Source: Exiguobacterium sp. Leaf196 (GTDB taxonomy: Bacteria; Bacillota; Bacilli; Exiguobacteriales; Exiguobacteriaceae). Taken from it: 64,000 bases of DNA. Shown in pieces: positions 1-64,000 of the stretch. Location of the stretch: positions 1 to 64,000 of the forward strand of contig NZ_LMPV01000009.1 in the NCBI RefSeq assembly GCF_001423965.1. Reading direction: 5' to 3'. The position numbers and the translations under genes were made by a program. Within the stretch, counting starts at the first letter, position 1; each line of letters begins with the position of its first letter. The notes under the pieces were generated by a model, which worked only from the letters and a program-made list of their open reading frames with translations, did not search any database and was not told the origin of the DNA.

Positions 1-22
1 TGTGACCGAAGTCACGATTGAC

Positions 23-69
23 GAAGCTTGCGCTTCATTCGTTTTTGTATTCCGTAGAATACGATTTTT
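23..69 (+). terminator. possible tandem hairpin terminator of a gene left of the window
   Basis: Two small perfect hairpins follow each other: GAAGC-TTGC-GCTTC at 23-36, then GTATTC-CGTA-GAATAC at 47-62. Each is followed by a short T-rich run. This would suit the end of a plus-strand gene lying before the window. The stems are only 5-6 bp, so the call is weak. The AT-rich stretch from 70 to 257 shows nothing else recognisable. Confidence 0.3.
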
Positions 70-257
70 GCCTCATCGTTCAGTTTTCAAAGTTCGTCTG
101 CCGCCTTAGCGACTTTAATAGATTAACAGGTTGTTTTGTTTATGTCAACCATGCTTTTAAAAAAACTTTTCAGCCCCAACGAACCGTTTATAAAAGGCGT
201 CTCGCTGGAACATTTATTAATATAACAACAAAATTCGACAAACACAAGCATTATTTT

Positions 258-298
258 AAAAAAACTTTGCAAAGAGTTTAAATCCTCTTCGCAAAGTC
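258..298 (-). terminator. intrinsic terminator after proline dehydrogenase
   Basis: Read on the minus strand, a near-perfect 13-bp inverted repeat (ACTTTGCGAAGAG / CTCTTTGCAAAGT) is followed by a run of seven T. It starts just past the proline dehydrogenase stop codon at 300-302. Confidence 0.85.
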
Positions 299-299
299 T

Positions 300-1211
300 T
301 TACCTTCTTAACATGGCGCCTACTGTAAACGCGATATTCGCTGGGCGTTCTGCTAGCCGTCTCATCAAATACGTATACCAGTCCAAACCATGCGGAACGT
401 AGATGACGACACGATAACCTTGTCGAACTAACTCTTGTTGTCGTTTTGGTCGCATGCCTTGAAGCATTTGAAATTCAAACCGTGATGGATCAATTTGTTT
501 CATTTGAGTAAAGTCAATGATTTGCTGAATAACTTGTTCATCATGTGTCGCGATTTGCGTGTAGTTGCCTTCTAACAAATTAATCTTCACTAATTGAAGG
601 TACGTCTCATCGACGGTCTTTTTAGGTTGAATATAGGTTTCATCGTCTCCATCGTATGCGCCTTTGACGACACGTACTGTTGCCTGAAGACGTTCTAGAT
701 CAAAACGACTGCGGTATACATTTGCCTGTAATGCAATTCCGACGTTCGGATATCGTTCATGCACGCGTTCAAATATTTGCACAATCGACTCAACCATCGT
801 TGCTTCTTCCATGTTGACTGTCACACGCATATTTCTCTGATCAGCAACCTCTGCAATACGACTCAACTGTTGATAGGCGATATCTGGATCAATCCTTAAT
901 CCGATTGAAGTAAGTTTTAAAGATACTTGTGCATCTAGATCATATGCTTTGATTTGTCCGATGACTTTGATGCATTCATTCGCAATATCTACTGCGTCTT
1001 GTTCAGTCTCGATGAATTCGCCTAAACAATCTACTGTCGCCGCTCGTCCATCTTGATTGAACTGTTTGACTGTGTCGAGTGTCTCTTCCGCGCCCTGCCC
1101 TCCGACGAACAATGTTCCACCAAGTGGTAACCCGACTTTTCTGGCGAATTGAATAAGTAACTTATTCTCGGCCAAGTACTCGAATACAGGTCCAGTAATC
1201 TTCTGTAACAT
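300..1211 (-). CDS. putB: proline dehydrogenase (monofunctional, PutB/FadM type)
   Basis: FAD enzyme that oxidises L-proline to 1-pyrroline-5-carboxylate, the first step of proline catabolism. The ~303-residue length fits the monofunctional Bacillus enzyme rather than bifunctional PutA. Seen in the sequence: VKGAYDG near residue 185 and a C-terminal block with YVPHGLDWY and RRLAERPAN, which hold flavin and proline contacts in the family. A GTG at 1220 is in frame, but the purine-rich stretch GAGAGGGTG sits better before ATG 1211. No P5C dehydrogenase gene lies in the window. Only ~30 bp separate it from the permease terminator upstream, so its promoter is either inside the permease gene or it depends on read-through. 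Confidence 0.9.
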   Translation of the reverse strand: MLQKITGPVFEYLAENKLLIQFARKVGLPLGGTLFVGGQGAEETLDTVKQFNQDGRAATVDCLGEFIETEQDAVDIANECIKVIGQIKAYDLDAQVSLKLTSIGLRIDPDIAYQQLSRIAEVADQRNMRVTVNMEEATMVESIVQIFERVHERYPNVGIALQANVYRSRFDLERLQATVRVVKGAYDGDDETYIQPKKTVDETYLQLVKINLLEGNYTQIATHDEQVIQQIIDFTQMKQIDPSRFEFQMLQGMRPKRQQELVRQGYRVVIYVPHGLDWYTYLMRRLAERPANIAFTVGAMLRR

Positions 1212-1251
1212 CTGAATCACCCTCTCTCTTCTCCCTTACCCTCTCCCTAAC

Positions 1252-1286
1252 AAAAAAACGTCTTTCTTCTATATAGAAGAAAGACG
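1252..1286 (-). terminator. intrinsic terminator after purine permease
   Basis: A perfect 12-bp stem CGTCTTTCTTCT / AGAAGAAAGACG with a 4-nt loop is followed on the minus strand by seven T. It lies ten bases past the permease stop codon. Confidence 0.92.
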
Positions 1287-1295
1287 CAGTTTGAA

Positions 1296-2651
1296 TTAGT
1301 GCAACCAGATGAAGTAACCGAGGAATCCAAGTGATAATACGTACATGATTGGGTGTACGTCCTTTGCTCGTCCTTTTGCGATCATCGTGACCGGGTAGAA
1401 GAGGAAACCGAATGCAATCCCTGTTGCGATCGAATACGTTAATGGCATCATGATGACGGTCAAGAAAGCCGGAACCGCATACTCGAATTTTTTCCAATCG
1501 ATTTGCAGCAATGAAGCTGCCATCAATACACCGACGATGATCAATGCGGGTGCTGTGACCGGCGCAGTGATGATCGCGAGTAACGGTGAGAAGAATAAAG
1601 CGAGACCGAAGAACAATGCTGTAACGATGGCTGTCATCCCTGAACGACCGCCTGCTGCGACTCCAGCACTGGATTCAACGTATGAAACCGTCGTCGATGT
1701 TCCGAGAATCGAACCGGCTACGGTTGCTGTTGAGTCAGCGATTAATGCGCGACCTGCGCGTGGTACTTTATTTTCTTTAATTAGACCCGCTTGGTTTGCT
1801 ACCGCAACCAACGTGCCCGCTGTATCAAAGAAATCAACGAAGAAGAAAGTCAGGATGACAATCATCATTTGGACCGTGAAGATTTCATTAAAGTGAAGAA
1901 ATGCCTGTCCGAAGGTCGGTGCAATACTTGGTGGTGCTGAAACGATTTCACCAAAACTAGTCGGAACTGGAATTAATCCGAAAATCATTCCGGCAATGGC
2001 TGTTATAATCATTCCGAAGAAAATCGCGCCTTTGACACCGCGTGTCATCAAGACAGCTGATACGACAAGACCGAATACTGCGAGAAGTGTTGTTCCCTTG
2101 CTTAGGTCACCGAGCGAAACAAGTGTTGCTTCGTTGGCAACAACTAAACCACCTGTTTTCAAGCCGATAAAGGCGATGAACAAACCGATACCTGCTGCGA
2201 CTGCCATTTTCAACGGCTCTGGAATCGCATTGATGATCACTTCACGAATGCCTGAAGCCGTTAATACCATGAAGACGAGACCTGAGACGAGAACGCCCGA
2301 AAGTGCAGTTTGCCATGGAATACCCATGCCAATGACGACACTATATGCGAAGAAGGCGTTTAAACCCATACCCGGTGCAAGCGCAATTGGATAATTCGCA
2401 AATACTCCCATTGTGATGGAACCGATGATTGCGACGAGCGCTGTAGCACCGAATACCGCTCCCGCATCCATGCCTGCCTCTGCTAATGTGTTCGGGTTGA
2501 CGAATAAGATGTACGCCATCGCGAAGAACGTCGTCATGCCGGCGATGAACTCTGTACGCATGTTCGTACCAAGCCCATTGAAATCAAAGAAACGCGCAAT
2601 CGCATTTTCTTTTGCTTTCGGTTGGTGTGGCTGTTTCAATTGTGTGCTCAT
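1296..2651 (-). CDS. pbuG: NCS2/AzgA-type purine permease (hypoxanthine/guanine), PbuG-like
   Basis: Polytopic proton-coupled purine importer of 451 residues in the cytoplasmic membrane. The N-terminal region GLGTNMRTEFIAGMTTFFAM and the following VNPNTLAEAGMD are typical of the AzgA/PbuG branch of NCS2, as are the ALAPGMGLNAFFAY block and DFFDTAGTL further on. ATG 2651 is preceded by GGAAGGAAGGCAATC. The leader carries a guanine-class purine riboswitch with a terminator, so import should be switched off when guanine or hypoxanthine is plentiful. This matches known control of pbuG in Bacillus. Guanine/hypoxanthine preference is inferred from family and riboswitch. Confidence 0.88.
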   Translation of the reverse strand: MSTQLKQPHQPKAKENAIARFFDFNGLGTNMRTEFIAGMTTFFAMAYILFVNPNTLAEAGMDAGAVFGATALVAIIGSITMGVFANYPIALAPGMGLNAFFAYSVVIGMGIPWQTALSGVLVSGLVFMVLTASGIREVIINAIPEPLKMAVAAGIGLFIAFIGLKTGGLVVANEATLVSLGDLSKGTTLLAVFGLVVSAVLMTRGVKGAIFFGMIITAIAGMIFGLIPVPTSFGEIVSAPPSIAPTFGQAFLHFNEIFTVQMMIVILTFFFVDFFDTAGTLVAVANQAGLIKENKVPRAGRALIADSTATVAGSILGTSTTVSYVESSAGVAAGGRSGMTAIVTALFFGLALFFSPLLAIITAPVTAPALIIVGVLMAASLLQIDWKKFEYAVPAFLTVIMMPLTYSIATGIAFGFLFYPVTMIAKGRAKDVHPIMYVLSLGFLGYFIWLH

Positions 2652-2685
2652 GATTGCCTTCCTTCCAAATAAGCCGTCTCCTTGA

Positions 2686-2725
2686 AAACGAAAAACGGCC
2701 CTTACCTAAGCGGTAAAAGCCGTTT
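2686..2725 (-). terminator. riboswitch-controlled terminator in the pbuG leader
   Basis: On the minus strand AACGGCTTTTACC pairs with GGTAAGGGCCGTT (13 bp with two G-U pairs) around a short loop, followed by TTTTTCGTTTTC. It lies between the purine aptamer and the permease start and is the expected expression platform. Confidence 0.88.
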
Positions 2726-2749
2726 CAATAAGCGCACGATGTTGCATGT

Positions 2750-2820
2750 GCGCCGTAGTAGGAACCTTTACGGTGTTCCTGTAGAGACTTCCGGGCCCTA
2801 TCCCCAGAATTATACGGCAT
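2750..2820 (-). promoter_or_regulatory. purine riboswitch, guanine class
   Basis: Minus-strand aptamer with P1 CCGTA/TACGG, P2 CTGGG/CCCGG, loop GATAGGG, J2/3 TCTCTAC, and P3 AGGAAC/GTTCCT with loop ACCGTAAA. The 3' junction reads ACTAC, which puts a C at the position equivalent to C74 of the xpt aptamer; a U there would mean adenine. It should therefore bind guanine or hypoxanthine and promote termination before pbuG. Confidence 0.93.
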
Positions 2821-2862
2821 TATTTATGTTTTTTTAGTGGTATGAAAAATAAGAACAGACAC

Positions 2863-2891
2863 ATCGTAGCACGGTCAAATTCATGGGTCAA
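2863..2891 (-). promoter_or_regulatory. sigma-A promoter of pbuG
   Basis: Minus-strand TTGACC, a 17-bp spacer and TACGAT, located ~45 bp upstream of the aptamer. The same arrangement, with a decayed -35, is present in the duplicated leader at 4410-4438, which supports its being a real element. Confidence 0.65.
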
Positions 2892-2974
2892 CCATAAAAA
2901 CGAAATTTAACCACTTATTTTATCCGAACGTTCGGTTTTGTAAGCGTTATTTTTGAGTTGTCTTTAATTTGCAG

Positions 2975-3004
2975 TAAAAAAGGAGATAGCTGATCGCCAT
3001 CTCC
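2975..3004 (-). terminator. intrinsic terminator after the DUF2382 stress protein
   Basis: On the minus strand the stem GGAGATgGC / GCtATCTCC is followed by seven T. It sits within 20 bp of the stop codon at 3021. Confidence 0.85.
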
Positions 3005-3020
3005 CTCTTAGTTTGGTCCA

Positions 3021-4010
3021 TTACAGTCGTTTATGATCGTCACGGTCTACGTCCGTTCTCGTATCCGTACCTTCATCAATATCTGCTTCCTCGCGTCGTA
3101 CCGTTTCAGATACAGTTTCTGTATCTCGCACTTTACGTTTTCCAACAACAATTTCTTCAGAGACTACATCTTCTTTTGATACTACTACCTTTTCTTCTGA
3201 AAGCGGTACGTGAATGGAGTCGTTCTCATCTACAAAAGCATCTGTTCCCGACGCATTATGATCCACTTTACGTCGTTCCACATAAACTTCTTCCCTCTCT
3301 ACCGGCACCTCGATCGATTGTTGATCTTCGACTACGTGTTTACTGACGTTTACCTCCCCTGTTTGCACTCTTTCTTTATCTACATTTAACCGTTCTTCAT
3401 GCAGGCGAAGGCGTTCTTCTTCTGTATCACTGTTCGTTTCAGTAACGCCAGACCGATCGACCCCTGGAGTATCGTCATAGTCTTGGCTTCGGTCTGCACT
3501 TAAAGTGTTGTCGTAGCCTTGGTCTCGATCTGTGCGGGAAAGAGAGCCGTTATCAGAGAGATGGTCGTTGTGAGCCCGATTTGCTTCGACTCCCGTGCGA
3601 TCATATTGATTATCGTTTACTCCAGAAGTTTGGTTGTAGCTTTGACTATGCTTTTCGTAAGAATCGCCATAGTCGCTGTCTACATATAAAACCAGCTTGC
3701 CGCTTTCTACCTGACGACGGTATTCTTCTGATTCATCATGCGATAAGCCCATTCCGCGGAATGCTTCCGTAGAAGAGTCGTCTGAAAAGGCAGCCATGAA
3801 TTTCCCCATAAATCCTTGGTGCTCTTGTTCACCGGCAGTATCTACATTGACGTTTGTCTGATTCTCTACCATGGAGAAGGAATGTTTATCTTGAGCCACG
3901 ACATACATATCTCTTTCGTCATATCCCTGCGCTTTCAATTCGTTTACTTTACTCAGTACTTCCGCTTGGGTATTAAATACTTGGATAAATGTATCTTCTT
4001 TTCTCGTCAT
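3021..4010 (-). CDS. general stress protein: YflT-type N-terminal domain plus DUF2382 (YsnF/AvaK) C-terminal domain
   Basis: Predicted cytoplasmic, very hydrophilic protein of 329 residues. Residues ~5-110 match the general-stress-protein-17M (YflT) domain: FIQVFNTQAEVLSKVNELKAQGYDERD region, then GLSHDESEEYRRQVESG. A low-complexity linker of acidic, Asn/Asp-rich repeats (RDQGYDNT, RSQDYDDT) follows. The last ~120 residues are DUF2382 with VEVPVEREEVYVERR-like and HVPLSEEKVVVSKE blocks. ATG 4010 is chosen over an in-frame start at 4040 because AAAGGAGGAAGAG lies just before it. A sigma-B-like promoter lies ~85 bp upstream, fitting a stress role. Its molecular function is unknown in the family. 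Confidence 0.85.
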   Translation of the reverse strand: MTRKEDTFIQVFNTQAEVLSKVNELKAQGYDERDMYVVAQDKHSFSMVENQTNVNVDTAGEQEHQGFMGKFMAAFSDDSSTEAFRGMGLSHDESEEYRRQVESGKLVLYVDSDYGDSYEKHSQSYNQTSGVNDNQYDRTGVEANRAHNDHLSDNGSLSRTDRDQGYDNTLSADRSQDYDDTPGVDRSGVTETNSDTEEERLRLHEERLNVDKERVQTGEVNVSKHVVEDQQSIEVPVEREEVYVERRKVDHNASGTDAFVDENDSIHVPLSEEKVVVSKEDVVSEEIVVGKRKVRDTETVSETVRREEADIDEGTDTRTDVDRDDHKRL

Positions 4011-4092
4011 GATCTCTTCCTCCTTTTTAATAAATGCCACAAAAAATAATAATTAGCTCTTGAAAATCAATCTTATATGCCAACAGTTTGAA

Positions 4093-4119
4093 TTTCCCCT
4101 ACTTTTTTTCTGATTAAAC
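4093..4119 (-). promoter_or_regulatory. sigma-B (general stress) promoter
   Basis: Minus-strand GTTTAA, 15 bp, GGGAAA (or GTTTAA, 14 bp, GGGGAA) fits the sigma-B consensus GTTTAA-N12-15-GGGWAW. It is ~85 bp upstream of a gene whose two domains belong to known general stress proteins. Confidence 0.65.
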
Positions 4120-4242
4120 CTGATTTTTTTGTACATCTTTTTTAATTATTGAAGGCTTTTTGGAATGTATTGATCCTGTTTACTAGAGCATGTTCATTAT
4201 TAAAATTTTTCCTGTTTAAAACGTTTTAGTCATGCTACGCAA

Positions 4243-4440
4243 CAAGAAAAGACCCTTACCTAAGAAGTAAAAGCCGTTTCAATAAAGGTACGATGTTGTA
4301 TGTGCGCCATAGTAGAAATCATTACGGTGTTCCTGTAAAGTCTTTCAAACCCTGTCCCCGGAATTATACGATAATATTTTTTATTGATATGAAAAACAAA
4401 CACAGCCACATCATAGCATGGTCAAATTTATGACTAAACC
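4243..4440 (-). promoter_or_regulatory. decayed duplicate of the pbuG promoter and guanine-riboswitch leader
   Basis: About 200 bp, minus strand, matching the pbuG leader at 2690-2891 at roughly five of six positions by eye. The copy includes the promoter (-10 TATGAT, -35 decayed from TTGACC to TTTAGT), the aptamer at 4305-4375, and the terminator. P2 has decayed from CTGGG/CCCGG to CCGGG/TTTGA, J2/3 from TCTCTAC to ACTTTAC, and P3 has lost pairing. P1 can still form with wobble pairs, and the terminator retains a 9-bp stem with G-U pairs. No permease follows; the next gene is the stress protein. It is probably a riboswitch relic. Confidence 0.8.
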
Positions 4441-4781
4441 ATAATCTAGTCGATCGACTTCAGCTCATGCCCAATCTATTATGAGAGCGTGCATCCTATC
4501 CGTTTAATGATTTATTATATATTCCAGTAAAAACTAACAAAATATCTCGATACATCTTAATTGAATCTCTCGAATAAATTGATTTTGTCTAATGTCATCC
4601 AACAGTTCGATGCGATTGGTTACGAAAAAAGCTCACTTCCATTCACAAATAATGTGAACAAAAGAGAGCTTCATTTTGAAATCGAATTGTTGAAGGTGAA
4701 ACAGACTTCATTTCACCTATCCCCTTTAACACATTGATAGGACAGGCTTCATGAGACGAATTTTCTCAGCAAGTCTAGTTC
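4441..4781. other. intergenic region downstream of guaA
   Basis: No gene is visible here. A long minus-strand hairpin lies at 4625-4671 and is listed separately. A smaller dyad, CCTATC...GATAGG, lies at about 4718-4742. The remainder is AT-rich without recognisable motifs. Confidence 0.6.
4625..4671 (-). terminator. probable terminator of guaA
   Basis: On the minus strand AAGCTC-t-CTT...TTGTTCACA pairs with TGTGAATGGAAG-t-GAGCTT as a long interrupted hairpin, followed by TTTTTT. It lies 110 bp after the guaA stop codon, farther than usual. Confidence 0.65.
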
Positions 4782-6326
4782 TTATTCCCACTCAATCGTT
4801 GAAGGTGGTTTCGACGTCACATCGTATAGGACGCGGTTGACGTTCTGGACTTCGTTGACGATTCGAACCGAGATCTTCTCAAGCACGTCCCATGGGATAC
4901 GTGCCCAGTCTGAAGTCATCCCGTCAATTGACGTAACAGCGCGGATTCCGACAGCATAGTCGTATGTCCGCTCATCGCCCATGACACCAACCGAACGGAT
5001 TGGAGGAAGGACTGTGAAGTACTGCCAGATTTCGCGCTCGAGTCCTGCTTTTTTAATCTCATCCCGAAGAATGAAATCAGATTCACGAACGATTTCGAGT
5101 TTTTCATCTGTGATTTCACCAAGGACACGAATTCCGAGACCTGGTCCTGGGAACGGCTGACGCCACACGATTTCATCAGAAAGACCGAGTTCTTTCCCGA
5201 GTTCACGGACTTCATCCTTGAACAACGTGTTGATCGGTTCGATCAATTTAAACTGCATGTCTTCTGGCAATCCACCGACGTTGTGGTGTGATTTGATTGT
5301 TTGTGCCGTATCCGTACCACTCTCGATGATATCCGTGTAGAGCGTACCTTGGGCAAGGAAGTCCATATCCGTTAGTTTTGAAGCTTCTTCATCAAAGACG
5401 TAGACGAATTCGTTGCCGATGATTTTACGTTTCTGCTCTGGATCTGAGATACCACGGAGTTTATCGAGGAAACGGTCCTGGGCATCAATCTTGATGACGT
5501 TCATGTGGAAGTGATCCGCGAATGTCTTCATGACGCTCTCCGCTTCACCTTTACGCAGTAAACCGTGATCGACGAACATACATGTCAATTGATCACCGAT
5601 TGCTTTGTGAATCAAGGCTGCGACGACAGACGAGTCGACACCACCTGAAAGGGCACAAAGAACTTTTTTATCGCCGACTTGTTCTTGGATCTTCGCTACT
5701 TCGATTTCGATGAAGTTCTCCATTGACCAGTCGCCTGCACATTTACAGACTTCAAAGAGGAAGTTCTTGAGCAATTCTTTTCCGAAGACCGTATGGTTTA
5801 CTTCTGGGTGATACTGCACACCATACATTTTCAACTCTTCGTTCTTGATCGAAGCGATTGGACATGACACGTTCGTCCCATCAACGACGAATCCGTTTGG
5901 CACAGATGTGACGAGGTCACTGTGACTCATCCAGACCGTTTGTTCTAGCGGTAAGTTCGCATACATCGGTGACGGGTCTTGTAACGTCAATGTGGCTTTT
6001 CCATATTCACGATGTCCCGCACGTTCCACTGTTCCGCCGAAATGTTGTGACATGAGCTGCATGCCGTAACAGATTCCGAAGATTGGAATACCGAGGTCGA
6101 AGATTTCCGGGTCACACCGGTACGCATCCTCTGCGTAGACGCTACGTGGACCACCTGAGAAGATGATACCAGCAGGTGCGATTTCTTTTACTTCAGCTGC
6201 AGTGATTTTATGCGAATGCAATTCACTGTAGACACCAAGGTCCCGAATACGACGTGTGATCAATTGATTGTACTGTCCTCCAAAATCGAGGACGAGAATC
6301 ATTTCCTGGTCCAAATGTGCTTCCAA
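4782..6326 (-). CDS. guaA: GMP synthase (glutamine-hydrolysing)
   Basis: Converts XMP to GMP using ATP and glutamine, the last step of GMP synthesis, in the cytosol. Domains in order: class I glutamine amidotransferase with nucleophile motif GICYGMQ near residue 85 and YHPEVNHT near residue 175; ATP-pyrophosphatase P-loop SGGVDSS near residue 230; C-terminal dimerisation domain ending KPPSTIEWE. The 514-residue length matches Bacillus GuaA. The start is TTG at 6326; the first ATG (6302) would remove about eight residues conserved in length with B. subtilis GuaA, and the GGCGGGAA upstream favours TTG. It has its own promoter and guanine riboswitch, so guanine should repress it. Confidence 0.96.
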
Positions 6327-6363
6327 ATCTGTTCCCGCCTTTCTGATTTCATGCGTACCCTAT

Positions 6364-6412
6364 GAAAAAAGCCCGCTCTTCGCCCATGGATAAAATGGAA
6401 AAAGAGCAGGCC
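6364..6412 (-). terminator. riboswitch-controlled terminator in the guaA leader
   Basis: Minus-strand GCCTGCTCTT pairs with AAGAGCGGGC across a ~20-nt loop and is followed by six T. It lies between the aptamer and the guaA start. Confidence 0.85.
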
Positions 6413-6445
6413 GCTTCACAAAAAAATGTATACGAAGGGTCTGCT

Positions 6446-6516
6446 CCTTCATAGTCAGGTCGTTTAAGGTGACCCGGTAGAGACTCTCGCGCCATATTCG
6501 CGAGTATATACAAAGG
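6446..6516 (-). promoter_or_regulatory. purine riboswitch, guanine class, of guaA
   Basis: Minus-strand aptamer with P1 CCTTTGT/ATGAAGG, P2 CTCGCG/CGCGAG with loop AATATGG, J2/3 TCTCTACC, and P3 GGGTC/GACC with loop ACCTTAAA. The 3' junction GACTAT carries the C that specifies guanine. Together with the pbuG element it puts both guanine synthesis and uptake under the same signal. Confidence 0.94.
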
Positions 6517-6547
6517 AGATTGCATGTGTGTGATTTACGTTGTTCCC

Positions 6548-6577
6548 ATTGTACCTGTATCGTTTCGTAAATATCAA
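6548..6577 (-). promoter_or_regulatory. sigma-A promoter of guaA
   Basis: Minus-strand TTGATA, 18 bp, TACAAT. The -35 hexamer overlaps the stop codon of the upstream transglutaminase gene, so guaA has its own start within a tightly packed locus. Confidence 0.7.
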
Positions 6578-8646
6578 CCCTCTACATGACGAATGATATT
6601 TTCGAAATATTCACGTTTTTTATCGGCCGATAATGATTCTCCACCATAAACCATCCGCTCGTAAGCATCCGTCAACGGTCGCATCGCGTACGTCTCGTAG
6701 TACCCATCAACTTCGTGAGCAAGTTCCGCAAGCGTCCGACCATCTTGATAATGGAATCCTTTTTTATCAAGACGCCGCAAGAGATACCGATACATCCGTC
6801 GGAATCCTTCCGGTCGTTCAATCTGTCTCCGGAAGAAGAGAATCGCAAGCGTCCGAATAATCGGTTTTCGGAATAAGTAGAGGAACAAGAGAGCAAGTGC
6901 CGTCAGGAAGATTGGCCAAAATGGAATTGACTTCTGCTCCGTCTGTCCGGCGCTAGTCGTCTGTTCTTCATCGAGAAGATTTTCTTGAGGACGATTTGGC
7001 GTCGTTGTCTCCGTATTATCTTCTGTCTCACGTTGCGGATTTGCTTGTTCCGTCTCGTTGTTCGTTTCCCGATCGATCGTGTATTGTCCTGCTCCATCGA
7101 AACTGACTGTCGGTTCAAGCGGTACCCAGCCCGGTCCTTCAATGTAAACTTCGACCCACGAATGGGCATTTTTATTGCGTACTGTATAACTCGTCACGGC
7201 AGCTCCGATGACGTCGGATTCGCCCCCCGTGAATCCTTTCACCCAACGTGCGGGTAACCCAGCTGCCCGAAGTAACACAGTGGCTGATGTCGAGAAGTTA
7301 TCACAGTATCCGAGTTTCGTCTCGAACAGGAACTGATCGACGTAATCCTGATTTTCTTTCGGTACAGCAACATCTTCTGTATTGTATTCAAAGTTTTCTT
7401 CTTCGAAATAATTTTCAATCGCCCGTGCTTTGTCCCATGGTGTTTTTTTGTTTTCAACGATTTGATTCGCTAAATCACGGACACGTTGCGGTAAACCTTC
7501 CGGCAGTTGGAGATACCGTTCTGTTTCTCTATCCGATAAATTGACCGGTTCATCTGTCTGGAGCTGTTCTTCCGTAAAGAGTGGGTACGAATAGTCGATT
7601 CGATAGTTCCGTTGACGATCCGCCTCGTCGAGATACGAAATTTTTTGATTCTCGGGGTCAACCAACACATTTTGTCGTTGTTGATTCACTTCGACCCGTA
7701 CATTGTCACCATTATATGGCACGAATGGTAATTCACGCGCCATTTCAAATGTTGCTGTCTCTTCGCGGGTCTTGACCTCTGTACCGAAGGTCGAGAAAAA
7801 ACCACGTCCATCGATTTCAGGGTTTGACTCCGACAAGATCCAACCTTTTCCGGTATAAATATCTTTTGTTTCAACGCGCCAGTAGCGGTTTCCTTCACTT
7901 TCGACTTGGAAGACTTCTCGGTCGTCCATCTGGAATGGTCCTCCAAGTTGCTCATCGTTGTTACCGTACCCGACCTTTTGAATCGCATTTGTCGGCTCTC
8001 CTTCCCCTTCAAGACCCGACGTCAAATCGTACCAACTGTCTTGCCATGTCGCATTGATGACAGGACTTTGGACAGCAGCGACGATGACAGCTCCCATGAT
8101 GAATAATGCGCTCAGTGGGCGTACGTAAGAAGCACGCGGTCGTTCATTGACCTCCGTCGCATACAGCAATACCAAAGACAAGATGATCGGATAAAGAATG
8201 AACGTCTCTCCCGAGTAATCCGTCCAGGTATCGCAATAGGCGATGAACCCGATGACTCCGAAGGCAAGTCCGAAGACGAACCCACGATTCGGGAACGTCC
8301 GGCGCGCGAGATAAGCGATCAAGAAACTGATCAAACCAATCGACAGCGCAAAGGCTGGTCGTCCCGGTAATTCACCATTGATGACACTTCGAATATCCGA
8401 GCTGATTTCCGTAAAAATTCCCCACGGTGCAGAACCCGGTGTCAAAATCAAGTAGAACGACAATAGTAGCCCCGCGAGACTGCCAAGTAAGAAGTAACGT
8501 CGCGCGAGATGCGATAACAGTAAAGGCAGGAACAGCATCGGTAAGAAGGACCAAAGATGCTCGAATGTCGTCAGTTCGAGAAGTGGTGGCATGAAACAAG
8601 TCAAAAGGGCTGCTGCGATGGCGTTCCAGATTAATCGTCGTATCAT
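6574..8646 (-). CDS. yebA: membrane transglutaminase-like protease (TgpA/YebA family)
   Basis: Predicted polytopic membrane protein of 690 residues. About seven hydrophobic segments occupy the first ~210 residues, then a large extracytoplasmic region holds a transglutaminase-like core: YCDNFSTSATVLLRAAGLPARWVKG carries the catalytic Cys, and NAHSWVEVYIEGPGW the His. The third position reads VPLEPT, with Glu where many relatives have Asp. A Thr/Glu/Asn-rich linker, one more membrane segment near residue 575 and a cytoplasmic DUF4129-type tail follow. It overlaps the DUF58 gene by ATGA. The trio MoxR-DUF58-TgpA upstream of guaA is the B. subtilis yeaC-yeaD-yebA-guaA order. The physiological substrate is unknown. 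Confidence 0.88.
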   Translation of the reverse strand: MIRRLIWNAIAAALLTCFMPPLLELTTFEHLWSFLPMLFLPLLLSHLARRYFLLGSLAGLLLSFYLILTPGSAPWGIFTEISSDIRSVINGELPGRPAFALSIGLISFLIAYLARRTFPNRGFVFGLAFGVIGFIAYCDTWTDYSGETFILYPIILSLVLLYATEVNERPRASYVRPLSALFIMGAVIVAAVQSPVINATWQDSWYDLTSGLEGEGEPTNAIQKVGYGNNDEQLGGPFQMDDREVFQVESEGNRYWRVETKDIYTGKGWILSESNPEIDGRGFFSTFGTEVKTREETATFEMARELPFVPYNGDNVRVEVNQQRQNVLVDPENQKISYLDEADRQRNYRIDYSYPLFTEEQLQTDEPVNLSDRETERYLQLPEGLPQRVRDLANQIVENKKTPWDKARAIENYFEEENFEYNTEDVAVPKENQDYVDQFLFETKLGYCDNFSTSATVLLRAAGLPARWVKGFTGGESDVIGAAVTSYTVRNKNAHSWVEVYIEGPGWVPLEPTVSFDGAGQYTIDRETNNETEQANPQRETEDNTETTTPNRPQENLLDEEQTTSAGQTEQKSIPFWPIFLTALALLFLYLFRKPIIRTLAILFFRRQIERPEGFRRMYRYLLRRLDKKGFHYQDGRTLAELAHEVDGYYETYAMRPLTDAYERMVYGGESLSADKKREYFENIIRHVEG

Positions 8647-9725
8647 CGCACTCCCCTCCGTTCTGGTGTATAGACATGAACGGTGGCTTCTTGATTAATC
8701 TTCGAAATCCATAGTTCATTGTTTGATTCAAGATCCGGTGTGATGAAGAGGACATTCCCGCTCAATCGAAGCGCCTTAGACGAGTACTCCCATGACTCGA
8801 TGAACGTTCGCGTCCGACTCGGTTGCGCCGTCATCAGGTAATGCGTCAGTTTCGCTCCTTCAAGTGGTAACGACAATGATTGAACGGCATGCCCGACGAG
8901 ATGGATCCGATAGCTCAGTCGTCGTTTGTTCAACTGATCCGTCGTTTCTGCGAGCATCGAGATGACACGTTCGAAGGCTTCACCCGCCTCCGTTCCCTCA
9001 TCAAAGACGATCGTTGTCTCCCGTTCTTGCTCTCGTTCGAACGTCTTCGTCATCAACCCTTGGCGTTTCGCTGTCGCTTTCCAGTCAATCTGATTCATCC
9101 GATCCCCACTGACGTATTCCCGGACCCCGACGACGGTAAAGGACGACTGGCGAAGATCAAGTGACACCGGTGAGATCCCCCCATCGCCACGGTCTTCCTC
9201 ATGGGGAAGCTGAACGGCAAGGCGCGCTGGTTCAATCGCAAGATACGTCTCGACCGGAAACATCCGCTTCCGCTTGAATAACCCGAATGGATCCGTGATT
9301 TCGACGATACAGCCTGGAATCTGATACACTCCTCGACGAATCGATGGTATCGTGTAATCGATTTGCTCCGTCTTCCGGTAATGGGCTCGGAGTGGACGGC
9401 TGATATCGAGTTTTTCTTCACTGAGTTCGTTCGGAATCACCTCCGTCACTTCGACGGCTCCGACGAGAAACGGAAAACGTCGACGAACCCGTAAGGAAAC
9501 CGGGATATCGGTTCCAGCAACGAGCATCTTGTTCGATACTTCGCGCGTCGCAAGTGCCTGCGTGACGGGCCAAACGAGAAAGAGCGTCCAGTAGACGGTC
9601 AGACCAGCCATGACGTAAAACAGCAAGGAAGCGACATTTCCGCCATCAACGCGCGCATATGCCCATAAGGCTGCCGTCGTCAAAAGTAATACAGCGTAAC
9701 GCCAACCAATTTGCCACTTCGTCAT
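8643..9725 (-). CDS. yeaD: DUF58 domain membrane protein (YeaD-like)
   Basis: 360 residues. Two N-terminal hydrophobic segments (about residues 10-55) anchor a cytoplasmic region with the DUF58 signature GVREYVSGDRMNQIDWKAT, followed by the KTFEREQERE stretch and a vWA-like tail with VFDEGTEAGE. DUF58 proteins act with MoxR ATPases in poorly understood membrane or protein-assembly roles. It overlaps both neighbours by 4 bp, so the three genes are translationally coupled. Confidence 0.88.
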   Translation of the reverse strand: MTKWQIGWRYAVLLLTTAALWAYARVDGGNVASLLFYVMAGLTVYWTLFLVWPVTQALATREVSNKMLVAGTDIPVSLRVRRRFPFLVGAVEVTEVIPNELSEEKLDISRPLRAHYRKTEQIDYTIPSIRRGVYQIPGCIVEITDPFGLFKRKRMFPVETYLAIEPARLAVQLPHEEDRGDGGISPVSLDLRQSSFTVVGVREYVSGDRMNQIDWKATAKRQGLMTKTFEREQERETTIVFDEGTEAGEAFERVISMLAETTDQLNKRRLSYRIHLVGHAVQSLSLPLEGAKLTHYLMTAQPSRTRTFIESWEYSSKALRLSGNVLFITPDLESNNELWISKINQEATVHVYTPERRGVR

Positions 9726-10678
9726 AGGGACTCCACGTCTTGTTGGATCGGTACAGCAACCTCTTTTTTGATCTGTTCTAAAATCCGTTCCGACGATTGA
9801 CCGTGATAACGCGCATCCGCTGTCAAAATCAGGCGGTGTGACAGGACTGGAATCAAGAGATGTTTAACATCATCCGGCAAAACGAAACTGCGTCCTTCCA
9901 TGTACGCCCACGCTTGCGCGACCTTCATCAAGGCAATCGAAGAACGAGGACTCGCACCGAGGTAGAGTGATCCATTCGTCCGTGTCGCTTGGACGAGATG
10001 GACGATATATTTTTTGACGGGCTGTGAGACATGGACGTTCTTGACGTCTTCTTTCATCTGGAGCAATTGCTCGCGACCAATTACAGCTTCGAGTGTTTCG
10101 ATTGGTTCATCCCGTTCAAAACGCGTGAGCAACTTCATTTCTTGCTGGAAATCAGGATAACCCATTTTGACTTTGACGAGAAAACGGTCGAGTTGTGCTT
10201 CTGGTAACGGATATGTTCCTTCATGTTCAATCGGGTTTTGTGTCGCCATGACGAAAAAGGGATTCGGAAGCGTATGAATCTCACCATCGACGGTGACGTT
10301 CGCTTCCGCCATTCCCTCGAGTAAGGCAGATTGAGTTTTTGGTGATGTTCGGTTGATCTCATCGGCTAAGACGATGTTTCCCATTAAAGGACCCGGTCTA
10401 TATTCGAACTGGCTTGTTTTCTGATTATACATCGATACACCCGTCAAATCTGACGGAAGTAGGTCTGGCGTGAACTGAACACGTTTGAAGGTCAACCCGA
10501 TCGATCGGCTGAACGCACGGACGAGCATCGTCTTCCCGACTCCCGGTACGTCTTCTAATAGAACGTGACCGCCCGCTAGTAATGCTGCCAATGATTGTGT
10601 GATGACATCTTCCTTACCGATGATGACTTTCTCTACGTTGTCGATAATCGCTTGAATCTCCTTAGTGTATGTTCGCAT
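9722..10678 (-). CDS. yeaC: MoxR-family AAA+ ATPase (YeaC-like)
   Basis: Cytoplasmic AAA+ ATPase of 318 residues. Walker A is VPGVGKT near residue 45, Walker B is LADEINR near residue 105, and sensor 1 lies in FFVMATQNPIEHEGTYPLPEAQ. The arginine-finger region ASPRSS and the C-terminal lid with SHRLILTADAR follow. MoxR proteins are thought to act as chaperones for vWA or DUF58 partners, and a DUF58 gene follows with ATGA overlap. ATG 10678 (GCAAGGGGCCTGAC before it) is preferred to the in-frame start at 10699. Confidence 0.93.
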   Translation of the reverse strand: MRTYTKEIQAIIDNVEKVIIGKEDVITQSLAALLAGGHVLLEDVPGVGKTMLVRAFSRSIGLTFKRVQFTPDLLPSDLTGVSMYNQKTSQFEYRPGPLMGNIVLADEINRTSPKTQSALLEGMAEANVTVDGEIHTLPNPFFVMATQNPIEHEGTYPLPEAQLDRFLVKVKMGYPDFQQEMKLLTRFERDEPIETLEAVIGREQLLQMKEDVKNVHVSQPVKKYIVHLVQATRTNGSLYLGASPRSSIALMKVAQAWAYMEGRSFVLPDDVKHLLIPVLSHRLILTADARYHGQSSERILEQIKKEVAVPIQQDVESL

Positions 10679-10780
10679 TGTCAGGCCCCTTGCTCTCATA
10701 GTAGTTGAATTTTCTGACTTTTTATATCATCTCATATTCCGCTATACTTTTAAAGAAATACGAGCAGTTTCAAGCACATG

Positions 10781-10811
10781 AAAAAGGGGGAACGCCGTAG
10801 CGTTTCCCCTT
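10781..10811 (-). terminator. intrinsic terminator at the end of the mtnKA-transporter transcript
   Basis: Minus-strand AAGGGGAAACGC / GCGTTCCCCCTT, with loop TACG, is followed by five T and C. The inverted repeat is almost symmetrical but the T run is on the minus strand. Confidence 0.82.
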
Positions 10812-10818
10812 ATTTGTT

Positions 10819-10981
10819 TCAGGAACGAACACATGCCGTGATCCGTTCTTGAACCGTGCAGTTGCACGTAAAACACGAATACATCCGTGTCAATGGACAA
10901 CGTTCGTCAAGTCCGGTGATCCTCTTCTTTCAGAAGCGACATGCGATCGTTCCCTCTACATTGGTAATCATTCATGTGCAT
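10819..10981 (-). other. small cysteine-rich reading frame interrupted by an in-frame TGA
   Basis: A good ribosome binding site (GAAAGGATGGTG) precedes ATG 10981. That frame encodes 24 residues beginning MHMNDYQCRG and stops at TGA 10909-10907 in the context ACT-TGA-C. A +1 shift at that point opens a further 29 codons encoding CPLTRMYSCFTCNC and ITACVRS, with five cysteines, ending at 10819 just before a terminator. It may be a frameshifted gene relic, a programmed +1 frameshift of the RF2 type, or chance. No family was recognised. Confidence 0.3.
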
Positions 10982-11042
10982 CACCATCCTTTCATATATT
11001 GAATATTACCGAATATGTTATAAACGAAACGTCGAATTTTAA

Positions 11043-12047
11043 TTATTTTTTCCGATACCGCGCATAGGTCGTCGCGAGTGCGACCGCAAGGACCAGCCCT
11101 TTGATGATATTCAACGAATAGTATGGAACAGACAACATGACAAGACCATTTTCAAGAATCCCGACGAGACAAGCCCCGACGAGTGTGCCAAGTGCATTCG
11201 GTTTTCCTTGCCCTGCGAACGACGAGCCGATGAAGGCAGCTGCGACCGCTGGCATCAAGTAACCGGACCCGGCGTTGATTTGCGACGATCCGACTTGTGA
11301 CGCAAGCAAAATCCCACCGATTGCAGCAAGTAAGCCAGCAATCAGATATGCGAGTGCCCGGTAGCGGTTGACACGAATTCCCGTCAGTCGTGCGGCTTCT
11401 GGATTCCCACCGATGATATAGAGAAAACGACCGTGTCGCGTATGACTTAAAAAGACATGTGTCATCGCGACAACGACGAGCATGATGACGATGATCCAAG
11501 GTGCCTGGCTGATTTTCGCGAACGCCTCCGGAATCGTGCCGACTGTTGGTGTACCGTCTAAGCGCGGCATTCCGGCACTGATTGAACCACCACCAGTATA
11601 CGTCATCGCGGCACCTTCGACGATGAACATCGTCGCAAGCGTCGCAAACAAATCCGGAATCTTAAACCAGACGATAAGTAAGATGTTCAACAAGGCGACA
11701 CTTAAAGACAGAAGGAGTGCTAGACCAATCGAGACACCGAGTGGCAGACTGTACCAGACGAAGAATGAGACGACGAAGGAGCTTGCAAGTGTTGCAGTTG
11801 ATCCTACGGATAAGTCAAATCCATTGATCGTCAATGAAACCGTCAAACCAATCGCGATGATCGTCACGATGGAGATACTTCGTAAAATATTGATCAAATT
11901 CGTCCCTTGTAGGAATGTTGGAGCCGTCGTCGCAAAAAACAGGACGAGGGCAAGGATCGCGAGGACGATCCCCCAGTCGTTCAAGAATCCAAGGACCGGA
12001 CGTAAACCTTTCCCCCGATTCGTTTGTTTTGATACTACCTCATTCAT
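11043..12047 (-). CDS. ribose-type ABC transporter permease, probable 5-methylthioribose import
   Basis: Inner-membrane permease of the RbsC family (BPD_transp_2), 334 residues, with ~9-10 hydrophobic segments beginning at about residue 22 (WGIVLAILALVLFF). The family signature block lies around NPEAARLTGIRVNRYRALAYLIAGLLAAIGG region near residue 220. ATG 12047 follows AGGAGGGCAACG and overlaps the ATPase stop by ATGA; the longer frame to 12074 is not needed. It lies in one SAM-riboswitch transcript with mtnK and mtnA, the MTR kinase and MTR-1-P isomerase genes. The MTR substrate is an inference from that context; RbsC relatives move ribose or autoinducer-2. Confidence 0.85.
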   Translation of the reverse strand: MNEVVSKQTNRGKGLRPVLGFLNDWGIVLAILALVLFFATTAPTFLQGTNLINILRSISIVTIIAIGLTVSLTINGFDLSVGSTATLASSFVVSFFVWYSLPLGVSIGLALLLSLSVALLNILLIVWFKIPDLFATLATMFIVEGAAMTYTGGGSISAGMPRLDGTPTVGTIPEAFAKISQAPWIIVIMLVVVAMTHVFLSHTRHGRFLYIIGGNPEAARLTGIRVNRYRALAYLIAGLLAAIGGILLASQVGSSQINAGSGYLMPAVAAAFIGSSFAGQGKPNALGTLVGACLVGILENGLVMLSVPYYSLNIIKGLVLAVALATTYARYRKK

Positions 12048-13552
12048 CGTTGCCCTCCTCCTGTCGCATACCACAACAAGGTTTCTTCTGATGTGTCCGC
12101 CGTCTTCGTTTCATGGACAATCCGTCCATCGAACATGACGTAGATTCGGTCCGTGACGGCCAAAAGTTCATCCCATTCACTCGTCGCGTAAAGGATCCCT
12201 TTTTGTTGTTGCGCGAGTCCGTCAATCAGACGATAAATATCTTGTTTAGCTCCGACATCGACACCTTTCGTCGGTTCGTCCAAGACGAGGACAGAGACAT
12301 CGGTCAGTAACCATTTTCCGATGGCGACTTTTTGTTGATTCCCACCGGATAGTTGACCTACTTCCTGTTTCACGTCTGCCACTTTGATGCCCAGCTCCTT
12401 GACCCATTTCGATGCCTGTTCGACTTCTTTACGACGATCCATCAGTCCCCAGCGGTTGACGAAATCATGAGCTGCCGCTGCCGTCAGGTTTTCTGCGACA
12501 GAATCGGCAACAAGAATTCCTTCTTTTCGCCGTTCTTCCGGAACGAGACCAATTCCCGCTTGAATCGCAGCTTGTGGATTGCGAAGGCGATGGGCTTTTC
12601 CACCTATACGAACCTCCCCTTCCTGAAACGGGCGATCACCGAATAATGCTTTGCATAATTCCGTTTTACCGGCACCGACAAGACCTGCGATACCAACGAC
12701 TTCCCCTGCTTGAACCGTCATGGAGATGTCGTGGACGTCCGCATTCGTGGCACTCTCGACCGTCAGTACGTTCGTCGCATTGATCCGTGACGTTTTCGCG
12801 ACAGACGTAAGCTTACGCCCGAGCATCTGCTCAACGACAGCTTCCTTCGTGATGTCTGTCAAAAGATGTCGCGAGACGAGGTGACCGTCGCGCATGACCG
12901 AGATGGAGTCGCAAATGTCATACAATTCTTGTAGGCGGTGGGAAATGAAAATGATCCCAAGTCCCCGTTCCGCTAAACGACGCACGACTGAAAAGAGATG
13001 GCTTGTTTCCGCCTGACTGAGAGGTGCCGTCGGTTCATCCAAAATTAAAAAACGACGTTCCTGAACGAGGGCGCGTGCAATCAATACGAGTTGCTTTTCA
13101 GCAAGACGTAATTCTTCGACACGTGTCTTGACGGAAATATCCGCCTGTAATGTCGCTAACGCTTCTTTCGCACGCTGTATGTAACGGCGTTGGGATACCA
13201 AACCCGTCATTGTTCCGTCCGTCAACAGATCGAGACAGATATTCTCAGCAACCGTCAAATACGGGACAAGCGCCACATCAACCTCTTGTTGGACGAGATC
13301 GATCCCGATTCGTTTTGCATCACGCGGAGATTGAATTGACAGTTCTTTCCCGTCAAGACGGATGATTCCTTCATCCGCTGTTTCCGCTCCGGATAAGACT
13401 TTCATCAGCGTCGACTTACCGGCACCATTCGCACCGACAAGCGCATGAATTTCACCAGACTTCACCTCAAAGGAGACTTGCTTGAGTGCCTGGACTCCCG
13501 GAAACGCAAGTGAAATCCCGGTCATTTCCAGGTGATGATTGATAGACGTCAT
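12044..13552 (-). CDS. ribose-type ABC transporter ATP-binding protein (two ABC domains), probable 5-methylthioribose import
   Basis: RbsA-type ATPase of 502 residues with two ABC domains. Domain 1: Walker A GANGAGKST near residue 40, a degenerate signature LRLAEKQ, Walker B LILDEPTAPLS. Domain 2: GLVGAGKTE near residue 290, canonical LSGGNQQ, Walker B VLVLDEPTKGVD. A degenerate first signature is normal for RbsA relatives. The start overlaps the binding-protein stop by ATGA and has no strong ribosome binding site, so translation is probably coupled. The substrate is inferred from the mtnK-mtnA context. Confidence 0.9.
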   Translation of the reverse strand: MTSINHHLEMTGISLAFPGVQALKQVSFEVKSGEIHALVGANGAGKSTLMKVLSGAETADEGIIRLDGKELSIQSPRDAKRIGIDLVQQEVDVALVPYLTVAENICLDLLTDGTMTGLVSQRRYIQRAKEALATLQADISVKTRVEELRLAEKQLVLIARALVQERRFLILDEPTAPLSQAETSHLFSVVRRLAERGLGIIFISHRLQELYDICDSISVMRDGHLVSRHLLTDITKEAVVEQMLGRKLTSVAKTSRINATNVLTVESATNADVHDISMTVQAGEVVGIAGLVGAGKTELCKALFGDRPFQEGEVRIGGKAHRLRNPQAAIQAGIGLVPEERRKEGILVADSVAENLTAAAAHDFVNRWGLMDRRKEVEQASKWVKELGIKVADVKQEVGQLSGGNQQKVAIGKWLLTDVSVLVLDEPTKGVDVGAKQDIYRLIDGLAQQQKGILYATSEWDELLAVTDRIYVMFDGRIVHETKTADTSEETLLWYATGGGQR

Positions 13553-14628
13553 TGTTTTTTATGGACGTCACGCAACCGGTCCATCCACGGCTCATTGAAT
13601 TTATCCGACGTACTCCAATCTTTGATGATCGTATCGAGATTATACATCGTTGTGTCCTGCTTCAATGCCTTCTGCTCAACGAGTTTCGCATCGAGATCAA
13701 AGCTATCTGGTGTCTTCTCTCCGGCGATTTTCTTAGCCAGTAGTCGCATGTCCGTTTGTCCAATCAGGAATGGATCCACCGCACTCGTCGAAACCCAGTT
13801 GCTGCCTTTCTCACGCATCAGGTTGATGTCCTGATTTGAGACATCGATCGAGATCAATGGGATTTCTTGACGTTTATTATCCTTGAGCGATTTGTAAGCG
13901 CCTTTTGCGACTTCGTCCCATGCTCCCCAAACGGCATCAACGCTTCCTTTCGGGTATTTCGCGAGAATGGCATTCATCTTTGTCGCGATATCCCCTTGGA
14001 CATCTTGGAAGTTCGTCGGTCCAACCGTCTCAAGCGTTTTGATTTTGCCGTCTGCTTCGTACGTCTTATAGATTTCCTGACGACGATCGAGCGGGGCAAA
14101 ACCTGGTCCGAACCAGAGTTTGATGACACGGACCGGCTTTTTGTCCGTCACCTTCGTCACTTCATCGAGTGATAGCTTCGCAAGTTGATGATCGTTTTGG
14201 AACGTTTCCGTCACGTCTTGTAGAGATGCCCCTTTTTTCTTCGTGACCGTATCGAACGTCACGACCTTCAGTCCTTTATCGACTGCTGGTTTGATCATGT
14301 CATAGGCATAGTCTTCCTTACCGTGCGAAATGATGAGCCCATCATAATCTTGCTGAATCGCCTGCGCGACCAGTTCCTTGAACTTGACATCGTTACCTTC
14401 CGAAATGAACGTGCTGACTTTAAAGCCGAGCGCTTCTCCTTCACTTCGTGCGCCATCAAGGAATTGCTTCGTATGGTCGTCCGATGCGAGGTTACGGATG
14501 ACGGCGATCTTGACGTCCGATTGAACTCCTTTTGGTACATCCTTGACGACTTTCGTCGTCGCTTCTCCATTCGCACAAGCCGCTAGTAATAAGGCCGGTG
14601 CTAGGACGGCGTAAGCTAATTTTTTCAT
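13549..14628 (-). CDS. periplasmic-binding-protein-type lipoprotein, probable 5-methylthioribose receptor
   Basis: Surface lipoprotein of 359 residues. A signal peptide ends in lipobox LAAC (Cys 18), after which the mature protein carries a Peripla_BP_4 sugar-binding fold: DVKIAVIRNLASDDHTKQFLDG region, GLIISHGKEDYA, VDAVWGAWDEVAKGA. AAGGAGACAATTC precedes ATG 14628. It is the first transporter gene after mtnA (11 bp gap). RbsB/LsrB-like proteins bind furanoses; MTR is a thiomethyl ribose, so the fold suits the inferred ligand. Confidence 0.87.
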   Translation of the reverse strand: MKKLAYAVLAPALLLAACANGEATTKVVKDVPKGVQSDVKIAVIRNLASDDHTKQFLDGARSEGEALGFKVSTFISEGNDVKFKELVAQAIQQDYDGLIISHGKEDYAYDMIKPAVDKGLKVVTFDTVTKKKGASLQDVTETFQNDHQLAKLSLDEVTKVTDKKPVRVIKLWFGPGFAPLDRRQEIYKTYEADGKIKTLETVGPTNFQDVQGDIATKMNAILAKYPKGSVDAVWGAWDEVAKGAYKSLKDNKRQEIPLISIDVSNQDINLMREKGSNWVSTSAVDPFLIGQTDMRLLAKKIAGEKTPDSFDLDAKLVEQKALKQDTTMYNLDTIIKDWSTSDKFNEPWMDRLRDVHKKQ

Positions 14629-14639
14629 GAATTGTCTCC

Positions 14640-15689
14640 TTATCCGAGGGGTTGAAGCCCCATTAATTTTTCAATCGTTTCTTCATTCGGTTGCGTGATA
14701 ATACCAAGTTCGGTGATGATGCCCGTGATCAATGTGTGTGGTGTGACATCAAAAGCTGGGTTGAAGACAGCAACTCCTTCTGGTGCTGTCGCAACACCTT
14801 GGACAGTCGTCACTTCCTGCGGATCACGTTCTTCAATTTCGATCGCGTCTCCGGAAACAAGTGAGAAATCAAACGTCGAGAGCGGTGCTGCGACGTAAAA
14901 CGGGATACCGAAAGCTTGAGCGAGTAATGCTAGTTGGAACGTTCCGATCTTATTCGCCGTATCTCCGTTGCGTGTAATCCGGTCCGCCCCGACGATGATT
15001 GCATCGATCTGTTTTTCTTTCAGCGTATGGGCGACCATGTTATCTGTAATTAGCGTGACATCGATGCCGGCACGTTGTAGCTCCCATGTCGTCAGTCGTG
15101 CTCCCTGCAGTAATGGTCGCGTCTCACTCGCAAAAACAGATAATTCAATGCCGCGTTCTTTTGCGATATAGAATGGCGCAAGTGCTGTTCCATAAGCAGC
15201 GGTCGCAATCGATCCAGCATTACAGATCGTTAGGATCCGGTTACCTGACTGGAACAATTCAAGTGCATGAATCCCGATTTGACGTGACGTCTGCGCATCC
15301 TGATCGTATAAGGCAATCGTCCGCTGCTCTAGCCGTTCGCGGATCTCTTCTACCGACGTCCCGTCTTGAATGATTGGATTCAATTGATCAAGGACATTTC
15401 GTAAGTTAACAGCCGTCGGTCGTGTCGCGAGTAACGTCGCTGATGTCTCAAGCAAGGCTTGCTTATAGATCGACAGTTCTGCTTCAAACCGGTACGCCTC
15501 TTGAACGAGTACGAATCCGCCAAATAAACTGATCGCAGGCGCCCCTCGGACGCGCAGTTGTTTAATCGCTTCGACCGCTTGTGCAAGATCGGTAATGACT
15601 TCATAGTGTTCTTCCTGCGGTAGACGTGTCTGATCGAGAATCGTCAAGACACGATCTTCATAACGAATACTTTGAACGAATGTACTCAT
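14640..15689 (-). CDS. mtnA: S-methyl-5-thioribose-1-phosphate isomerase
   Basis: Aldose-ketose isomerase converting MTR-1-phosphate to methylthioribulose-1-phosphate in the methionine salvage pathway. 349 residues, of the eIF2B-alpha-like fold. Visible motifs: RGAPAI near residue 50, the catalytic-Cys region ICNAGSIATAAYG near residue 160, and the catalytic-Asp region VGADRITRNGDTANKIGT near residue 240. The start overlaps the mtnK stop by ATGA, with GGAGGAAC inside the mtnK end serving as ribosome binding site. Confidence 0.96.
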   Translation of the reverse strand: MSTFVQSIRYEDRVLTILDQTRLPQEEHYEVITDLAQAVEAIKQLRVRGAPAISLFGGFVLVQEAYRFEAELSIYKQALLETSATLLATRPTAVNLRNVLDQLNPIIQDGTSVEEIRERLEQRTIALYDQDAQTSRQIGIHALELFQSGNRILTICNAGSIATAAYGTALAPFYIAKERGIELSVFASETRPLLQGARLTTWELQRAGIDVTLITDNMVAHTLKEKQIDAIIVGADRITRNGDTANKIGTFQLALLAQAFGIPFYVAAPLSTFDFSLVSGDAIEIEERDPQEVTTVQGVATAPEGVAVFNPAFDVTPHTLITGIITELGIITQPNEETIEKLMGLQPLG

Positions 15690-16852
15690 CGGCTAAGTTC
15701 CTCCGTTACGTCGAAGTTTCGTAAATCATCAAATGTCCGGCATTCGGTCCGACGTTTGATTAACGCCGATCCTAAACGTAAAGCATGTTGTTTTCGTTCT
15801 AGTCGTTCCGTCATAGAACTAATCGTTTCTAAATCAGCGACTGGTGCGAGTCCGATCGTCCGACGAATCAGTTCGCAACCGGCAAAGCCAAGGGCATCCT
15901 GCAAGATCGTGCTCAGTACATCGTCGACGAGTCCCGATGTCCGGAATGGTTCGACGGCTTCGCGTTCCCATAAGGCGCGGAACGTCGAAGCGAACGTCAG
16001 CCAGAACGTATCGATATCGCGAATCCGGGCATCACGAAGTGCTGAATAATCCGGGTATGCTGCAAAGAATAAGTGGGCGATGAACTGTCCGACATCAAAT
16101 CCGAATGGACCATAAAAGGCGAATTCTGGATCGATGACTTTCGTTTCCGTTGCCGAAGCAAAGATGCTTCCTGTATGTAGATCGCCGTGTAGCAACGCAT
16201 CTCCTTTCGTGATGAAAAGCGCTTCGAGTTTTGCGACTTCGCGTTTCAACTCATCGTCCGCCCATAGACGTGCCACCTCTTCTTCAAGCCCGGCTTCAAT
16301 CTCGTTCGTCTCCGCGTCATGGAACGGATCCGTGAAGATTAATTTTTCCGTGATGTCGCACAAGTCCGGATTGTAGTACGTTCGGGCGACACGTTTTTTT
16401 TCAACCGGACCAAGCGCAAAGTCCGATGTATGGAATAAAGTCCGAGCGAGATAAGAACCAATATGTTCCGCAAGCAACGGATACTGTTCACCTGCGAGTA
16501 AACCGCTTCGAACGATTGTCAGATGTGAAAGATCTTCCATGACCGTATACGCCTCGTCGTGACTAGCATGAAAAACACGCGGTACGAACGGCACGGCATG
16601 CCGGGCGAATTCACGGAGTGCGGATTGCTCGATCCACGCCCGCTCGAGTGATAGTGGCCAGCTTTCACCGACGACTTTCGCGTACGGAAGTGCTTGTTTT
16701 AGAATCAATCGATGTTCACCTTCTCGAATTCGAAAGACAAGATTGAGATTGCCGTCGCCAATCTCTTCTGCTTCGACGGCTCCGTCGCCGATCAGTCCTA
16801 GTGAGCGGACCCGTTCGATCGCGTCCTGTTCTGTAAATGCTTTGTATGTCAT
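15686..16852 (-). CDS. mtnK: S-methyl-5-thioribose kinase
   Basis: Phosphorylates MTR at O1 using ATP, allowing entry into methionine salvage. 388 residues with a protein-kinase/choline-kinase-like fold: nucleotide loop GDGNLNLVFRI near residue 35, catalytic loop HGDLHTGS near residue 225, and the metal site VIDPEFAFYGPFGFDVG. ATG 16852 follows AGGGGGAACTGAG; the in-frame 16876 start lies within the terminator hairpin and is rejected. First gene of the minus-strand SAM-riboswitch operon. Confidence 0.96.
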   Translation of the reverse strand: MTYKAFTEQDAIERVRSLGLIGDGAVEAEEIGDGNLNLVFRIREGEHRLILKQALPYAKVVGESWPLSLERAWIEQSALREFARHAVPFVPRVFHASHDEAYTVMEDLSHLTIVRSGLLAGEQYPLLAEHIGSYLARTLFHTSDFALGPVEKKRVARTYYNPDLCDITEKLIFTDPFHDAETNEIEAGLEEEVARLWADDELKREVAKLEALFITKGDALLHGDLHTGSIFASATETKVIDPEFAFYGPFGFDVGQFIAHLFFAAYPDYSALRDARIRDIDTFWLTFASTFRALWEREAVEPFRTSGLVDDVLSTILQDALGFAGCELIRRTIGLAPVADLETISSMTERLERKQHALRLGSALIKRRTECRTFDDLRNFDVTEELSR

Positions 16853-16875
16853 CTCAGTTCCCCCTGTGTGATACA

Positions 16876-16914
16876 CGAAAAAGCGCCTCTTTTCGTCATC
16901 GAAAAGAGGCGCAG
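16876..16914 (-). terminator. SAM-riboswitch terminator before mtnK
   Basis: A perfect minus-strand stem, GCGCCTCTTTTCG / CGAAAAGAGGCGC with loop ATGA, is followed by five T. It lies immediately before the mtnK ribosome binding site. Confidence 0.95.
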
Positions 16915-16928
16915 GAAAGTCACTGCGT

Positions 16929-17034
16929 CCTCTTATCTCTCAGACGAAACGTCTGTTGGATGTAGCACCGTGCCAAGTGGTCGGTTGCTGCGGCGTCATC
17001 GGGCCAATTCCCTCTGCCAACTCGCGATAAGAGT
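16929..17034 (-). promoter_or_regulatory. SAM-I riboswitch (S-box) of mtnKA-transporter operon
   Basis: Minus-strand S-box with P1 CTCTTATC/GATAAGAG, the GAGGGAATTGGCCC and GATGACG segments, GCAGCAACC, and CGGTGCTACATCC. These are the conserved blocks of the SAM-I family. High SAM should stop transcription of the MTR kinase, isomerase and transporter. Confidence 0.95.
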
Positions 17035-17067
17035 CGTATGTAGTTGTCGTGTGTGATATTGATTTGA

Positions 17068-17097
17068 ATCTTACGCAATCCTCTTCCCTGCTGTCAA
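17068..17097 (-). promoter_or_regulatory. sigma-A promoter of the mtnK operon
   Basis: Minus-strand TTGACA, 18 bp, TAAGAT, ~35 bp upstream of the S-box. Confidence 0.75.
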
Positions 17098-17181
17098 ATC
17101 GAAATCAAGCAGAAACGGATATCGTTTTTGCTCCATATATAGAAAGAGTATTTTCAAAAAAATAAATTTTCTAAAAATAGT

Positions 17182-17209
17182 TTGACAAGTCGTGACTCTC
17201 ATGTAAAAA
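17182..17209 (+). promoter_or_regulatory. sigma-A promoter of the mtnW operon
   Basis: TTGACA, 16 bp, TAAAAA, ~30 bp upstream of the plus-strand S-box. It is back to back with the mtnK promoter. Confidence 0.65.
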
Positions 17210-17238
17210 TTGCAATTAGATTTCACAATTTCATCCAA

Positions 17239-17341
17239 TTCTTATCAAGAGCAGACGGAGGGACAAGCCCTACGATGTCGCAGCAACCGACCTTTTGGCA
17301 CGGTGCTAATTCTTGCAGCTACTAAGCTGACAGATAAGAGT
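17239..17341 (+). promoter_or_regulatory. SAM-I riboswitch (S-box) of mtnWXBD
   Basis: Plus-strand S-box: CTTATCAAGAG, GGAGGGACAAGCCC, ACGATGTCGCAGCAACC, CGGTGCTAATTC, closing P1 strand GATAAG. It forms a divergent pair with the S-box at 16929-17034, so both arms of the pathway respond to SAM. Confidence 0.96.
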
Positions 17342-17360
17342 CCACGTTCGAATCATTCAT

Positions 17361-17393
17361 GGTCTCTTGTCGCTGACAAGAGACCATTTTTTT
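17361..17393 (+). terminator. SAM-riboswitch terminator before mtnW
   Basis: A perfect stem, GGTCTCTTGTC / GACAAGAGACC, is followed by ATTTTTTT, 18 bp before the mtnW start. Confidence 0.95.
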
Positions 17394-17410
17394 ATTGAAG
17401 GAGGAAAGAC

Positions 17411-18601
17411 ATGGCTTACATCACAGCTACTTATCAATTGACCGCCCGCGATCGACTGGAGCAACGCGCCGAACAACTCGCGCTTGGTCTGACGGTTGGT
17501 TCCTGGACGGAGCTGAATCATCTTGAGCAACAACAACTCGCCTCATTCAAAGGAGAAGTCGTACATACGGAAGAACGCGACGGTAAAGGCTATATCACGA
17601 TTCGTTACCCGGAACACAATGTATCGCGCGACTTTTCTGCGATCTTGACGACCGTCTTCGGGAAACTCTCACTCGACGGTGAAATCAAATTAACAGAACT
17701 GCTACTACCCGATACATTCACGTCGGATTTTCCAGGTGCGAAGTTCGGGATCGAAGGGGTTCGTTCCTTGATTGGTGTCGAAGATCGTCCACTGTTAATG
17801 AGCATCTTCAAAGGGGTCATCGGACGCGATTTATCGTTCCTTCGTGATCAACTCGAAGGACAACTTGCTGGTGGAATCGATCTCGTCAAGGACGATGAGA
17901 TCTTATATGACAATCCGTTGACACCGACGATTGATCGGGCACGGATCGGACGTGAGGTTATCGATGCTCATTTCCACCGGACCGGTAAACGTGCGTTGTA
18001 TGCGATCACACTTAGTGGTCCCGTCTTTACGCTCAAGGATCAAGCCAAACGATTGATTGACGCTGGAACAACTGCTTTCTTGTTGAATACCTTCACATAC
18101 GGACTCGACGTCTTACGTGAATTGGCAAGTGATCCGGAGATCAACGTTCCCATTTTCAATCATCCGGCTTACAGCGGTGCATTGATTGCCAGCCCGAACC
18201 ACGGTGTTGCAGCGCCTGTCTTACTTGGCACATTACCGCGCGTTGCTGGTGCAGACTTAACACTATTCCCGTCACCTTACGGCAATGTCGCTCTTCCGAA
18301 GGACGTCGCCCGCGGCATCGCGGTCGAAGCGACTCGCTTCGGTCAGACGAAAGCGATTTTCCCTGTCCCTTCAGCCGGTATTCACCCAGGACTCGTTGCT
18401 CAACTCGTACGCGACTTCGGGATCGATTCCGTCATCAACGCTGGTGGTGGCGTACATGGTCATCCGCAAGGTGCTGCGGCTGGTGTTATCGCTTTTCGTC
18501 AAGCACTTGATGCGGCACTCGCAAATGAATCCCTATCGAATGCTGCGTCACGACATGAAGAATTACGAGTCGCGCTCGACGCTTGGGGGATCAAGTCATG
18601 A
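17411..18601 (+). CDS. mtnW: 2,3-diketo-5-methylthiopentyl-1-phosphate enolase (RuBisCO-like protein)
   Basis: Enolises DK-MTP-1-phosphate in the Bacillus-type methionine salvage pathway. 396 residues, with a RuBisCO form IV architecture: N-terminal alpha/beta domain, then a TIM barrel with GGIDLVKDDEIL, which carries the barrel Lys near residue 155, GKRALYAITLSG and INAGGGVHGHPQGAAAG near the C-terminus for phosphate binding. GAAGGAGGAAAGAC precedes ATG 17411. First gene of the plus-strand SAM operon, overlapping mtnX by ATGA. Confidence 0.96.
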   Translation: MAYITATYQLTARDRLEQRAEQLALGLTVGSWTELNHLEQQQLASFKGEVVHTEERDGKGYITIRYPEHNVSRDFSAILTTVFGKLSLDGEIKLTELLLPDTFTSDFPGAKFGIEGVRSLIGVEDRPLLMSIFKGVIGRDLSFLRDQLEGQLAGGIDLVKDDEILYDNPLTPTIDRARIGREVIDAHFHRTGKRALYAITLSGPVFTLKDQAKRLIDAGTTAFLLNTFTYGLDVLRELASDPEINVPIFNHPAYSGALIASPNHGVAAPVLLGTLPRVAGADLTLFPSPYGNVALPKDVARGIAVEATRFGQTKAIFPVPSAGIHPGLVAQLVRDFGIDSVINAGGGVHGHPQGAAAGVIAFRQALDAALANESLSNAASRHEELRVALDAWGIKS

Positions 18602-19257
18602 CCTTACGAATTCTTTGTGACTTCGACGGTACCGTAACGATGCAGGATAACATCATTGCACTCATGGAGGTATTTGCGCCAGTGAATGACTTCGAACCGT
18701 TGAAACGTGGCGTGCTCGACCGGACGTTGTCGATCCAAAGTGGTGTCGGGCAGATGTTCGCGCTTCTGCCGTCCGACGGTAAAGCGGACTATCTTGATTT
18801 CTTGATGGAGCGCGCTGTCATTCGCGAAGGATTTTCGGAGTTGCTTCAGTACAGTCGTCGTCAAGGAATCCATTTTTCGATTGTTAGCGGTGGAATGGAC
18901 TTTTTCGTCGAACCGATCTTAGCACCGTTCCTCGAGCAAGAGCAGATTTACTGTAACATTGCCGATTTCAGTGGTCCATTTGTCCACATCGATTGGCCAC
19001 ACGCCTGCGATGCCCATTGCACGAATGGATGCGGCTGTTGTAAAACATCCGTTGCCCGTACATTATGCAAAGACGATGACGTCATCATCGTCATCGGTGA
19101 CTCAGTGACGGACTTCGAACTCGCAAAACAAGCGGATCGTGTCTATGCCCGTGATTATCTGATCACGTTGTGTGAAGAAAATGATATCGCCTATACACCT
19201 TTTGAGACGTTCCACGATATCGTTCATGATTTAGCACGATCGGAGGTGACGATATGA
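18598..19257 (+). CDS. mtnX: 2-hydroxy-3-keto-5-methylthiopentenyl-1-phosphate phosphatase
   Basis: HAD-family phosphatase producing the acireductone from HK-MTPenyl-1-phosphate. 219 residues. The nucleophile motif is CDFDGTVT at residues 7-14; motif II is near FSIVSGGMD and motif III/IV is [14 protein letters not shown] near residue 165. The [14 protein letters not shown] stretch carries the cysteine cluster common to MtnX. ATG 18598 is set by the ATGA overlap with mtnW. Confidence 0.95.
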
Positions 19258-19874
19258 CATTCATGCGACGGTATGAAGAACTACGCGCCATCAAACAAGA
19301 ACTTGCAGCGCGCGATTGGTTCCCTGGTACGAGTGGTAACCTCGCCATTCGGACGTCCGGTATTCCGATTGAATTTCTTGTGACGGCAAGTGGGAAAGAT
19401 AAGCGGCAAACGACTCCTGACGACTTCGTTCATGTCGATGCGACCGGTCAATTGATCGGCGAGCAATCCGGGCGCCCTTCTGCTGAGACATTGCTCCATG
19501 TCGAAGTGTTCAACCGAACGAACGCCGGATGTTCCCTGCATGTCCATACGATTGCGAACAATGTGATTTCGGAGTTATATGGCGATCAGGGAAGTATCAC
19601 CTTCTCCGGTCAAGAAATCATCAAGGCACTCGGTCACTGGGAAGAAGATGCGACGGTCATGGTGCCGATCATTCCGAATCACGCGGACATCCCGACACTC
19701 GCTGCTGCTTTTGCGCCATATGTCACAGCGGACAGCGGTGCCGTCCTGATTCGCAATCACGGAATCACGGTCTGGGCACCGACCGCCTTTGAAGCAAAGA
19801 AACACCTCGAAGCCTTCGAGTTTTTGTTCAACTATACGTTGACGTTGCAATCATGCCGTCAATCTATCTATTAA
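19254..19874 (+). CDS. mtnB: methylthioribulose-1-phosphate dehydratase
   Basis: Zinc enzyme of the class II aldolase/AraD fold, 206 residues, dehydrating methylthioribulose-1-phosphate to DK-MTP-1-phosphate. Seen: FPGTSGNLA near residue 23, [11 protein letters not shown] (active-site acid) near 75, the zinc motif HVHT near residue 95 and [10 protein letters not shown] near residue 165. Overlaps mtnX by ATGA and is followed 16 bp later by mtnD. Confidence 0.95.
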
Positions 19875-19890
19875 AAGGAGGAATCATCTC

Positions 19891-20427
19891 ATGGCAACAG
19901 TCTTATTCCAAGAAACAAACACACGGTATACGGATCAAACGGAAGTCGCTGACTTCCTCGCATCGCGCGGCGTTCTTTACGAACAATGGGACGTCTCAAA
20001 ACTACCAGCACCTCTCGTCGAGAACTTCACACTGACGGATGCCGACAAACAAACGATTCTCGATACGTTCGCTCCAGAAATCAAAGACGTATCAGAACGT
20101 CGTGGATATCAGACAGCTGATATCATTTCACTTTCGGATACGACACCGAACCTTGACGAGTTGCTCGTCAACTTCCAGAAAGAACATCATCACACGGATG
20201 ATGAAGTCCGTTTCATCGTAAGCGGTCACGGCGTCTTCGCGATCAAAGACGAAGAAGTCGGCTACTATAACATCGAACTCAATCCTGGTGATTTGATTTC
20301 TGTTCCTGTCAATACACGCCACTACTTTACGCTCCAAGAGGATCGGAAAGTCGTCGCTGTTCGAATTTTCGTCACGACGGATGGCTGGGTTCCAATTTAC
20401 GAGAACGAGACATCCACGGTCTCTTAA
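19891..20427 (+). CDS. mtnD: acireductone dioxygenase
   Basis: Cupin dioxygenase cleaving the acireductone to the ketoacid precursor of methionine (Fe form) or, in the Ni form, to CO and methylthiopropionate. 178 residues. The metal ligands lie in HHHTDDEVRFIVSG near residue 90 and in PVNTRHYFTL near residue 135. Ribosome binding site AAAGGAGGAATCATCTC. Last gene of the operon. The final transaminase (mtnE) is not in the window. Confidence 0.95.
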   Translation: MATVLFQETNTRYTDQTEVADFLASRGVLYEQWDVSKLPAPLVENFTLTDADKQTILDTFAPEIKDVSERRGYQTADIISLSDTTPNLDELLVNFQKEHHHTDDEVRFIVSGHGVFAIKDEEVGYYNIELNPGDLISVPVNTRHYFTLQEDRKVVAVRIFVTTDGWVPIYENETSTVS

Positions 20428-20434
20428 GAACGAC

Positions 20435-20480
20435 AAAAGCGTTGATTTCTTCTATATAAGGAGAATCGGCGCTTTTTCTT
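20435..20480 (+). terminator. terminator of mtnWXBD
   Basis: AAAGCGTTGATT pairs with AATCGGCGCTTT, with two U-G pairs, around a ~20-nt loop, and is followed by TTCTT. It begins just after the mtnD stop. Confidence 0.7.
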
Positions 20481-20552
20481 ATCTCACAAACATATCACTA
20501 CATCGACACGTAACAGATATAATGAGGGAAAAGCGATTGGGGAGTGAGCAAC

Positions 20553-21041
20553 ATGCATATTCGTCCTGTAACGGAACATGATTTACCCGCTGTTCTATCC
20601 ATTTATAATGAAGGCATCGAAGACCGAATCGCAACGCTTGAGACGGATCGAAAAGATTTATCGTTCATGACCCAGTGGTATGCAGAGCGTACGCATCGCT
20701 ACGCTGGATATGTCGCAGAAGATGAGACAGGTGTCCTCGGCTTCATTTCTCTTGATCCGTATAACCCGCGTCCTGTCTATGCGACAGTTGGTGAGATTTC
20801 CGTCTACATTACTCGAACACATCGCGGACAAGGGATCGGGACACAGTTGTTAGAAACTGCCGAACAACATGCGCGCGATCATCAGATGCATAAGCTGATT
20901 CTCTTTACCTTCCCGTTCAATAAAATCGGACAAAAGCTCTACATCCGTTCCGGATTCCGGATTGTTGGGACATTTAAGGAGCAAGGTCGCTTGAACGGCG
21001 AATACGTCGACGTCATGGCGATGGAGAAACGCTTACGATAG
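20553..21041 (+). CDS. GNAT N-acetyltransferase of the phosphinothricin acetyltransferase family
   Basis: 162 residues, cytoplasmic acetyl-CoA-dependent acetyltransferase. MHIRPVTEHDLPAVLSIYNE opens the fold; VGEISVYITRTHRGQGIG carries the acetyl-CoA loop (Q/RxxGxG/A) and LILFTFPFNKIGQKLYIRSGF ends it. This layout is that of PAT/YwnH proteins, which acetylate phosphinothricin, methionine sulfoximine or sulfone; the native substrate is not readable. ATG 20553 is preferred to GTG 20544 because GGGGAG lies 8 nt before it. Confidence 0.8.
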   Translation: MHIRPVTEHDLPAVLSIYNEGIEDRIATLETDRKDLSFMTQWYAERTHRYAGYVAEDETGVLGFISLDPYNPRPVYATVGEISVYITRTHRGQGIGTQLLETAEQHARDHQMHKLILFTFPFNKIGQKLYIRSGFRIVGTFKEQGRLNGEYVDVMAMEKRLR

Positions 21042-21101
21042 GATTCATTGAATGCCAGACGGGGAATAATCAATCCGAGTCATTGAGAGAGGATGAACCT
21101 A

Positions 21102-21857
21102 ATGGATATTCAACAAATTCGTAATGCGACGCTTGTCGTCACGTATGCCAATCAAGTTTTACTGATTGATCCGTTTCTCGGCGAAAAAGGCAGTTTACCT
21201 CCTTTCGGTCAAACGCCGAATGCCGTCGCCAATCCACTCGTCGACTTACCGGTCGATGTTAAGACACTGCTCGATCCTGACGCTGTCTTCGTCACGCATC
21301 TGCACGCGGATCATTTCGATGATGCTGCAAAACAATTTCTACCCAAGCATTTGCCATTCTATGCGCAGCAAGAAGAAGACGCACGGCAAATCCGAGAAGC
21401 CGGCTTCACGAACGTCTCTTCCTTCGATTCCGGTGTGACGATCGGTGATATCCAGGTCCATCGAACAGGTGGACAGCATGGTGTCGGTGAAATCGGTGAA
21501 CGAATGGGACATGTCTCCGGACTCGTCCTCACGCATCCGGACGAACCGACGCTTTATATCGCAGGTGATACGATCTGGTGTGACGAGGTCGCGCATGCGA
21601 TTGAACAACATACACCAGATATCATCGTCGTCAACAGTGGGGCTGCCCAGTTCCTGACGGGAGAACCGATCACGATGTCGCAGCGTGATCTCCTTGCCGT
21701 ACACGAAGCAGCAGCGGAAGCAACGATCATCGTCTCGCACCTCGAGTCCGTCAATCACTGTCTCCTGCGGCGCGACATGATTGCTGACTTTTTAGCTGCT
21801 TTCCACCTCTCTGCCCATTTCCTCATTCCGGAAGATGGCGAAACGATGTCATTTTAA
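21102..21857 (+). CDS. metallo-beta-lactamase-fold hydrolase, UlaG-like
   Basis: 251 residues. The MBL metal motif THLHADHFDD lies near residue 65, with further ligands in HRTGGQHG and YIAGDTIW, and a terminal His in SHLESVNH. This matches the lactamase_B_2/UlaG-like branch. Those enzymes hydrolyse lactones or phosphoesters; the substrate is unknown. ATG 21102 is preferred over 21093 because GAGAGGATG then serves as ribosome binding site. No operon partner. Confidence 0.8.
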   Translation: MDIQQIRNATLVVTYANQVLLIDPFLGEKGSLPPFGQTPNAVANPLVDLPVDVKTLLDPDAVFVTHLHADHFDDAAKQFLPKHLPFYAQQEEDARQIREAGFTNVSSFDSGVTIGDIQVHRTGGQHGVGEIGERMGHVSGLVLTHPDEPTLYIAGDTIWCDEVAHAIEQHTPDIIVVNSGAAQFLTGEPITMSQRDLLAVHEAAAEATIIVSHLESVNHCLLRRDMIADFLAAFHLSAHFLIPEDGETMSF

Positions 21858-21867
21858 GAACAAATCA

Positions 21868-21906
21868 AAAGTCTCTTTTCGAAATTCATCGAAAAGAGAC
21901 TTTTTT
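21868..21906. terminator. bidirectional terminator between the MBL hydrolase and the pentapeptide gene
   Basis: AAAGTCTCTTTTCGA / TCGAAAAGAGACTTT with a short loop; T runs occur on both sides, six or more on the plus strand. It serves the convergent genes. Confidence 0.9.
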
Positions 21907-22544
21907 CATGGAATGACCAATCCTAATAATCGAGCGAAGGCGACTGCTTGTTCTTCCGTAATGACTGCGCCCGGTAAAAATCGCGGATCGATTGTGATAC
22001 CAGAGAGTTCCGTCTGCCGGAGATCAAGACCTTTTAATGGTGTTTCAATCCATTGGCTATCAGTAAGCCGGACCGCTTCGAGTTTCCAATGGGTCGGTTT
22101 CACTTCGAAGAACTGTGCTTCTTTCATCGTCGTTTCACTCCAATGCTGATGACGGACAGTACTACGAATGAACTGGGCATAGTCTGCGAGTCCTTCTTCG
22201 ATCGTCAGATGATCAATCGTACAATCTTCAAACTGAACACCCGTCATCCGGCATCCGACGAAAGACACGCGGTGAAAACGGGTTTCTTGGAAGTGACATC
22301 CTGTTAAGTCACATTGCTCGAAACGAATATCTTCGAACGAACCGCGGTCAAAGGTGAGGTTCGCGAACGAGACATTTTGAAAACATACTTGATAGGCATC
22401 GATACGCTCCGTCAGTTCGACAGGCATCGACTCCTTTTCATAACGTGCTCCTTTCAGATATGGATCGTCGATTTCGACTTGATCGAACGTCTCTGCTTGA
22501 AGCGTTTTCGGTAATTCTGGTAAACGGATAACGATCTCTTTCAT
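21906..22544 (-). CDS. pentapeptide repeat protein
   Basis: 212 residues. From about residue 50 to 125 every fifth residue is Leu or Phe: CFQNVSFANLTFDRGSF, then IRFEQCDLTGCHFQETRF and so on, the A(D/N)LxX pattern of a right-handed quadrilateral beta-helix. A later DLRQTELSGI continues it. Some family members (Qnr, MfpA) mimic DNA and protect gyrase; this one is not assignable to that group from sequence alone. AAAGGGGGAATTTTT precedes ATG 22544. Confidence 0.82.
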   Translation of the reverse strand: MKEIVIRLPELPKTLQAETFDQVEIDDPYLKGARYEKESMPVELTERIDAYQVCFQNVSFANLTFDRGSFEDIRFEQCDLTGCHFQETRFHRVSFVGCRMTGVQFEDCTIDHLTIEEGLADYAQFIRSTVRHQHWSETTMKEAQFFEVKPTHWKLEAVRLTDSQWIETPLKGLDLRQTELSGITIDPRFLPGAVITEEQAVAFARLLGLVIP

Positions 22545-22685
22545 AAAAATTCCCCCTTTTTCTCTCCTTTAGTGTATCAAACTCCTTTTGCATAAGGGTC
22601 AATCGTTCGAATTCCCTCTTTTTTCAACAGTTTTTTATTTTGAGACACTTTGAGACCATGCTATAGTCAAAGAAAATCAAAATAA

Positions 22686-22697
22686 GAACATATGTTC
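22686..22697 (+). promoter_or_regulatory. LexA (SOS) box
   Basis: A perfect palindrome, GAACATATGTTC, fits the Bacillus LexA consensus CGAACRNRYGTTCG at its core. It lies 24 bp upstream of the Y-family polymerase start. Confidence 0.85.
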
Positions 22698-22720
22698 TTT
22701 TATGTAAAGGAGTGATTCAA

Positions 22721-24043
22721 ATGTTTCCTTCCGTCGTTTTACCACAGAATAAACGTATTTTTTGTGTTGACAGTGTTTCTTTCTACGCCAGCTGTGAATG
22801 CCAGTATCGCAATCTCCCTCCCTTAACGACACGTCTTGCGGTCGTCTCCGATTTAAAACGAAGCGGATCCGTCATTCTCGCCGCTACTCCCGCCTTAAAA
22901 GCGCTTGGAATCAAGACAGCCGGTCGACTGTACGAAATCGAGCAATTACCCTACGCCATTCGTCGTACGATTCAACTCGTCGAACCGCGCATGCTCGCTT
23001 ATATGAAAACGTCGATTCGTGTTTTAGATGTCCTGCATCAATTTGCCCCACCTGAAGCGATTCGTGTCTATTCGATTGACGAAAGTTTCATTGACATGAC
23101 TGGAACCGATCGCCTGTTTGGTTCCGATCTGCAAGCTGCCAAAAAGATTCAAGAAGCGATTCTGAAGCAGACCGGCATTCACGTCCGCATCGGGATTGGT
23201 CCAAATAACGTCATCGCGAAACTGACGCTTGACTTAATCGGGAAAAAAGAAGGCATCGCACAATGTGGATACGCTGATGTCGCACGACGTCTCCATGATT
23301 TTCCGATTCGGAAGATGTGGGGAGTCGGACACCGCATGGAACAACATCTGCAGATGATGGGGATTGAAACGATTGGTGACCTTGCCATGCGCCCAGTCGA
23401 AGAGTTACATGAACGCTTCGGTGTCATCGGCGCCGAACTATGGCACCACGCTTGGGGTCTTGACGCGTCACCGACACTGCTTGCCCCTCGCCATTTGTTC
23501 GAGAAAGCCCCTCAACGGACGATTGGACACGGTGTGACCTTGATGCAGGACTATTATCAATTCGAACGTATCCGGAATGTGCTCAACGAACTCGTGCAGG
23601 ATGTTGCGGCACGTTGCCGCTTTTCGAATCAAGTTGGTTGGACTGTTCATATCGGTGTCCGCTATTCTCGAAACGTCGTCCGAAGTGGCTTCTCGCGTCA
23701 AGTCCGGTTGCCTTATCCGACATCCGATGAGCGAATCATTCTGCGTCATGTCTTACAATTATTCGAACCGAATTGGCTTGACGGGGAACCCGTTCGTTTT
23801 TTATCTGTCACAGTGGGACATCTAACTGCCGATCAAGGCACCTTACAGTTATCCTTGTTCGAGGATAATACGCGACTCTGGAAGCGGCGGCGGTTATTAA
23901 AAGCAATGGACATCGTTAACCTCCGCTACGGGAAAGGAACGATTCGTCTCGCTGTCTCGTTTCTCGATACGAGCGTCGCCAAACGGCGGCTTCGTTTCGT
24001 TGGCGGTCATCCAGGAGGTGATCTTCATGACAGCGTATCGTGA
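22721..24043 (+). CDS. Y-family DNA polymerase (UvrX/YqjW type)
   Basis: Translesion polymerase of the UmuC/ImpB group, 440 residues. Catalytic motifs: FCVDSVSFYASCE near residue 15 and YSIDESFIDMTG near residue 105 (SIDE). Helix-hairpin-helix thumb elements lie near IRKMWGVGHRMEQHLQMMGI, followed by a little-finger domain. ATG 22721 is preferred to GTG 22712 because AAAGGAG then has proper spacing. A LexA box upstream shows SOS control. It overlaps a YolD-like gene, as the uvrX-yolD and yqjW-yqjX pairs of Bacillus do. Confidence 0.92.
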   Translation: MFPSVVLPQNKRIFCVDSVSFYASCECQYRNLPPLTTRLAVVSDLKRSGSVILAATPALKALGIKTAGRLYEIEQLPYAIRRTIQLVEPRMLAYMKTSIRVLDVLHQFAPPEAIRVYSIDESFIDMTGTDRLFGSDLQAAKKIQEAILKQTGIHVRIGIGPNNVIAKLTLDLIGKKEGIAQCGYADVARRLHDFPIRKMWGVGHRMEQHLQMMGIETIGDLAMRPVEELHERFGVIGAELWHHAWGLDASPTLLAPRHLFEKAPQRTIGHGVTLMQDYYQFERIRNVLNELVQDVAARCRFSNQVGWTVHIGVRYSRNVVRSGFSRQVRLPYPTSDERIILRHVLQLFEPNWLDGEPVRFLSVTVGHLTADQGTLQLSLFEDNTRLWKRRRLLKAMDIVNLRYGKGTIRLAVSFLDTSVAKRRLRFVGGHPGGDLHDSVS

Positions 24044-24356
24044 TCGAGGGAATTTAAAGTGGATCCCTTTTCTCATGCCGGAGCACTTGCAATTGCTCCG
24101 GGAGTATTATGTCCAAATGCATCAGCTCGACTTGCCTGAAATCGATGAACAACTGCAAGAATCGTGGCACTTTCTACTTCAAGAGGCTTTAATAGAAGGA
24201 AACGAACTCGAAATCACGTATTATAAGGAAAGTAGCTACGTGACGGTCGTCGGTTTTGTTGAACGGCTAGAGCCTGAACGTTCTGTTCTCTTTCTGCGTG
24301 GTCGTGTTGCAGTAGAAATCTCCTTCACACGAATCGTTCGGATCGAAAACGGGTAA
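24027..24356 (+). CDS. YolD-like protein
   Basis: 109 residues. MTAYRDRGNLKWIPFLMPEH opens a YolD-family domain (PxMLPEH-type motif). CCAGGAGGTGATCTTC is a near-ideal ribosome binding site inside the end of the polymerase gene, which it overlaps by 17 bp. YolD proteins are regularly paired with SOS Y-family polymerases and are thought to be a regulatory or UmuD-like partner. Confidence 0.87.
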   Translation: MTAYRDRGNLKWIPFLMPEHLQLLREYYVQMHQLDLPEIDEQLQESWHFLLQEALIEGNELEITYYKESSYVTVVGFVERLEPERSVLFLRGRVAVEISFTRIVRIENG

Positions 24357-24407
24357 GCTTTCATACAGATAGCCGCTTCAAATCGTGCCCGGAAAGAAGG
24401 AATAGTT

Positions 24408-25220
24408 ATGTTGGATTGGTTCACTTCCCTCCCCGTCGTCGTGCAAGCATTACTTGCCGGTATGATGACTTGGGGATTAACCGCACTTGGTGCGGCACTC
24501 GTTTTCGTCTTTACAACGATTGAAAAACGCGTCATGAACATGATGCTTGGTTTTGCAGCCGGTGTCATGATCGCCGCTTCATTCTGGTCTTTGCTCGCCC
24601 CAGCGATCGAATTCACGGAGCAGGACGGTGGCATCGCGTGGATTCCTGCTGCAATTGGATTCCTTGCGGGTGGATTTTTCGTCCGTCTCCTTGACTTCGT
24701 CACACCGCATTTGCACTTATCCGCACCACTTGAAACAGCTGAAGGTCCTTCAACAGGACTTAAGAAAACGACGTTGCTGTTTCTTGCGATCACATTGCAT
24801 AACATTCCGGAAGGTCTTGCGATCGGTGTCGCTTTTGGTGCCGCTGCCTTGAATATGGACGGAGCGACCGTCGCCGGGGCTTTGACACTCGCACTCGGGA
24901 TTGGCATTCAAAACATGCCCGAAGGTGCTGCGTTATCGATTCCGTTACGCGGTGAAGGGATGTCGCGCCGGCGTGCCTTTCATTACGGTCAATTGTCAGC
25001 AATCGTTGAACCGATTGCCGCGATGGTCGGTGCGGCGGCTGTCTTCTTCGTTCAACCACTTCTACCATATGCGTTATCGTTTGCTGCTGGTGCGATGATT
25101 TTCGTCGTCGTCGAAGAATTGATTCCGGAATCACAAGCAGAGAACGGATCCGATTTAGCGACACTTGGTCTAATGGTCGGTTTCACGGTCATGATGATTC
25201 TCGATGTCGCTTTAGGTTGA
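24408..25220 (+). CDS. ZIP-family divalent metal transporter
   Basis: 270 residues with about eight hydrophobic segments. The family metal-binding motifs are HNIPEGLAIGVAFG in segment 4 (near residue 128) and QNMPEGAALSIP in segment 5. A short HLHL stretch lies in the variable loop. The family imports zinc, manganese or iron into the cytosol; the metal is not readable here. GAAGGAATAGTT precedes ATG 24408. Confidence 0.9.
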   Translation: MLDWFTSLPVVVQALLAGMMTWGLTALGAALVFVFTTIEKRVMNMMLGFAAGVMIAASFWSLLAPAIEFTEQDGGIAWIPAAIGFLAGGFFVRLLDFVTPHLHLSAPLETAEGPSTGLKKTTLLFLAITLHNIPEGLAIGVAFGAAALNMDGATVAGALTLALGIGIQNMPEGAALSIPLRGEGMSRRRAFHYGQLSAIVEPIAAMVGAAAVFFVQPLLPYALSFAAGAMIFVVVEELIPESQAENGSDLATLGLMVGFTVMMILDVALG

Positions 25221-25551
25221 GCTCAAAAGCAACGAGCAGTGGATTGAATCCTCCACTGCTAGTTTATCTATTCCCATTCGAATCATTATTCAATTTGAAG
25301 TTGTCCTGACCTTGTGTGATAAGCGGAGGATTTTATTCAAGATGCCGTCCTACACACAAACTTCGTCTTGAAGTTTGCGTTGCTGTCCTAAGTATTTCGT
25401 CTCTCTTGCTTTCTATGATCGAAGTGCGTCTTCACGGATCAGATTGGTCACGTTCCCTCAGACCTGCGCCCGATATTCCGATTGGTTCTATCTCACAAGA
25501 ATAAAACATGATATGTTTTTACATAGCACATCATTATAGAAGGAGATTACC
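25221..25551 (+). other. intergenic region before uppP
   Basis: Contains a possible weak terminator, AGCAGTGGA / TCCACTGCT at about 25236-25262 without a good T run. A perfect 8-bp hairpin CAAACTTC-GTCTT-GAAGTTTG lies at 25357-25377, and the palindrome AAAACATGATATGTTTT lies near 25504. None matches a known riboswitch. No coding sequence is supported. Confidence 0.4.
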
Positions 25552-26388
25552 ATGCATATCATTGAACTCTTGAAAGCTCTTTTACTCGGTTTCGTCGAAG
25601 GAATGACGGAATTCGCACCTGTCTCTTCAACAGGTCATATGATCATCGTTGATGACATGTGGTTACAAACAACCGAATTTCTCGGTAAATACTCAGCGAA
25701 CACCTTTAAGGTCGTCATCCAGCTCGGATCAATCCTTGCGGTCATCGTCGTCTTTTGGAAACGTCTCTTCAGTTTGATTGGTCTGTATAAAATTGAAGGA
25801 GAACACGATGCGACGGGTACACACAAGTTAAAACTACGTCACGTTTTGATCGGTCTATTACCTGCTGCTATCCTCGGATTATTATTCGAAGACTTCATCG
25901 ATGAGAACCTCTTCTCGATTGAAACAGTCATCATCGGTCTTGCGGTCGGTGCCCTCTTGATGATTGCAGCCGACAAACTCGGACCAAAGGAACCGAAAAC
26001 GACATCGCTTGATCAGATTACATATCGCCAAGCAGCATTCGTCGGTCTGTTCCAATGTATTTCCCTTTGGCCTGGCTTCTCCCGTTCTGGTTCAACGATT
26101 TCAGGAGGGGTCTTCCTCGGCATGAATCACCGGACGGCAGCTGACTTCACGTTCATCATGGCCGTACCGATCATGTTCGGTGCCAGTTTCCTCTCACTCG
26201 TTAAGAACTGGGATAACATTCATGCGAGTGATTTCGGTTTCTATGCCGTCGGATTTATCGCATCGTTCGTGTTTGCCCTCTTATCGATTCGCTTCTTCTT
26301 GAAGCTGATCAACAAGATCAAACTCGTCCCGTTCGCGATCTACCGTCTTGTCTTAGCAGCTGTTCTTGCTGTCATCGTCTACATGTAA
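25552..26388 (+). CDS. uppP: undecaprenyl-diphosphatase
   Basis: Integral membrane enzyme (BacA family, 278 residues) that dephosphorylates undecaprenyl pyrophosphate so the carrier can be reused in wall synthesis; high levels give bacitracin tolerance. Catalytic motifs: EGMTEFAPVSSTGH near residues 16-29 and PGFSRSGSTISGG near residue 175. Six to eight hydrophobic segments. AGAAGGAGATTACC precedes ATG 25552. Monocistronic by its terminator. Confidence 0.95.
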   Translation: MHIIELLKALLLGFVEGMTEFAPVSSTGHMIIVDDMWLQTTEFLGKYSANTFKVVIQLGSILAVIVVFWKRLFSLIGLYKIEGEHDATGTHKLKLRHVLIGLLPAAILGLLFEDFIDENLFSIETVIIGLAVGALLMIAADKLGPKEPKTTSLDQITYRQAAFVGLFQCISLWPGFSRSGSTISGGVFLGMNHRTAADFTFIMAVPIMFGASFLSLVKNWDNIHASDFGFYAVGFIASFVFALLSIRFFLKLINKIKLVPFAIYRLVLAAVLAVIVYM

Positions 26389-26392
26389 ATTC

Positions 26393-26430
26393 TAACCGTT
26401 AGCTATTTTAGCTGACGGTTTTTTATTTTT
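26393..26430 (+). terminator. terminator of uppP
   Basis: AACCGTTAGC / GCTGACGGTT with loop TATTTTA, then TTTTATTTTTTTT. Confidence 0.93.
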
Positions 26431-26432
26431 TT

Positions 26433-26461
26433 TGAAACTAATTCATTCGGTTAAGGGTATA
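26433..26461 (+). promoter_or_regulatory. possible ECF-sigma-type promoter of lemA
   Basis: TGAAAC at 26433-26438, followed 17 bp later by GGTATA, resembles ECF -35 and -10 elements of the Bacillus sigma-W class (TGAAAC and CGTA). The -10 differs at one position, so this is tentative. Confidence 0.35.
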
Positions 26462-26496
26462 TAGGGATGAGACATACTTAAAGGAGTGAACGCCAT

Positions 26497-27090
26497 ATGG
26501 CACGCAGAAGTCGGAGTCGATCAAAACTCCCATTAATCATCGGAGTCGTTGTCGTCGTCGTGATTGCGTTTTTAGCAATCGGCCAATACAACAGCCTCGT
26601 CAATGTAGAAGAAGATGTATCGAATAAATGGTCGCAAGTCGATAACCAGATCAAGCGTCGTGCGGATTTAATTCCGAACCTCGTCGAAACGGTCAAAGGT
26701 GTCGCGGGTCAAGAAGAAAAAGTATACGGCAAAGTCGCTGAAGCTCAAGCTGGTCTTGCGCGCGCCGCGTCAACCGAACAACGGATTGAAGCCGATCAAC
26801 AAGTCACGTCTTCGCTTCGTGGATTGATTGCTTTGCAAACCACTTATCCGGAACTAAAATCAAGCGAACGATTCCAATCATTGATGGATACGCTGGAAGG
26901 AACAGAAAATCGTCTCGGGATCGCCCGCAAGGATTACAACGATGCCGTGACGCTTTATAACAAAAAACGTCGGAGCTTCCCAACAGCACTCTATGCCTCT
27001 GCATTCGGATTTGAGAAAAAGACGTATTACGAAATTTCAGACAGCGACCGAGAAAATCCGACTGTCGACTTTAACAGTGATTCGAAATGA
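26497..27090 (+). CDS. LemA family protein
   Basis: 197 residues. One N-terminal membrane helix (residues ~10-28, LPLIIGVVVVVVIAFLAIG) precedes a cytosolic or extracytoplasmic helical bundle. The family motif is YNSLVNVEEDVSNKWSQVDNQIKRRADLIPNLV, read here in part; then a second block with YNDAVTLYNKKRRSFP. AAAGGAGTGAACGCCAT precedes ATG 26497. It overlaps the next gene, a TPM-domain protein, by ATGA; this LemA-TPM pairing is widespread. Function in the family is poorly defined. Confidence 0.92.
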   Translation: MARRSRSRSKLPLIIGVVVVVVIAFLAIGQYNSLVNVEEDVSNKWSQVDNQIKRRADLIPNLVETVKGVAGQEEKVYGKVAEAQAGLARAASTEQRIEADQQVTSSLRGLIALQTTYPELKSSERFQSLMDTLEGTENRLGIARKDYNDAVTLYNKKRRSFPTALYASAFGFEKKTYYEISDSDRENPTVDFNSDSK

Positions 27091-27827
27091 TTCGGCGGTG
27101 GACGCGACTTCTGTTGAGCGCGTTCCTCGTCTTCTTCCTCTTCGTTCCGACGGCTAGTGCCGTTTCAGAACGAACGGGAGCAGCCTTTTTCATTCAAGAT
27201 GATGCTCAGTTGCTCACACCGTCGGAAGAAGCCGAACTCGCGCAACTCGGTCAGGAACTCGAACAGTACACGACGGCGCAAGTCGTGCTGAAGACGGTTC
27301 CCGATCTAAAAGGACAGGACTTAAGTTCTTACGCCAATGAAACATTCCGGCGACAAGGAATCGGTCAAAAAGGAAAAGACAATGGTGTACTCGTCGTCGT
27401 CGCTCCGAACGAAAAGAATCGCCAATTTCGGATCGAGGTCGGTTATAAACTCGAAGGGGTTCTGACCGATATCACGGCCGGTCGTATCCTCGATCAATAC
27501 GCGGTTCCTTATAAAGAGAATGGTGAGTATGGAAAAGCAGCAAGCGAAACATACAAAGCTGTCGTCAGTGTCATTTCAAAAGATCAGTCGCTTGAGTCGC
27601 AAGACCCTCCGAAATCTCAAAACGATGGTGGGCTTCCGCTGTGGACGAAGATTCTGATCGGTGCCGGATTACTGATCTTATTGTTCCTCGACATGAAGTT
27701 CACCGGCGGTATGTTCTTCTTTGCGATTTTGAACATTTTTTCCGCGATCATGCGCGGTGGCGGTGGTGGAAACGGCGGTAGTCGTGGTGGTGGCGGAAGT
27801 TCCGGCGGCGGTGGTGCCGAACGTTAG
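27087..27827 (+). CDS. TPM-domain (YgcG family) secreted/membrane protein
   Basis: 246 residues. Signal peptide of ~25 residues (LLLSAFLVFFLFVPTASA), then a TPM_phosphatase-like domain from about residue 35 to 165 with DDAQLLTPSEEAEL, KGKDNGVLVVVAP and GYKLEGVLTD. A transmembrane segment near residue 190 is followed by a Gly/Ser-rich tail (GGGGGNGG, GGGGSSGGGG) ending in AER. The glycine-rich tail is typical of YgcG proteins. Coupled to lemA by a 4-bp overlap. Confidence 0.88.
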   Translation: MIRRWTRLLLSAFLVFFLFVPTASAVSERTGAAFFIQDDAQLLTPSEEAELAQLGQELEQYTTAQVVLKTVPDLKGQDLSSYANETFRRQGIGQKGKDNGVLVVVAPNEKNRQFRIEVGYKLEGVLTDITAGRILDQYAVPYKENGEYGKAASETYKAVVSVISKDQSLESQDPPKSQNDGGLPLWTKILIGAGLLILLFLDMKFTGGMFFFAILNIFSAIMRGGGGGNGGSRGGGGSSGGGGAER

Positions 27828-27844
27828 AAAAGGAGTCGGTTTTC

Positions 27845-28108
27845 ATGAGGATTATCTTAGGGTATTACATCCTCCTGACACTCATCGGATTTGGCTCGAT
27901 GTGGCAGGATAAACGTCGAGCACGACAACATGCTTACCGGACACCGGAAGCGACACTATTGACGATTGCTTTTCTCGGTGGTGCGCTTGGTTCTTGGATC
28001 GGTATGTATACAGTCCGGCACAAGACACGGAAAGCGAAATTTCAATGGTTGGTGCCACTTGCAGCTGTGTTGCATCTCGCTTTCTGGATATTTTACACTT
28101 CACAATGA
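27845..28108 (+). CDS. DUF1294 small membrane protein
   Basis: 87 residues with two to three hydrophobic segments. LTLIGFGSMWQDKRRAR and ATLLTIAFLGGALGSWIGMYTVRHKTRKAKF are the DUF1294 (YsdA-like) signatures. GAAAAGGAGTCGGTTTTC precedes ATG 27845, 17 bp after the TPM gene, so it is probably cotranscribed. Function unknown. Confidence 0.85.
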   Translation: MRIILGYYILLTLIGFGSMWQDKRRARQHAYRTPEATLLTIAFLGGALGSWIGMYTVRHKTRKAKFQWLVPLAAVLHLAFWIFYTSQ

Positions 28109-28124
28109 AATCATGTGACCGATA

Positions 28125-28165
28125 GAGAAGAGAACGTACGGAAATGCATCCGTCGTTCCCTTCTC
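28125..28165 (+). terminator. terminator of the lemA operon
   Basis: GAGAAG...AACG-t-ACGGA pairs with TCCGTCGTT...CTTCTC, followed by TTTTTTAT. Confidence 0.8.
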
Positions 28166-28283
28166 TTTTTTATATGAGGTCAATGATTATGAAAATAGGT
28201 TTAATTTCTTTTTCTCTCAGGGTAAAGAGTTTAACCAATTTAATAAATACATCTTTTGATGTATCGAGAGGTGGACATCTTTT

Positions 28284-29246
28284 ATGTGGCATCCTTGCGC
28301 CGAATGTACGACATCAATCCGTTTCGTCGAAGCTGGAGCACTCCATATCCAATCACCAACACCAGAAATCTATTCCTATCAATCGTTCGAACAACTCGAA
28401 CAGTTACTAACATCGCTCTTGCGTGTAGCGGATTATTCGGTATCCTGTCGCGCCACACAATCGCGTTATGTGACAGCACCCATTCTAGCTTCAGCACTTC
28501 TAGAACAACTAAAGCATCGGTCAGCAATTGATTTTATCCAACACGGTGTCATGACGAGCCATTTGCAACCGATTTATGATATTCAACAAAATGTACTCGT
28601 TGCGAATGAAGCATTACTGCGAGCAGCAGATGACAACACTCCTATCTCACCAGGTGTCCTATTCTCAACAGCATCGAAGATGGGGCTTCATTCTCGGCTT
28701 GATCAACGGGCGCGCGAAGAAGCGATTCGCGCGACACATCATATCGGTGGCACAACAAAAACGTTCATCAACTTTCTCCCTTCGACGATCTATAATCCGG
28801 AGTACTGCCTGCGCCATACGTTTGAAATCGTTGATCGTTATCAAGTTGATCCAAGTCGGCTTGTCTTCGAAGTCGTCGAAACGGAAAAAATTGAAGACGT
28901 CAACCATTTGAAACACGTCTTCGAACAGTATAAAAAGCAAGGCATTCAAGTGGCACTAGACGATGTCGGCGCTGGTTTCTCAACACTTGATATGTTGTCC
29001 TTGCTTCAACCGGATTATATTAAGATCGATCGTTCCTTCATCGATCACTGCGATACGAACTCAGAGAACGAAGCGTTCTTACGAAAAGCCCGTTATCTAA
29101 CGCGAGAAATGGGGATTCAAATCTTAGCTGAAGGCATCGAACGTCAAGAAGAACTCGATTTTTGCCGCGAACTCGGCTTTGATCTTGGTCAAGGATACCT
29201 ACTCGGTCGTCCCACTCCTTACGCTCATTTGGCGAAAGCACAATAA
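28284..29246 (+). CDS. EAL-domain protein, probable cyclic-di-GMP phosphodiesterase
   Basis: 320 residues. The N-terminal ~80 residues begin MWHPCAECTT, a CxxC-type pair (Cys5, Cys8), and match no domain I recognise. The EAL domain follows: NEALLRA (residues ~108-114), FINFLPSTI, VFEVVETE, DDVGAGFSTLD, IKIDRSFI, AEGIERQEE and QGYLLGRP. The metal and catalytic positions (E of EAL, N, E, DD, K, E) all look intact, so hydrolysis of c-di-GMP is likely. A hairpin TACATC-TTTT-GATGTA (28248-28263) lies just before the AGAGGTGG ribosome binding site and could affect translation. No GGDEF domain. Confidence 0.87.
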   Translation: MWHPCAECTTSIRFVEAGALHIQSPTPEIYSYQSFEQLEQLLTSLLRVADYSVSCRATQSRYVTAPILASALLEQLKHRSAIDFIQHGVMTSHLQPIYDIQQNVLVANEALLRAADDNTPISPGVLFSTASKMGLHSRLDQRAREEAIRATHHIGGTTKTFINFLPSTIYNPEYCLRHTFEIVDRYQVDPSRLVFEVVETEKIEDVNHLKHVFEQYKKQGIQVALDDVGAGFSTLDMLSLLQPDYIKIDRSFIDHCDTNSENEAFLRKARYLTREMGIQILAEGIERQEELDFCRELGFDLGQGYLLGRPTPYAHLAKAQ

Positions 29247-29293
29247 AAATACGCACATGGACCGTCTGATTCGGAACATGTGCGTATTTTTAG
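29246..29293. terminator. bidirectional terminator between the EAL gene and the dehydrogenase
   Basis: AAAAATACGCACATG / CATGTGCGTATTTTT gives T runs on both strands between two convergent genes. Confidence 0.9.
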
Positions 29294-29294
29294 G

Positions 29295-30320
29295 TTAAGA
29301 AGTCGAAACGGACACTGTCTCGTTCTGTGTGATGGCATCGACTAGTTGTTCTGCTGATACGATTGGACGCAACAGACGGCACAGCTCCTCTTTCGATGTT
29401 TGAAAAGCAAGTGCTTCGACAATGTTGAGCGAAACTCCGAAATCAGTGAGTGTCGTTGGCTGCTCTTGTGCAAGAAGGTAGTCACGCAACTCTATATAAT
29501 CATCATCATGTCCGAGCAGCTTCTCTTGGACGAGTAACCCGTAACCGACCTTACTCCCATGTAAGAACTCATGAGTTTCTGGATAAGGAGATAATGCGTT
29601 ATGTACCGCGTGTCCGATTGCACCGCGTGTCGCCGCATCACCAAAACCTCCAATGCTTCCGGCTAATGGAATGACGGTCTCGACGAGGTATTGGATTTCA
29701 GCTGGATATTCACGAAAACGTTTTTCTGTCACATTCGTCGACAAAATGAGGTCCTTGCATCGCTCAGCTGTCCGGAGTGCCGTCTCGATGACGGGATCGC
29801 TTGCTGTAGACCCACTCAAGGCACGTGCTTCATACCATTTTGCTAGCGTATCGACGAGTCCGGCGACAAAATAATCATACGGACTCGTTGCGATGATACG
29901 ATGATCGAGTAAAAGAGCTTCAATCACGACAGGAAACGTGTCAAATCGAATATACTGTCCCTGTTCGTTATACATGACACTGAGCGGAGTCCACGGGGCA
30001 CAGTTCGAGACAATCGTCGGAATGACGATGACAGGACGTTGTAATTGAAACGCGACCTGTTTTGCCGTATCGATGACACTCCCACCTCCGAGTGCGAGAA
30101 TCACATCATACGGAGCACATACTTGTTTGAAGAATGCCACCTGTTGATCCGTACAATGTCCTTCAAATAAAAAGCGGGGAACATCCGGTAAAGCAAAAGC
30201 AGCTGCTTCGTAGGCTTGACGTCCATGAATCAAGACTGCCGAACGGTTACCTATTATTTCTTCGAGTTGATCGAGTGCGTGTTCCTCATGTATGTATTGT
30301 AAAACAGCTTGTCGAATCAC
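29295..30320 (-). CDS. iron-containing alcohol dehydrogenase family, HcxA/YbdH-like (glycerol dehydrogenase fold)
   Basis: 341 residues, NAD(P)-dependent. Cofactor-binding motif LALGGGSVIDTAK near residue 96; metal ligands in AGLVDTLAKWYEA (Asp), GAIGHAVHN (His) and HEFLHGSKVGYG (His). The stretch SNCAPWTPLSVMYNEQGQ and FLHGSKVGYGLLVQ, as I recall it, recall E. coli YbdH/HcxA, a 2-oxobutanoate/2-oxoglutarate reductase, more than GldA. Substrate is therefore uncertain. A lone gene, convergent with the EAL gene. Confidence 0.8.
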   Translation of the reverse strand: MIRQAVLQYIHEEHALDQLEEIIGNRSAVLIHGRQAYEAAAFALPDVPRFLFEGHCTDQQVAFFKQVCAPYDVILALGGGSVIDTAKQVAFQLQRPVIVIPTIVSNCAPWTPLSVMYNEQGQYIRFDTFPVVIEALLLDHRIIATSPYDYFVAGLVDTLAKWYEARALSGSTASDPVIETALRTAERCKDLILSTNVTEKRFREYPAEIQYLVETVIPLAGSIGGFGDAATRGAIGHAVHNALSPYPETHEFLHGSKVGYGLLVQEKLLGHDDDYIELRDYLLAQEQPTTLTDFGVSLNIVEALAFQTSKEELCRLLRPIVSAEQLVDAITQNETVSVSTS

Positions 30321-30452
30321 AGAATCGCCTCCTAATATTTGTTATCGCTCAGTATACGCAAAAGAACGCGCTTCGGCAATCATTCGATTTTTATAGGAGG
30401 AGCGCGTACACTAGACAAGAAAAGAATTTACTATAAAGGAGTCGATGAATCG

Positions 30453-31268
30453 ATGCAACAGATCACGTTAAATAACGGTATCAGCATGCCCCAACTCGGA
30501 TATGGTGTTTTTAAAGTACCGGAAGAAGAAGTATATGAAGCGGTCAGCGAAGCGCTTCGCGCCGGGTATCGCTCAATCGATACGGCGATGATTTATGAGA
30601 ACGAAGAAGGCGTCGGTCGTGCTCTGCGTGACTCGGGTATTCCCCGGGAAGAGATCTTTCTGACGACGAAAGTCTGGAATTCCGATCATGGCTATGAAGA
30701 GACACTTGCCGCTTTTGAGACGAGTCTGCAAAAGCTCGGCGTTGATTATGTTGATTTGTATCTGATTCATTGGCCAATGCCTAAAGAAGATCGCTATGTC
30801 GAGACATGGCGAGCGCTCGAGCATCTCTATGCAGAAGGGAAGACGCGTGCCATCGGTGTCTCGAACTTCCATATTCCTCACTTGGAACGAATTTTAGCCG
30901 AAGGATCGGTTGTTCCTGCCGTCAATCAGATTGAACTCCATCCGTTTCTTAGCCAAGAAGCGATTCGAGACTTTTGCCGCAAGCAAGGTATCGTCGTCGA
31001 AGCATGGAGTCCGTTGATGAAAGGACGCGATGCGTTGACGCATCCGGTCATCGTCGATATCGCCGACCGTCATCAGAAAACACCTGCTCAAGTCGTTCTC
31101 CGTTGGCACTTGCAACATGACATCGTCGCGATTCCGAAATCCGTCACACCAAGCCGGATTCGCGAAAATCTCGATGTCTTCGACTTCAGCTTGTCAGACA
31201 CTGATATGCAAGCGATTGATCAATTGAACGCTAATGTGCGTACAGGATCAAATCCGGATGATAAATAA
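30453..31268 (+). CDS. aldo/keto reductase
   Basis: NADPH-dependent reductase of 271 residues with a TIM barrel. Catalytic tetrad: Asp and Tyr in SIDTAMIYENEEGVG, Lys in LTTKVWN, His in YLIHWPMP. C-terminal cofactor residues lie in IPKSVTPSRIRENL. Close in layout to the Bacillus YvgN/YtbE methylglyoxal reductases. AAAGGAG lies 11 nt before ATG 30453; the longer frame to 30339 starts at a TTG without support. Followed by its own hairpin terminator. Confidence 0.92.
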   Translation: MQQITLNNGISMPQLGYGVFKVPEEEVYEAVSEALRAGYRSIDTAMIYENEEGVGRALRDSGIPREEIFLTTKVWNSDHGYEETLAAFETSLQKLGVDYVDLYLIHWPMPKEDRYVETWRALEHLYAEGKTRAIGVSNFHIPHLERILAEGSVVPAVNQIELHPFLSQEAIRDFCRKQGIVVEAWSPLMKGRDALTHPVIVDIADRHQKTPAQVVLRWHLQHDIVAIPKSVTPSRIRENLDVFDFSLSDTDMQAIDQLNANVRTGSNPDDK

Positions 31269-31290
31269 AACGAGACGATTCTCGTTTTAT
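31267..31290 (+). terminator. terminator of the aldo/keto reductase
   Basis: AAACGAGA-CGAT-TCTCGTTTTAT, a short hairpin overlapping the stop codon. The T run is brief, so efficiency is uncertain. Confidence 0.6.
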
Positions 31291-31301
31291 CTCCATACAA
31301 A

Positions 31302-31343
31302 AAGAAGGTACTTTTCAGATTTTATCCGAAAGGTACCTTCTTC
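31302..31343 (-). terminator. terminator of the YflT-domain gene
   Basis: Minus-strand GAAGGTACCTTTC pairs with GAAAAGTACCTTC and is followed by TTTTTG. Confidence 0.8.
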
Positions 31344-31379
31344 GATTATGACCCTGACGTGTGATTCCATTCTATTATT

Positions 31380-32123
31380 TTAGCGGTCTAAATTATTTCC
31401 ATGGTCTTGCTTGGCAATGTCATTCGATTGATGTTTGGATTGACGATGTTCTTCACCGTCTTGCGTTGCATCCTGTTCTTTTTCCTCGTATTCTGTTTCT
31501 GGACGCCGGAAATCATCATCCCGACGCATCGCAATATTCGGTTCTCGGTTTCCATCGAGCTTTTTCGAATGATCGATTGCTTGCTCGTCTTGCGGCATCT
31601 TATCGGTACCTGCGCGATGCAAATCAATCTCCGCGTGCTCTTCCTTTGAATCCTTATCAACGTCAAGCGAATTACCTGAGCCAAGCTGTGCGTTAGAATT
31701 AGCGTCTGATGACGTATGCGTTTCTTCTCCACTACCATAACGGACTTTTACATCAGGATGTGTGTTGTCTGTATTTAAATGTGGATCGAACTGGATGTCT
31801 TGGACTTCAAGTAACAGAACAAAGCCCCCACCTTCGACTTCCGTTTTTCGTTGTTCGATTTCATTATCTGATAGATCAAGTGACTCGAACAGATCATCGA
31901 CTTCTTGATCACGACCTTTGTTCCCACGAATCCGGTCCATCCAAGACGGTTTTGTTGTCGCGATTTCTGCGTCCATCTGGCTACGGACGAGTGCGATATT
32001 CGACTTCTCCTTGACGATCACGTAAAAGTCTTCTTCCCGATGTCCTTGAATGTGTAGTTCGTCCATTTTTGAGATCAATTCGTCTTCTGAATAGAACGTT
32101 CCGATATATTGTTTCGTTTTCAT
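31380..32123 (-). CDS. YflT-domain general stress protein with long hydrophilic tail
   Basis: 248 residues. Residues ~1-115 form a general-stress-protein-17M-like domain (YIGTFYSEDELISKMDELHIQGHREEDFYVIV), similar in plan to the first domain of the gene at 3021-4010. The rest is a low-complexity Asp/Glu/Asn/Gln/His-rich tail, probably disordered, in place of DUF2382. ATG 32123 is chosen because AAGGGGAGAA precedes it; 32156 lacks a site. No clear sigma-B promoter was seen upstream. Function unknown. Confidence 0.78.
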   Translation of the reverse strand: MKTKQYIGTFYSEDELISKMDELHIQGHREEDFYVIVKEKSNIALVRSQMDAEIATTKPSWMDRIRGNKGRDQEVDDLFESLDLSDNEIEQRKTEVEGGGFVLLLEVQDIQFDPHLNTDNTHPDVKVRYGSGEETHTSSDANSNAQLGSGNSLDVDKDSKEEHAEIDLHRAGTDKMPQDEQAIDHSKKLDGNREPNIAMRRDDDFRRPETEYEEKEQDATQDGEEHRQSKHQSNDIAKQDHGNNLDR

Positions 32124-32251
32124 GGATGTTCTCCCCTTATTAACACGATTTGTCATGCGTAGCTTCTATAAGGAGTATTTCCTCTTTTGCATTAAAATAT
32201 GCCAAAAAATATGCGTTCCGTTAAAACGTCATCTGTTTGACATGTAAACGG

Positions 32252-32569
32252 TCATTCGCCGACAAGTTTTAAACCGATCGTCGCACTTAAGACAAGACTG
32301 ATACAGACGAGCCGTTTCCAGTCTTTTGATTCGTTATAAAGCACCATGCTGAGAATCGCTCCGCCCGCTGCTCCAATTCCTGTCCAGACCGCGTACGCTG
32401 TTCCCATCGGTAAGCCATTCATTGCAAGCGTCAAGAATAGAAAACTGAGTCCGAACCCTGTTCCCATCAACAGTAGATTCTTCGCATTCTTATTTTGATT
32501 AAATGTATTGATCAAGACGACACCAAACATCTCAAAGATTCCGGCAATGACTAAATACACCCAACTCAT
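32252..32569 (-). CDS. SMR-family guanidinium exporter subunit (YkkD-like)
   Basis: 105 residues, four membrane helices. Small multidrug resistance fold with [17 protein letters not shown] (conserved membrane Glu 13) and [16 protein letters not shown] in helix 3. It lies 4 bp overlapping a second SMR gene, as in heterodimeric Gdx/YkkCD pairs. A guanidine-I riboswitch precedes the pair, so the physiological substrate is very likely guanidinium. Confidence 0.9.
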
Positions 32570-32895
32570 GCTGATTTCTCCTCTCCACTGACTAATTTTA
32601 GACCGATGACGCCAACGAGTAAGACAGCGATCAATGCTAATTTCATCACGGAAGCCGCTTGATCGAACAACACGATGTCCGTCAAGACCGTCCCTGCCGT
32701 CCCGAGACCAACGAAGACAGCATAGACCGTTCCGACCGGTAAATGGTTACTTGCTTTAATCAATACGGTGAAGCTAACGATGATACAGATGACTGTCGCT
32801 CCCCATTCGAATGGTGTTGCCGCATGTTTTAACCCGATGACCCAACCGACTTCAAAACACGCTGCGATAATGATCCCGATCCAATACTTTGCCAT
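32566..32895 (-). CDS. SMR-family guanidinium exporter subunit (YkkC/Gdx-like)
   Basis: 109 residues, four helices. [11 protein letters not shown] in helix 1 (conserved Glu) is the signature of the Gdx/SugE branch rather than Emr[17 protein letters not shown] lies in helix 3. TAGGAGGCAATTACT precedes the ATG at 32895. First gene after the guanidine-I riboswitch. Confidence 0.92.
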
Positions 32896-32928
32896 AGTAA
32901 TTGCCTCCTAATAGATGATTTCAAATGA

Positions 32929-32974
32929 AAAAGCCCGGGAGCAAGCGAGACGATTCGCTTTACTCCCGGGCTTT
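32929..32974 (-). terminator. guanidine-riboswitch-controlled terminator
   Basis: Minus-strand GCCCGGGAG-t-AAAGCGA pairs with TCTCGCTTGCTCCCGGGC and is followed by TTTTT. The 5' arm is the conserved 3' segment of the aptamer, so ligand binding should prevent the hairpin. Confidence 0.9.
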
Positions 32975-33060
32975 TATCCCTCCGTTGCATGGACAAACGT
33001 CCATGTTCCTCCCTCGGTCCAGCCGTACGGAACCCTAGAGGATACTGCCTATTTCATTCG
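32961..33060 (-). promoter_or_regulatory. guanidine-I (ykkC) riboswitch
   Basis: Minus strand shows the conserved order CTAGGGTTCCG, GGCTGGACCGAGGG, ACGGAGGGATAAAAGC, CCCGGGAG, the ykkC signature. It sits before an SMR pair of the Gdx type, the best-known gene context of this class. An ON switch by antitermination is expected. Confidence 0.94.
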
Positions 33061-33164
33061 ATACGTCCACCCTAGCACGCCCTTTTTCCCGTGTCAAACA
33101 GGAATTCGTCTTCGATTTGTCTAATAGAATTAAAGTGACTTCATCTGAAAGAGGAGGATGCTGC

Positions 33165-33719
33165 ATGCGTTATAAAATCAATGACCAACTTCGGATTCGT
33201 CGTTTTACACCGGAAGATGTAGAAGCGGTCCACGCCTATGCGTCACAACCCATCGTCAGCCAATTTCAGTCGTGGGGACCGAATTCCGAGACCGATACGA
33301 AACAATTCCTGCACGATGCACTAGAAAGTGAACTCGAGACACCAAGACGTCGTTATGTCTTTGCCGTGACGTTTCCAAGTGACGTCGTCATCGGTGCCGG
33401 TGAACTCGTCATTACAGACGTGGAACATAAAATCGCCGAAATCGGATATGTCCTCTCACCCGATGAATGGGGAAATGGGTACGCGACGTCAATTGCCTCT
33501 TTCCTTCTTCAATTCGGTTTTGAAAAACTAGAATTACACCGAATCACAGCGACATGTGATCCACGGAACGTCGCTTCTGAACGTGTCTTACAAAAAGTCG
33601 GTATGACAAAGGAAGGACAGCTTCGCGAGACGGTCTATTTAGAAGACCACTGGCGCGACTCTTTAATTTACGGCATGCTCGACTGGGAATGGCAAGTCGA
33701 TCATGAAGACGATGACTAA
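33165..33719 (+). CDS. GNAT acetyltransferase of the RimJ/RimL type
   Basis: 184 residues. LRIRRFTPEDVEAVHAYAS opens the fold; EIGYVLSPDEWGNGYATSIAS holds the acetyl-CoA loop and LHRITATCDPRNVASERVLQKVGMTKEG the C-terminal half. This is the Acetyltransf_3 layout of ribosomal-protein and small-molecule acetyltransferases. Substrate unknown. ATG 33165 follows GAGGAGGATGCTGC. Confidence 0.88.
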   Translation: MRYKINDQLRIRRFTPEDVEAVHAYASQPIVSQFQSWGPNSETDTKQFLHDALESELETPRRRYVFAVTFPSDVVIGAGELVITDVEHKIAEIGYVLSPDEWGNGYATSIASFLLQFGFEKLELHRITATCDPRNVASERVLQKVGMTKEGQLRETVYLEDHWRDSLIYGMLDWEWQVDHEDDD

Positions 33720-33730
33720 AATATGACTTC

Positions 33731-33760
33731 AAACGGTGTGCTTCGGCATACCGTTTTTTT
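33731..33760 (+). terminator. terminator of the RimJ-like acetyltransferase
   Basis: AACGGTGTGC-TTCG-GCATACCGTT followed by TTTTTT. Confidence 0.93.
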
Positions 33761-33860
33761 ATGCCCAATCTCCTATTTTTTTGATTTTCATCAATTTTTA
33801 AACAAGCGCATGCTACACTATTCCTAATGACAAATTTTAAGAATTGGAGTGAACCTCTTG

Positions 33861-36416
33861 ATGAAAAAATGGACTGCTCATGTTGCTGGACTCGCTGCAA
33901 CATTGATGTTGAGCTCGGTTCTACCCGCACCTGCTTTCGCTGAATCGCCACCTGCTCAACCGACGGCAGAAGTACAAACAGTCACAGAAACGACAGGAAC
34001 GGCTTATTTGAAAGAGAATACCGCATTGCTACAAACAGCTGACTCTACCGCTGTCATCCAACAACTACCAGCAGGAATGACATTCAAGACGCTCGATACG
34101 GACGGTGATTTCACTCGTGTCAGTTGGCAAGAAGGAATTGCTTATGTCGCAACAAGTGCGTTAACGCAAACAGCGCCTGTCTTCCAAAAACAAGCAACGT
34201 TGACTTCGAAAAGTCCACTCTCATTAGTCGCTTCACCTTTTGACTCCACCGTCGTGACGACACTTCCCGCTTATCAGCGAATCGATACATACGGCACTTT
34301 TGACACGTTCACACGCCTGAAATGGAAAGAGCAATACGTCTACGTACCTACGACACAACTCGAGCAACTTCCGAAATTGGTTGGAACGCGTTATGCCAAA
34401 CGAACGACTTCTCTCTTCGTTGAGCCGAAGACGACGAGCGCGAAGACAGCCGTCGTTCAAAATCAAGCATTTGAAACGTTCGGTACGACGGGTACTTTTA
34501 CACTTGTTGCGACTAAAACGGGTTACGCCTTCGTATTGACGGCTGATTTAGCTGATGCGCCGGTCGAAAATTATCCGGAAACAGGACTGCGTTATGCCAA
34601 ACGAACGACTTCTCTCTTCGTTGAACCGAAGACGACGAGCGCGAAGACAGCTGTTACTCAAAATCAAGCATTCGAAACGTTCGGTACGATCGGTACTTTT
34701 ACACGCGTGGCGACTAAGACGGGTCACGCCTTCGTATTGACGGCTGATTTAGCTGATGCGCCGGTCGTGAACCATCCGGAAACAGGGCTACGTTACGTCC
34801 AACAGCAGACGACGGTCTATGCTACTGCGACTACGAAAGGGAAAGTCCTTCAATCGCTTCCTGTGAATACTTCGCTTCAAACGTACGGCATCGAGGGTTC
34901 ATTTACACGAATCAAACGAAACGACGAGTATGCCTATATGCTGACGGCACATCTCGGTACATTGAAATACTATTCGAAGACTGCACGCCTCTATGTTCAG
35001 CGTGCTACACCGATCTATTCGGATGCCAAATCTTCAAGTCTTGTCTTAAAGCAACATCAAACGAATACGCTGCTGACGGTGTATGGCACAAGCGGTGCCT
35101 ATAGCCGGATCATCTTCCGTGGAGTTCATGCTTACGTCAAGACAGCTGATCTCGGTACTGGAAAAGTTTATGCATCAACCGGGACACGATACGCGAAACG
35201 CAACTTGTCCGTCTACACATCTGCGTCGACGAAGAGCAAAATCATGTATTCCGTCAAACGAGCTGACAAGCTAACGATTTACGGCACAAGCGGCAGTTAC
35301 ACACGCTTGAAAAAAGGATCGGTCTACGGTTACGTCAAGACGACGGATCTCGTCACGAAAAAACCGGATCTGTATGACGTCACTGGTCAACGCTACGTGA
35401 CGGAAGACGATGTCATCATTCGTTCGCAGGCAAAACTATCGGGTAAAAAAATCGGTACATTCAAAAAAGGGACCTCGATTTCGATCTACGGAAAAAGCGG
35501 TTATTATACACGCGTCAAATATAAAAACACCTTTGGTTTCGTCGATTCGAGTCGCATCGGACTGAACAAGCCGACGGCAAAAGCAAAAAAAGGCACGACA
35601 TTTTATGTCCATCTGGACCAGACGCCCCTCTTCTCTGCCGACGTGGCTTACAGTCGCCCAGCTGCCTATTTGAAGAAAGGGACGAAATTAATCGGTCTAA
35701 AATCAATTGATGATGACTTTTGGCAAGTTCGCCTGGCAAATGGTCAAACCGGTTACGTCCTCAACCCTTATATCAGCACGAGCAAACCCGATATGAAACT
35801 GACACAAAAAGCGATCGACCGGGCGAAAATCTATACGGTCAAACAGACGACGTCCTTCTTTGCGAGTCCAACAAGTCCAAAAGGTAGCGGACTCGTTGAA
35901 CAAGGCAAACGCGTTTATCCGCGTCATCGAGTCGGAAACTTCTATGTCATCCAGTCAGGCTGGACACCTGTTTATCTTCCTGTATCCACTGTGACGATCA
36001 CGTCCGATAAACGGGTCGTTAAAAAGAATAATACGCGTGGTGAAAAGCTGATCCAAGCAGCAGTCCAACATATCGGCACACCATACACATGGGGTTCGCA
36101 AGATGCCGTAAACGGTGGCTTCGACTGTTCCGGACTGATTCACTATGCGACGAACCAAGCTGGAAAATACGGTGGTCGGACGAACGTTCGTGGCTACTGG
36201 TATGGTGCGTTCTTCACGAATCGCCGGACGAGCATCTCAAGTGGTAAACGCTCAGATATCGTCTTCTTCCAGAACACCTATACAGACGGTCCATCGCATA
36301 TTGGAATCATGCTTGATAACGAACACTTCATCCATGCGGGTGGTTCACAGCTGCAAATCAATTCAATCTATGAACCGCGTTGGCAGGAGCATTTCCTCGG
36401 CTTTAAATCGATGTAA
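33861..36416 (+). CDS. secreted SH3b-repeat cell wall hydrolase with NlpC/P60 domain
   Basis: 851 residues. Signal peptide MKKWTAHVAGLAATLMLSS with probable cleavage after AFA near residue 31. About nine SH3-like wall-binding repeats fill residues ~50-700, each near 65-70 residues with motifs such as RYAKRTTSLF and TYGTSGSYTRL. The C-terminal NlpC/P60 endopeptidase has catalytic Cys in GGFDCSGLIHY, His in GPSHIGIML and a third polar residue in FIHAGGS. It should cut peptidoglycan stem peptides outside the cell. Two repeats are near-identical at DNA level. ATG 33861 is assumed; GTG 33849 is possible, as the GGAG is 11 nt away. Confidence 0.9.
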   Translation: MKKWTAHVAGLAATLMLSSVLPAPAFAESPPAQPTAEVQTVTETTGTAYLKENTALLQTADSTAVIQQLPAGMTFKTLDTDGDFTRVSWQEGIAYVATSALTQTAPVFQKQATLTSKSPLSLVASPFDSTVVTTLPAYQRIDTYGTFDTFTRLKWKEQYVYVPTTQLEQLPKLVGTRYAKRTTSLFVEPKTTSAKTAVVQNQAFETFGTTGTFTLVATKTGYAFVLTADLADAPVENYPETGLRYAKRTTSLFVEPKTTSAKTAVTQNQAFETFGTIGTFTRVATKTGHAFVLTADLADAPVVNHPETGLRYVQQQTTVYATATTKGKVLQSLPVNTSLQTYGIEGSFTRIKRNDEYAYMLTAHLGTLKYYSKTARLYVQRATPIYSDAKSSSLVLKQHQTNTLLTVYGTSGAYSRIIFRGVHAYVKTADLGTGKVYASTGTRYAKRNLSVYTSASTKSKIMYSVKRADKLTIYGTSGSYTRLKKGSVYGYVKTTDLVTKKPDLYDVTGQRYVTEDDVIIRSQAKLSGKKIGTFKKGTSISIYGKSGYYTRVKYKNTFGFVDSSRIGLNKPTAKAKKGTTFYVHLDQTPLFSADVAYSRPAAYLKKGTKLIGLKSIDDDFWQVRLANGQTGYVLNPYISTSKPDMKLTQKAIDRAKIYTVKQTTSFFASPTSPKGSGLVEQGKRVYPRHRVGNFYVIQSGWTPVYLPVSTVTITSDKRVVKKNNTRGEKLIQAAVQHIGTPYTWGSQDAVNGGFDCSGLIHYATNQAGKYGGRTNVRGYWYGAFFTNRRTSISSGKRSDIVFFQNTYTDGPSHIGIMLDNEHFIHAGGSQLQINSIYEPRWQEHFLGFKSM
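34389..34790 (+). repeat. 201-bp tandem direct repeat inside the SH3b gene
   Basis: Two units of exactly 201 bp (67 codons), at 34389-34589 and 34590-34790, are nearly identical at DNA level. A third unit starting at 34791 is clearly diverged. The period equals one SH3b repeat, which points to recent in-frame duplication. Confidence 0.9.
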
Positions 36417-36420
36417 TAAA

Positions 36421-36461
36421 AAAGACGAATCCGTCGGTTTCGACGGGTTCGTCTCTTCTTA
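36421..36461 (-). terminator. terminator between the wall hydrolase and the ABM-domain gene
   Basis: GACGAATCCGTCG / CGACGGGTTCGTC with a 4-nt loop. The strong T run (TTTTTTATT) is on the minus strand; it probably serves both genes. Confidence 0.88.
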
Positions 36462-36471
36462 TCGCAACACG

Positions 36472-36765
36472 TCAGAAAGTCATCTCGACGTATTTCGCCA
36501 CTTGTCGGTCCATCAAGTATAATTCGATCTGTTCACGGTAGGCTTTATAGTGGTCGGATGCGATATGCGCTTCAAGCGCTTCTTCGTCCCGATACACTTC
36601 ATACAACATGAATTGATGCTCATCCTCGATCGATTGGTGCAAGGAATAACGTAAGCATCCTTCTTCTTTTTGTGAAGCATGATAAACCGTTTGTAAAATC
36701 GGGAAGACTTGATCCGCAAGTCCAGCTTTGATTGTAAGTACAGCATTGACGACGATTTCTCCCAT
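36472..36765 (-). CDS. antibiotic biosynthesis monooxygenase (ABM) domain protein
   Basis: 97 residues, dimeric alpha-beta barrel fold. VNAVLTIKAGLADQVFPIL, EGCLRYSLHQS and FMLYEVYRDEEALEAHIASDHY are the ABM/YgiN features. The family includes quinol monooxygenases and heme-degrading enzymes; nothing here decides which. AAAGGGGATAATGTAAC precedes ATG 36765. Confidence 0.85.
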   Translation of the reverse strand: MGEIVVNAVLTIKAGLADQVFPILQTVYHASQKEEGCLRYSLHQSIEDEHQFMLYEVYRDEEALEAHIASDHYKAYREQIELYLMDRQVAKYVEMTF

Positions 36766-36842
36766 GTTACATTATCCCCTTTCGTGATTACCTGTATCTG
36801 TACCCATTTTCGCGAAAAGACACACGTTAAAGGAGCTTGAAC

Positions 36843-38021
36843 ATGCAAACTCAACTTTTTGAAGCACTCGAACAATTCGAACCGACAATGATCGCGTTAC
36901 GTCGCGATTTTCATCGACACCCGGAACTCTCTTTCCAGGAAGTCCGCACACCAGAACGGATTGCCGCCTTTTACGCAGAACAGGGCATTCCTCATCAAAC
37001 AGCCGTCGGAGGTCGTGGTGTCGTCGCGACGATCGAAGGCAAACAGCCTGGTCCGACGATTGCGGTCCGTGCCGATTTTGATGCTTTACCACTTCAAGAA
37101 GAGACGACGCTTGCCTTCCGGTCGATCCATCCCGGGGTCATGCATGCTTGTGGACACGATGGTCATACGGCGATCGTGATGGCCCTTGCTGCTACGCTCT
37201 ATCCGTTACGCGATCAATTGCAAGGAACGATTCGGATCATCCACCAGCATGGAGAAGAGGTCTTCCCCGGTGGAGCAATCCAAATGATCGAAGCCGGCGT
37301 CCTCGAAGGGGTCGATGCAATTTTCGCGACACATCTCGAAAATGATTTACCGGTTGGCACGATCGGGTTCCGGGAAGGACATACATTGTGTGCGATCGAC
37401 GAATTCGAAATCATCGTCCATGGTCAAGGTGGGCATGCCCAGGCACCGCATAAAACAAAAGATGCTCTCGTCGCTGGAGCGCAACTCGTCTGCAACTTAC
37501 AACATCTCGTTAGTCGACGGGTCGATCCGTTTGAGCCGGCTGTTCTCGCAATCGGTTCTTTCCATGCAGGAACAGCACCAAATATTGTTACGGGTGAGGC
37601 ACGCATTGTCGGGGAAATCCGAACGTTCAATGAGACACTTCGGCATCAGCTCCGGCAAGAAGTCGATCTTGTCGCTAAGACGACGTGTGCCGGCATCGGT
37701 GCTTCGTATTCGATTGACTTCACGACTGGTTACCCGGCGCTCTGGAATCACCCGGATGAGACAAAACTCGTTCAGGAAGCTGCTGCTTTCTTACCGGAAG
37801 CATCCGTCCGGGCACTCACACCAATGATGGCGGCGGACGACTTCGCACATTACTTAACATACGTCCCGGGTAGTTATTTCTTTACTGGCTCCGGATATAC
37901 GGACGGTCGCGTCAACTATCCGCAGCACCATCCACAGTACGAGATCAATGAACAAGCGTTGTTGATCGGTGCGAAGACACTTGGAGCAACCGTTTTACGT
38001 GCCTTAAATTCTAAGGATTGA
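36843..38021 (+). CDS. M20-family amidohydrolase (N-acyl amino acid or hippurate hydrolase type)
   Basis: 392 residues, cytosolic metallopeptidase-fold enzyme. LRRDFHRHPELSFQE opens the protein and MHACGHDGHTA carries the metal ligands near residue 98; further ligands lie in GEEVFPGGA and the C-terminal HHPQYEINE. This is the M20D branch (aminoacylase, IAA-amino acid hydrolase, N-acetyldiaminopimelate deacetylase). Substrate not readable. AAAGGAGCTTGAAC precedes ATG 36843. The msrA promoter overlaps its stop codon. Confidence 0.88.
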   Translation: MQTQLFEALEQFEPTMIALRRDFHRHPELSFQEVRTPERIAAFYAEQGIPHQTAVGGRGVVATIEGKQPGPTIAVRADFDALPLQEETTLAFRSIHPGVMHACGHDGHTAIVMALAATLYPLRDQLQGTIRIIHQHGEEVFPGGAIQMIEAGVLEGVDAIFATHLENDLPVGTIGFREGHTLCAIDEFEIIVHGQGGHAQAPHKTKDALVAGAQLVCNLQHLVSRRVDPFEPAVLAIGSFHAGTAPNIVTGEARIVGEIRTFNETLRHQLRQEVDLVAKTTCAGIGASYSIDFTTGYPALWNHPDETKLVQEAAAFLPEASVRALTPMMAADDFAHYLTYVPGSYFFTGSGYTDGRVNYPQHHPQYEINEQALLIGAKTLGATVLRALNSKD

Positions 38022-38047
38022 CTTTATTTCTTTGTGAATGGTATCAT
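38018..38047 (+). promoter_or_regulatory. sigma-A promoter of the msrA transcript
   Basis: TTGACT, 18 bp, TATCAT, 38 bp upstream of the S-box. The -35 overlaps the stop codon of the M20 gene. Confidence 0.65.
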
Positions 38048-38084
38048 CACAACAATGATAACGAATGACATCAACTTCATATAC

Positions 38085-38186
38085 CCTTATCAAGAGTGGA
38101 CCGAGAGATCTGGATCGATGACGTCCCAGCAACCTGCGCATAGCAAGGTGCTACGACCAGCAAAGCGAAAGCTTTGGTTGATAAAA
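38085..38186 (+). promoter_or_regulatory. SAM-I riboswitch (S-box) before msrA
   Basis: P1 TTATCAA/TTGATAA, AGAGTGGACCGAGAGATCTGG, CGATGACGTCC, CAGCAACC, AAGGTGCTACGACC. The core blocks of SAM-I are present; P2b is a variant (GAGATC/ATC). This is the third S-box in the window. Confidence 0.88.
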
Positions 38187-38191
38187 AGCGG

Positions 38192-38234
38192 CGACTCCTT
38201 TTGCAACCAAGCGAAGGAGTCGTTTTCGTTTTCT
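38192..38234 (+). terminator. SAM-riboswitch terminator before msrA
   Basis: CGACTCCTT / AAGGAGTCG with a 13-nt loop, followed by TTTTCGTTTTC. Confidence 0.88.
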
Positions 38235-38281
38235 CGCTGTCAGACATACAATGGGGATTTCCCACGGAGAGGAAGAGACAG

Positions 38282-38812
38282 ATGGAAAAAGCAACATTTG
38301 CAGGTGGATGTTTTTGGTGCATGGTGACACCATTTGAAGAATTACCAGGAATCGAGGGAATCGTATCAGGTTACATGGGCGGACACGTCGATAACCCGAC
38401 ATACGAGCAAGTCAAAACAGGAACGACGGGACACCTCGAAGTCGTCCAAATCACGTTTGATCCGAGCCTGTTCCCATACGAGCGTTTACTTGAACTCTAC
38501 TGGCCCCAAACGGATCCGACGGATGCAGAAGGTCAATTCCAAGATCGCGGTACGCAGTACGCACCAGCAATCTTCTATCATACGGATGCGCAGCATGAAG
38601 CTGCGATTACTTCTCGTGACGCTCTTGCTGCAAGCAACCGTTTCAAACAGCCAATCGTGACGCGGATCGATGCTGCTTCTGAATTTTATCCAGCGGAAGA
38701 GTACCACCAAGACTTCCATAAGAAAAATCCAGAACACTACAAAAAAGATCGTGCTGCTTCTGGTCGTGATGCCTTCATCGAACAGGAATGGAAAGATACG
38801 ACGACGGTCTGA
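38282..38812 (+). CDS. msrA: peptide-methionine (S)-S-oxide reductase
   Basis: Repairs methionine-S-sulfoxide in proteins and free methionine. 176 residues, with catalytic Cys in GGCFWCM near residue 11 and further motifs GYMGGHVDNPTYEQV, GHLEVVQITFDP and AEEYHQDFHKKNP. GGAGAGGAAGAGACAG precedes ATG 38282. It lies behind an S-box, so it should be induced when SAM, and thus methionine, is low. That links repair of oxidised methionine to methionine supply. No msrB is seen beside it. Confidence 0.95.
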   Translation: MEKATFAGGCFWCMVTPFEELPGIEGIVSGYMGGHVDNPTYEQVKTGTTGHLEVVQITFDPSLFPYERLLELYWPQTDPTDAEGQFQDRGTQYAPAIFYHTDAQHEAAITSRDALAASNRFKQPIVTRIDAASEFYPAEEYHQDFHKKNPEHYKKDRAASGRDAFIEQEWKDTTTV

Positions 38813-38831
38813 TTCAAAAAAATGTATATAA

Positions 38832-38871
38832 AAACAGGTCAGTAAACGTTAGTTTGCTGACCTGTTTCATT
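38832..38871. terminator. bidirectional terminator between msrA and a DUF606 gene
   Basis: AAACAGGTCAG-t-AAAC / GTTT-g-CTGACCTGTTT between convergent genes. Confidence 0.85.
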
Positions 38872-38888
38872 GTTATGGAAAAAGTAAG

Positions 38889-39371
38889 TCATGAAACACG
38901 TTCTAGTTGATCCTTTGTCTGTTGTTCCGGTGCCACGACTTGATACCGTTTCAAGACGAAGATGCCACACACCATGACAGCGAGACCGATGAGCTGACCA
39001 AACGATAAGTCGATTTGCGGCAAACCGAACCAACCGAACGTATCAACGGCGAGGGCAAAGCTCAACTGCGAAATCAACACGACAGAAATCGCGACGGACG
39101 GACCAAGCAATTGAATCCCGCGCATGACACAAAAGACGACACCGACACCTACGAGTCCACCGAACCAGTAGAGTGGTGACACGTTTTGAATCTGTCCGAT
39201 CGTTCCACCACGAAACAGGACATACGTGATGCTTGCTCCGATGAAGCCGACGAAGAAAACCAGCGTCGTCGTCGCCCAAGCGCCAAACGCGTCACTCATC
39301 CTAGCATTCAATACCGTCTGTAAACTGATTAGCATCCCTGCCAATACGGCACACACGATGCCTATTACCAT
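38889..39371 (-). CDS. DUF606 (YdcZ-type) DMT-superfamily membrane protein
   Basis: 160 residues, five hydrophobic segments. Starts GIVCAVLAGMLISLQTVLNARM, with the family pattern GxxxxxQxxxNxxL, then GLVGVGVVF and a final helix ending VLKRYQ. DUF606 proteins are half-size DMT transporters of unknown substrate. Paralogue of the gene at 40068-40496; the two flank a Crp/Fnr regulator. Confidence 0.85.
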   Translation of the reverse strand: MVIGIVCAVLAGMLISLQTVLNARMSDAFGAWATTTLVFFVGFIGASITYVLFRGGTIGQIQNVSPLYWFGGLVGVGVVFCVMRGIQLLGPSVAISVVLISQLSFALAVDTFGWFGLPQIDLSFGQLIGLAVMVCGIFVLKRYQVVAPEQQTKDQLERVS

Positions 39372-39383
39372 GTTCGTTCCTCC

Positions 39384-40052
39384 TTACTCATAGCTGTTGC
39401 CGTTCGCCTTCTCGCGAATCCGCTCCAGATCGACAATGATGATTTTCCCGCGTCGTCGAACGAGAATCTCTTCTTCACATAATTTCGTGATGATCCGATT
39501 GAGATGGCGATAACTCGTTCCAAGCCAGTCGGCGACGTCATGCAGGTTCGACGTCCGCATCTCCTGATAAAACAAACTGTCACTAGCTTCGGACGCAATT
39601 GATAATAAGTAGCCTGCAAATCGCTCCTCGACCGTATAGAGTACGTGGTGCGACGCTGATTTCGAATCGGCATACCACTTCGCTGTAATTGTTCGTAGTA
39701 AAAATTGCAGAAAAACATTCGTCGTATTGTGCTCGCGTAAAATCGCATACGGCACGCTCAACACATCGACATCGGTCACCGCCTCAACTGTATTCAACAC
39801 TTCTCGTTCATTGATGAACTCGGCGTCACCAATCACTGTCAGTGGTGTTTTGAATCGTAAAATCCGTTGTTTCCCTTCTGACGAAGCAGCAGAAATCTTG
39901 ACCTTGCCTGCGACGATGAAGTACATCCGGTCGATTGTCGCACCGGTCGTACAGAGGAGTTCTCCTTTTCGGAAGGTTTCTTCACGCAACCAAGCGCGCG
40001 TCTCTTCCGTTAAAATCGTATCCAGTCCATATTGTTGGATGACGGTTTCCAT
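39384..40052 (-). CDS. Crp/Fnr family transcription regulator (YeiL-like)
   Basis: 222 residues. Cyclic-nucleotide-binding-type beta barrel in residues ~15-120 (RKGELLCTTGATIDRMYFIVAGKVKI) and a Crp-type winged helix at ~165-210 (LHDVADWLGTSYRHLNRIITKLCEE). No cysteine cluster for an Fe-S centre is visible. It sits between two DUF606 transporter genes with gaps of only 12 and 15 bp, so it probably controls them. Confidence 0.87.
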   Translation of the reverse strand: METVIQQYGLDTILTEETRAWLREETFRKGELLCTTGATIDRMYFIVAGKVKISAASSEGKQRILRFKTPLTVIGDAEFINEREVLNTVEAVTDVDVLSVPYAILREHNTTNVFLQFLLRTITAKWYADSKSASHHVLYTVEERFAGYLLSIASEASDSLFYQEMRTSNLHDVADWLGTSYRHLNRIITKLCEEEILVRRRGKIIIVDLERIREKANGNSYE

Positions 40053-40067
40053 GTTCGTTCCCTCCCT

Positions 40068-40496
40068 TTAGGCAAGTGAGAAAATCGCAACTCCTGCAAG
40101 CATGAGACCCACACCAACCCACTGACCACGATTTCCTTGTTTTTTTAAGACACCGAACCATCCTTTTAAATCAATCAGAAAGGCACATAAAATCTGCGCG
40201 ACGAGTAACAAACACATCGCCCATGTCATCCCGAGTTTTTGGATCGCTGTGAGTTCCGTTACGACGACTAGCACGCCAATCAAACCACCGCTCGCATAAA
40301 TCCACGGTAACTGACGGAATCCGCCGATTTTCCGATCTCGTACGAAGCTATAAATGACTAAACAACCCATCAGACCAACAAAGTGGACGATCAATACGGA
40401 TAACCACGGTCCGACGCCTGTCGCAAGGCGCGCATTGAATATACCTTGCAGGGCGATGAACAGACCGCTCATCAAAGCAAACACGACTCCTTGCAA
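40068..40496 (-). CDS. DUF606 (YdcZ-type) DMT-superfamily membrane protein, first of pair
   Basis: 142 residues, with about five hydrophobic segments; the Q-x3-N pattern is in GLFIALQGIFNARL. Starts at TTG 40496 directly after AAAGGAGGAGATGAC, a strong site. The two DUF606 proteins may form a heterodimer, as paired short DMT/SMR proteins do; that is an inference. Confidence 0.83.
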   Translation of the reverse strand: MQGVVFALMSGLFIALQGIFNARLATGVGPWLSVLIVHFVGLMGCLVIYSFVRDRKIGGFRQLPWIYASGGLIGVLVVVTELTAIQKLGMTWAMCLLLVAQILCAFLIDLKGWFGVLKKQGNRGQWVGVGLMLAGVAIFSLA

Positions 40497-40582
40497 GTCA
40501 TCTCCTCCTTTAATCTCTACACTAGAGTAGACCTTATTCGTGCCTCACTTGAAAAGGACAAATGTCCCATTTTCAAAAAAAC

Positions 40583-40613
40583 ATGAAAAACCCGCTTTCC
40601 ACAAGCGGGTTTA
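40583..40613 (-). terminator. terminator overlapping the stop codon of the flavin oxidoreductase
   Basis: Minus-strand AAACCCGCTT / AAGCGGGTTT with a 5-nt loop, followed by TTC. The 5' arm begins within the TAA stop. Confidence 0.82.
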
Positions 40614-41570
40614 CGGGTCATCATTGTATGTTAATGTCGCAAAACGAGCAGTCGTCCGCTTCAGCTGTTCCTCTGCTTCCTCCATCATGCGCGTAAACAA
40701 CTCCGCAACCGTTGGCACATCACGAATCAAACCGGCAACCAGTCCAGCGTTGACATATCCTTTCTCTTCATCGCCTTCAAGAGCGCCTGTAATATGATAC
40801 GACTCATTCGTCTGATCGAGAAAAGCAGTAGGTGTCTCGGCTGTGAGGTGTTCGACGTAAGGACCATCAAGGACACGTCGGACAAATCCAACGGAGCGCC
40901 CGATGATGCGTGTATCGGTATCTGTCGCATCCGTTAAGCGCGATTTATAAACTGGATGGACCTTCGCATCTTCCGTCGCGATTAACCGTGTTCCGAGCTG
41001 GACGCCGGCAGCACCAAGCAACAGGACAGCTGCTAGTCCACGCCCATCGCCAATCCCACCCGCTGCAAGAACCGGAATCTTGACCCGATCGACAAGCTGC
41101 GGAATCAAAGTGAGGGTCGTCAGTTCAAGCGGGGAATTGATACCTGCCGCTTCAACTCCCTCCGCTACGAGTACATCGGCTCCTGCCTGTTCTGCCTTTA
41201 ACGCCTGTTTGACTGAAGCGACAACCGCGATCGTTTTGATGCCAGCGGCTTGTAGTCGCTCTATGTACGGTGCCGGATTTCCTGCCGACAAGGAGACGAC
41301 CGGAATCTTTTCTGCAATCGCGAGATCGATCAGTGCTTCCGTATAAGGAGATACACGAATCGCGATGTTCAAGGCAAATGGTTGCTCCGTCAGGGTTCGT
41401 GTCTCCTGAATCCGAGACGCTACTTCATCGACCGACAACGTACCGCACCCAAGCGTTCCGAGTCCTCCGGCATTCGACACCGCTGCCGTGAGTGCTGCAT
41501 GACTAATGTTACCCATCCCTCCTTGGATCAATGGATAACGAATGTTGAATAGCTCACAAATCGGAAACAT
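40611..41570 (-). CDS. NAD(P)H-dependent flavin oxidoreductase (nitronate monooxygenase / FabK-like)
   Basis: FMN TIM-barrel enzyme of 319 residues. Opens with PLIQGGMGNISHAALTAAVSNAGGLGTLG; FMN phosphate motifs occur as VLAAGGIGDGRGLAAVLLLGAAGVQLGTRL. Close relatives are either enoyl-ACP reductase II (FabK) or nitronate monooxygenases, and sequence reading alone does not separate these; absence of fatty acid genes nearby favours neither. ATG 41570 follows CGGAGGAAAGAT; the longer frame lacks support. Confidence 0.85.
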   Translation of the reverse strand: MFPICELFNIRYPLIQGGMGNISHAALTAAVSNAGGLGTLGCGTLSVDEVASRIQETRTLTEQPFALNIAIRVSPYTEALIDLAIAEKIPVVSLSAGNPAPYIERLQAAGIKTIAVVASVKQALKAEQAGADVLVAEGVEAAGINSPLELTTLTLIPQLVDRVKIPVLAAGGIGDGRGLAAVLLLGAAGVQLGTRLIATEDAKVHPVYKSRLTDATDTDTRIIGRSVGFVRRVLDGPYVEHLTAETPTAFLDQTNESYHITGALEGDEEKGYVNAGLVAGLIRDVPTVAELFTRMMEEAEEQLKRTTARFATLTYNDDP

Positions 41571-41661
41571 ATCTTTCCTCCGTTCTCGACTCCCACCGCA
41601 TGATATACTGACAGGGAATGAATAGTAGTTCATCTTATCCTAGAAATGAGGTCGTTCTGTT

Positions 41662-42201
41662 ATGAAGATTCCGTATCAATCGATTCATCCGAACGTAGCA
41701 TCCGATGTATTCATCGCTCCTGGCGCTTATCTGATTGGAGACGTCACGATCGGTTCCGAGTCTACCATCTGGTTCAACGCTGTATTACGCGGTGACGAAG
41801 GACCGATTACAATCGGCAAACGCTGCAGTATCCAAGACAACGCAACGATTCATCTGTACGAAGGCGCACCTGTCGTCATCGAGGATGAAGTGACGGTCGG
41901 ACATAACGCGATTTTACACGGCTGTAAAATCGGACGTCGTTCGATCGTCGGAATGGGCGCGACCGTTCTTGATCATGCAGACATCGGTGAGGAATGCATC
42001 ATCGGGGCGAACACGTTGATTCCATCAGGAAAAGTCTTCCCACCCCGTTCGCTGATCATCGGCTCACCGGGTAAAGTCGTGCGTGAACTGACGGAAGCGG
42101 ACCTCGCGATGATTCAGGAGTCGATTGATTCCTATGTCGATAAAGGTTACGCTTTCCGAAACATTCTCGCAGGATCAGCTGAACAAAACACATCTGAATG
42201 A
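41662..42201 (+). CDS. paaY: gamma-carbonic-anhydrase-family hexapeptide protein, PaaY/YtoA-like
   Basis: 179 residues, left-handed beta-helix of hexapeptide repeats (VTIGSESTIWFNAVLRGDEGPITIG, IQDNATIHL, VGHNAILHG, IIGANTLIP, IIGSPGKVVREL). Conserved His ligands are in ATIHL and VGHNAILHG. B. subtilis YtoA is similar and is not linked to phenylacetate. Here the gene is next to paaX (convergent), and E. coli has paaX-paaY side by side with PaaY a thioesterase helping the pathway. The PaaY name is thus context-based. Confidence 0.75.
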   Translation: MKIPYQSIHPNVASDVFIAPGAYLIGDVTIGSESTIWFNAVLRGDEGPITIGKRCSIQDNATIHLYEGAPVVIEDEVTVGHNAILHGCKIGRRSIVGMGATVLDHADIGEECIIGANTLIPSGKVFPPRSLIIGSPGKVVRELTEADLAMIQESIDSYVDKGYAFRNILAGSAEQNTSE

Positions 42202-42209
42202 CAGGAATG

Positions 42210-42245
42210 CGGGGCGGATCGCGCGATCCGTCCCGCTCTTTTGTA
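42210..42245 (+). terminator. terminator of the PaaY-like gene
   Basis: GCGGGGCGGATCG / CGATCCGTCCCGC followed by TCTTTTGT; just before the paaX stop codon of the opposite strand. Confidence 0.82.
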
Positions 42246-42247
42246 TA

Positions 42248-43132
42248 TCATCGTTCCGCAAACAGCGGGTGTTCTGTTGCATCATACGAAGCGCTACGTT
42301 GTGACACATCGTGTGTCTCTTCAAAGATTGATTCAAAGAACCGGCTCGCTGGTTGCGCAAGCAGACGGTAATATTGCTCGAACAACAGTGCCGCATGGTG
42401 TCCGCTCCAAGCATCCGGTAATAGTTCTTGCGGGAGTCCCGGATCCGTGAAGAGGAATTTTCGGTACTCATGTACGAGCATCGTCCGTTCGACGAAACAC
42501 TGCTCATCCGTCATTTCTCCTAGTTGGAGCTGACTCTGATGGACGATGTATTGCCGGCTATAATCCGTGATGAACGTTTCGTAACGTTCCTGCAATTCCT
42601 CTAGTGGAAAAGCGCGCTCAACAAGGGATTGGTCTTGCTTTGGACCGTGGTATTCACCGACGAAGAAATCGACATACTCTTCGATTTCGTACGCTTCAAT
42701 CAATCGTTCCGCCTCTTTTTCAAGCGGATTCGGCGAAATCCAGACCCCGTTCGATAAGTTGCCAAACCCACTCCACGTCAGTTCTTTACGGAGCTCATCG
42801 CGAATCTGTCGCTTATCCTCAGGAATCGTGTACATCAGCGTTCGCCACTTCCCGTCCCAGTCGTGCGGTGTTGATTTATAGATCCGGCGCGCTGCTTCTT
42901 CCATCCGTTCCACCCCACGCGGCGTCAACGAATAGAAGCTTTTACTCCCCTGCTTCTCGGAGACGAGCCAGCCTTGTTTGACCATCCGGGATACTGCGAC
43001 CCGAACGGCTTGTTCGTTATGTCCGAACTCTTTGACGAGTCGAATTAAACTCCCGACCCAGATTTGATTGCCGTAATGACGGATATAATCCCCGTAAATC
43101 GTAAAGATCATTGATTGGGTGTTCGCACTCAT
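42248..43132 (-). CDS. paaX: PaaX-type phenylacetate regulator
   Basis: 294 residues. N-terminal winged helix (FTIYGDYIRHYGNQIWVGSLIRL, EQAVRVAVSRMVKQGWL) and the PaaX_C region with DWDGKWRTLMYTIPE and LTWSGFGNLSNGVWISP. Known PaaX proteins repress paa operons and are released by phenylacetyl-CoA. Last gene of the minus-strand paa cluster, 74 bp after the preceding hydratase. ATG 43132 is preferred to GTG 43141. Confidence 0.93.
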   Translation of the reverse strand: MSANTQSMIFTIYGDYIRHYGNQIWVGSLIRLVKEFGHNEQAVRVAVSRMVKQGWLVSEKQGSKSFYSLTPRGVERMEEAARRIYKSTPHDWDGKWRTLMYTIPEDKRQIRDELRKELTWSGFGNLSNGVWISPNPLEKEAERLIEAYEIEEYVDFFVGEYHGPKQDQSLVERAFPLEELQERYETFITDYSRQYIVHQSQLQLGEMTDEQCFVERTMLVHEYRKFLFTDPGLPQELLPDAWSGHHAALLFEQYYRLLAQPASRFFESIFEETHDVSQRSASYDATEHPLFAER

Positions 43133-43205
43133 GGTATTCACTCTCTCTTCAGTCGTTCATAGTGTGTATCGTTAGTATACGGGTTATTTCAAACGTCGAC
43201 CATCC

Positions 43206-43973
43206 TCATCTTCCTTCAAAGCGTGGTGGTCGTTTTTCAGCGAAGGCTTGTAGCGCTTCCTGACGATCGGCGGTCGGAATGACGACTTCATAAGCTTCCG
43301 TCTCGAGCTGCAGTCCTTTCTCGAGTGAGACATCCCGTCCTTGATCAATTGCTCGTTTCGCTTGGCGCAAGGCGATTGGACCGTTCTGTAACATCTGACC
43401 GGCAAACTCAAGACAGGTCGTCATCAACGCTTCCCGGGCGACGACGGCTGTCGCGAGTCCGTAACGTTCTGCTGTCATCGCATCGATTTTTTTCGCCGTG
43501 AAGATCAGTTCCTTTGCTCGTGTCTCCCCGATCAATCGCGGCAAGCGTTGTGTTCCGCCAGCCCCAGGAATGATTCCGAAGCTAGTCTCTGTCAACCCGA
43601 CGAGTGCATCCTCGACGAGAAAGCGGAAATCACAGGCGAGAATCCATTCAAATCCACCACCGAGCGCGTGACCATTGACGGCAGCGATCGTCGGTTGTGG
43701 TAATTGTGCGATCGAGGTGAAGACGTTGCGAATCGCAAGGACATTACGTCGGACTTCTTCCTCATTTAAATGTACGCGTTCCTTTAAATCGGCGCCGGCA
43801 CTGAAAGCTTTACCGGTTCCGGTGAACAGGACGACCCGCGCTTCCGAGTCGACTGACAACGCATCGACTTGTTCCTGCAAAGCGACAAGCATCGGATAAT
43901 CGAGACAGTTCAACCGTTCTGGGCGATCGATCCGGACGATCGCGATATAGCCTTCTCGTTCCAAATGAATCAT
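43206..43973 (-). CDS. enoyl-CoA hydratase/isomerase family protein (paa cluster, second copy)
   Basis: 255 residues, crotonase fold. Oxyanion motifs in FSAGADLKE and HALGGGFEWILACD; both catalytic Glu positions appear present (GGFEW and LTETSFGIIPGAGGTQRL). This is hydratase-like, unlike E. coli PaaG, which lacks the Glu pair. It may carry out 2,3-dehydroadipyl-CoA hydration, oxepin-CoA hydrolysis or another step. Start ATG 43973 follows GGAGGGACTCGT and overlaps the thiolase stop by ATGA. Confidence 0.85.
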   Translation of the reverse strand: MIHLEREGYIAIVRIDRPERLNCLDYPMLVALQEQVDALSVDSEARVVLFTGTGKAFSAGADLKERVHLNEEEVRRNVLAIRNVFTSIAQLPQPTIAAVNGHALGGGFEWILACDFRFLVEDALVGLTETSFGIIPGAGGTQRLPRLIGETRAKELIFTAKKIDAMTAERYGLATAVVAREALMTTCLEFAGQMLQNGPIALRQAKRAIDQGRDVSLEKGLQLETEAYEVVIPTADRQEALQAFAEKRPPRFEGR

Positions 43974-45178
43974 ACGAGTCCCTCCCGATCGACGACGAGT
44001 GCGATCCCTTGTCCAACTCCGACACACATCGTGGCAAGACCATATGTCCGGTTCGTCCGGCGCATCTCATGCAATAACGTCGTCAAAATCCGCGCTCCAC
44101 TTGCGCCGAGCGGATGACCGAAGGCAATCGCTCCGCCGTTGACGTTGACTTTTTCGCTCGGTAGACCGAGTGCTTCAATACAAGCAAGACTTTGAGCCGC
44201 AAACGCTTCGTTCAACTCAATCTGATCGAGCTGTTCGACCGTCAATCCTGCCCGTCTAAGAACTTTTTCCGTCGCGTCGATCGGTCCGATGCCCATGATG
44301 GCGGGTTCAACGCCTGCTGTCGCACTCGCTCGGTAATACCCAAGCGGTGTCAAGCCGAGTTCGTTTGCTTTTTCTTCACTCATCAATAACAGCGCCGACG
44401 CCCCGTCGTTGACGCCAGATGCATTTCCCGCCGTCACGGTACCGTTCGGGAATAAAGGACGAAGCGTCGCGAGTTTCTCACTTGTCGTCTCAGGGCGTGG
44501 GTGTTCATCTTGATCAAAGACGCTGACGTTGCCTTTCCGATCCATTTGCGTAACCGCAACTAGTTCTTCCGTGAAGCGCTCTGCCTCGATGGCTCGTTTT
44601 GCGCGTTGCTGACTCTCAAACGCAAATTCATCCTGTGCTTCGCGTGAGATGCCGTACTGACGGGCGACGTTCTCAGCTGTCTCCGGCATCGAATCCGTTC
44701 CATATTTATCTGCTAAGCGATCATTGACGAATCGCCAGCCAATCGTCGTATCATACATCGTCTGATTGCCACGTGGGTTGGCCTGATCCGGCTTCGCGAG
44801 AACGAACGGTGCACGCGTCATGCTTTCCGTTCCTCCAGCGATATAGATGTCCCCTTCACCTAAGGCAATTCCGCGCGCCGCCGCGATGACAGCATCGAGT
44901 CCTGATCCACATAAACGATTGATCGTCGTACCGGCTACTTCGACCGGTAGACCAGCTAGTAGTCCCGACATCCGGGCGACGTTGCGATTGTCTTCTCCCG
45001 CCTGATTCGCATTGCCAAAAATGACTTCCTCGATCGTCTTCGGATCGACTTGTGGATTACGCTCAAGCAACGCTTCGATGACACGTGCTCCTAAGTCATC
45101 TGGACGGACCTGACGCAACGCGCCGTTATAGCGACCGATCGGTGTCCGAACGGCATCGATGATGGCGACCCGTTTCAT
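43970..45178 (-). CDS. paaJ: 3-oxoadipyl-CoA/3-oxo-5,6-dehydrosuberyl-CoA thiolase (PaaJ type)
   Basis: 402 residues, cytosolic thiolase. Active Cys in NRLCGSGLDAVIAA near residue 90; GGTESMTRAPFVLAKP near residue 135 is typical of the beta-ketoadipyl-CoA thiolases PcaF/PaaJ; C-terminal His and Cys in NGGAIAFGHPLGASGAR and MCVGVGQG. Cleaves beta-ketoacyl-CoA intermediates to acetyl-CoA and succinyl-CoA. Coupled by ATGA overlaps to both neighbours. Confidence 0.9.
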   Translation of the reverse strand: MKRVAIIDAVRTPIGRYNGALRQVRPDDLGARVIEALLERNPQVDPKTIEEVIFGNANQAGEDNRNVARMSGLLAGLPVEVAGTTINRLCGSGLDAVIAAARGIALGEGDIYIAGGTESMTRAPFVLAKPDQANPRGNQTMYDTTIGWRFVNDRLADKYGTDSMPETAENVARQYGISREAQDEFAFESQQRAKRAIEAERFTEELVAVTQMDRKGNVSVFDQDEHPRPETTSEKLATLRPLFPNGTVTAGNASGVNDGASALLLMSEEKANELGLTPLGYYRASATAGVEPAIMGIGPIDATEKVLRRAGLTVEQLDQIELNEAFAAQSLACIEALGLPSEKVNVNGGAIAFGHPLGASGARILTTLLHEMRRTNRTYGLATMCVGVGQGIALVVDREGLV

Positions 45179-46041
45179 GATGTCACCTCGCGATTCGTAT
45201 AATCATAGACACCACGACCTGTCTTACGACCGAGTCGACCCGCTTTGACATACTGTTCGAGCAGTGGTGCCGGACGGTATTTTTCGCCGAGCTTCTCATG
45301 CAGATACTTTAAGTTGTGGAGCCGAGTATCAAGTCCGACCAAGTCCCCGAGTTCGAATGGTCCCATCGGGTAGTTTAAGCCGAGTTTGATCGCTTTATCG
45401 ATCTCTTCCGGTGTCCCGAGTCCTTCTTGTAACATGTAGAACGCTTCGTTTCCGACGAGCGCACTGATCCGCGAAGTGACGAACCCAGGAAACTCACGGA
45501 TGACGACCGTTTCCTTCTGCATTTGACGCGCTACCTGTTCAAGAGCTGCAACCGTCTCATCCGATGTCTCAAGACCACGAACGAGCTCGATCAGCGGCAT
45601 CAGATGGACCGGATTGAAGAAATGCATCGCCATGACCCGGTCCGCCCGGTTCGTAAAAGAGGCAATTTCCGTCGGACTCATCGTCGACGTGTTCGTCGCA
45701 AAGTAACAGTCCGGACGTGCATTCGCTTCTAACGTTTCAAAGACTTGCTGTTTGATGCTGAGTTGTTCCGGTACCGCCTCAATGACGAGATCCGCTTGTT
45801 GTGCAGCTGTTGCTAAATCCGTCGACAAACTTAATCGATCGAACAGTCCCTCGACTTCACTCGCGGACATTTTCCCCCGCGCGATGCCTTTCTCCGCGAT
45901 GCGTTCGAGTTCTTGATAGGCACTTTCGACATACGCTTCTTTAATATCAACGAGTGTCACCTGAAATCCACGGTGTGCGGCAACGTACGCAATGCCACGT
46001 CCCATGACGCCGGATCCGACGACAACGATTTGTTCTACCAT
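45175..46041 (-). CDS. paaH: 3-hydroxyacyl-CoA dehydrogenase (PaaH type)
   Basis: 288 residues, NAD-dependent oxidation of 3-hydroxyadipyl-CoA. Rossmann motif VVGSGVMGRGIA at residues ~6-17; catalytic region MAMHFFNPVHLMPLIELVRG with the active His; C-terminal domain NYPMGPFELGDLVGLD. AAGGGGGAAATCAG precedes ATG 46041. An intrinsic terminator lies just upstream (46070-46106), splitting the operon. Confidence 0.92.
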   Translation of the reverse strand: MVEQIVVVGSGVMGRGIAYVAAHRGFQVTLVDIKEAYVESAYQELERIAEKGIARGKMSASEVEGLFDRLSLSTDLATAAQQADLVIEAVPEQLSIKQQVFETLEANARPDCYFATNTSTMSPTEIASFTNRADRVMAMHFFNPVHLMPLIELVRGLETSDETVAALEQVARQMQKETVVIREFPGFVTSRISALVGNEAFYMLQEGLGTPEEIDKAIKLGLNYPMGPFELGDLVGLDTRLHNLKYLHEKLGEKYRPAPLLEQYVKAGRLGRKTGRGVYDYTNREVTS

Positions 46042-46069
46042 CTGATTTCCCCCTTATCCCCTGTGCTGT

Positions 46070-46106
46070 TAAAAAAGGCTGGACTTCCCGACGGAACTCC
46101 AGCCTT
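46070..46106 (-). terminator. internal terminator in the paa operon
   Basis: Minus-strand GGCTGGAGTT / AAGTCCAGCC (9-10 bp) followed by TTTTTTAAC, between the aldehyde dehydrogenase stop (46116) and the paaH start (46041). It would reduce expression of paaH-paaJ-ech-paaX. Confidence 0.85.
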
Positions 46107-46115
46107 CCCTCTTGC

Positions 46116-47624
46116 TTATAGTCCGAACGGATTGAGTGGACGACTGCCGTAATACGACAAGATACTCTTCGTTTCTGTGTACAGATCAAGTGTTTCGATA
46201 CAGAGTTCACGACCGAATCCTGATTGTTTATACCCACCAAACGGTGTACCTGGGAAAGCAGAAAACGGACAGTTGACCATGACGATACCGGCTTTGATTT
46301 GGTTGGCAACGCGCGTCGCTTTTGCACCGTCTTTTGTCCAAACCGCTGATCCGAGTCCAAACGATGTGTCGTTCGCTAAACGAATCGCTTCTTTTTCATC
46401 TTTGAACGGCATGACGACGACGACCGGTCCGAAGATTTCTTCATTGACCGCTTTCATCTCGTGCGTGACGTCCGTGATGATCGTTGGTGCGTACCAGAAG
46501 CCTTTTTCGTATCCTTCTGGTGCTGTCGCATGACCACCTGTGACGATTGTCGCTCCGTCTGCTTTCGCTGACTGGACATATCCATCGATGACGTCGACTT
46601 GTTGTTGGTCGATGATCGCTCCAACGTGTGTCCCTTTATCAAACGGATTACCGAGGACGAGTTGTTTTGTCTTCGCGACGAACTGTTCCATGAACGCTTC
46701 GTAGATCTCTTCGTGGACGTACAGGCGCGAGCGCGCTTCACACGATTGACCACCGTTATAGAAGATTCCGAACAATGAACCATCAACAGCTGCTGTCACG
46801 TCTGCATCTTCAAAAACGATGTTCGGCGATTTCCCACCGAGTTCGAGCGTGACTCGTTTTAGTGTTTCCGACGCACGTCCCATGATGTCTTTACCTACTG
46901 GCGTCGAGCCCGTGAAGGCGACTTTATCGACGTGAGGATGCTCGACGAGATGGTTGCCGATTTCGCGTCCTGAGCCTGGGATGACGTTGACGACACCTGC
47001 TGGAACGCCAGCTTCTAGACAAATCTCACCGAGAATGATCGCTGTCAATGGTGTCAATGTCGCTGGTTTGACGACGACCGAGCAACCGACTGCGATTGCT
47101 GGTGCGACTTTCCAAGCTGCCATCATCAACGGATAGTTCCACGGGATGATTTGTGCACAAACACCGACCGCTTCTTTTTCTGTGTAGTTATGGAATTGTC
47201 CCGGCACGTTATTGACGACACCGCGGTGACCGACGATCGCACCTGCGTAGAACTCAAAGTCTTCAATCGCTTGCGTGACTTGTCCTTGCGCCGCTGCTAG
47301 TGATTTCCCTGTATCGAGAATCTCAAGTTCGACGATTTCGTTGAAGCGGGAACGCATGATGCTCGCAATCTTATTTAAGATTTGCGCGCGGCGTCCGACT
47401 GGCCACATCTTCCACTTCCCGTGATCAAACGCATCCCGTGCGGCTTGAACGGCACGATCAGCGTCTTCCTTCGACGCTTTTGCAACTTCTGCAATCACTT
47501 CACCTGTTGCCGGATTATATGTTTTAAATGTCTCGCCTGTTGCACCTTCGACTTGTTCGCCGTTAATGAGCAAATGATAGACGGACCGTTTCATTTCAAG
47601 TGTTTTTTCATGTACTGTCGACAT
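46116..47624 (-). CDS. aldehyde dehydrogenase, probable PaaZ-type semialdehyde dehydrogenase
   Basis: NAD(P)-dependent aldehyde dehydrogenase of 502 residues. Motifs: IIPWNYPLMMAAWK, VTLELGGKSPNIVF (catalytic Glu), FYNGGQSCEARSR (catalytic Cys), EEIFGPVV. In E. coli the ring-opened semialdehyde is oxidised by the N-terminal domain of PaaZ, which is fused to a MaoC-like hydrolase domain. Here the protein ends without that domain. A role as 3-oxo-5,6-dehydrosuberyl-CoA semialdehyde dehydrogenase fits the cluster; phenylacetaldehyde dehydrogenase is an alternative. ATG 47624 follows AGGAGTGAATACA. Confidence 0.85.
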   Translation of the reverse strand: MSTVHEKTLEMKRSVYHLLINGEQVEGATGETFKTYNPATGEVIAEVAKASKEDADRAVQAARDAFDHGKWKMWPVGRRAQILNKIASIMRSRFNEIVELEILDTGKSLAAAQGQVTQAIEDFEFYAGAIVGHRGVVNNVPGQFHNYTEKEAVGVCAQIIPWNYPLMMAAWKVAPAIAVGCSVVVKPATLTPLTAIILGEICLEAGVPAGVVNVIPGSGREIGNHLVEHPHVDKVAFTGSTPVGKDIMGRASETLKRVTLELGGKSPNIVFEDADVTAAVDGSLFGIFYNGGQSCEARSRLYVHEEIYEAFMEQFVAKTKQLVLGNPFDKGTHVGAIIDQQQVDVIDGYVQSAKADGATIVTGGHATAPEGYEKGFWYAPTIITDVTHEMKAVNEEIFGPVVVVMPFKDEKEAIRLANDTSFGLGSAVWTKDGAKATRVANQIKAGIVMVNCPFSAFPGTPFGGYKQSGFGRELCIETLDLYTETKSILSYYGSRPLNPFGL

Positions 47625-47629
47625 TGTAT

Positions 47630-48409
47630 TCACTCCTGTTCCTGTTGATTGAAAATCGGTGGGCGTTTTTCGAGAAAAGCTTGCATACCTTCTGTTTGAT
47701 CGGCTGTTGCGAACAACAGATAGAAGTTCCGGCGTTCGTGCTCCATGCCATCTTGTAACGACAAATCGACGGCTTTGTTTGCTGCGTCCTTGATCAGTCG
47801 TAACGCCATGCTCGGCTGGTTCGATAACCGCTCTGCCATCGCAAGCACCGTCGCTTCAACGTCCATCGTCACTCGATTGATGATGCCAAGTCGTTCTGCT
47901 TCGTCTGCCTGCATCCGGTCACCCGTGAAGAGCCATTCGAGCGCCCGCGTCCGACCGATGCATTTCGTCAAACGTTGCGTCCCGCCTGCTCCCGGCATGA
48001 CGCCGAGTCCGACTTCTGGAAAACCGAACTGTGTCGCAGGATCGGCGTAGATTAAATCACAAGCAAGTGCGAGTTCGAAACCGCCGCCAAGGACGAAACC
48101 ATGGACACCTGCAATGATCGGCTTTTTGATTCGGCTGATCCGGTCCCAGTCCGCGAACGGATCGAGGAGTTCCATCGAGATCGGTGTCGCTTCGAGCATC
48201 TCCTCGATATCAGCACCTGCTGAAAACGACTTTCCGTTTCCCGTCAAGACGATGACCGTCACCTGATCGTCACGATCAAATATCTCCATCGCCTCGACGA
48301 TTTCGCGGACCATCGTCCGGTTCAGCGCATTGTATCGTGCCGTCCGGTCGAGGCGAATTCGACCGATCCGACCAACCATTTCCGTCTTAACGTACTGTTG
48401 TGTCGGCAT
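47630..48409 (-). CDS. enoyl-CoA hydratase (PaaF-like; paa cluster, first copy)
   Basis: 259 residues, crotonase fold. GGGFELALACD and FPEVGLGVMPGAGGTQRL hold both catalytic glutamates. Likely 2,3-dehydroadipyl-CoA hydratase or ring-opening hydrolase. The start is uncertain: TTG 48424, ATG 48415 and ATG 48409 are in frame; GGTGA spacing favours 48409. It overlaps the EthD gene by 23 bp. Confidence 0.85.
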   Translation of the reverse strand: MPTQQYVKTEMVGRIGRIRLDRTARYNALNRTMVREIVEAMEIFDRDDQVTVIVLTGNGKSFSAGADIEEMLEATPISMELLDPFADWDRISRIKKPIIAGVHGFVLGGGFELALACDLIYADPATQFGFPEVGLGVMPGAGGTQRLTKCIGRTRALEWLFTGDRMQADEAERLGIINRVTMDVEATVLAMAERLSNQPSMALRLIKDAANKAVDLSLQDGMEHERRNFYLLFATADQTEGMQAFLEKRPPIFNQQEQE

Positions 48410-48710
48410 GGACATCTTCACCAATCATCAATGTGACGAGATCCCCCGCAAAGCTCATCAAGTCTTTCCCTGACGCTTTTCCTTCAATAGAACGCATGCC
48501 AGCTTGCATCGCTTCCTGACTTTCATAGACCATCTCGCACATTAAGTAGTACTTTCCGTCTCCACCCATTGGTGAACCAACGATTTTTGTGACGTTCATT
48601 TCTTTTAGTCCTGGAATTTTTGCTGTTAGCGGACCATGGACTTCAAAGTAATGCTGATCGAATGCTTCCTTGTTTTCCGGGTGTTTGTACAATGCGATTA
48701 ATTTTGCCAT
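48387..48710 (-). CDS. EthD-family protein in the paa operon
   Basis: 107 residues, ferredoxin-like alpha-beta barrel of the EthD family: IALYKHPENKEAFDQHYFEVHGPL and GLKEMNVTKIVGSP. GAAGGAAGGTAATCAAT precedes ATG 48710. EthD proteins accompany oxygenase pathways; its exact task is unknown. It sits between paaD and an enoyl-CoA hydratase, overlapping the latter. Confidence 0.85.
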   Translation of the reverse strand: MAKLIALYKHPENKEAFDQHYFEVHGPLTAKIPGLKEMNVTKIVGSPMGGDGKYYLMCEMVYESQEAMQAGMRSIEGKASGKDLMSFAGDLVTLMIGEDVHADTTVR

Positions 48711-48725
48711 ATTGATTACCTTCCT

Positions 48726-49220
48726 TCACATGAGAGTAGAGACGGGTTTCATCGCCTCGAATGGATTTTTACACGATTTACAGTAGAGAATACTTCGACA
48801 TGCCGTCGGTCCGAATAAGTTTTCCATCGTCACATACGTTGATCCACAATACGGACAGTCAATCTCCCACTTTCCTTGTTCGAATCGAGGGGGTGCGATG
48901 CCGAATGCTTTTAATCCTTGCATCCCTTGTTCTGTGATTCGGTCCGATGTCCACGGTGGATCAAACCGGAACTGGACATCGACCTGTTCGACGTTCGGAA
49001 TCACCTGCAAGGCAGCTTCGGTATTTTTTTTAATGATTTCAAGCGCCGGACAACCGAGAAACGTCGGGAGAAGCGTGACGTGCACCGTGTAGCCATGCGC
49101 CGTCGCTTCCGCGTCCATCGTCTCGACCATGCCAAGATCTAAAATACTGACGCTATCGATTTCTGGATCCTTCACCCCGTTCAGGGCTTCACGGATCGCA
49201 TGTTGAAGTGTCGTCGTCAT
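48726..49220 (-). CDS. paaD: 1,2-phenylacetyl-CoA epoxidase maturation/accessory subunit
   Basis: 164 residues. N-terminal DUF59/MIP18-type domain (VKDPEIDSVSILDLGMVE, PTFLGCPALEIIK) and a C-terminal zinc ribbon (CPYCGS ... CRSILYCKSCKNPFE). This two-part plan is that of PaaD, thought to help assemble metal centres of the epoxidase system. ATG 49220 follows GGAGAGGGAAGC. Confidence 0.94.
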   Translation of the reverse strand: MTTTLQHAIREALNGVKDPEIDSVSILDLGMVETMDAEATAHGYTVHVTLLPTFLGCPALEIIKKNTEAALQVIPNVEQVDVQFRFDPPWTSDRITEQGMQGLKAFGIAPPRFEQGKWEIDCPYCGSTYVTMENLFGPTACRSILYCKSCKNPFEAMKPVSTLM

Positions 49221-49234
49221 GCTTCCCTCTCCTT

Positions 49235-50020
49235 TCACCACGTCGCCGTTTGGTCAATCAGATAGACTTCTCCGAGTGTCGCGAGTGCATCATTCAAGTC
49301 TTCCGTGTGATCGCCGTCCCGCCCGTTGCGTGTCATCTGCATTTCTGGGAGGGTCACGTTCAATTCGACGAGTAACGGTGTGATCGTCTGATACCAACGA
49401 TCAAGTAAAATCCCTTGCCCTTCAATCAACCGCATCTCTTCGATCAGTTGACCGTGTTCGCCATAATCGAACATGTCGCCGAAGTCGTAGAGGACTTTTT
49501 CTAGGGCTGCATCCATCTTCTGGCGAGCTGTCTCCGTCGATTGGTAGAGCTGGGTGAACCACGTTTGCCAGTGCAGCAAATGATAGTACAACTCCATATT
49601 GATCTTGACGGCAGCAGCAGCAAGGGGCTCGTAACTGCTCGATTTCAACGCATCAATCCGGATCTTTTTCGCGACCGTGTAGCAATAGTTCCGGACGACA
49701 GCGAATGCCCAGTCATATTCGGGTTTTTCCATATAGTAGCCGGGTCCATTGACACGTTCGACAAGAATCGAGTTCTTCCGTTCATGTGCCAAGCGGACGT
49801 GGGCTAACGCATCGGCATTCCCTTCACCAAGTTCCTCAAGGAGTTGGTAATACATCGCCGCGTGCCCCATCGAATCTTGCGCGATTGAGGATGAAGCGAC
49901 GTCCTCTTCGATATGCGGTGCAAGTCCGAGCCATTCCGAACCACGATACGCGTAGAGGAAATCATCATCTGCGAGTTGATAAAGTAAGGAGGCGAGTGCC
50001 GTCCGTTCTTGTTCCGTCAT
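49235..50020 (-). CDS. paaC: 1,2-phenylacetyl-CoA epoxidase subunit PaaC
   Basis: 261 residues. Structural ferritin-like partner of PaaA: LADDDFLYAYRGSEWLGLAPHIEEDVA, AQDSMGHAAMYYQLL, ERVNGPGYYMEKPEYDWAFAVVRNY. AAGGAGGCGATTCCAA precedes ATG 50020, inside the end of paaB (4-bp overlap). Confidence 0.95.
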   Translation of the reverse strand: MTEQERTALASLLYQLADDDFLYAYRGSEWLGLAPHIEEDVASSSIAQDSMGHAAMYYQLLEELGEGNADALAHVRLAHERKNSILVERVNGPGYYMEKPEYDWAFAVVRNYCYTVAKKIRIDALKSSSYEPLAAAAVKINMELYYHLLHWQTWFTQLYQSTETARQKMDAALEKVLYDFGDMFDYGEHGQLIEEMRLIEGQGILLDRWYQTITPLLVELNVTLPEMQMTRNGRDGDHTEDLNDALATLGEVYLIDQTATW

Positions 50021-50361
50021 TTGGAATCGCCTCCTTGCCACGACATGATTTCTTTTTCATCGAGCATCTGTTGCTCGTAATGCCGCCATTTTTTCTTCAA
50101 ATAGCCATATCCTTTAGTCGTCCGGTAGTCCTTATTATCAAGGCGTTGGAGCATCTGCTTTTCATCGGGTGACAAACCACGGATATCTTCACGTTTGACG
50201 ACCCAGATATCGACGACTGGTTCCCGGCGCATGAAGTTTTCTTGTGCCATCAGTAACGCCATCTCTTTATTTGGAGCAAGTAAACTGAATTGATGCGTGA
50301 ACGCCGCGTTCGGCGTCCGTTTGCTAAAGACTTCGAATTCGTGATAGAACGTCTCGTTCAT
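50017..50361 (-). CDS. paaB: 1,2-phenylacetyl-CoA epoxidase subunit PaaB
   Basis: 114 residues. FYHEFEVFSKRTPNAAFTHQFSLLAPNKEMALLMAQENF region, then EPVVDIWVVKREDIRGLSPDE, all PaaB features. The small subunit bridges PaaA-PaaC heterodimers. ATG 50361 after GGGGAAGGTACG; coupled to paaC. Confidence 0.95.
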   Translation of the reverse strand: MNETFYHEFEVFSKRTPNAAFTHQFSLLAPNKEMALLMAQENFMRREPVVDIWVVKREDIRGLSPDEKQMLQRLDNKDYRTTKGYGYLKKKWRHYEQQMLDEKEIMSWQGGDSK

Positions 50362-50375
50362 CGTACCTTCCCCTC

Positions 50376-51347
50376 TCATGCCTTCGTTTCAGCGAGTGCA
50401 TCCCGTACCCAAGCATTATTCTCATAAGATGTCCGGCGCAGATCTAGTCGCTCTTTCGAACGCGGTCCTCCACCTTGGATGATCGTCTTGAATTTCGTCC
50501 AGTCCGGCTGTGCGTATTCCCATTGCCCTGTTTCTTCATCAAAACGTAACGTCGGGTCTGGAATGACGAGTCCGAGCGAACGAATCCGCGGCACGTACTT
50601 TGTAAAGAAGTTTTGCCGGAGCTCTTCATTCGTTTTCGTCCGAATCTTATAAGCGATCGTCACGTCCTGTTTCGATGTCCCGGTCGTCTCTTTCGAGGCT
50701 GGTCCAAAGAACATCAACAAGGATTCCCACCACTCATCCAGTGATTCTTGAATCATTGCCCGCTGTTCCGGTGTTCCTTCTGCGAGTGCCATGATGATTG
50801 ACTCCCCATGTTGTGCGTGGAAGACTTCCTCTGCACAGATCCGTTGCAAGGCACGCGCGTACGGTCCGTACGAAGCGCCGAGCATGTTCGTCTGCGTGAT
50901 AATTGCCGCCCCATCGACAAGCCAACCAATCATTCCGGCATCGGCCCATGACCGTGTCGGCATGTGGAAGACGTTGTGAAATTTCAATCGTCCCGTAAAT
51001 AAATCATCCATCAAATCCCCACGTGTCTTGCCATACGGCTTCATCAAATCCTCAACGACACGAAGCAACAATTGCCCGTGTCCCATTTCATCCTGGACCT
51101 TCGCCATGATGCCAAGTTTTCGTCGAAGCGATGGTGCTTTTGGAACCCATTCTTTTTCCGGAAGTGCACCCATGATTTCACTGATACCGTGCATCGAAAT
51201 CAGTTTAATCAGTGTGTCTCGGTAAAAAGCAGGCATCCAGTCATCGGCTTCGATCTTTTCACCTTGCTCGATTCGTTCCTTGAAGCGTGCTAATTTTTCG
51301 TCTTCCGTCAGTTGGACGGGTTCGAACAGTTGTGTTGCATCATACAT
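50376..51347 (-). CDS. paaA: 1,2-phenylacetyl-CoA epoxidase catalytic subunit PaaA
   Basis: 323 residues, di-iron monooxygenase that epoxidises the aromatic ring of phenylacetyl-CoA. Iron-ligand helices are seen as MAKVQDEMGHGQLLL and ICAEEVFHAQHGE. AAGGAGGAACTAGC precedes ATG 51347. First epoxidase gene after paaK. The electron donor reductase PaaE is not present in the window. Confidence 0.96.
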   Translation of the reverse strand: MYDATQLFEPVQLTEDEKLARFKERIEQGEKIEADDWMPAFYRDTLIKLISMHGISEIMGALPEKEWVPKAPSLRRKLGIMAKVQDEMGHGQLLLRVVEDLMKPYGKTRGDLMDDLFTGRLKFHNVFHMPTRSWADAGMIGWLVDGAAIITQTNMLGASYGPYARALQRICAEEVFHAQHGESIIMALAEGTPEQRAMIQESLDEWWESLLMFFGPASKETTGTSKQDVTIAYKIRTKTNEELRQNFFTKYVPRIRSLGLVIPDPTLRFDEETGQWEYAQPDWTKFKTIIQGGGPRSKERLDLRRTSYENNAWVRDALAETKA

Positions 51348-51365
51348 GCTAGTTCCTCCTTTGAA

Positions 51366-52643
51366 TCAGACGAGTGATGTCGAGCGTCGATCAACGACCC
51401 GGACGGCTTTACCTTCCGATCGTGGTAACCCTTGATGCGGGTGACAGACGAGATCAATGGAAATGAGACATTCCGACTTGATGGCGTCACATATCGAACG
51501 CATTTGTCGTTCTGAGATATTTTCGAATTCGATATGTAGCTCAACGACATCGAGTCCGGCTTTACGTACGAGATGGATTTGATAATGTGGCGTCACGTCC
51601 GGTTGTTGGAGCAAGACCCGCTCGATTTCTGACGGAAAGACGTTGACCCCTCGGATAATCAGCATGTCGTCCGTCCGCCCTTTGACACGTGACATTCGTG
51701 TCGTCGTCCGACCACAAGCGCACACTTTACGCGTGATCGAAGCTAAGTCGCCTGTCCGGTATCGAATGATTGGAAACGCTTTCTTTTTCAAGCTTGTAAA
51801 AACGAGTTCCCCGACCATGCCATCTGGTAACGGTTCCCCCGTAACGGGATCGACGACTTCCGTAATGAATAAGTCATCCATGATATGCAGACCTGCTTGC
51901 TCTTGACACTCCATTGCGACACCCGGTCCCATGATTTCGCTGAGTCCATAGATATCGAGTGCCTGCAGATCAAAGGTCTGTTCGAGTGTCTGCCGCATCT
52001 CCTCAGACCAGGGCTCGGCCCCAAAGATGCCATAACGCATACTTGTTTTCCGTGGATCGATACCACGTTCAATCATGCGTTCTGCCAAGCGTAAAATATA
52101 CGAAGGCGTACCACAGATTCCGTCCGGTCGGAAATCCTCGATCAATGTGATTTGGCGATCCGTGTTGCCACCGGAAATCGGTAAGATCGTCATGCCTAGT
52201 TTTTCTGCTCCTGCATGAAGCCCGAGACCACCTGTGAACAATCCGTAACCATACGCATTGTGCAGCAAATCAGCTGGTGATCCACCGGCTAAGACTAAAC
52301 TGCGTGCCACGGCACCGGCCCAGTCATCTAAATCTTCTTGCGTATATCCGACGACGGTCGGTTTACCGCTCGTTCCAGACGAGGCATGAATCCGGGTGAC
52401 CTCTTCTCGTACGACGGCAAATAGTCCGAACGGATAATGATCGCGTAAATCTTGTTTACGTGTGAAGGGAAACTTTCGTAGATCCTCGATCGTTTGAAAA
52501 TCGTTCGCCGTCATCTGTAAGGTCTGCAGACGTTCTTGATAGAACGGGACGCGCGTGATGTGTTCCATCGTTTGACGTAATCGCTCCATCTGTAGCTGCT
52601 CCCGCGTTTGAGCATCCATCGTTTCGTGATGTTGATCGTACAT
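51366..52643 (-). CDS. paaK: phenylacetate-CoA ligase
   Basis: 425 residues, AMP-forming. Nucleotide motifs: HASSGTSGKPTVVGYT near residue 87, EPWSEEMRQ, YGLSEIMGPGVAMEC, RYRTGDL, and VFPSEIERVL in the C-terminal lid. Activates free phenylacetate to phenylacetyl-CoA. GATGAGGAGGTGCAGAT precedes ATG 52643. First gene of the minus-strand paa operon. Confidence 0.95.
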   Translation of the reverse strand: MYDQHHETMDAQTREQLQMERLRQTMEHITRVPFYQERLQTLQMTANDFQTIEDLRKFPFTRKQDLRDHYPFGLFAVVREEVTRIHASSGTSGKPTVVGYTQEDLDDWAGAVARSLVLAGGSPADLLHNAYGYGLFTGGLGLHAGAEKLGMTILPISGGNTDRQITLIEDFRPDGICGTPSYILRLAERMIERGIDPRKTSMRYGIFGAEPWSEEMRQTLEQTFDLQALDIYGLSEIMGPGVAMECQEQAGLHIMDDLFITEVVDPVTGEPLPDGMVGELVFTSLKKKAFPIIRYRTGDLASITRKVCACGRTTTRMSRVKGRTDDMLIIRGVNVFPSEIERVLLQQPDVTPHYQIHLVRKAGLDVVELHIEFENISERQMRSICDAIKSECLISIDLVCHPHQGLPRSEGKAVRVVDRRSTSLV

Positions 52644-52974
52644 ATCTGCACCTCCTCATCATGTATACAATAATAAAACGGTCGTTTGTTTTTAGTTATA
52701 TGTTTAACGTACGATACGTTCACAATGTTGTCAATCTTGTTTTGTTAAATGCTCCCAAACGATTCTCACTTTATCACTTCAACGCACCTTATCGATAAAA
52801 TAATCAACATTAAACAAGAGATTTCATGATATATAGTCTTTTTTTGGAAAATATTTTTGAAATGATTTGCTCATTTTGTAACGGGTTGATAAAATATCGT
52901 GTGACAAGTGTTATACTATTTTTGGTAAGACCACTTGGTTGAATAAAGATGCTGTGTTGTGAAAGGGGATCACG
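52644..52974. promoter_or_regulatory. divergent promoter region between paaK and the phenylalanine operon
   Basis: 331 bp, AT-rich. The plus side has an extended -10, TG-T-TATACT (TATACT 52912-52917), with TTGATA upstream at non-ideal spacing of 20 bp. The palindrome TTATCGATAA lies at 52789-52798. The paaK-proximal dyad at 52706-52720 is listed separately. The rest shows no motif. Confidence 0.55.
52706..52720. promoter_or_regulatory. candidate operator upstream of paaK
   Basis: A perfect inverted repeat, AACGTA-CGA-TACGTT, 63 bp upstream of the paaK start. Its size and place suit a regulator dimer, with PaaX the obvious candidate because it is encoded at the end of the same operon. No known PaaX box from a Firmicute was available for comparison. 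Confidence 0.45.
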
Positions 52975-53376
52975 ATGAAACTAGGGTTAGCTGTCGGGGA
53001 TACAGCAGAGATTCAAGCGGTCGTCTCGGAAGATATGTTTGCACGATTCGAAGGTCAGCTCGTTCATCCAGCATACTCCACCGTTTCGATGGTTTATCAC
53101 ATGGAATGGGCAGCACGTCAACTGATCTTGCCTTACCTAGAAGCTGGTGAAGAAGGTGTTGGGGGTGCAGTTTCACTGAAGCATCTTGGTATGGCAGCGG
53201 AAGGAGCACGATTGATCATAACCGCGACAGTAACGTCGATGACCTCACGTCGCGTTGACGCGAGCATTGAAGTCCGAGACGGACAAACGATCATCGGTAC
53301 AGGGGAAGTCACACAATTCATTTTAGAAAAAAGCCGGATTCAAGAAAAATTACAAAATAATGTTCCGACAAAATGA
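52975..53376 (+). CDS. FlK-like hotdog thioesterase
   Basis: 133 residues, single hotdog domain. [28 protein letters not shown] and [26 protein letters not shown] follow the pattern of fluoroacetyl-CoA thioesterase FlK (MEWA..., ATxxxxHxxxxPxG). The active residues of FlK are Thr, Glu and His; here the Glu (MEWA) and His (LKHLG) are visible. AAAGGGGATCACG precedes ATG 52975. It heads the phenylalanine/2-oxoacid operon, so release or detoxification of phenylacetyl-CoA or a dead-end CoA ester is plausible. Confidence 0.75.
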
Positions 53377-53387
53377 AAGCGCTTACT
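53373..53387 (+). promoter_or_regulatory. cre site (CcpA operator) in the phenylalanine operon
   Basis: ATGAAAGCGCTTACT matches the cre consensus WTGNAANCGNWNNCW at every defined position. It overlaps the thioesterase stop codon and lies 27 bp before the phenylalanine dehydrogenase start. An internal cre can block elongating polymerase, so glucose should repress the downstream genes. Confidence 0.7.
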
Positions 53388-53413
53388 TATATTTGATAGA
53401 GGAGGACTCTACT

Positions 53414-54556
53414 ATGAACATGTTAAACCCATCTACGAATCCAACGCTCTCGATCATGGAAAAAATCGCTGGTCACGAACAAGTCGTCTTTTGCAACGAC
53501 CCTGTCTCGGGGTTACAAGCCATCATCGCCATTCATGATACGACGCTCGGTCCTGCTCTCGGTGGATGCCGCATGGCGCCTTATGCTTCTGTTGATGAAG
53601 CACTTGACGATGTGCTGCGTTTGTCGCGCGGTATGACGTATAAATGCGCTGCCGCTGATGTTGATTTTGGTGGTGGTAAAGCCGTCATCATCGGTAATCC
53701 AGCGACGGATAAATCACCAGAGCTTTTCCGTGCCTTCGGTCGCTTCGTCGATTCGCTCGGTGGTCGGTTCTACACGGGAACGGACATGGGCACGACGATG
53801 GATGATTTCGTTCATGCTAGCCGAGAAACATCACGGATCGTCGGCATTCCGGAAGCATTTGGTGGTAGTGGTGATTCATCGATTCCAACGGCTGAAGGTG
53901 TCGTCTATGGATTACGGGCGACGATCGAGACGTTATTCGGTTCAGATGAATTAAGTCGGGCAACCTACGCGATCCAAGGACTCGGAAAAGTCGGCTTTAA
54001 GGTCGCCGAACAACTGTTGCTCGCCGGGGCGACGATTTATGTCTCTGACGTCAATGAAGCGGCACTAGCAGCAATCGTAACCCAAGCTGAAATGGCGCCT
54101 GGCACGGTTCGCGTCGTCTCGCCTCATGAAATTCATCTGACGGATGCTGATATTTTTGTCCCGTGTGCATACGGTGGTGTCATTCACGCTCAAAACATCG
54201 CGCTCTTACCGTGCAAAGCCATCTGTGGTTCGGCGAACAACCAACTCGCGGAAGAACAACTTGCTCACGTCTTGATGGATCGTGGCATCTTATATGCCCC
54301 AGACTATATCGTCAATGGTGGTGGGCTGATCCAAGTGGCAGACGAACTGTATGGAGCAAATCACGAACGGGTTCTCCTAAAAACGCGTCACATCTATGAC
54401 GCAGTTCTCGAAGTCTTCAAAGAGTCGCAAGCAGAGAACATCACGACGGTCGAAGCGGCGAACCGGATGTGTGAAAAACGGATGCAGATTCGGGCGAAAC
54501 ACAACAACATCTTTACGAACACGACAAAACCAAAATGGGATATCCGTAACCACTGA
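53414..54556 (+). CDS. pdh: phenylalanine dehydrogenase
   Basis: 380 residues, NAD-dependent oxidative deamination of L-phenylalanine to phenylpyruvate. ELFV dehydrogenase fold: GPALGGCRM, catalytic-Lys region [33 protein letters not shown], Rossmann motif IQGLGKVG and [16 protein letters not shown], the GTDMGTxMDDF block and the C-terminal KPKWDIRN are those of Bacillus phenylalanine dehydrogenases; leucine dehydrogenases instead have LNLGGGK and EDVGTT. ATG 53414 follows GAGGAGGACTCTACT. Its product is the natural substrate for the downstream complex. Confidence 0.9.
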
Positions 54557-54569
54557 AGGAGGGACTGAC

Positions 54570-55619
54570 ATGGAGCAACATTTTCCGATTCAACGCATTA
54601 TCGATGAAGAAGGTCGTATCATCGACGCCTCAAAAGAACACGATCTGACAAAAGAGCTTGCCCTCATCCTATATGAACAGATGCACCGGATCCGGACGTT
54701 CGACCGGAAGGCGATCAACTTACAACGCCAAGGGCGCCTCGGCACTTATGCACCGTTCGAAGGACAAGAGGCAGCGCAAGTCGGTAGTGCACTCGCGTTG
54801 TCCGATCAAGACTGGTTGTTCCCGACGTATCGGGATCACGGCGCAACGTTGACGTTCGGTGCCGACATGGTGCGGACACTCCTCTACTGGAACGGTCGTG
54901 TTGAAGGTTGCGTCCCGTCTGAGAAACACATCTTTCCTCCTGCTGTGCCGATTGCAACGCAAATTCCGCATGCCGTCGGTGCCGCATGGGCGGAAAAACG
55001 AAAAGGCACGACGAACGTCGCGGTCGCCTACTTTGGTGACGGAGCGACGTCTGAAGGGGATTTCCATGAAGGAATGAACTTTGCAAGCGTCTTCCAAGCA
55101 CCAGTCATCCTGTTTAACCAAAACAATCAGTTCGCGATCTCTGTTCCGATCGAAAAACAGATGCATTCTGAGACGATCGCGCAAAAAGCGATTGCCTACG
55201 GGATGCCAAGTGTTCGGATTGATGGAAACGATGCTTTTGCCGTCTATTTTACGATGCAAGCAGCTGTTGAACGTGCCCGTTCTGGTGGTGGACCAACATT
55301 GATCGAAGCCGTCACGTGGCGGTTTGGTGCCCATACGACAGCAGATGATCCAACAAAATACCGGGATCAAGCACGCTCGCGCGACCGAGTTGATCCGCTC
55401 GATCGACTCGAACACTTCTTAAAACACCGAGGCTATTTTGACGAAACATGGATGCAACAGCTGCAGGAACGGCATCAAACAGAAGTCGAAGCGGCAGTAG
55501 TTGCGATGGAGCAATTCAAGGCGCCAGACATCAATGACTTGTTCGATCATACGTACGCAACTTTACCGGTTGATGTCCAGCAACAAAAAGAAGCGTATTT
55601 GCTAGCAAGGGGGAAATGA
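54570..55619 (+). CDS. 2-oxoacid dehydrogenase E1 component, alpha subunit
   Basis: 349 residues, ThDP-binding. [29 protein letters not shown] is the ThDP-Mg motif near residue 155; RYGAH-like loop is [30 protein letters not shown] precedes ATG 54570. The sequence is PDH/BCKDH-type. Because it follows phenylalanine dehydrogenase and neighbours the paa operon, phenylpyruvate is the suggested substrate; pyruvate or branched-chain 2-oxoacids are alternatives. Confidence 0.9.
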   Translation: [349 protein letters not shown]

Positions 55620-55620
55620 G

Positions 55621-56619
55621 ATGGCAACACCAATCAATCGTCAAACAGAAATGACACTCGTTCAAGCTGTCACGGATGCCCTGCGGACAAAATTGTCGGA
55701 GGATGAGACGACACTCGTTCTTGGAGAAGATGTCGGAAAAAACGGTGGCGTCTTCCGAGCGACGGACGGCTTACAAGAAGAGTTCGGTGAAGACCGGATC
55801 GTTGATACACCGCTCAGTGAAGCCGGCATCGTCGGTACATCGATCGGTCTTGCCATCAATGGCTTTAAACCGATCGTAGAGATTCAATTTCTCGGCTTCA
55901 TCTACCCTGCCTATGAACAAATCATGACCCATGTCTCTCGTATCCGGATGCGAACGATGGGACGCTATAGTGTGCCGATGGTCATTCGTGCGCCTTATGG
56001 TGCCGGCATCCGGGCACCGGAAATCCATTCCGATAGTACGGAGGCGCTCTTTACATCAATGCCCGGTCTCAAGGTCGTCTGTCCGGCGACACCGTACGAC
56101 GCAAAAGGGTTATTGATTGCTGCGATTGAAGATCCAGATCCCGTGTTGTTCCTCGAGTCGATGCGTAGTTACCGTTCATTCAAGGAAGTCGTACCGAGCG
56201 AGTCCTATACCGTCGAGATCGGAAAAGCGCGCTGCGTCAGTGAAGGGACGGACGTGACGTTGATCGCTTGGGGGGCAATGGTCCAAGTGGCTCACAAGGC
56301 AGCGATGGCTGCACAGGAACGCGGTATTTCTTGCGAAGTCCTCGACTTACGGACGCTCTATCCGCTTGACCGGGACACAATCGCTGCTTCCGTTCAAAAG
56401 ACCGGTCGTGCCGTCATCGTGCATGAAGCCGCAGCGATGGGTGGTCTCGGGAATGATCTCGTCACGTTGATCAACGATACGGCGTTTCTTTATTTACGGG
56501 CACCAATTGCCCGTGTGACAGGTTTTGATGTTCCGGTTCCACTGTTCGCCCTCGAAGACCATTACATTCCGACGCCGGAACGAGTCCTTGCGACGATTCA
56601 GCGTACGGTCGAGTTTTAA
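55621..56619 (+). CDS. 2-oxoacid dehydrogenase E1 component, beta subunit
   Basis: 332 residues. Transketolase pyrimidine-binding domain: LGEDVGKNGGVFRATDGLQEEFG, DTPLSEAGIVGTSIG (catalytic Glu), then the C-terminal transketolase domain with LDLRTLYPLDRDTI and VHEAAAMGG. Starts one base after the E1-alpha stop, with AAGGGGGAAATGAG as ribosome binding site inside its end. Confidence 0.92.
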   Translation: MATPINRQTEMTLVQAVTDALRTKLSEDETTLVLGEDVGKNGGVFRATDGLQEEFGEDRIVDTPLSEAGIVGTSIGLAINGFKPIVEIQFLGFIYPAYEQIMTHVSRIRMRTMGRYSVPMVIRAPYGAGIRAPEIHSDSTEALFTSMPGLKVVCPATPYDAKGLLIAAIEDPDPVLFLESMRSYRSFKEVVPSESYTVEIGKARCVSEGTDVTLIAWGAMVQVAHKAAMAAQERGISCEVLDLRTLYPLDRDTIAASVQKTGRAVIVHEAAAMGGLGNDLVTLINDTAFLYLRAPIARVTGFDVPVPLFALEDHYIPTPERVLATIQRTVEF

Positions 56620-56632
56620 GGAGCTGAGTCCC

Positions 56633-57850
56633 ATGATCGAAGTCAAGTTACATGATGTCGGGGAAGGTATGACGGAAGGTGAAATCGCGCATTATCTCGT
56701 TCAAGTCGGAGACCACGTCACGACCGATCAACCGGTCGTTGAGGTTGCGACCGATAAGATGGTCGCTGAACTACCGGCTCCTGTCTCCGGAATCGTCAAG
56801 AAAATCATCATTCCGGTCGGTCAGACGGTGCAAGTCGGTACGACGTTGTTGCACATCGAAGCAAGTAACGCTTCTGAAGTGCCGGTCGCGGTAAAACCTG
56901 AAGTGTCGCGCGTATCTGAACCAGCGCCTGTCGCTGTCGCGGCCCCACCTGCTCAAGCATCTCCATCAAAACGTGTCCTTGCGACACCGTATACGCGAAA
57001 ACTTGCTCGTGACCACGGGATTGATATCGAAGCTGTGACGGCTTCGGATCCATCAGGTCGAGTTTCAGAGGACGATGTGCTTCGCTTCGTCCAGGCTACT
57101 ACTGCTCCACAAGAGACAGCTACACCGATTATTGAAGAGGTCACATACCAAGAAACATCACCGGAAACGATTCCGTTCCGCGGCATTCGTAAGCAAATCG
57201 CGAAAAAGATGACTCAGTCGCTGTACACGATTCCGCACGTCACCCACTTTGAGGAAGTTGACATGACGCGCTTGCTCGCACTACGCGCAGAATGGAAAAC
57301 CGCTGGACGAAATATCAACATCAATGCTTTCTTCATCAAAGCCTTGATCGTTGCCTTAAAAGACTATCCCGTCTTCCATGCCAAACTCGATGAAGCGAAT
57401 GAATGTATTCGATTAGAGCAGGATTTCCACTTTGGCATGGCAACCGAGACACCAGACGGGTTAATGGTGCCAGTCATCCGTCATGCCGATCGGCTCTCAC
57501 TGACGGAATTGCATGATCAACTGATCTCGTTGCAACAACGTGCTCAAAACGGTGCCTTACGTGCAGCGGACTTAAAGCCAAGTACCTTTACGATGAGCAA
57601 TGTTGGTCCACTGGGCAGTACGGGGGCTACACCAATCATCAACTATCCGGAAACGGCATTGATTGCCTTCCACAAGACGAAAAAGCGAGCCTGTGTCGAT
57701 GAAGACGATCAAATCGTCGTCCGCTCGATGATGAATTTGTCGATGTCGTTCGATCATCGCGTCGCAGACGGGGCAACGGCCGTTGCCTTTACAAATCGAT
57801 TCGTTTCACTGATTGAACATCCGACTACCCTACTTTTGGAGTTGATCTAA
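56633..57850 (+). CDS. 2-oxoacid dehydrogenase E2 component (dihydrolipoyl acyltransferase)
   Basis: 405 residues. One N-terminal lipoyl domain with the lipoyl-lysine in VATDKMVAEL near residue 42. Linker rich in Ala/Pro/Val, then a peripheral subunit-binding domain (ATPYTRKLARDHGID ... GRVSEDDVLRFV, residues ~117-152). Catalytic domain with DHRVADG near the C-terminus (SMSFDHRVADGATAVAF). The protein has only one lipoyl domain, as in BCKDH and Bacillus PDH. AAGGAGCTGAGTCCC precedes ATG 56633. Confidence 0.92.
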   Translation: MIEVKLHDVGEGMTEGEIAHYLVQVGDHVTTDQPVVEVATDKMVAELPAPVSGIVKKIIIPVGQTVQVGTTLLHIEASNASEVPVAVKPEVSRVSEPAPVAVAAPPAQASPSKRVLATPYTRKLARDHGIDIEAVTASDPSGRVSEDDVLRFVQATTAPQETATPIIEEVTYQETSPETIPFRGIRKQIAKKMTQSLYTIPHVTHFEEVDMTRLLALRAEWKTAGRNININAFFIKALIVALKDYPVFHAKLDEANECIRLEQDFHFGMATETPDGLMVPVIRHADRLSLTELHDQLISLQQRAQNGALRAADLKPSTFTMSNVGPLGSTGATPIINYPETALIAFHKTKKRACVDEDDQIVVRSMMNLSMSFDHRVADGATAVAFTNRFVSLIEHPTTLLLELI

Positions 57851-57851
57851 C

Positions 57852-59249
57852 ATGGTTGTTGGCGAACTTACACAAGAACGGGATCTCCTGATCATCGGTG
57901 GGGGTCCCGCAGGTTACACGGCAGCGATCCGTGCTGCGCAAGGCGGTCGTAAGGTGACACTGATTGAACAAGCTGAACTCGGTGGACTTTGTTTGAACCG
58001 AGGCTGTATCCCGTCCAAGGTTTATGCGCATGCGGCAGAAGAAATGTTACGCTTGCCTCATCTTGAAGACCTTGGATTCACCACCCCTACTGTCCATGAC
58101 TTCAGTAAACTGAATGCTTACCGCAATCGTGTCGTGCAGCAATTACGTCAAGGTGTCGTCGCCCTCTGTCAGGCGAATCAAATCGAGCATATTTCTGGTG
58201 CAGCTTCCTTCCTGTCAGAGGACCGGATCGGTGTTGAGTCGGGACATCAGTTCGATACGTATCGATTCCAAGATGTCATCATCGCGACCGGTAGTCACAG
58301 CATCCAGCACGAGGAATCGTGCCGACTGAATGCCGAACAGCTTTATCAACTCGAGCAGTTACCAACCAGCTTATTGATCATTGGCTCCGACACATTAGCA
58401 CTTGAAGCCGCAGCCTGTTTCCATGCTCTCGGTACAGAGGTGACGTTGTTTGCCGATCAATTGTCGCTTGAACCAAGCGTTGAAAAGGAACTGAAGCGGA
58501 CATTCAAAAAACAAAAAATCCGTCTCGTGTCGGATGTCGTGACACAGATCGATGCTTCAGTAGACGCGACCGTCACGGTCATGAAAAACGGTGAAGAAGT
58601 CACCTATCATGGCGCCTATCTGTTCCAATCCCTCGCCCGGATTCCGAACAGTTTGACGCTCGGTCTCGAACGGATCGGCGTGACGCTTGCAGAAGACGGG
58701 ACGATCCCCGTCGACGCATACGGACAAACCAATCAACCGCATATTTACGCGATCGGTGATGTGACCCCGGGTCCACAGTTCGCCACTCGTGCGATTCACG
58801 AAGCGAAGCGGACAGCAGCTCACTTGTCCGGTCAAGACGTCGATCCGACGACACCGTATTATCCTACCGTTCTGCGAACGTTTCCTCCGATTGCTTCGGT
58901 CGGGATGACGGAACAGGAAGCCCGTGAAGCCGGACATACTGTTCAGAGTGGACAGTTCCCACTAAATGCAAACGGAACGACGACGATTGAAGGGGGCAGT
59001 GGGTTCGTCAAGGTCATCGCTGACGAACAGACATCACTGATCCTTGGTATTCATATGATAGGAGACGATGCTCATCGTCTCGTCGGTCAATTCACCCAAG
59101 CACTGGAACTGACAGCGAAACGAGAAGACCTCCTCTTCCCTGTCATGGCACACCCTAGTCGAAGCGAAGCATTGACGGAATCGATGGAAGCCTTATTCAG
59201 TCAATCGATCCACCTTCCACCGCGGCAACAGATCGGTTCGCGCGCGTAA
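57852..59249 (+). CDS. dihydrolipoyl dehydrogenase (E3) of the 2-oxoacid complex
   Basis: 465 residues, FAD flavoprotein that reoxidises lipoamide. FAD motif IIGGGPAGYTAAIRAAQGG; redox Cys pair in GGLCLNRGCIPSK near residue 45; NAD domain near LLIIGSDTLALEAA; C-terminal His-Glu pair in MAHPSRSEALTE. The NAD motif GSDTLALE departs from the usual GGGxIGxE. A dedicated E3 next to E1/E2 shows the complex is self-contained. Confidence 0.9.
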   Translation: MVVGELTQERDLLIIGGGPAGYTAAIRAAQGGRKVTLIEQAELGGLCLNRGCIPSKVYAHAAEEMLRLPHLEDLGFTTPTVHDFSKLNAYRNRVVQQLRQGVVALCQANQIEHISGAASFLSEDRIGVESGHQFDTYRFQDVIIATGSHSIQHEESCRLNAEQLYQLEQLPTSLLIIGSDTLALEAAACFHALGTEVTLFADQLSLEPSVEKELKRTFKKQKIRLVSDVVTQIDASVDATVTVMKNGEEVTYHGAYLFQSLARIPNSLTLGLERIGVTLAEDGTIPVDAYGQTNQPHIYAIGDVTPGPQFATRAIHEAKRTAAHLSGQDVDPTTPYYPTVLRTFPPIASVGMTEQEAREAGHTVQSGQFPLNANGTTTIEGGSGFVKVIADEQTSLILGIHMIGDDAHRLVGQFTQALELTAKREDLLFPVMAHPSRSEALTESMEALFSQSIHLPPRQQIGSRA

Positions 59250-59321
59250 TCAAAAGAGGTGTCTCTGCGCAAAAATCACTTCTTGGGGATGCGTCACTTC
59301 ATTTCGTGTAGAAAGGAAAAC

Positions 59322-59828
59322 ATGGTCATGGAACTGTACTTCACTCGCATGCAATGGAACAACTATACGTTTCCGGTCGCCGCTACAGCGGATGGTCTCT
59401 GTTATGTCGGTGCTTGGGATGAACCGGAGGATTTATTCGACGACTGGTCGCGGAAACACTTGCCTCGGGCGGAACGAATTGCTTCTGATACCGCGCTTGC
59501 TCCATATACGGAGCAACTGCTGGCCTACTTGAATCAGCAGTCGACGACACTGTCCTTTCCGATCGCACCAGTCGGTACTCCGTTTCAACTTGAAGTCTGG
59601 CATGCTCTACGTGCGGTACCGTACGGTCAAACCGCCACCTACTCCGATATCGCGGAACGTCTTTTCCGACCGAACGCGACTCGCGCGATTGGCACGGCAA
59701 TCGGCAAAAATCGATTACTGCTTGCGATCCCGTGTCACCGGATTATCGGCAAAAAAGGCGATTTGCTCGGCTATCATGGTGGACTGAATATGAAGCGGAC
59801 GCTACTCGCGCTCGAGCAACGTCTGTGA
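59322..59828 (+). CDS. ogt: methylated-DNA-[protein]-cysteine S-methyltransferase
   Basis: 168 residues, suicide repair of O6-methylguanine. The acceptor Cys is in IPCHRIIG near residue 133; the DNA-recognition helix is RPNATRAIGTAIGKN. AAAGGAAAAC precedes ATG 59322; ATG 59328 is an equally possible start. It lies 72 bp after the E3 gene with no terminator between, so some cotranscription is possible. It lacks the Ada N-terminal domain. Confidence 0.93.
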   Translation: MVMELYFTRMQWNNYTFPVAATADGLCYVGAWDEPEDLFDDWSRKHLPRAERIASDTALAPYTEQLLAYLNQQSTTLSFPIAPVGTPFQLEVWHALRAVPYGQTATYSDIAERLFRPNATRAIGTAIGKNRLLLAIPCHRIIGKKGDLLGYHGGLNMKRTLLALEQRL

Positions 59829-59858
59829 ATTGAGACTTTTCCTTCCCTGTTCTACCAC

Positions 59859-59908
59859 AAATAAGCCCCGCTTCCCTGTCCAATTGGACACGGGAGCGGG
59901 GCTTATTT
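59859..59908. terminator. bidirectional terminator between ogt and galM
   Basis: AAATAAGCCCCGCTTCC / GGGAGCGGGGCTTATTT, 16-17 bp with a ~15-nt loop that itself holds TGTCCAATTGGACA. It ends two convergent transcripts, overlapping the galM stop. Confidence 0.9.
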
Positions 59909-60912
59909 CAAGATACTACACTAAAACGATAAGCTGTTTTCCAGTGATAGGTCTCACCTGGTGACAACAAGATTGATGGAAAATCAGATTCATGGACTGC
60001 ATTCGGATGGACTTGTGTTTCAAGGCATAAACCAAGTGATGGTCGAGCAGGAACACCGTGAACCGTATAATCGGTCAGTAGTTGCGTTCCCGTATAGAGC
60101 ACGACCGTCGGCTGATTCGTCGTGACGTCGACGAAACGACCGGATACCGGATCTGCGAGTCGAAGTGTGTTATCCCGCAACACGAAGGGATGATCGTAGC
60201 CATTTCCGACAGCGATCGTCTCAGGATGCTCAAGCGTAATTCCCTTACGAATCGACTGACCGTTCCGGAAATCGAATGGGGTTCCGGATACATCCCGTTG
60301 TTCGCCTGTCGGCAAGCCGTCTGGCTGGACCGGTAAGTAACAGTCGCTTGGTAACATCAAGACATGATCTAACACATCTCGCTTCGCATTTCCAGATAGG
60401 TTGAAGTACGTATGATTCGTCAGATTGAGTGGTGTCGTCTGATCCGTCACCGCCGACATCTCAAGTGTCAATGTCGTATCTTTTAGTCGATAAAACACAT
60501 CGAGTGTGACTGTTCCCGGATAACCTTCTTCTCCGTTTGGACTTTTTAAGCGCAAATGGAATAATGTATCCGTCGCTTCGATGACATCAAACCACGCTTG
60601 ATCAAATCCGTGAATTCCACCATGCAGATGATTCGCCCCGTCGTTTGCGACGAGCTGATAAACGTCTCCCGCTACTTCGAAACGTGCCTGTCCGATTCGA
60701 CCAGCGACGCGTCCGACGATTGCCCCGAAGTACGGCGAGTGTTGTTGATAGTCTTTCACCGTCTCTAGACCTAAGACGACGCTTTCCAAATGGCCATCCC
60801 GATCAATCGTCCGGATGTCCTGGATAATGCCGCCATAGTTCCAGAGTGTCACTTCGATGCCTTCCTGACGTAATGTATGTCGAATCAACTCTTTCTCAAG
60901 TAGTCGTGTCAT
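59908..60912 (-). CDS. galM: aldose 1-epimerase (galactose mutarotase)
   Basis: 334 residues, interconverts alpha and beta anomers of galactose. GRVAGRIGQARFEV, GANHLHGGIHGFD (substrate His), NLTNHTYFNLSG (catalytic His), and the catalytic Glu region LCLETQVHPN. Last gene of the gal operon; overlaps galT by 4 bp. Confidence 0.94.
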   Translation of the reverse strand: MTRLLEKELIRHTLRQEGIEVTLWNYGGIIQDIRTIDRDGHLESVVLGLETVKDYQQHSPYFGAIVGRVAGRIGQARFEVAGDVYQLVANDGANHLHGGIHGFDQAWFDVIEATDTLFHLRLKSPNGEEGYPGTVTLDVFYRLKDTTLTLEMSAVTDQTTPLNLTNHTYFNLSGNAKRDVLDHVLMLPSDCYLPVQPDGLPTGEQRDVSGTPFDFRNGQSIRKGITLEHPETIAVGNGYDHPFVLRDNTLRLADPVSGRFVDVTTNQPTVVLYTGTQLLTDYTVHGVPARPSLGLCLETQVHPNAVHESDFPSILLSPGETYHWKTAYRFSVVS

Positions 60913-62405
60913 CGTTGTTCCTCCACTGGTTGGCGCGTCACGAGTTGAACGAATCGCCCAAACGCCGCCTGACCTTCCTCTGTCTGTTTAAAGACACCAC
61001 AGTCCTCAAGACCACGTACGAATTTTGCAGCAACTGCTTGCTCGACGTATGTCGTGACATGTTGTCCGACATACGCTTGTTTTAGTTCCTGTGCCCAGTC
61101 AGCATGAGCGACAGCTACTTCGTCGACTTCACCTGTGATGAACTGTTCGACCTGTTGCAACTCTTGAAGCAGGCGTGCCGGTAAGACTGCCAGTCCCATC
61201 ACTTCGATCAAACCGATATTTTCTCGCTTGATGTGGTGAATATCGGCATGCGTATGGAAAATACCGTCCGGATGTTCTGCTGACGTCCGGTTGTTCCGTA
61301 AGACGAGATCGAGCTCGAATTGTCCATCACGTTGACGGGCGATCGGCGTCACGGTATTGTGTCGCGTCTCACCAGTATGTGAACGAATCTCTTGACTCTC
61401 ATCCGTGTACGTCAACCATGTCTCATAGACGGTCGTCGCAGCATTGAGTAATGCCGACGCATCTTTACTCTTCAGACGCAACACACTCAGTGGCCAGTGT
61501 AATGTCTCCCCAGTGACTGTCGGCTGATCCGGGAACGTAAAGGATGTTAAAGTTTTTGCTCGGTCCATCGCAAACGTATAGCGTCCGCCCTGATAATGAT
61601 CATGCGTCAGGATCGATCCACCGACAATCGGCAGGTCAGCGTTCGAACCAGCGAAGTAATGTGGAAACTGCTCAACGAAGGCAATCAGACGTGCAAAGGC
61701 ATCCCGATTGATGACCATGTCACGATGTTCCTGCGACAGGATGATGCTATGTTCATTGTAGTAGACGTATGGTGAGTATTGCAGTGCCCACGATTCTTCC
61801 ATCAGTGTCAGCGGAACAACCCGGTGATTCGCACGGGCCGGATGATTCGCACGACCCGCGTAGCCGACATTTTCGACGCACAACAGACAGGTTGGATAGT
61901 TCGACGCCGTTGGTGCCTCTGTCCGAGCTGCTGCGATTTCACGCGGATCTTTTTCCGGCTTCGATAAGTTGATCGTGACATCGATCGTCCCGTAAGCCGT
62001 ATCCGCTTGATAGCGTTTATTTTTAGCGATCCGCTTCGTTTGGATGTAGTTACTCGCTTGGCTCAGTTGATAGAAGTAATCTGTTGCCGCTACCGGTGAT
62101 TCAGCGTACAGACGGCGGAATGCCGCCGTCACGTCAGATGGACGGGCAACGAAAATGTCCATCACATCTGCTGCGAACTGCTCTTTGTCTTCAAGACGCG
62201 CCGGCAACTGCCCACTTACGATCAACACTTCAATCATGTCGTCCAAAATATTGGGAATTGGGCGAGATGGTACGTCTGCCTGTTCTTCAAAATCGGCTTG
62301 ACCGATTCGCGCTAGAATCCGGTTCCGGGCGTAGATCGCATCTTCCGGTTCAATCAAGCGTTTCTGGATCGCTTGCGCTACTAACTGTTGGATGAGTTCA
62401 TTCAT
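60909..62405 (-). CDS. galT: UDP-glucose-hexose-1-phosphate uridylyltransferase, Firmicute type
   Basis: 498 residues, the long GalT class of Lactobacillales/Bacillales rather than the ~350-residue E. coli type. Motifs: FYQLSQASNYIQTKRIAKN, CLLCVENVGYAGRANHPARANHR, GGSILTHDHYQGG and HTHADIHHIKRENIGLIEVMGLAVLP. GAGGAGAGTGACGGCG precedes ATG 62405; the frame to 62423 lacks a site. Middle of the Leloir operon. Confidence 0.95.
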   Translation of the reverse strand: MNELIQQLVAQAIQKRLIEPEDAIYARNRILARIGQADFEEQADVPSRPIPNILDDMIEVLIVSGQLPARLEDKEQFAADVMDIFVARPSDVTAAFRRLYAESPVAATDYFYQLSQASNYIQTKRIAKNKRYQADTAYGTIDVTINLSKPEKDPREIAAARTEAPTASNYPTCLLCVENVGYAGRANHPARANHRVVPLTLMEESWALQYSPYVYYNEHSIILSQEHRDMVINRDAFARLIAFVEQFPHYFAGSNADLPIVGGSILTHDHYQGGRYTFAMDRAKTLTSFTFPDQPTVTGETLHWPLSVLRLKSKDASALLNAATTVYETWLTYTDESQEIRSHTGETRHNTVTPIARQRDGQFELDLVLRNNRTSAEHPDGIFHTHADIHHIKRENIGLIEVMGLAVLPARLLQELQQVEQFITGEVDEVAVAHADWAQELKQAYVGQHVTTYVEQAVAAKFVRGLEDCGVFKQTEEGQAAFGRFVQLVTRQPVEEQR

Positions 62406-62435
62406 CGCCGTCACTCTCCTCATTCTGTCTCTCTA

Positions 62436-63434
62436 TTAACGAACGCTCGTCCGGTACCCTTCTGGATTGTGCGCATGCCAATTCCAAGCATCACGGATGA
62501 TCGTTTCGATGTCGGTACGTTGTGGTGTCCAGCCGAGAACTTCTTTTGCTTTGGCAGATCCGGCGATTAAGATACTCGGATCCCCTGCACGACGTTCAAT
62601 GATCCGTTCTGGAATCGGATGTCCCGTCACGCGACGGGCTGCTTCAATGATTTCCCGAACTGAAAACCCTTGGCTTGAACCGAGGTTAAAGACCGTACTC
62701 TCGTTTCCATCAGCCAAATAATCAAGTGCTCGCATATGGGCGTCGATCAAGTCCTCGACATGGATGTAATCACGAATACAGGTACCGTCAGGCGTTGGAT
62801 AATCATCGCCATAGATCGAAATTTCTGACCGTTGTCGGTTGGCAACTTCGAGGACGAGCGGGATTAGATGGGTTTCCGGCGTATGATCTTCCCCGATTTC
62901 TCCTGTTACGCGCGCACCGGCAACGTTGAAGTAACGTAATGCGACATAACGTAAGCCATATGCTTGTTCAGACCATCGCATCATCTTCTCCATCATCAAC
63001 TTCGTCTCACCATAGGCATTCGTCGGACACGTTTCTGCTGTTTCGAGAATCGGCATCTGCTCCTGTTCACCGTATGTGGCTGCCGTCGAAGAAAAGACGA
63101 TCTGTTTAATGTCATGGGCAATCATCGCTTCGAGCAACACTTGTGTCCCGTAAACGTTGTTATCAAAGTAGCGTAATGGTTCCGTCATCGACTCGCCAAC
63201 GAGTGAAAAAGCAGCGAAATGGATGACCTGCTCAATCGTCTCTTCCGTAAAGACGCGATCGAGAAAAGCACGATCGCGTATGTCTCCTTCATATAGACGT
63301 GCCCGCGGATGAACCGCTTCACGGTGACCGGACTGCAGATGGTCGATGACGACGACATCCTTTCCGGCATCAATCAATTGATAGACAGCATGGGAGCCGA
63401 TATAACCAGCTCCACCTACGACTAAAGTTGCCAT
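62436..63434 (-). CDS. galE: UDP-glucose 4-epimerase
   Basis: 332 residues, extended SDR. Rossmann motif VVGGAGYIGSH at residues ~5-15; SSTAATYGEQE and the catalytic YGETKLMMEK (YxxxK) near residue 145; RYFNVAGA; CIRDYIHVEDL. The ribosome binding site GAACGGGAGG lies within the end of galK; galK stop and galE start are directly adjacent. Confidence 0.95.
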   Translation of the reverse strand: MATLVVGGAGYIGSHAVYQLIDAGKDVVVIDHLQSGHREAVHPRARLYEGDIRDRAFLDRVFTEETIEQVIHFAAFSLVGESMTEPLRYFDNNVYGTQVLLEAMIAHDIKQIVFSSTAATYGEQEQMPILETAETCPTNAYGETKLMMEKMMRWSEQAYGLRYVALRYFNVAGARVTGEIGEDHTPETHLIPLVLEVANRQRSEISIYGDDYPTPDGTCIRDYIHVEDLIDAHMRALDYLADGNESTVFNLGSSQGFSVREIIEAARRVTGHPIPERIIERRAGDPSILIAGSAKAKEVLGWTPQRTDIETIIRDAWNWHAHNPEGYRTSVR

Positions 63435-64000
63435 TTAGATGACCTCCCGTTCGATTTCACGTGCTCCGTCACCGACCGTCGCCGTATAGAACGTCGCTGG
63501 GTAACCGATCCTTGCTTCATATTGTTCGCCGACAGCTTGTTTGAACGCGTCGACTGCCTCGTCTTCGACGATTGCAATCGCACAGCCACCAAAACCAGCA
63601 CCTGTCATCCGCGCGCCGAGCACGCCCGGTTGCTCCCAAGCGGCTTCGACGAGTGTATCGAGTTCAATCCCTGTCACTTCATAATCTTCGCGTAACGAGA
63701 CGTGTGACGCATTCATCAACTGACCGAATGTCTTCAGTTCTCCCGCTTCGAGTGCCGCTAGTGCCTGAAGCGTTCGTTCATTTTCTGAAATCGCGTGTCG
63801 GGCGCGACGCATCAAACGTTCGTCTTCCCATGCGACTTTCGTGAATTCTGACGTCGTCCATTGTCCAAGCGTTTCCCGTAATGTGAACTGATTGAGATAA
63901 GCGAGTGCTGCCTCACATTCCGCCCGGCGTTCATTATATTTCGAATCTGCCAGTTCACGGCGTTTGTTCGTATTCATGATGATGATCGTATATCCCGTCA
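63435..64000 (-). CDS. galK: galactokinase (C-terminal ~188 residues; 5' end outside the window)
   Basis: The minus-strand frame remains open to the window edge. Residues just before [20 protein letters not shown] read TGYTIII, which continues the galactokinase sequence; so the ATG at 63977 is internal and not a start. C-terminal GHMP motif is [17 protein letters not shown] near the end. First visible gene of the galKETM-type operon; its promoter lies beyond 64000. Confidence 0.93.

Follow-up and report, generated by a model that had tools for sequence, protein, structure and literature searches.

A predicted two-step route from phenylalanine to phenylacetyl-CoA through a dedicated 2-oxoacid dehydrogenase complex in Exiguobacterium

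Gene content and layout of the locus

The window (the whole stretch of 64,000 nucleotides of Exiguobacterium sp. Leaf196 that was analysed) harbors six open frames on its + strand, at positions 52975-59249. The first encodes an FlK-like hot-dog acyl-CoA thioesterase of 133 amino acids (52975..53376) and is followed, after 37 bases, by a phenylalanine dehydrogenase (PheDH) of 380 amino acids (53414..54556) with the N and C domains of Pfam ELFV_dehydrog. From PheDH onwards the genes are separated by 1 or 13 bases, and encode the predicted aryl-type E1alpha (54570..55619; Pfam E1_dh), E1beta (55621..56619; Pfam Transket_pyr and Transketolase_C), E2 (56633..57850; Pfam lipoyl, E3-binding and 2-oxoacid_dh acyltransferase domains) and E3, a dihydrolipoyl dehydrogenase (57852..59249; Pfam Pyr_redox_2, and TIGR01350 at 378.9 bits, below its cut-off of 408.8), of a 2-oxoacid dehydrogenase complex. 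Alternative longer frames start at 53360 for the ELFV dehydrogenase and at 54396 for E1alpha.

The paa cluster lies on the - strand, with paaK divergent from the FlK-PheDH-E1-E3 operon; the operon order and the divergence from the paa operon proposed in the original prediction are thus confirmed, with all six frames open in place. The cluster begins with PaaK, phenylacetate-CoA ligase (51366..52643; TIGR02155 573.4 bits, below the cut-off of 646.3), and the phenylacetyl-CoA epoxidase subunit PaaA (50376..51347; TIGR02156 454.8 bits, cut-off 280). PaaB (50017..50379), named by its position and in the original prediction, PaaC (49235..50041; TIGR02158 221.8 bits, cut-off 133.35) and a PaaD-like protein (48726..49241), assigned by position with no NCBIfam match at 1e-60, come next. 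They are followed by an EthD-family protein (48387..48710; Pfam), a PaaF-like enoyl-CoA hydratase (47630..48424; NCBIfam), an aldehyde dehydrogenase that probably acts on the ring-opened semialdehyde (46116..47633), a 3-hydroxyacyl-CoA dehydrogenase (45175..46041), a 3-oxoadipyl-CoA thiolase-like protein (PaaJ; 43970..45178), a second hydratase of the enoyl-CoA hydratase/isomerase type (43206..44027) and the PaaX repressor (42248..43141; TIGR02277 327 bits, cut-off 264.55), by which control would presumably be exerted.

Between paaK and the thioesterase gene lies a putative divergent promoter region (52644..52974), which contains the palindrome AAACGGTCGTTT at 52676-52687. The pattern AACGNNCGTT occurs 31 times in 80 loci, against 20.6 expected from base composition. 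No inverted repeats were listed in the three regions searched, and promoter- and terminator-like sites did not exceed those in shuffled sequences (3 against a mean of 7.0, and 10 against a mean of 8.2, sd 3.1, respectively).

The thioesterase scores above the Pfam FlK cut-off, and its Thr/Glu/His triad T36/E44/H70 aligns with T42/E50/H76, which we take to be the triad numbering of FlK, so that it belongs with the FlK thioesterases.

Identity of the amino acid dehydrogenase

Assignment of the second gene to PheDH, made originally from motifs that are indeed present in the translation (KPKWDIRN among them), is borne out by alignment to the Bacillus badius enzyme. As listed in the part of PMC8543943 that was available, the pocket of the latter is formed by L50, G51, G52, M75, F86, G123, V144, L306, V309 and L313, and its catalytic residues are K78, K90, D125 and N276. 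The window dehydrogenase is identical at all 14 of these positions, which places it among the Bacillus-type phenylalanine dehydrogenases, while the leucine dehydrogenase (LeuDH) of the same cell differs at four of the 14. A reading of the window enzyme as LeuDH is ruled out by the pocket residues.

Overall similarity ranks the relatives differently. In a phmmer comparison with solved structures, LeuDH and tryptophan dehydrogenase (TrpDH) chains stand above the PheDH chains 1bw9, 1bxg, 1c1d and 1c1x, presumably all from Rhodococcus, and the best NCBIfam match is TrpDH ScyB, at 353 bits against a cut-off of 600.

Class of the 2-oxoacid dehydrogenase complex

The complex belongs to the E1alpha/beta type of 2-oxoacid dehydrogenase complexes, since E1alpha, E1beta, the E2 domains and E3 are all encoded, together with the lipoyl lysine in ATDKM, DHRxxDG of E2, and CxxxxC and HPxRSE of E3, which we take to be the catalytic signatures of E2 and E3. 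Its E1alpha scores 465.5 on TIGR03181, the NCBIfam profile for the E1alpha of pyruvate dehydrogenase (PDH; cut-off 411.35). An automatic annotation based on this profile would therefore label it PDH, and the profile cannot tell the aryl type from PDH. Among solved structures, the closest sequences are likewise those of the PDH E1alpha and E1beta in entries 1w85 and 3duf. These matches are what would be expected of a second PDH, or another acetyl-CoA-making complex, co-opted next to paa, phenylalanine then being channelled in via phenylacetate and PaaK. We consider this very improbable, because the genome encodes its own PDH at C6 (453.9 on TIGR03181), with which the window E1alpha shares only 39% identity and does not group, falling in a separate clade; moreover, a role in pyruvate oxidation would not explain why the pairing with PheDH recurs, nor why paa is kept once paaK has been lost. 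The separate PDH also excludes that the four genes are the only pyruvate dehydrogenase of the cell.

The E1_dh profile finds five matches in the genome, four of them above cut-off. These matches include the PDH at C6 and a branched-chain 2-oxoacid dehydrogenase (BKD) at C1, within a whole ptb-bcd-buk-lpd-bkd operon. The window complex is thus a further complex, and both the pyruvate and the branched-chain readings lose weight. The window complex has neither the ptb/bcd/buk operon nor the grouping with BKD E1 that mark that class. In the E1alpha tree, the E1s of the PheDH, paa and aminotransferase contexts form one clade (36 of 61 rows, local support 0.973), apart from PDH, from other E1s and from BKD, the last being represented by three rows, all from the bacterial family of the window. 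Furthermore, the aryl type has 27 invariant E1alpha and 18 invariant E1beta positions whose residues match neither the PDH consensus nor the BKD of the same genome. These positions, the separate bkd operon and the association with PheDH and paa make it improbable that the complex is a branched-chain or broad-range enzyme that also handles phenylpyruvate, even if the window E1alpha has PIATQIPHAVG where human BKD E1alpha has PLATQIPQAVG, and BKD complexes adjoin LeuDH as this one adjoins PheDH. In one E1 locus without PheDH (L171), a class IV aminotransferase gene stands divergently in front of E1, and branched-chain substrates would suit such an arrangement too.

The genome was also searched for thiamine enzymes with the TPP_enzyme_N profile, which matched two acetolactate synthases, MenD and, below cut-off, the alpha subunit of a 2-oxoacid:acceptor oxidoreductase. 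No phenylpyruvate decarboxylase is found among these thiamine enzymes, in keeping with the predicted route that dispenses with it. The same genome also encodes a KorA-type oxidoreductase, for which arylpyruvates are in principle possible substrates as well; this counts against the main reading.

Association with PheDH and paa across genomes

In all 19 genomes of the genus examined, the distance between E1alpha and paaA is 2.1-4.3 kb, and neither paaA nor an aryl-type E1 occurs in any of 19 genomes of the sister genus, so this proximity is not due to chance. Among 80 loci picked solely by PheDH similarity, 72 contain E1alpha and 69 contain E1alpha, E1beta and E2, and in 63 E1alpha lies within 300 bases downstream of PheDH on the same strand. 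A paa marker falls within the stretch in 51 of the 80; for the other 29, PaaA lies outside the stretch in 27 of 27 genomes searched (L094 and L126 excluded). In 299 Bacilli genomes, 94 have both E1alpha and PaaA, 18 PaaA only, 9 E1 only and 178 neither (81, 18, 9 and 178 outside Exiguobacterium), although these genomes are related by descent and co-occurrence p-values overstate the association. The wide association that had been predicted is therefore seen both at PheDH loci and class-wide. Outside the genus, E1 is within 30 kb of PaaA in only 28 of 83 genomes with both.

The class-wide counts use an E1 cut-off of E<=1e-104, chosen because 1e-95 takes in other E1 types. L207-L211 and L223 match the PDH of the window genome better than the window E1, and L212-L216, L218, L221, L222 and L224 fall outside the aryl clade. 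The stricter cut-off is not pure either, since L224 (genome G166, 1.2e-106) and L216 pass it and lie outside the clade; the genome with L216 (G057) has a second match, L217, inside it. Clade placement covers part of the rows above 1e-104.

Some genomes do not fit. At 1e-104, 18 of 112 PaaA genomes are without E1, and nine with E1 are without PaaA at 1e-40. A PaaA-like gene was looked for in five of these nine: a diverged one (28-29%) lies beside the complex in G157, G177 and G206, and none is within the fetched stretch in G089, which has PheDH-E1-E2, or in G166. Fervidibacillus (L133) has paa, FlK and PheDH, but at 1e-60 its E1 is only PDH-like, and G049 has PheDH, FlK and paa with no E1 match. 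Where E1 occurs without PheDH, a class I/II aminotransferase directly precedes E1alpha in three of eight fetched loci (L169, L170, L182), which speaks for the main reading. The other five lack it, which speaks against; besides L171, their E1 is preceded by an ABC transporter (L173, L175), a hydrolase (L174), or an unknown protein together with a hemerythrin-like one (L168).

Seven genomes have their single aryl-type E2 apart from E1, immediately after a second PheDH; two of these loci were examined, and both are 4-hydroxyphenylacetate operons. This arrangement speaks for the main reading, and also lends some weight to a complex with 4-hydroxyphenylpyruvate or indolepyruvate as its main substrate, or with no preference among arylpyruvates. 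We regard such a complex as unlikely, if less so than the branched-chain reading, given that the window and most of the 80 loci pair it with PheDH and have paa nearby or elsewhere in the genome. More tentatively, and at somewhat less than even odds, lipoyl complexes of a functional class of their own, 'arylpyruvate dehydrogenase', might be how phenylalanine (in some genera tyrosine too) ordinarily enters CoA-thioester ring degradation in Bacilli. Genomes of Ornithinibacillus, Paucisalibacillus and Oceanobacillus would then have a single complex whose genes stand at two loci (E1 next to paa, the sole aryl-type E2 after the second PheDH in the 4-hydroxyphenylacetate operon) and which serves both pathways, and PaaK would be dispensable and lost more than once.

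Proposed route and the role of PaaK

We propose, with a probability of about 0.8, that this operon feeds L-phenylalanine in two steps to the phenylacetyl-CoA ring-epoxidation pathway. PheDH would oxidatively deaminate phenylalanine to phenylpyruvate, yielding NADH, and the aryl-type complex (E1alpha/beta with thiamine diphosphate, lipoyl E2 and E3) would convert phenylpyruvate, CoA and NAD+ to phenylacetyl-CoA, CO2 and NADH. PaaABC would then epoxidise this phenylacetyl-CoA, bypassing phenylpyruvate decarboxylase, phenylacetaldehyde dehydrogenase and the ATP-consuming PaaK. The direct conversion of phenylpyruvate by a dedicated complex, as originally predicted, is supported at the sequence level by gene content, domains and catalytic motifs, and by comparison of the PheDH residues, the separate PDH and BKD, the paa association and the paaK losses; the substrate of E1/E2 and the direction of flux are predicted from these. 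The recurrence of the pairing in many relatives suggests a direct route from phenylalanine to ring degradation, for which free phenylacetate is not needed.

In three of the 19 Exiguobacterium genomes, paaK is missing, split by IS30 or internally deleted, and the complex and paaABCD are kept full length or nearly so. No paaK was found in the genome of E. flavidum HF60, where the paa cluster is present. In KRL4, the PaaF-like gene has a stop at alignment column 262 of 264, that is, it ends almost as expected. PaaK had been assigned to external phenylacetate only. That role is kept, but it does not cover everything, because phenylacetate could also be re-formed by the FlK-like thioesterase encoded alongside; PaaK would thus serve free phenylacetate that is either external or freed by the thioesterase. 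The latter, if phenylacetyl-CoA is its substrate, may act as a valve protecting the CoA pool.

Relation to known systems

In the classical route, phenylalanine is converted to phenylacetate and activated by PaaK, which needs phenylpyruvate decarboxylase or a like enzyme, an aldehyde dehydrogenase and ATP. The proposed route would join it at phenylacetyl-CoA and share PaaABC, but the decarboxylase-like enzyme that the classical one needs was not found in the window genome. The ptb-bcd-buk-lpd-bkd operon of Bacillota also places an amino acid dehydrogenase (LeuDH) beside a 2-oxoacid dehydrogenase complex; it is, however, branched-chain, and in this genome a separate operon with an E1alpha 38% identical to that of the window.

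As far as described in the available text of PMC7089894, PglB/PglC of Streptomyces pristinaespiralis are PDH-like E1alpha/beta proteins that convert phenylpyruvate to phenylacetyl-CoA in phenylglycine biosynthesis, and resemble by that description what is predicted for the window complex. They are biosynthetic, belong to an antibiotic cluster and have paa as a competitor for their product, whereas the window complex comes with an E2 and an E3 of its own and is placed with PheDH and paa. The oxidative decarboxylation of arylpyruvate to aryl-acetyl-CoA predicted here is also attributed to PPFOR/IOR of anaerobes in the accessible portion of PMC13290082; these are ferredoxin-linked oxidoreductases, whereas the window complex is of the lipoyl type, has an E3 and is predicted to use NAD. 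By analogy, PglB/PglC and the anaerobic ferredoxin enzymes are precedents for the reaction. Work on ripostatin is reportedly another. A Rhodococcus cluster with a PheDH is mentioned in PMC6498646, and no description of the pairing of PheDH with a 2-oxoacid complex in Bacilli was found in the open-licence literature searched, as far as its available text goes.

If correct, the proposed route would fill a missing step, from phenylalanine to phenylacetyl-CoA without phenylpyruvate decarboxylase, in many Bacilli, would provide ATP-free phenylacetyl-CoA synthesis, and would reassign a gene set that TIGR03181 names pyruvate dehydrogenase. Surveys anchored on paaK, such as that of 2026 in PMC13186573 according to its available portion, would miss a paa cluster like that of E. 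flavidum. For natural paaK-negative strains, plate growth alone would suffice as a test of the reading.

The operon and its divergent paa neighbours

The six genes coding for an FlK-like thioesterase, phenylalanine dehydrogenase (PheDH), E1α, E1β, E2 and E3 were found intact and head-to-tail on the plus strand (52975–59249), and their products carry both the expected Pfam domains and the catalytic signatures. As originally noted, they diverge from the paa genes, which form a minus-strand run in the order paaK, paaA, paaB, paaC, paaD-like, EthD, enoyl-CoA hydratase, aldehyde dehydrogenase, 3-hydroxyacyl-CoA dehydrogenase, thiolase, hydratase and paaX. The EthD-family gene (48387–48710), located between paaD and the hydratase, also occurs in paa clusters of other genera. 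The closest named loci to the window, among the best 80 of 285 relatives, are L068–L076, all from Exiguobacterium. A palindrome, AAACGGTCGTTT, lies 33 bases ahead of paaK (52676–52687), and AAACGNNCGTTT, whose centre varies, occupies a similar place in seven of the nine named loci of the genus (the exceptions are L070 and L076); the palindrome upstream of paaK is a candidate operator.

The first gene of the operon matches the Pfam FlK family (107.2 bits, cut-off 27), and alignment with FlK structures indicates that the FlK triad of T42, E50 and H76 is conserved. This thioesterase would hydrolyse phenylacetyl-CoA or a downstream aryl-CoA, freeing CoA when the epoxidase is slow.

Identity of the dehydrogenase and of the complex

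The catalytic and pocket residues of the Bacillus badius PheDH are given in PMC8543943, and the protein of the B. badius locus L081 carries all 14 of them, so that positions in it are numbered as in the enzyme described there. The window dehydrogenase has the same letter as this enzyme at 14 of 14 positions, and the leucine dehydrogenase (LeuDH) of the same genome differs at four, with L, A, T and V replacing F86, G123, V144 and L306. PheDH activity is therefore well supported by residue identity, upholding the phenylalanine-type dehydrogenase first proposed. In L081, the PheDH gene immediately precedes E1α–E1β–E2–E3, with paa genes upstream.

The window complex could have been the pyruvate dehydrogenase (PDH) or the branched-chain 2-oxoacid dehydrogenase (BKD) of the cell, a reading rejected because both exist elsewhere in the genome: a PDH-type complex at C6, and a branched-chain complex at C1, ahead of which lie phosphate butyryltransferase, LeuDH, butyrate kinase and E3. 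The separate PDH at C6 excludes that the four genes are the only one. The window E1α shares 39% identity with the PDH-type E1α and 38% with the branched-chain one. The model TIGR03181 matches above its cut-off not only the E1α at C6 but also that of the window, and thus model-based naming labels the latter a pyruvate dehydrogenase. No other route from phenylpyruvate turned up in the genome. Its TPP_enzyme_N matches number four: two acetolactate synthases, MenD and the alpha subunit of a 2-oxoacid:acceptor oxidoreductase, which scores below cut-off; judged by best model, none of them is a phenylpyruvate/indolepyruvate decarboxylase, in keeping with a route that needs no phenylpyruvate decarboxylase. 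The oxidoreductase, unlinked to the operon, is a possible alternative catalyst on phenylpyruvate.

E1 and E2 of the window kind, here called aryl-type, are proposed to form an arylpyruvate complex converting phenylpyruvate to phenylacetyl-CoA. In a tree of E1α and E1β, a 36-row clade (FastTree local support 0.973) takes in window-type sequences, sampled from the loci of the PheDH scan, together with PheDH-, aminotransferase- and paa-linked loci, and excludes the PDH, BKD and other unassigned E1s that these genomes also encode; an earlier 101-row tree with fewer outgroups agrees with a separate aryl clade. Three members (L174, L175 and L217) adjoin neither PheDH nor paa genes, and PaaA is found in their genomes. 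Identical in more than 95% of aryl-type sequences are 27 positions of E1α (n = 68) and 18 of E1β (n = 72), which differ from a PDH consensus of 17 rows and from BKD, represented by the single sequence of this genome. Some of them, E1α H90 beside YRD and E1β Y126-G-A128 ahead of the catalytic histidine, are presumably near the cofactor, as placed by human BKD residues. These fixed positions are candidate pocket residues, not proof of specificity.

The reaction itself has precedents. PglB/PglC are said in PMC7089894 to perform the same conversion of phenylpyruvate to phenylacetyl-CoA, their setting being phenylglycine biosynthesis, and ferredoxin-dependent enzymes of anaerobes carry it out as well, according to PMC13290082. 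In Exiguobacterium sp. RIT 594 (source of locus L072), the paa cluster and the thioesterase have been described in connection with polystyrene, and the accessible text of PMC9416434 makes no mention of the dehydrogenase or the complex. Since no account of an arylpyruvate complex with paa in Bacilli appeared among the matches listed from the open-licence literature, there is a fair chance that this occurrence is unreported.

Natural losses of paaK

PaaA and E1α lie 2.1–4.3 kb apart in all 19 genomes of the genus, and paaK is less evenly kept. In E. flavidum HF60 (G025), whose genome is rated 100% complete, paaK has no match at 1e-20 genome-wide; in E. antarcticum DSM 14480 (G023) an IS30-family transposase separates it into two pieces that lie about 1.05 kb from each other; and in strain KRL4 (G031) it lacks some 60 residues. 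In all three, FlK, PheDH, E1α, E1β, E2 and E3, as well as PaaA, PaaB, PaaC and PaaD, are stop-free and align at full or nearly full length (the E. flavidum PaaC match begins at residue 30, within a frame of 269 residues). Were phenylacetate and PaaK the sole entry, these three strains would have no use for their epoxidase, unless a different CoA ligase takes over from PaaK. As E. flavidum keeps the FlK-like gene without paaK, the thioesterase product need not be recaptured.

Linkage of PheDH, E1 and paa

Named genomes were scanned with PheDH alone, and the best 80 of 285 relatives were kept regardless of their neighbours; as some are closely related and three species appear in duplicate, they are not 80 independent cases. 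E1α was present in 72 of the 80 (63 of the 71 beyond Exiguobacterium), E1β in 71, E1α, E1β and E2 together in 69, E3 in 49 and an FlK-like gene in 52. In 63 loci, E1α is on the strand of PheDH and begins no more than 300 bases downstream of it; in the remaining ones it lies within 5 kb, upstream in seven and downstream in two. With PaaA–D, PaaX and EthD taken as paa markers, 51 of the 80 stretches hold at least one, and 25 hold one of PaaA–D; whole-genome searches for 27 of the 29 marker-less stretches (all but the short fragments L094 and L126) recovered PaaA at 1e-150 or better in every one. The Fervidibacillus halotolerans locus L133 holds paa, FlK, PheDH and ABC transporter genes, and the sole E1 of its genome at 1e-60 is PDH-like, which makes it an exception needing another catalyst.

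In a sample of 299 genomes of the class, 112 have PaaA (E ≤ 1e-40), 110 have E1α (E ≤ 1e-95) and 69 have PheDH (E ≤ 1e-110). The anticipated co-occurrence was borne out: with E1 at E ≤ 1e-104, 94 genomes have both E1 and PaaA, 18 PaaA only, nine E1 only and 178 neither (81, 18, nine and 178 without the own genus); Fisher p-values of this table ignore descent. Of the 69 PheDH genomes, 62 have PaaA and 61 have an E1 match within 5 kb (48 of 56 beyond the genus). In two of the other eight (G194 and G204, loci L184 and L185), a different E1α/E1β/E2 set adjoins PheDH, its E1α being 37–38% alike, which suggests that a complex was recruited to this role a second time. Beyond the genus, E1 lies within 30 kb of PaaA in only 28 of the 83 genomes having both, which counts against tight linkage.

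Three of the nine E1-only genomes (G157, G177 and G206) harbor a compact cluster in which a PaaA-like protein, with 28–29% identity to the window PaaA, is encoded beside PheDH–E1–E2–E3. No PaaA-like gene was found in the stretches of G089 (17 kb) and G166 (7.8 kb), the E1 of the latter falling outside the aryl clade; this check covered five of the nine genomes (all but G073, G091, G187 and G205). Locus L178 is such a compact cluster (PaaX–FlK–EthD–hydratase–PaaH–PaaJ–PheDH–E1–E2–E3), in which PaaB, PaaC and PaaD have no match. Its 278-residue PaaA_PaaC-family protein (L178:2920–3756; 28–29% to PaaA), also present in L179 and L180, might be an aryl-CoA epoxidase of a single subunit.

Eight E1 loci without a PheDH match were examined. 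In three (L169, L170 and L182), a class I/II aminotransferase immediately precedes E1α, and it would convert phenylalanine to the same 2-oxoacid; paa genes are also present in L169 and L170. In the others, E1 is preceded by divergent genes for a hemerythrin-like and an unknown protein (L168), a divergent class IV aminotransferase (L171), ABC transporter genes (L173 and L175) or a hydrolase (L174), and paa genes are near in L168, in L171 and in G176, which is the genome carrying L173. With a class I/II aminotransferase directly before E1α in only three of eight, its replacement of PheDH is suggestive, not regular. About 3 kb upstream of the aryl-type E1 of L173, a homogentisate dioxygenase-like protein (7839–8996; HgmA_N, 41.9 bits) is perhaps a link to tyrosine catabolism.

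A possible split complex serving two pathways

Seven loci (L102, L110, L115, L122, L124, L128 and L142) have a PheDH paralogue with E2, but no E1, behind it. In the two examined, L102 and L128, the PheDH–E2 pair lies within a 4-hydroxyphenylacetate operon, with extradiol dioxygenase, FAA hydrolase and 5-carboxymethyl-2-hydroxymuconate isomerase genes in both and a hydroxylase gene in L102. Whole-genome searches located an aryl-type E1α (64–68%) elsewhere in all seven genomes, 10–12 kb from PaaA on one contig in six and on a different contig in G333, and a single aryl-type E2 per genome (50–55%), the one behind the second PheDH, other E2 matches being at most 40%. Ornithinibacillus halophilus carries paa, PheDH, E1α and E1β in L105, where the gene after E1β codes for an ABC transporter binding protein, and its E2 in L128. 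The simplest reading of these gene positions, on which alone it is based, and the boldest part of the proposal, is that one arylpyruvate complex serves both phenylalanine and tyrosine.

In four loci of the PheDH scan (L093, L094, L101 and L111), the FlK-like gene is flanked by two PheDH copies, of which one may act on phenylalanine and the other on tyrosine.
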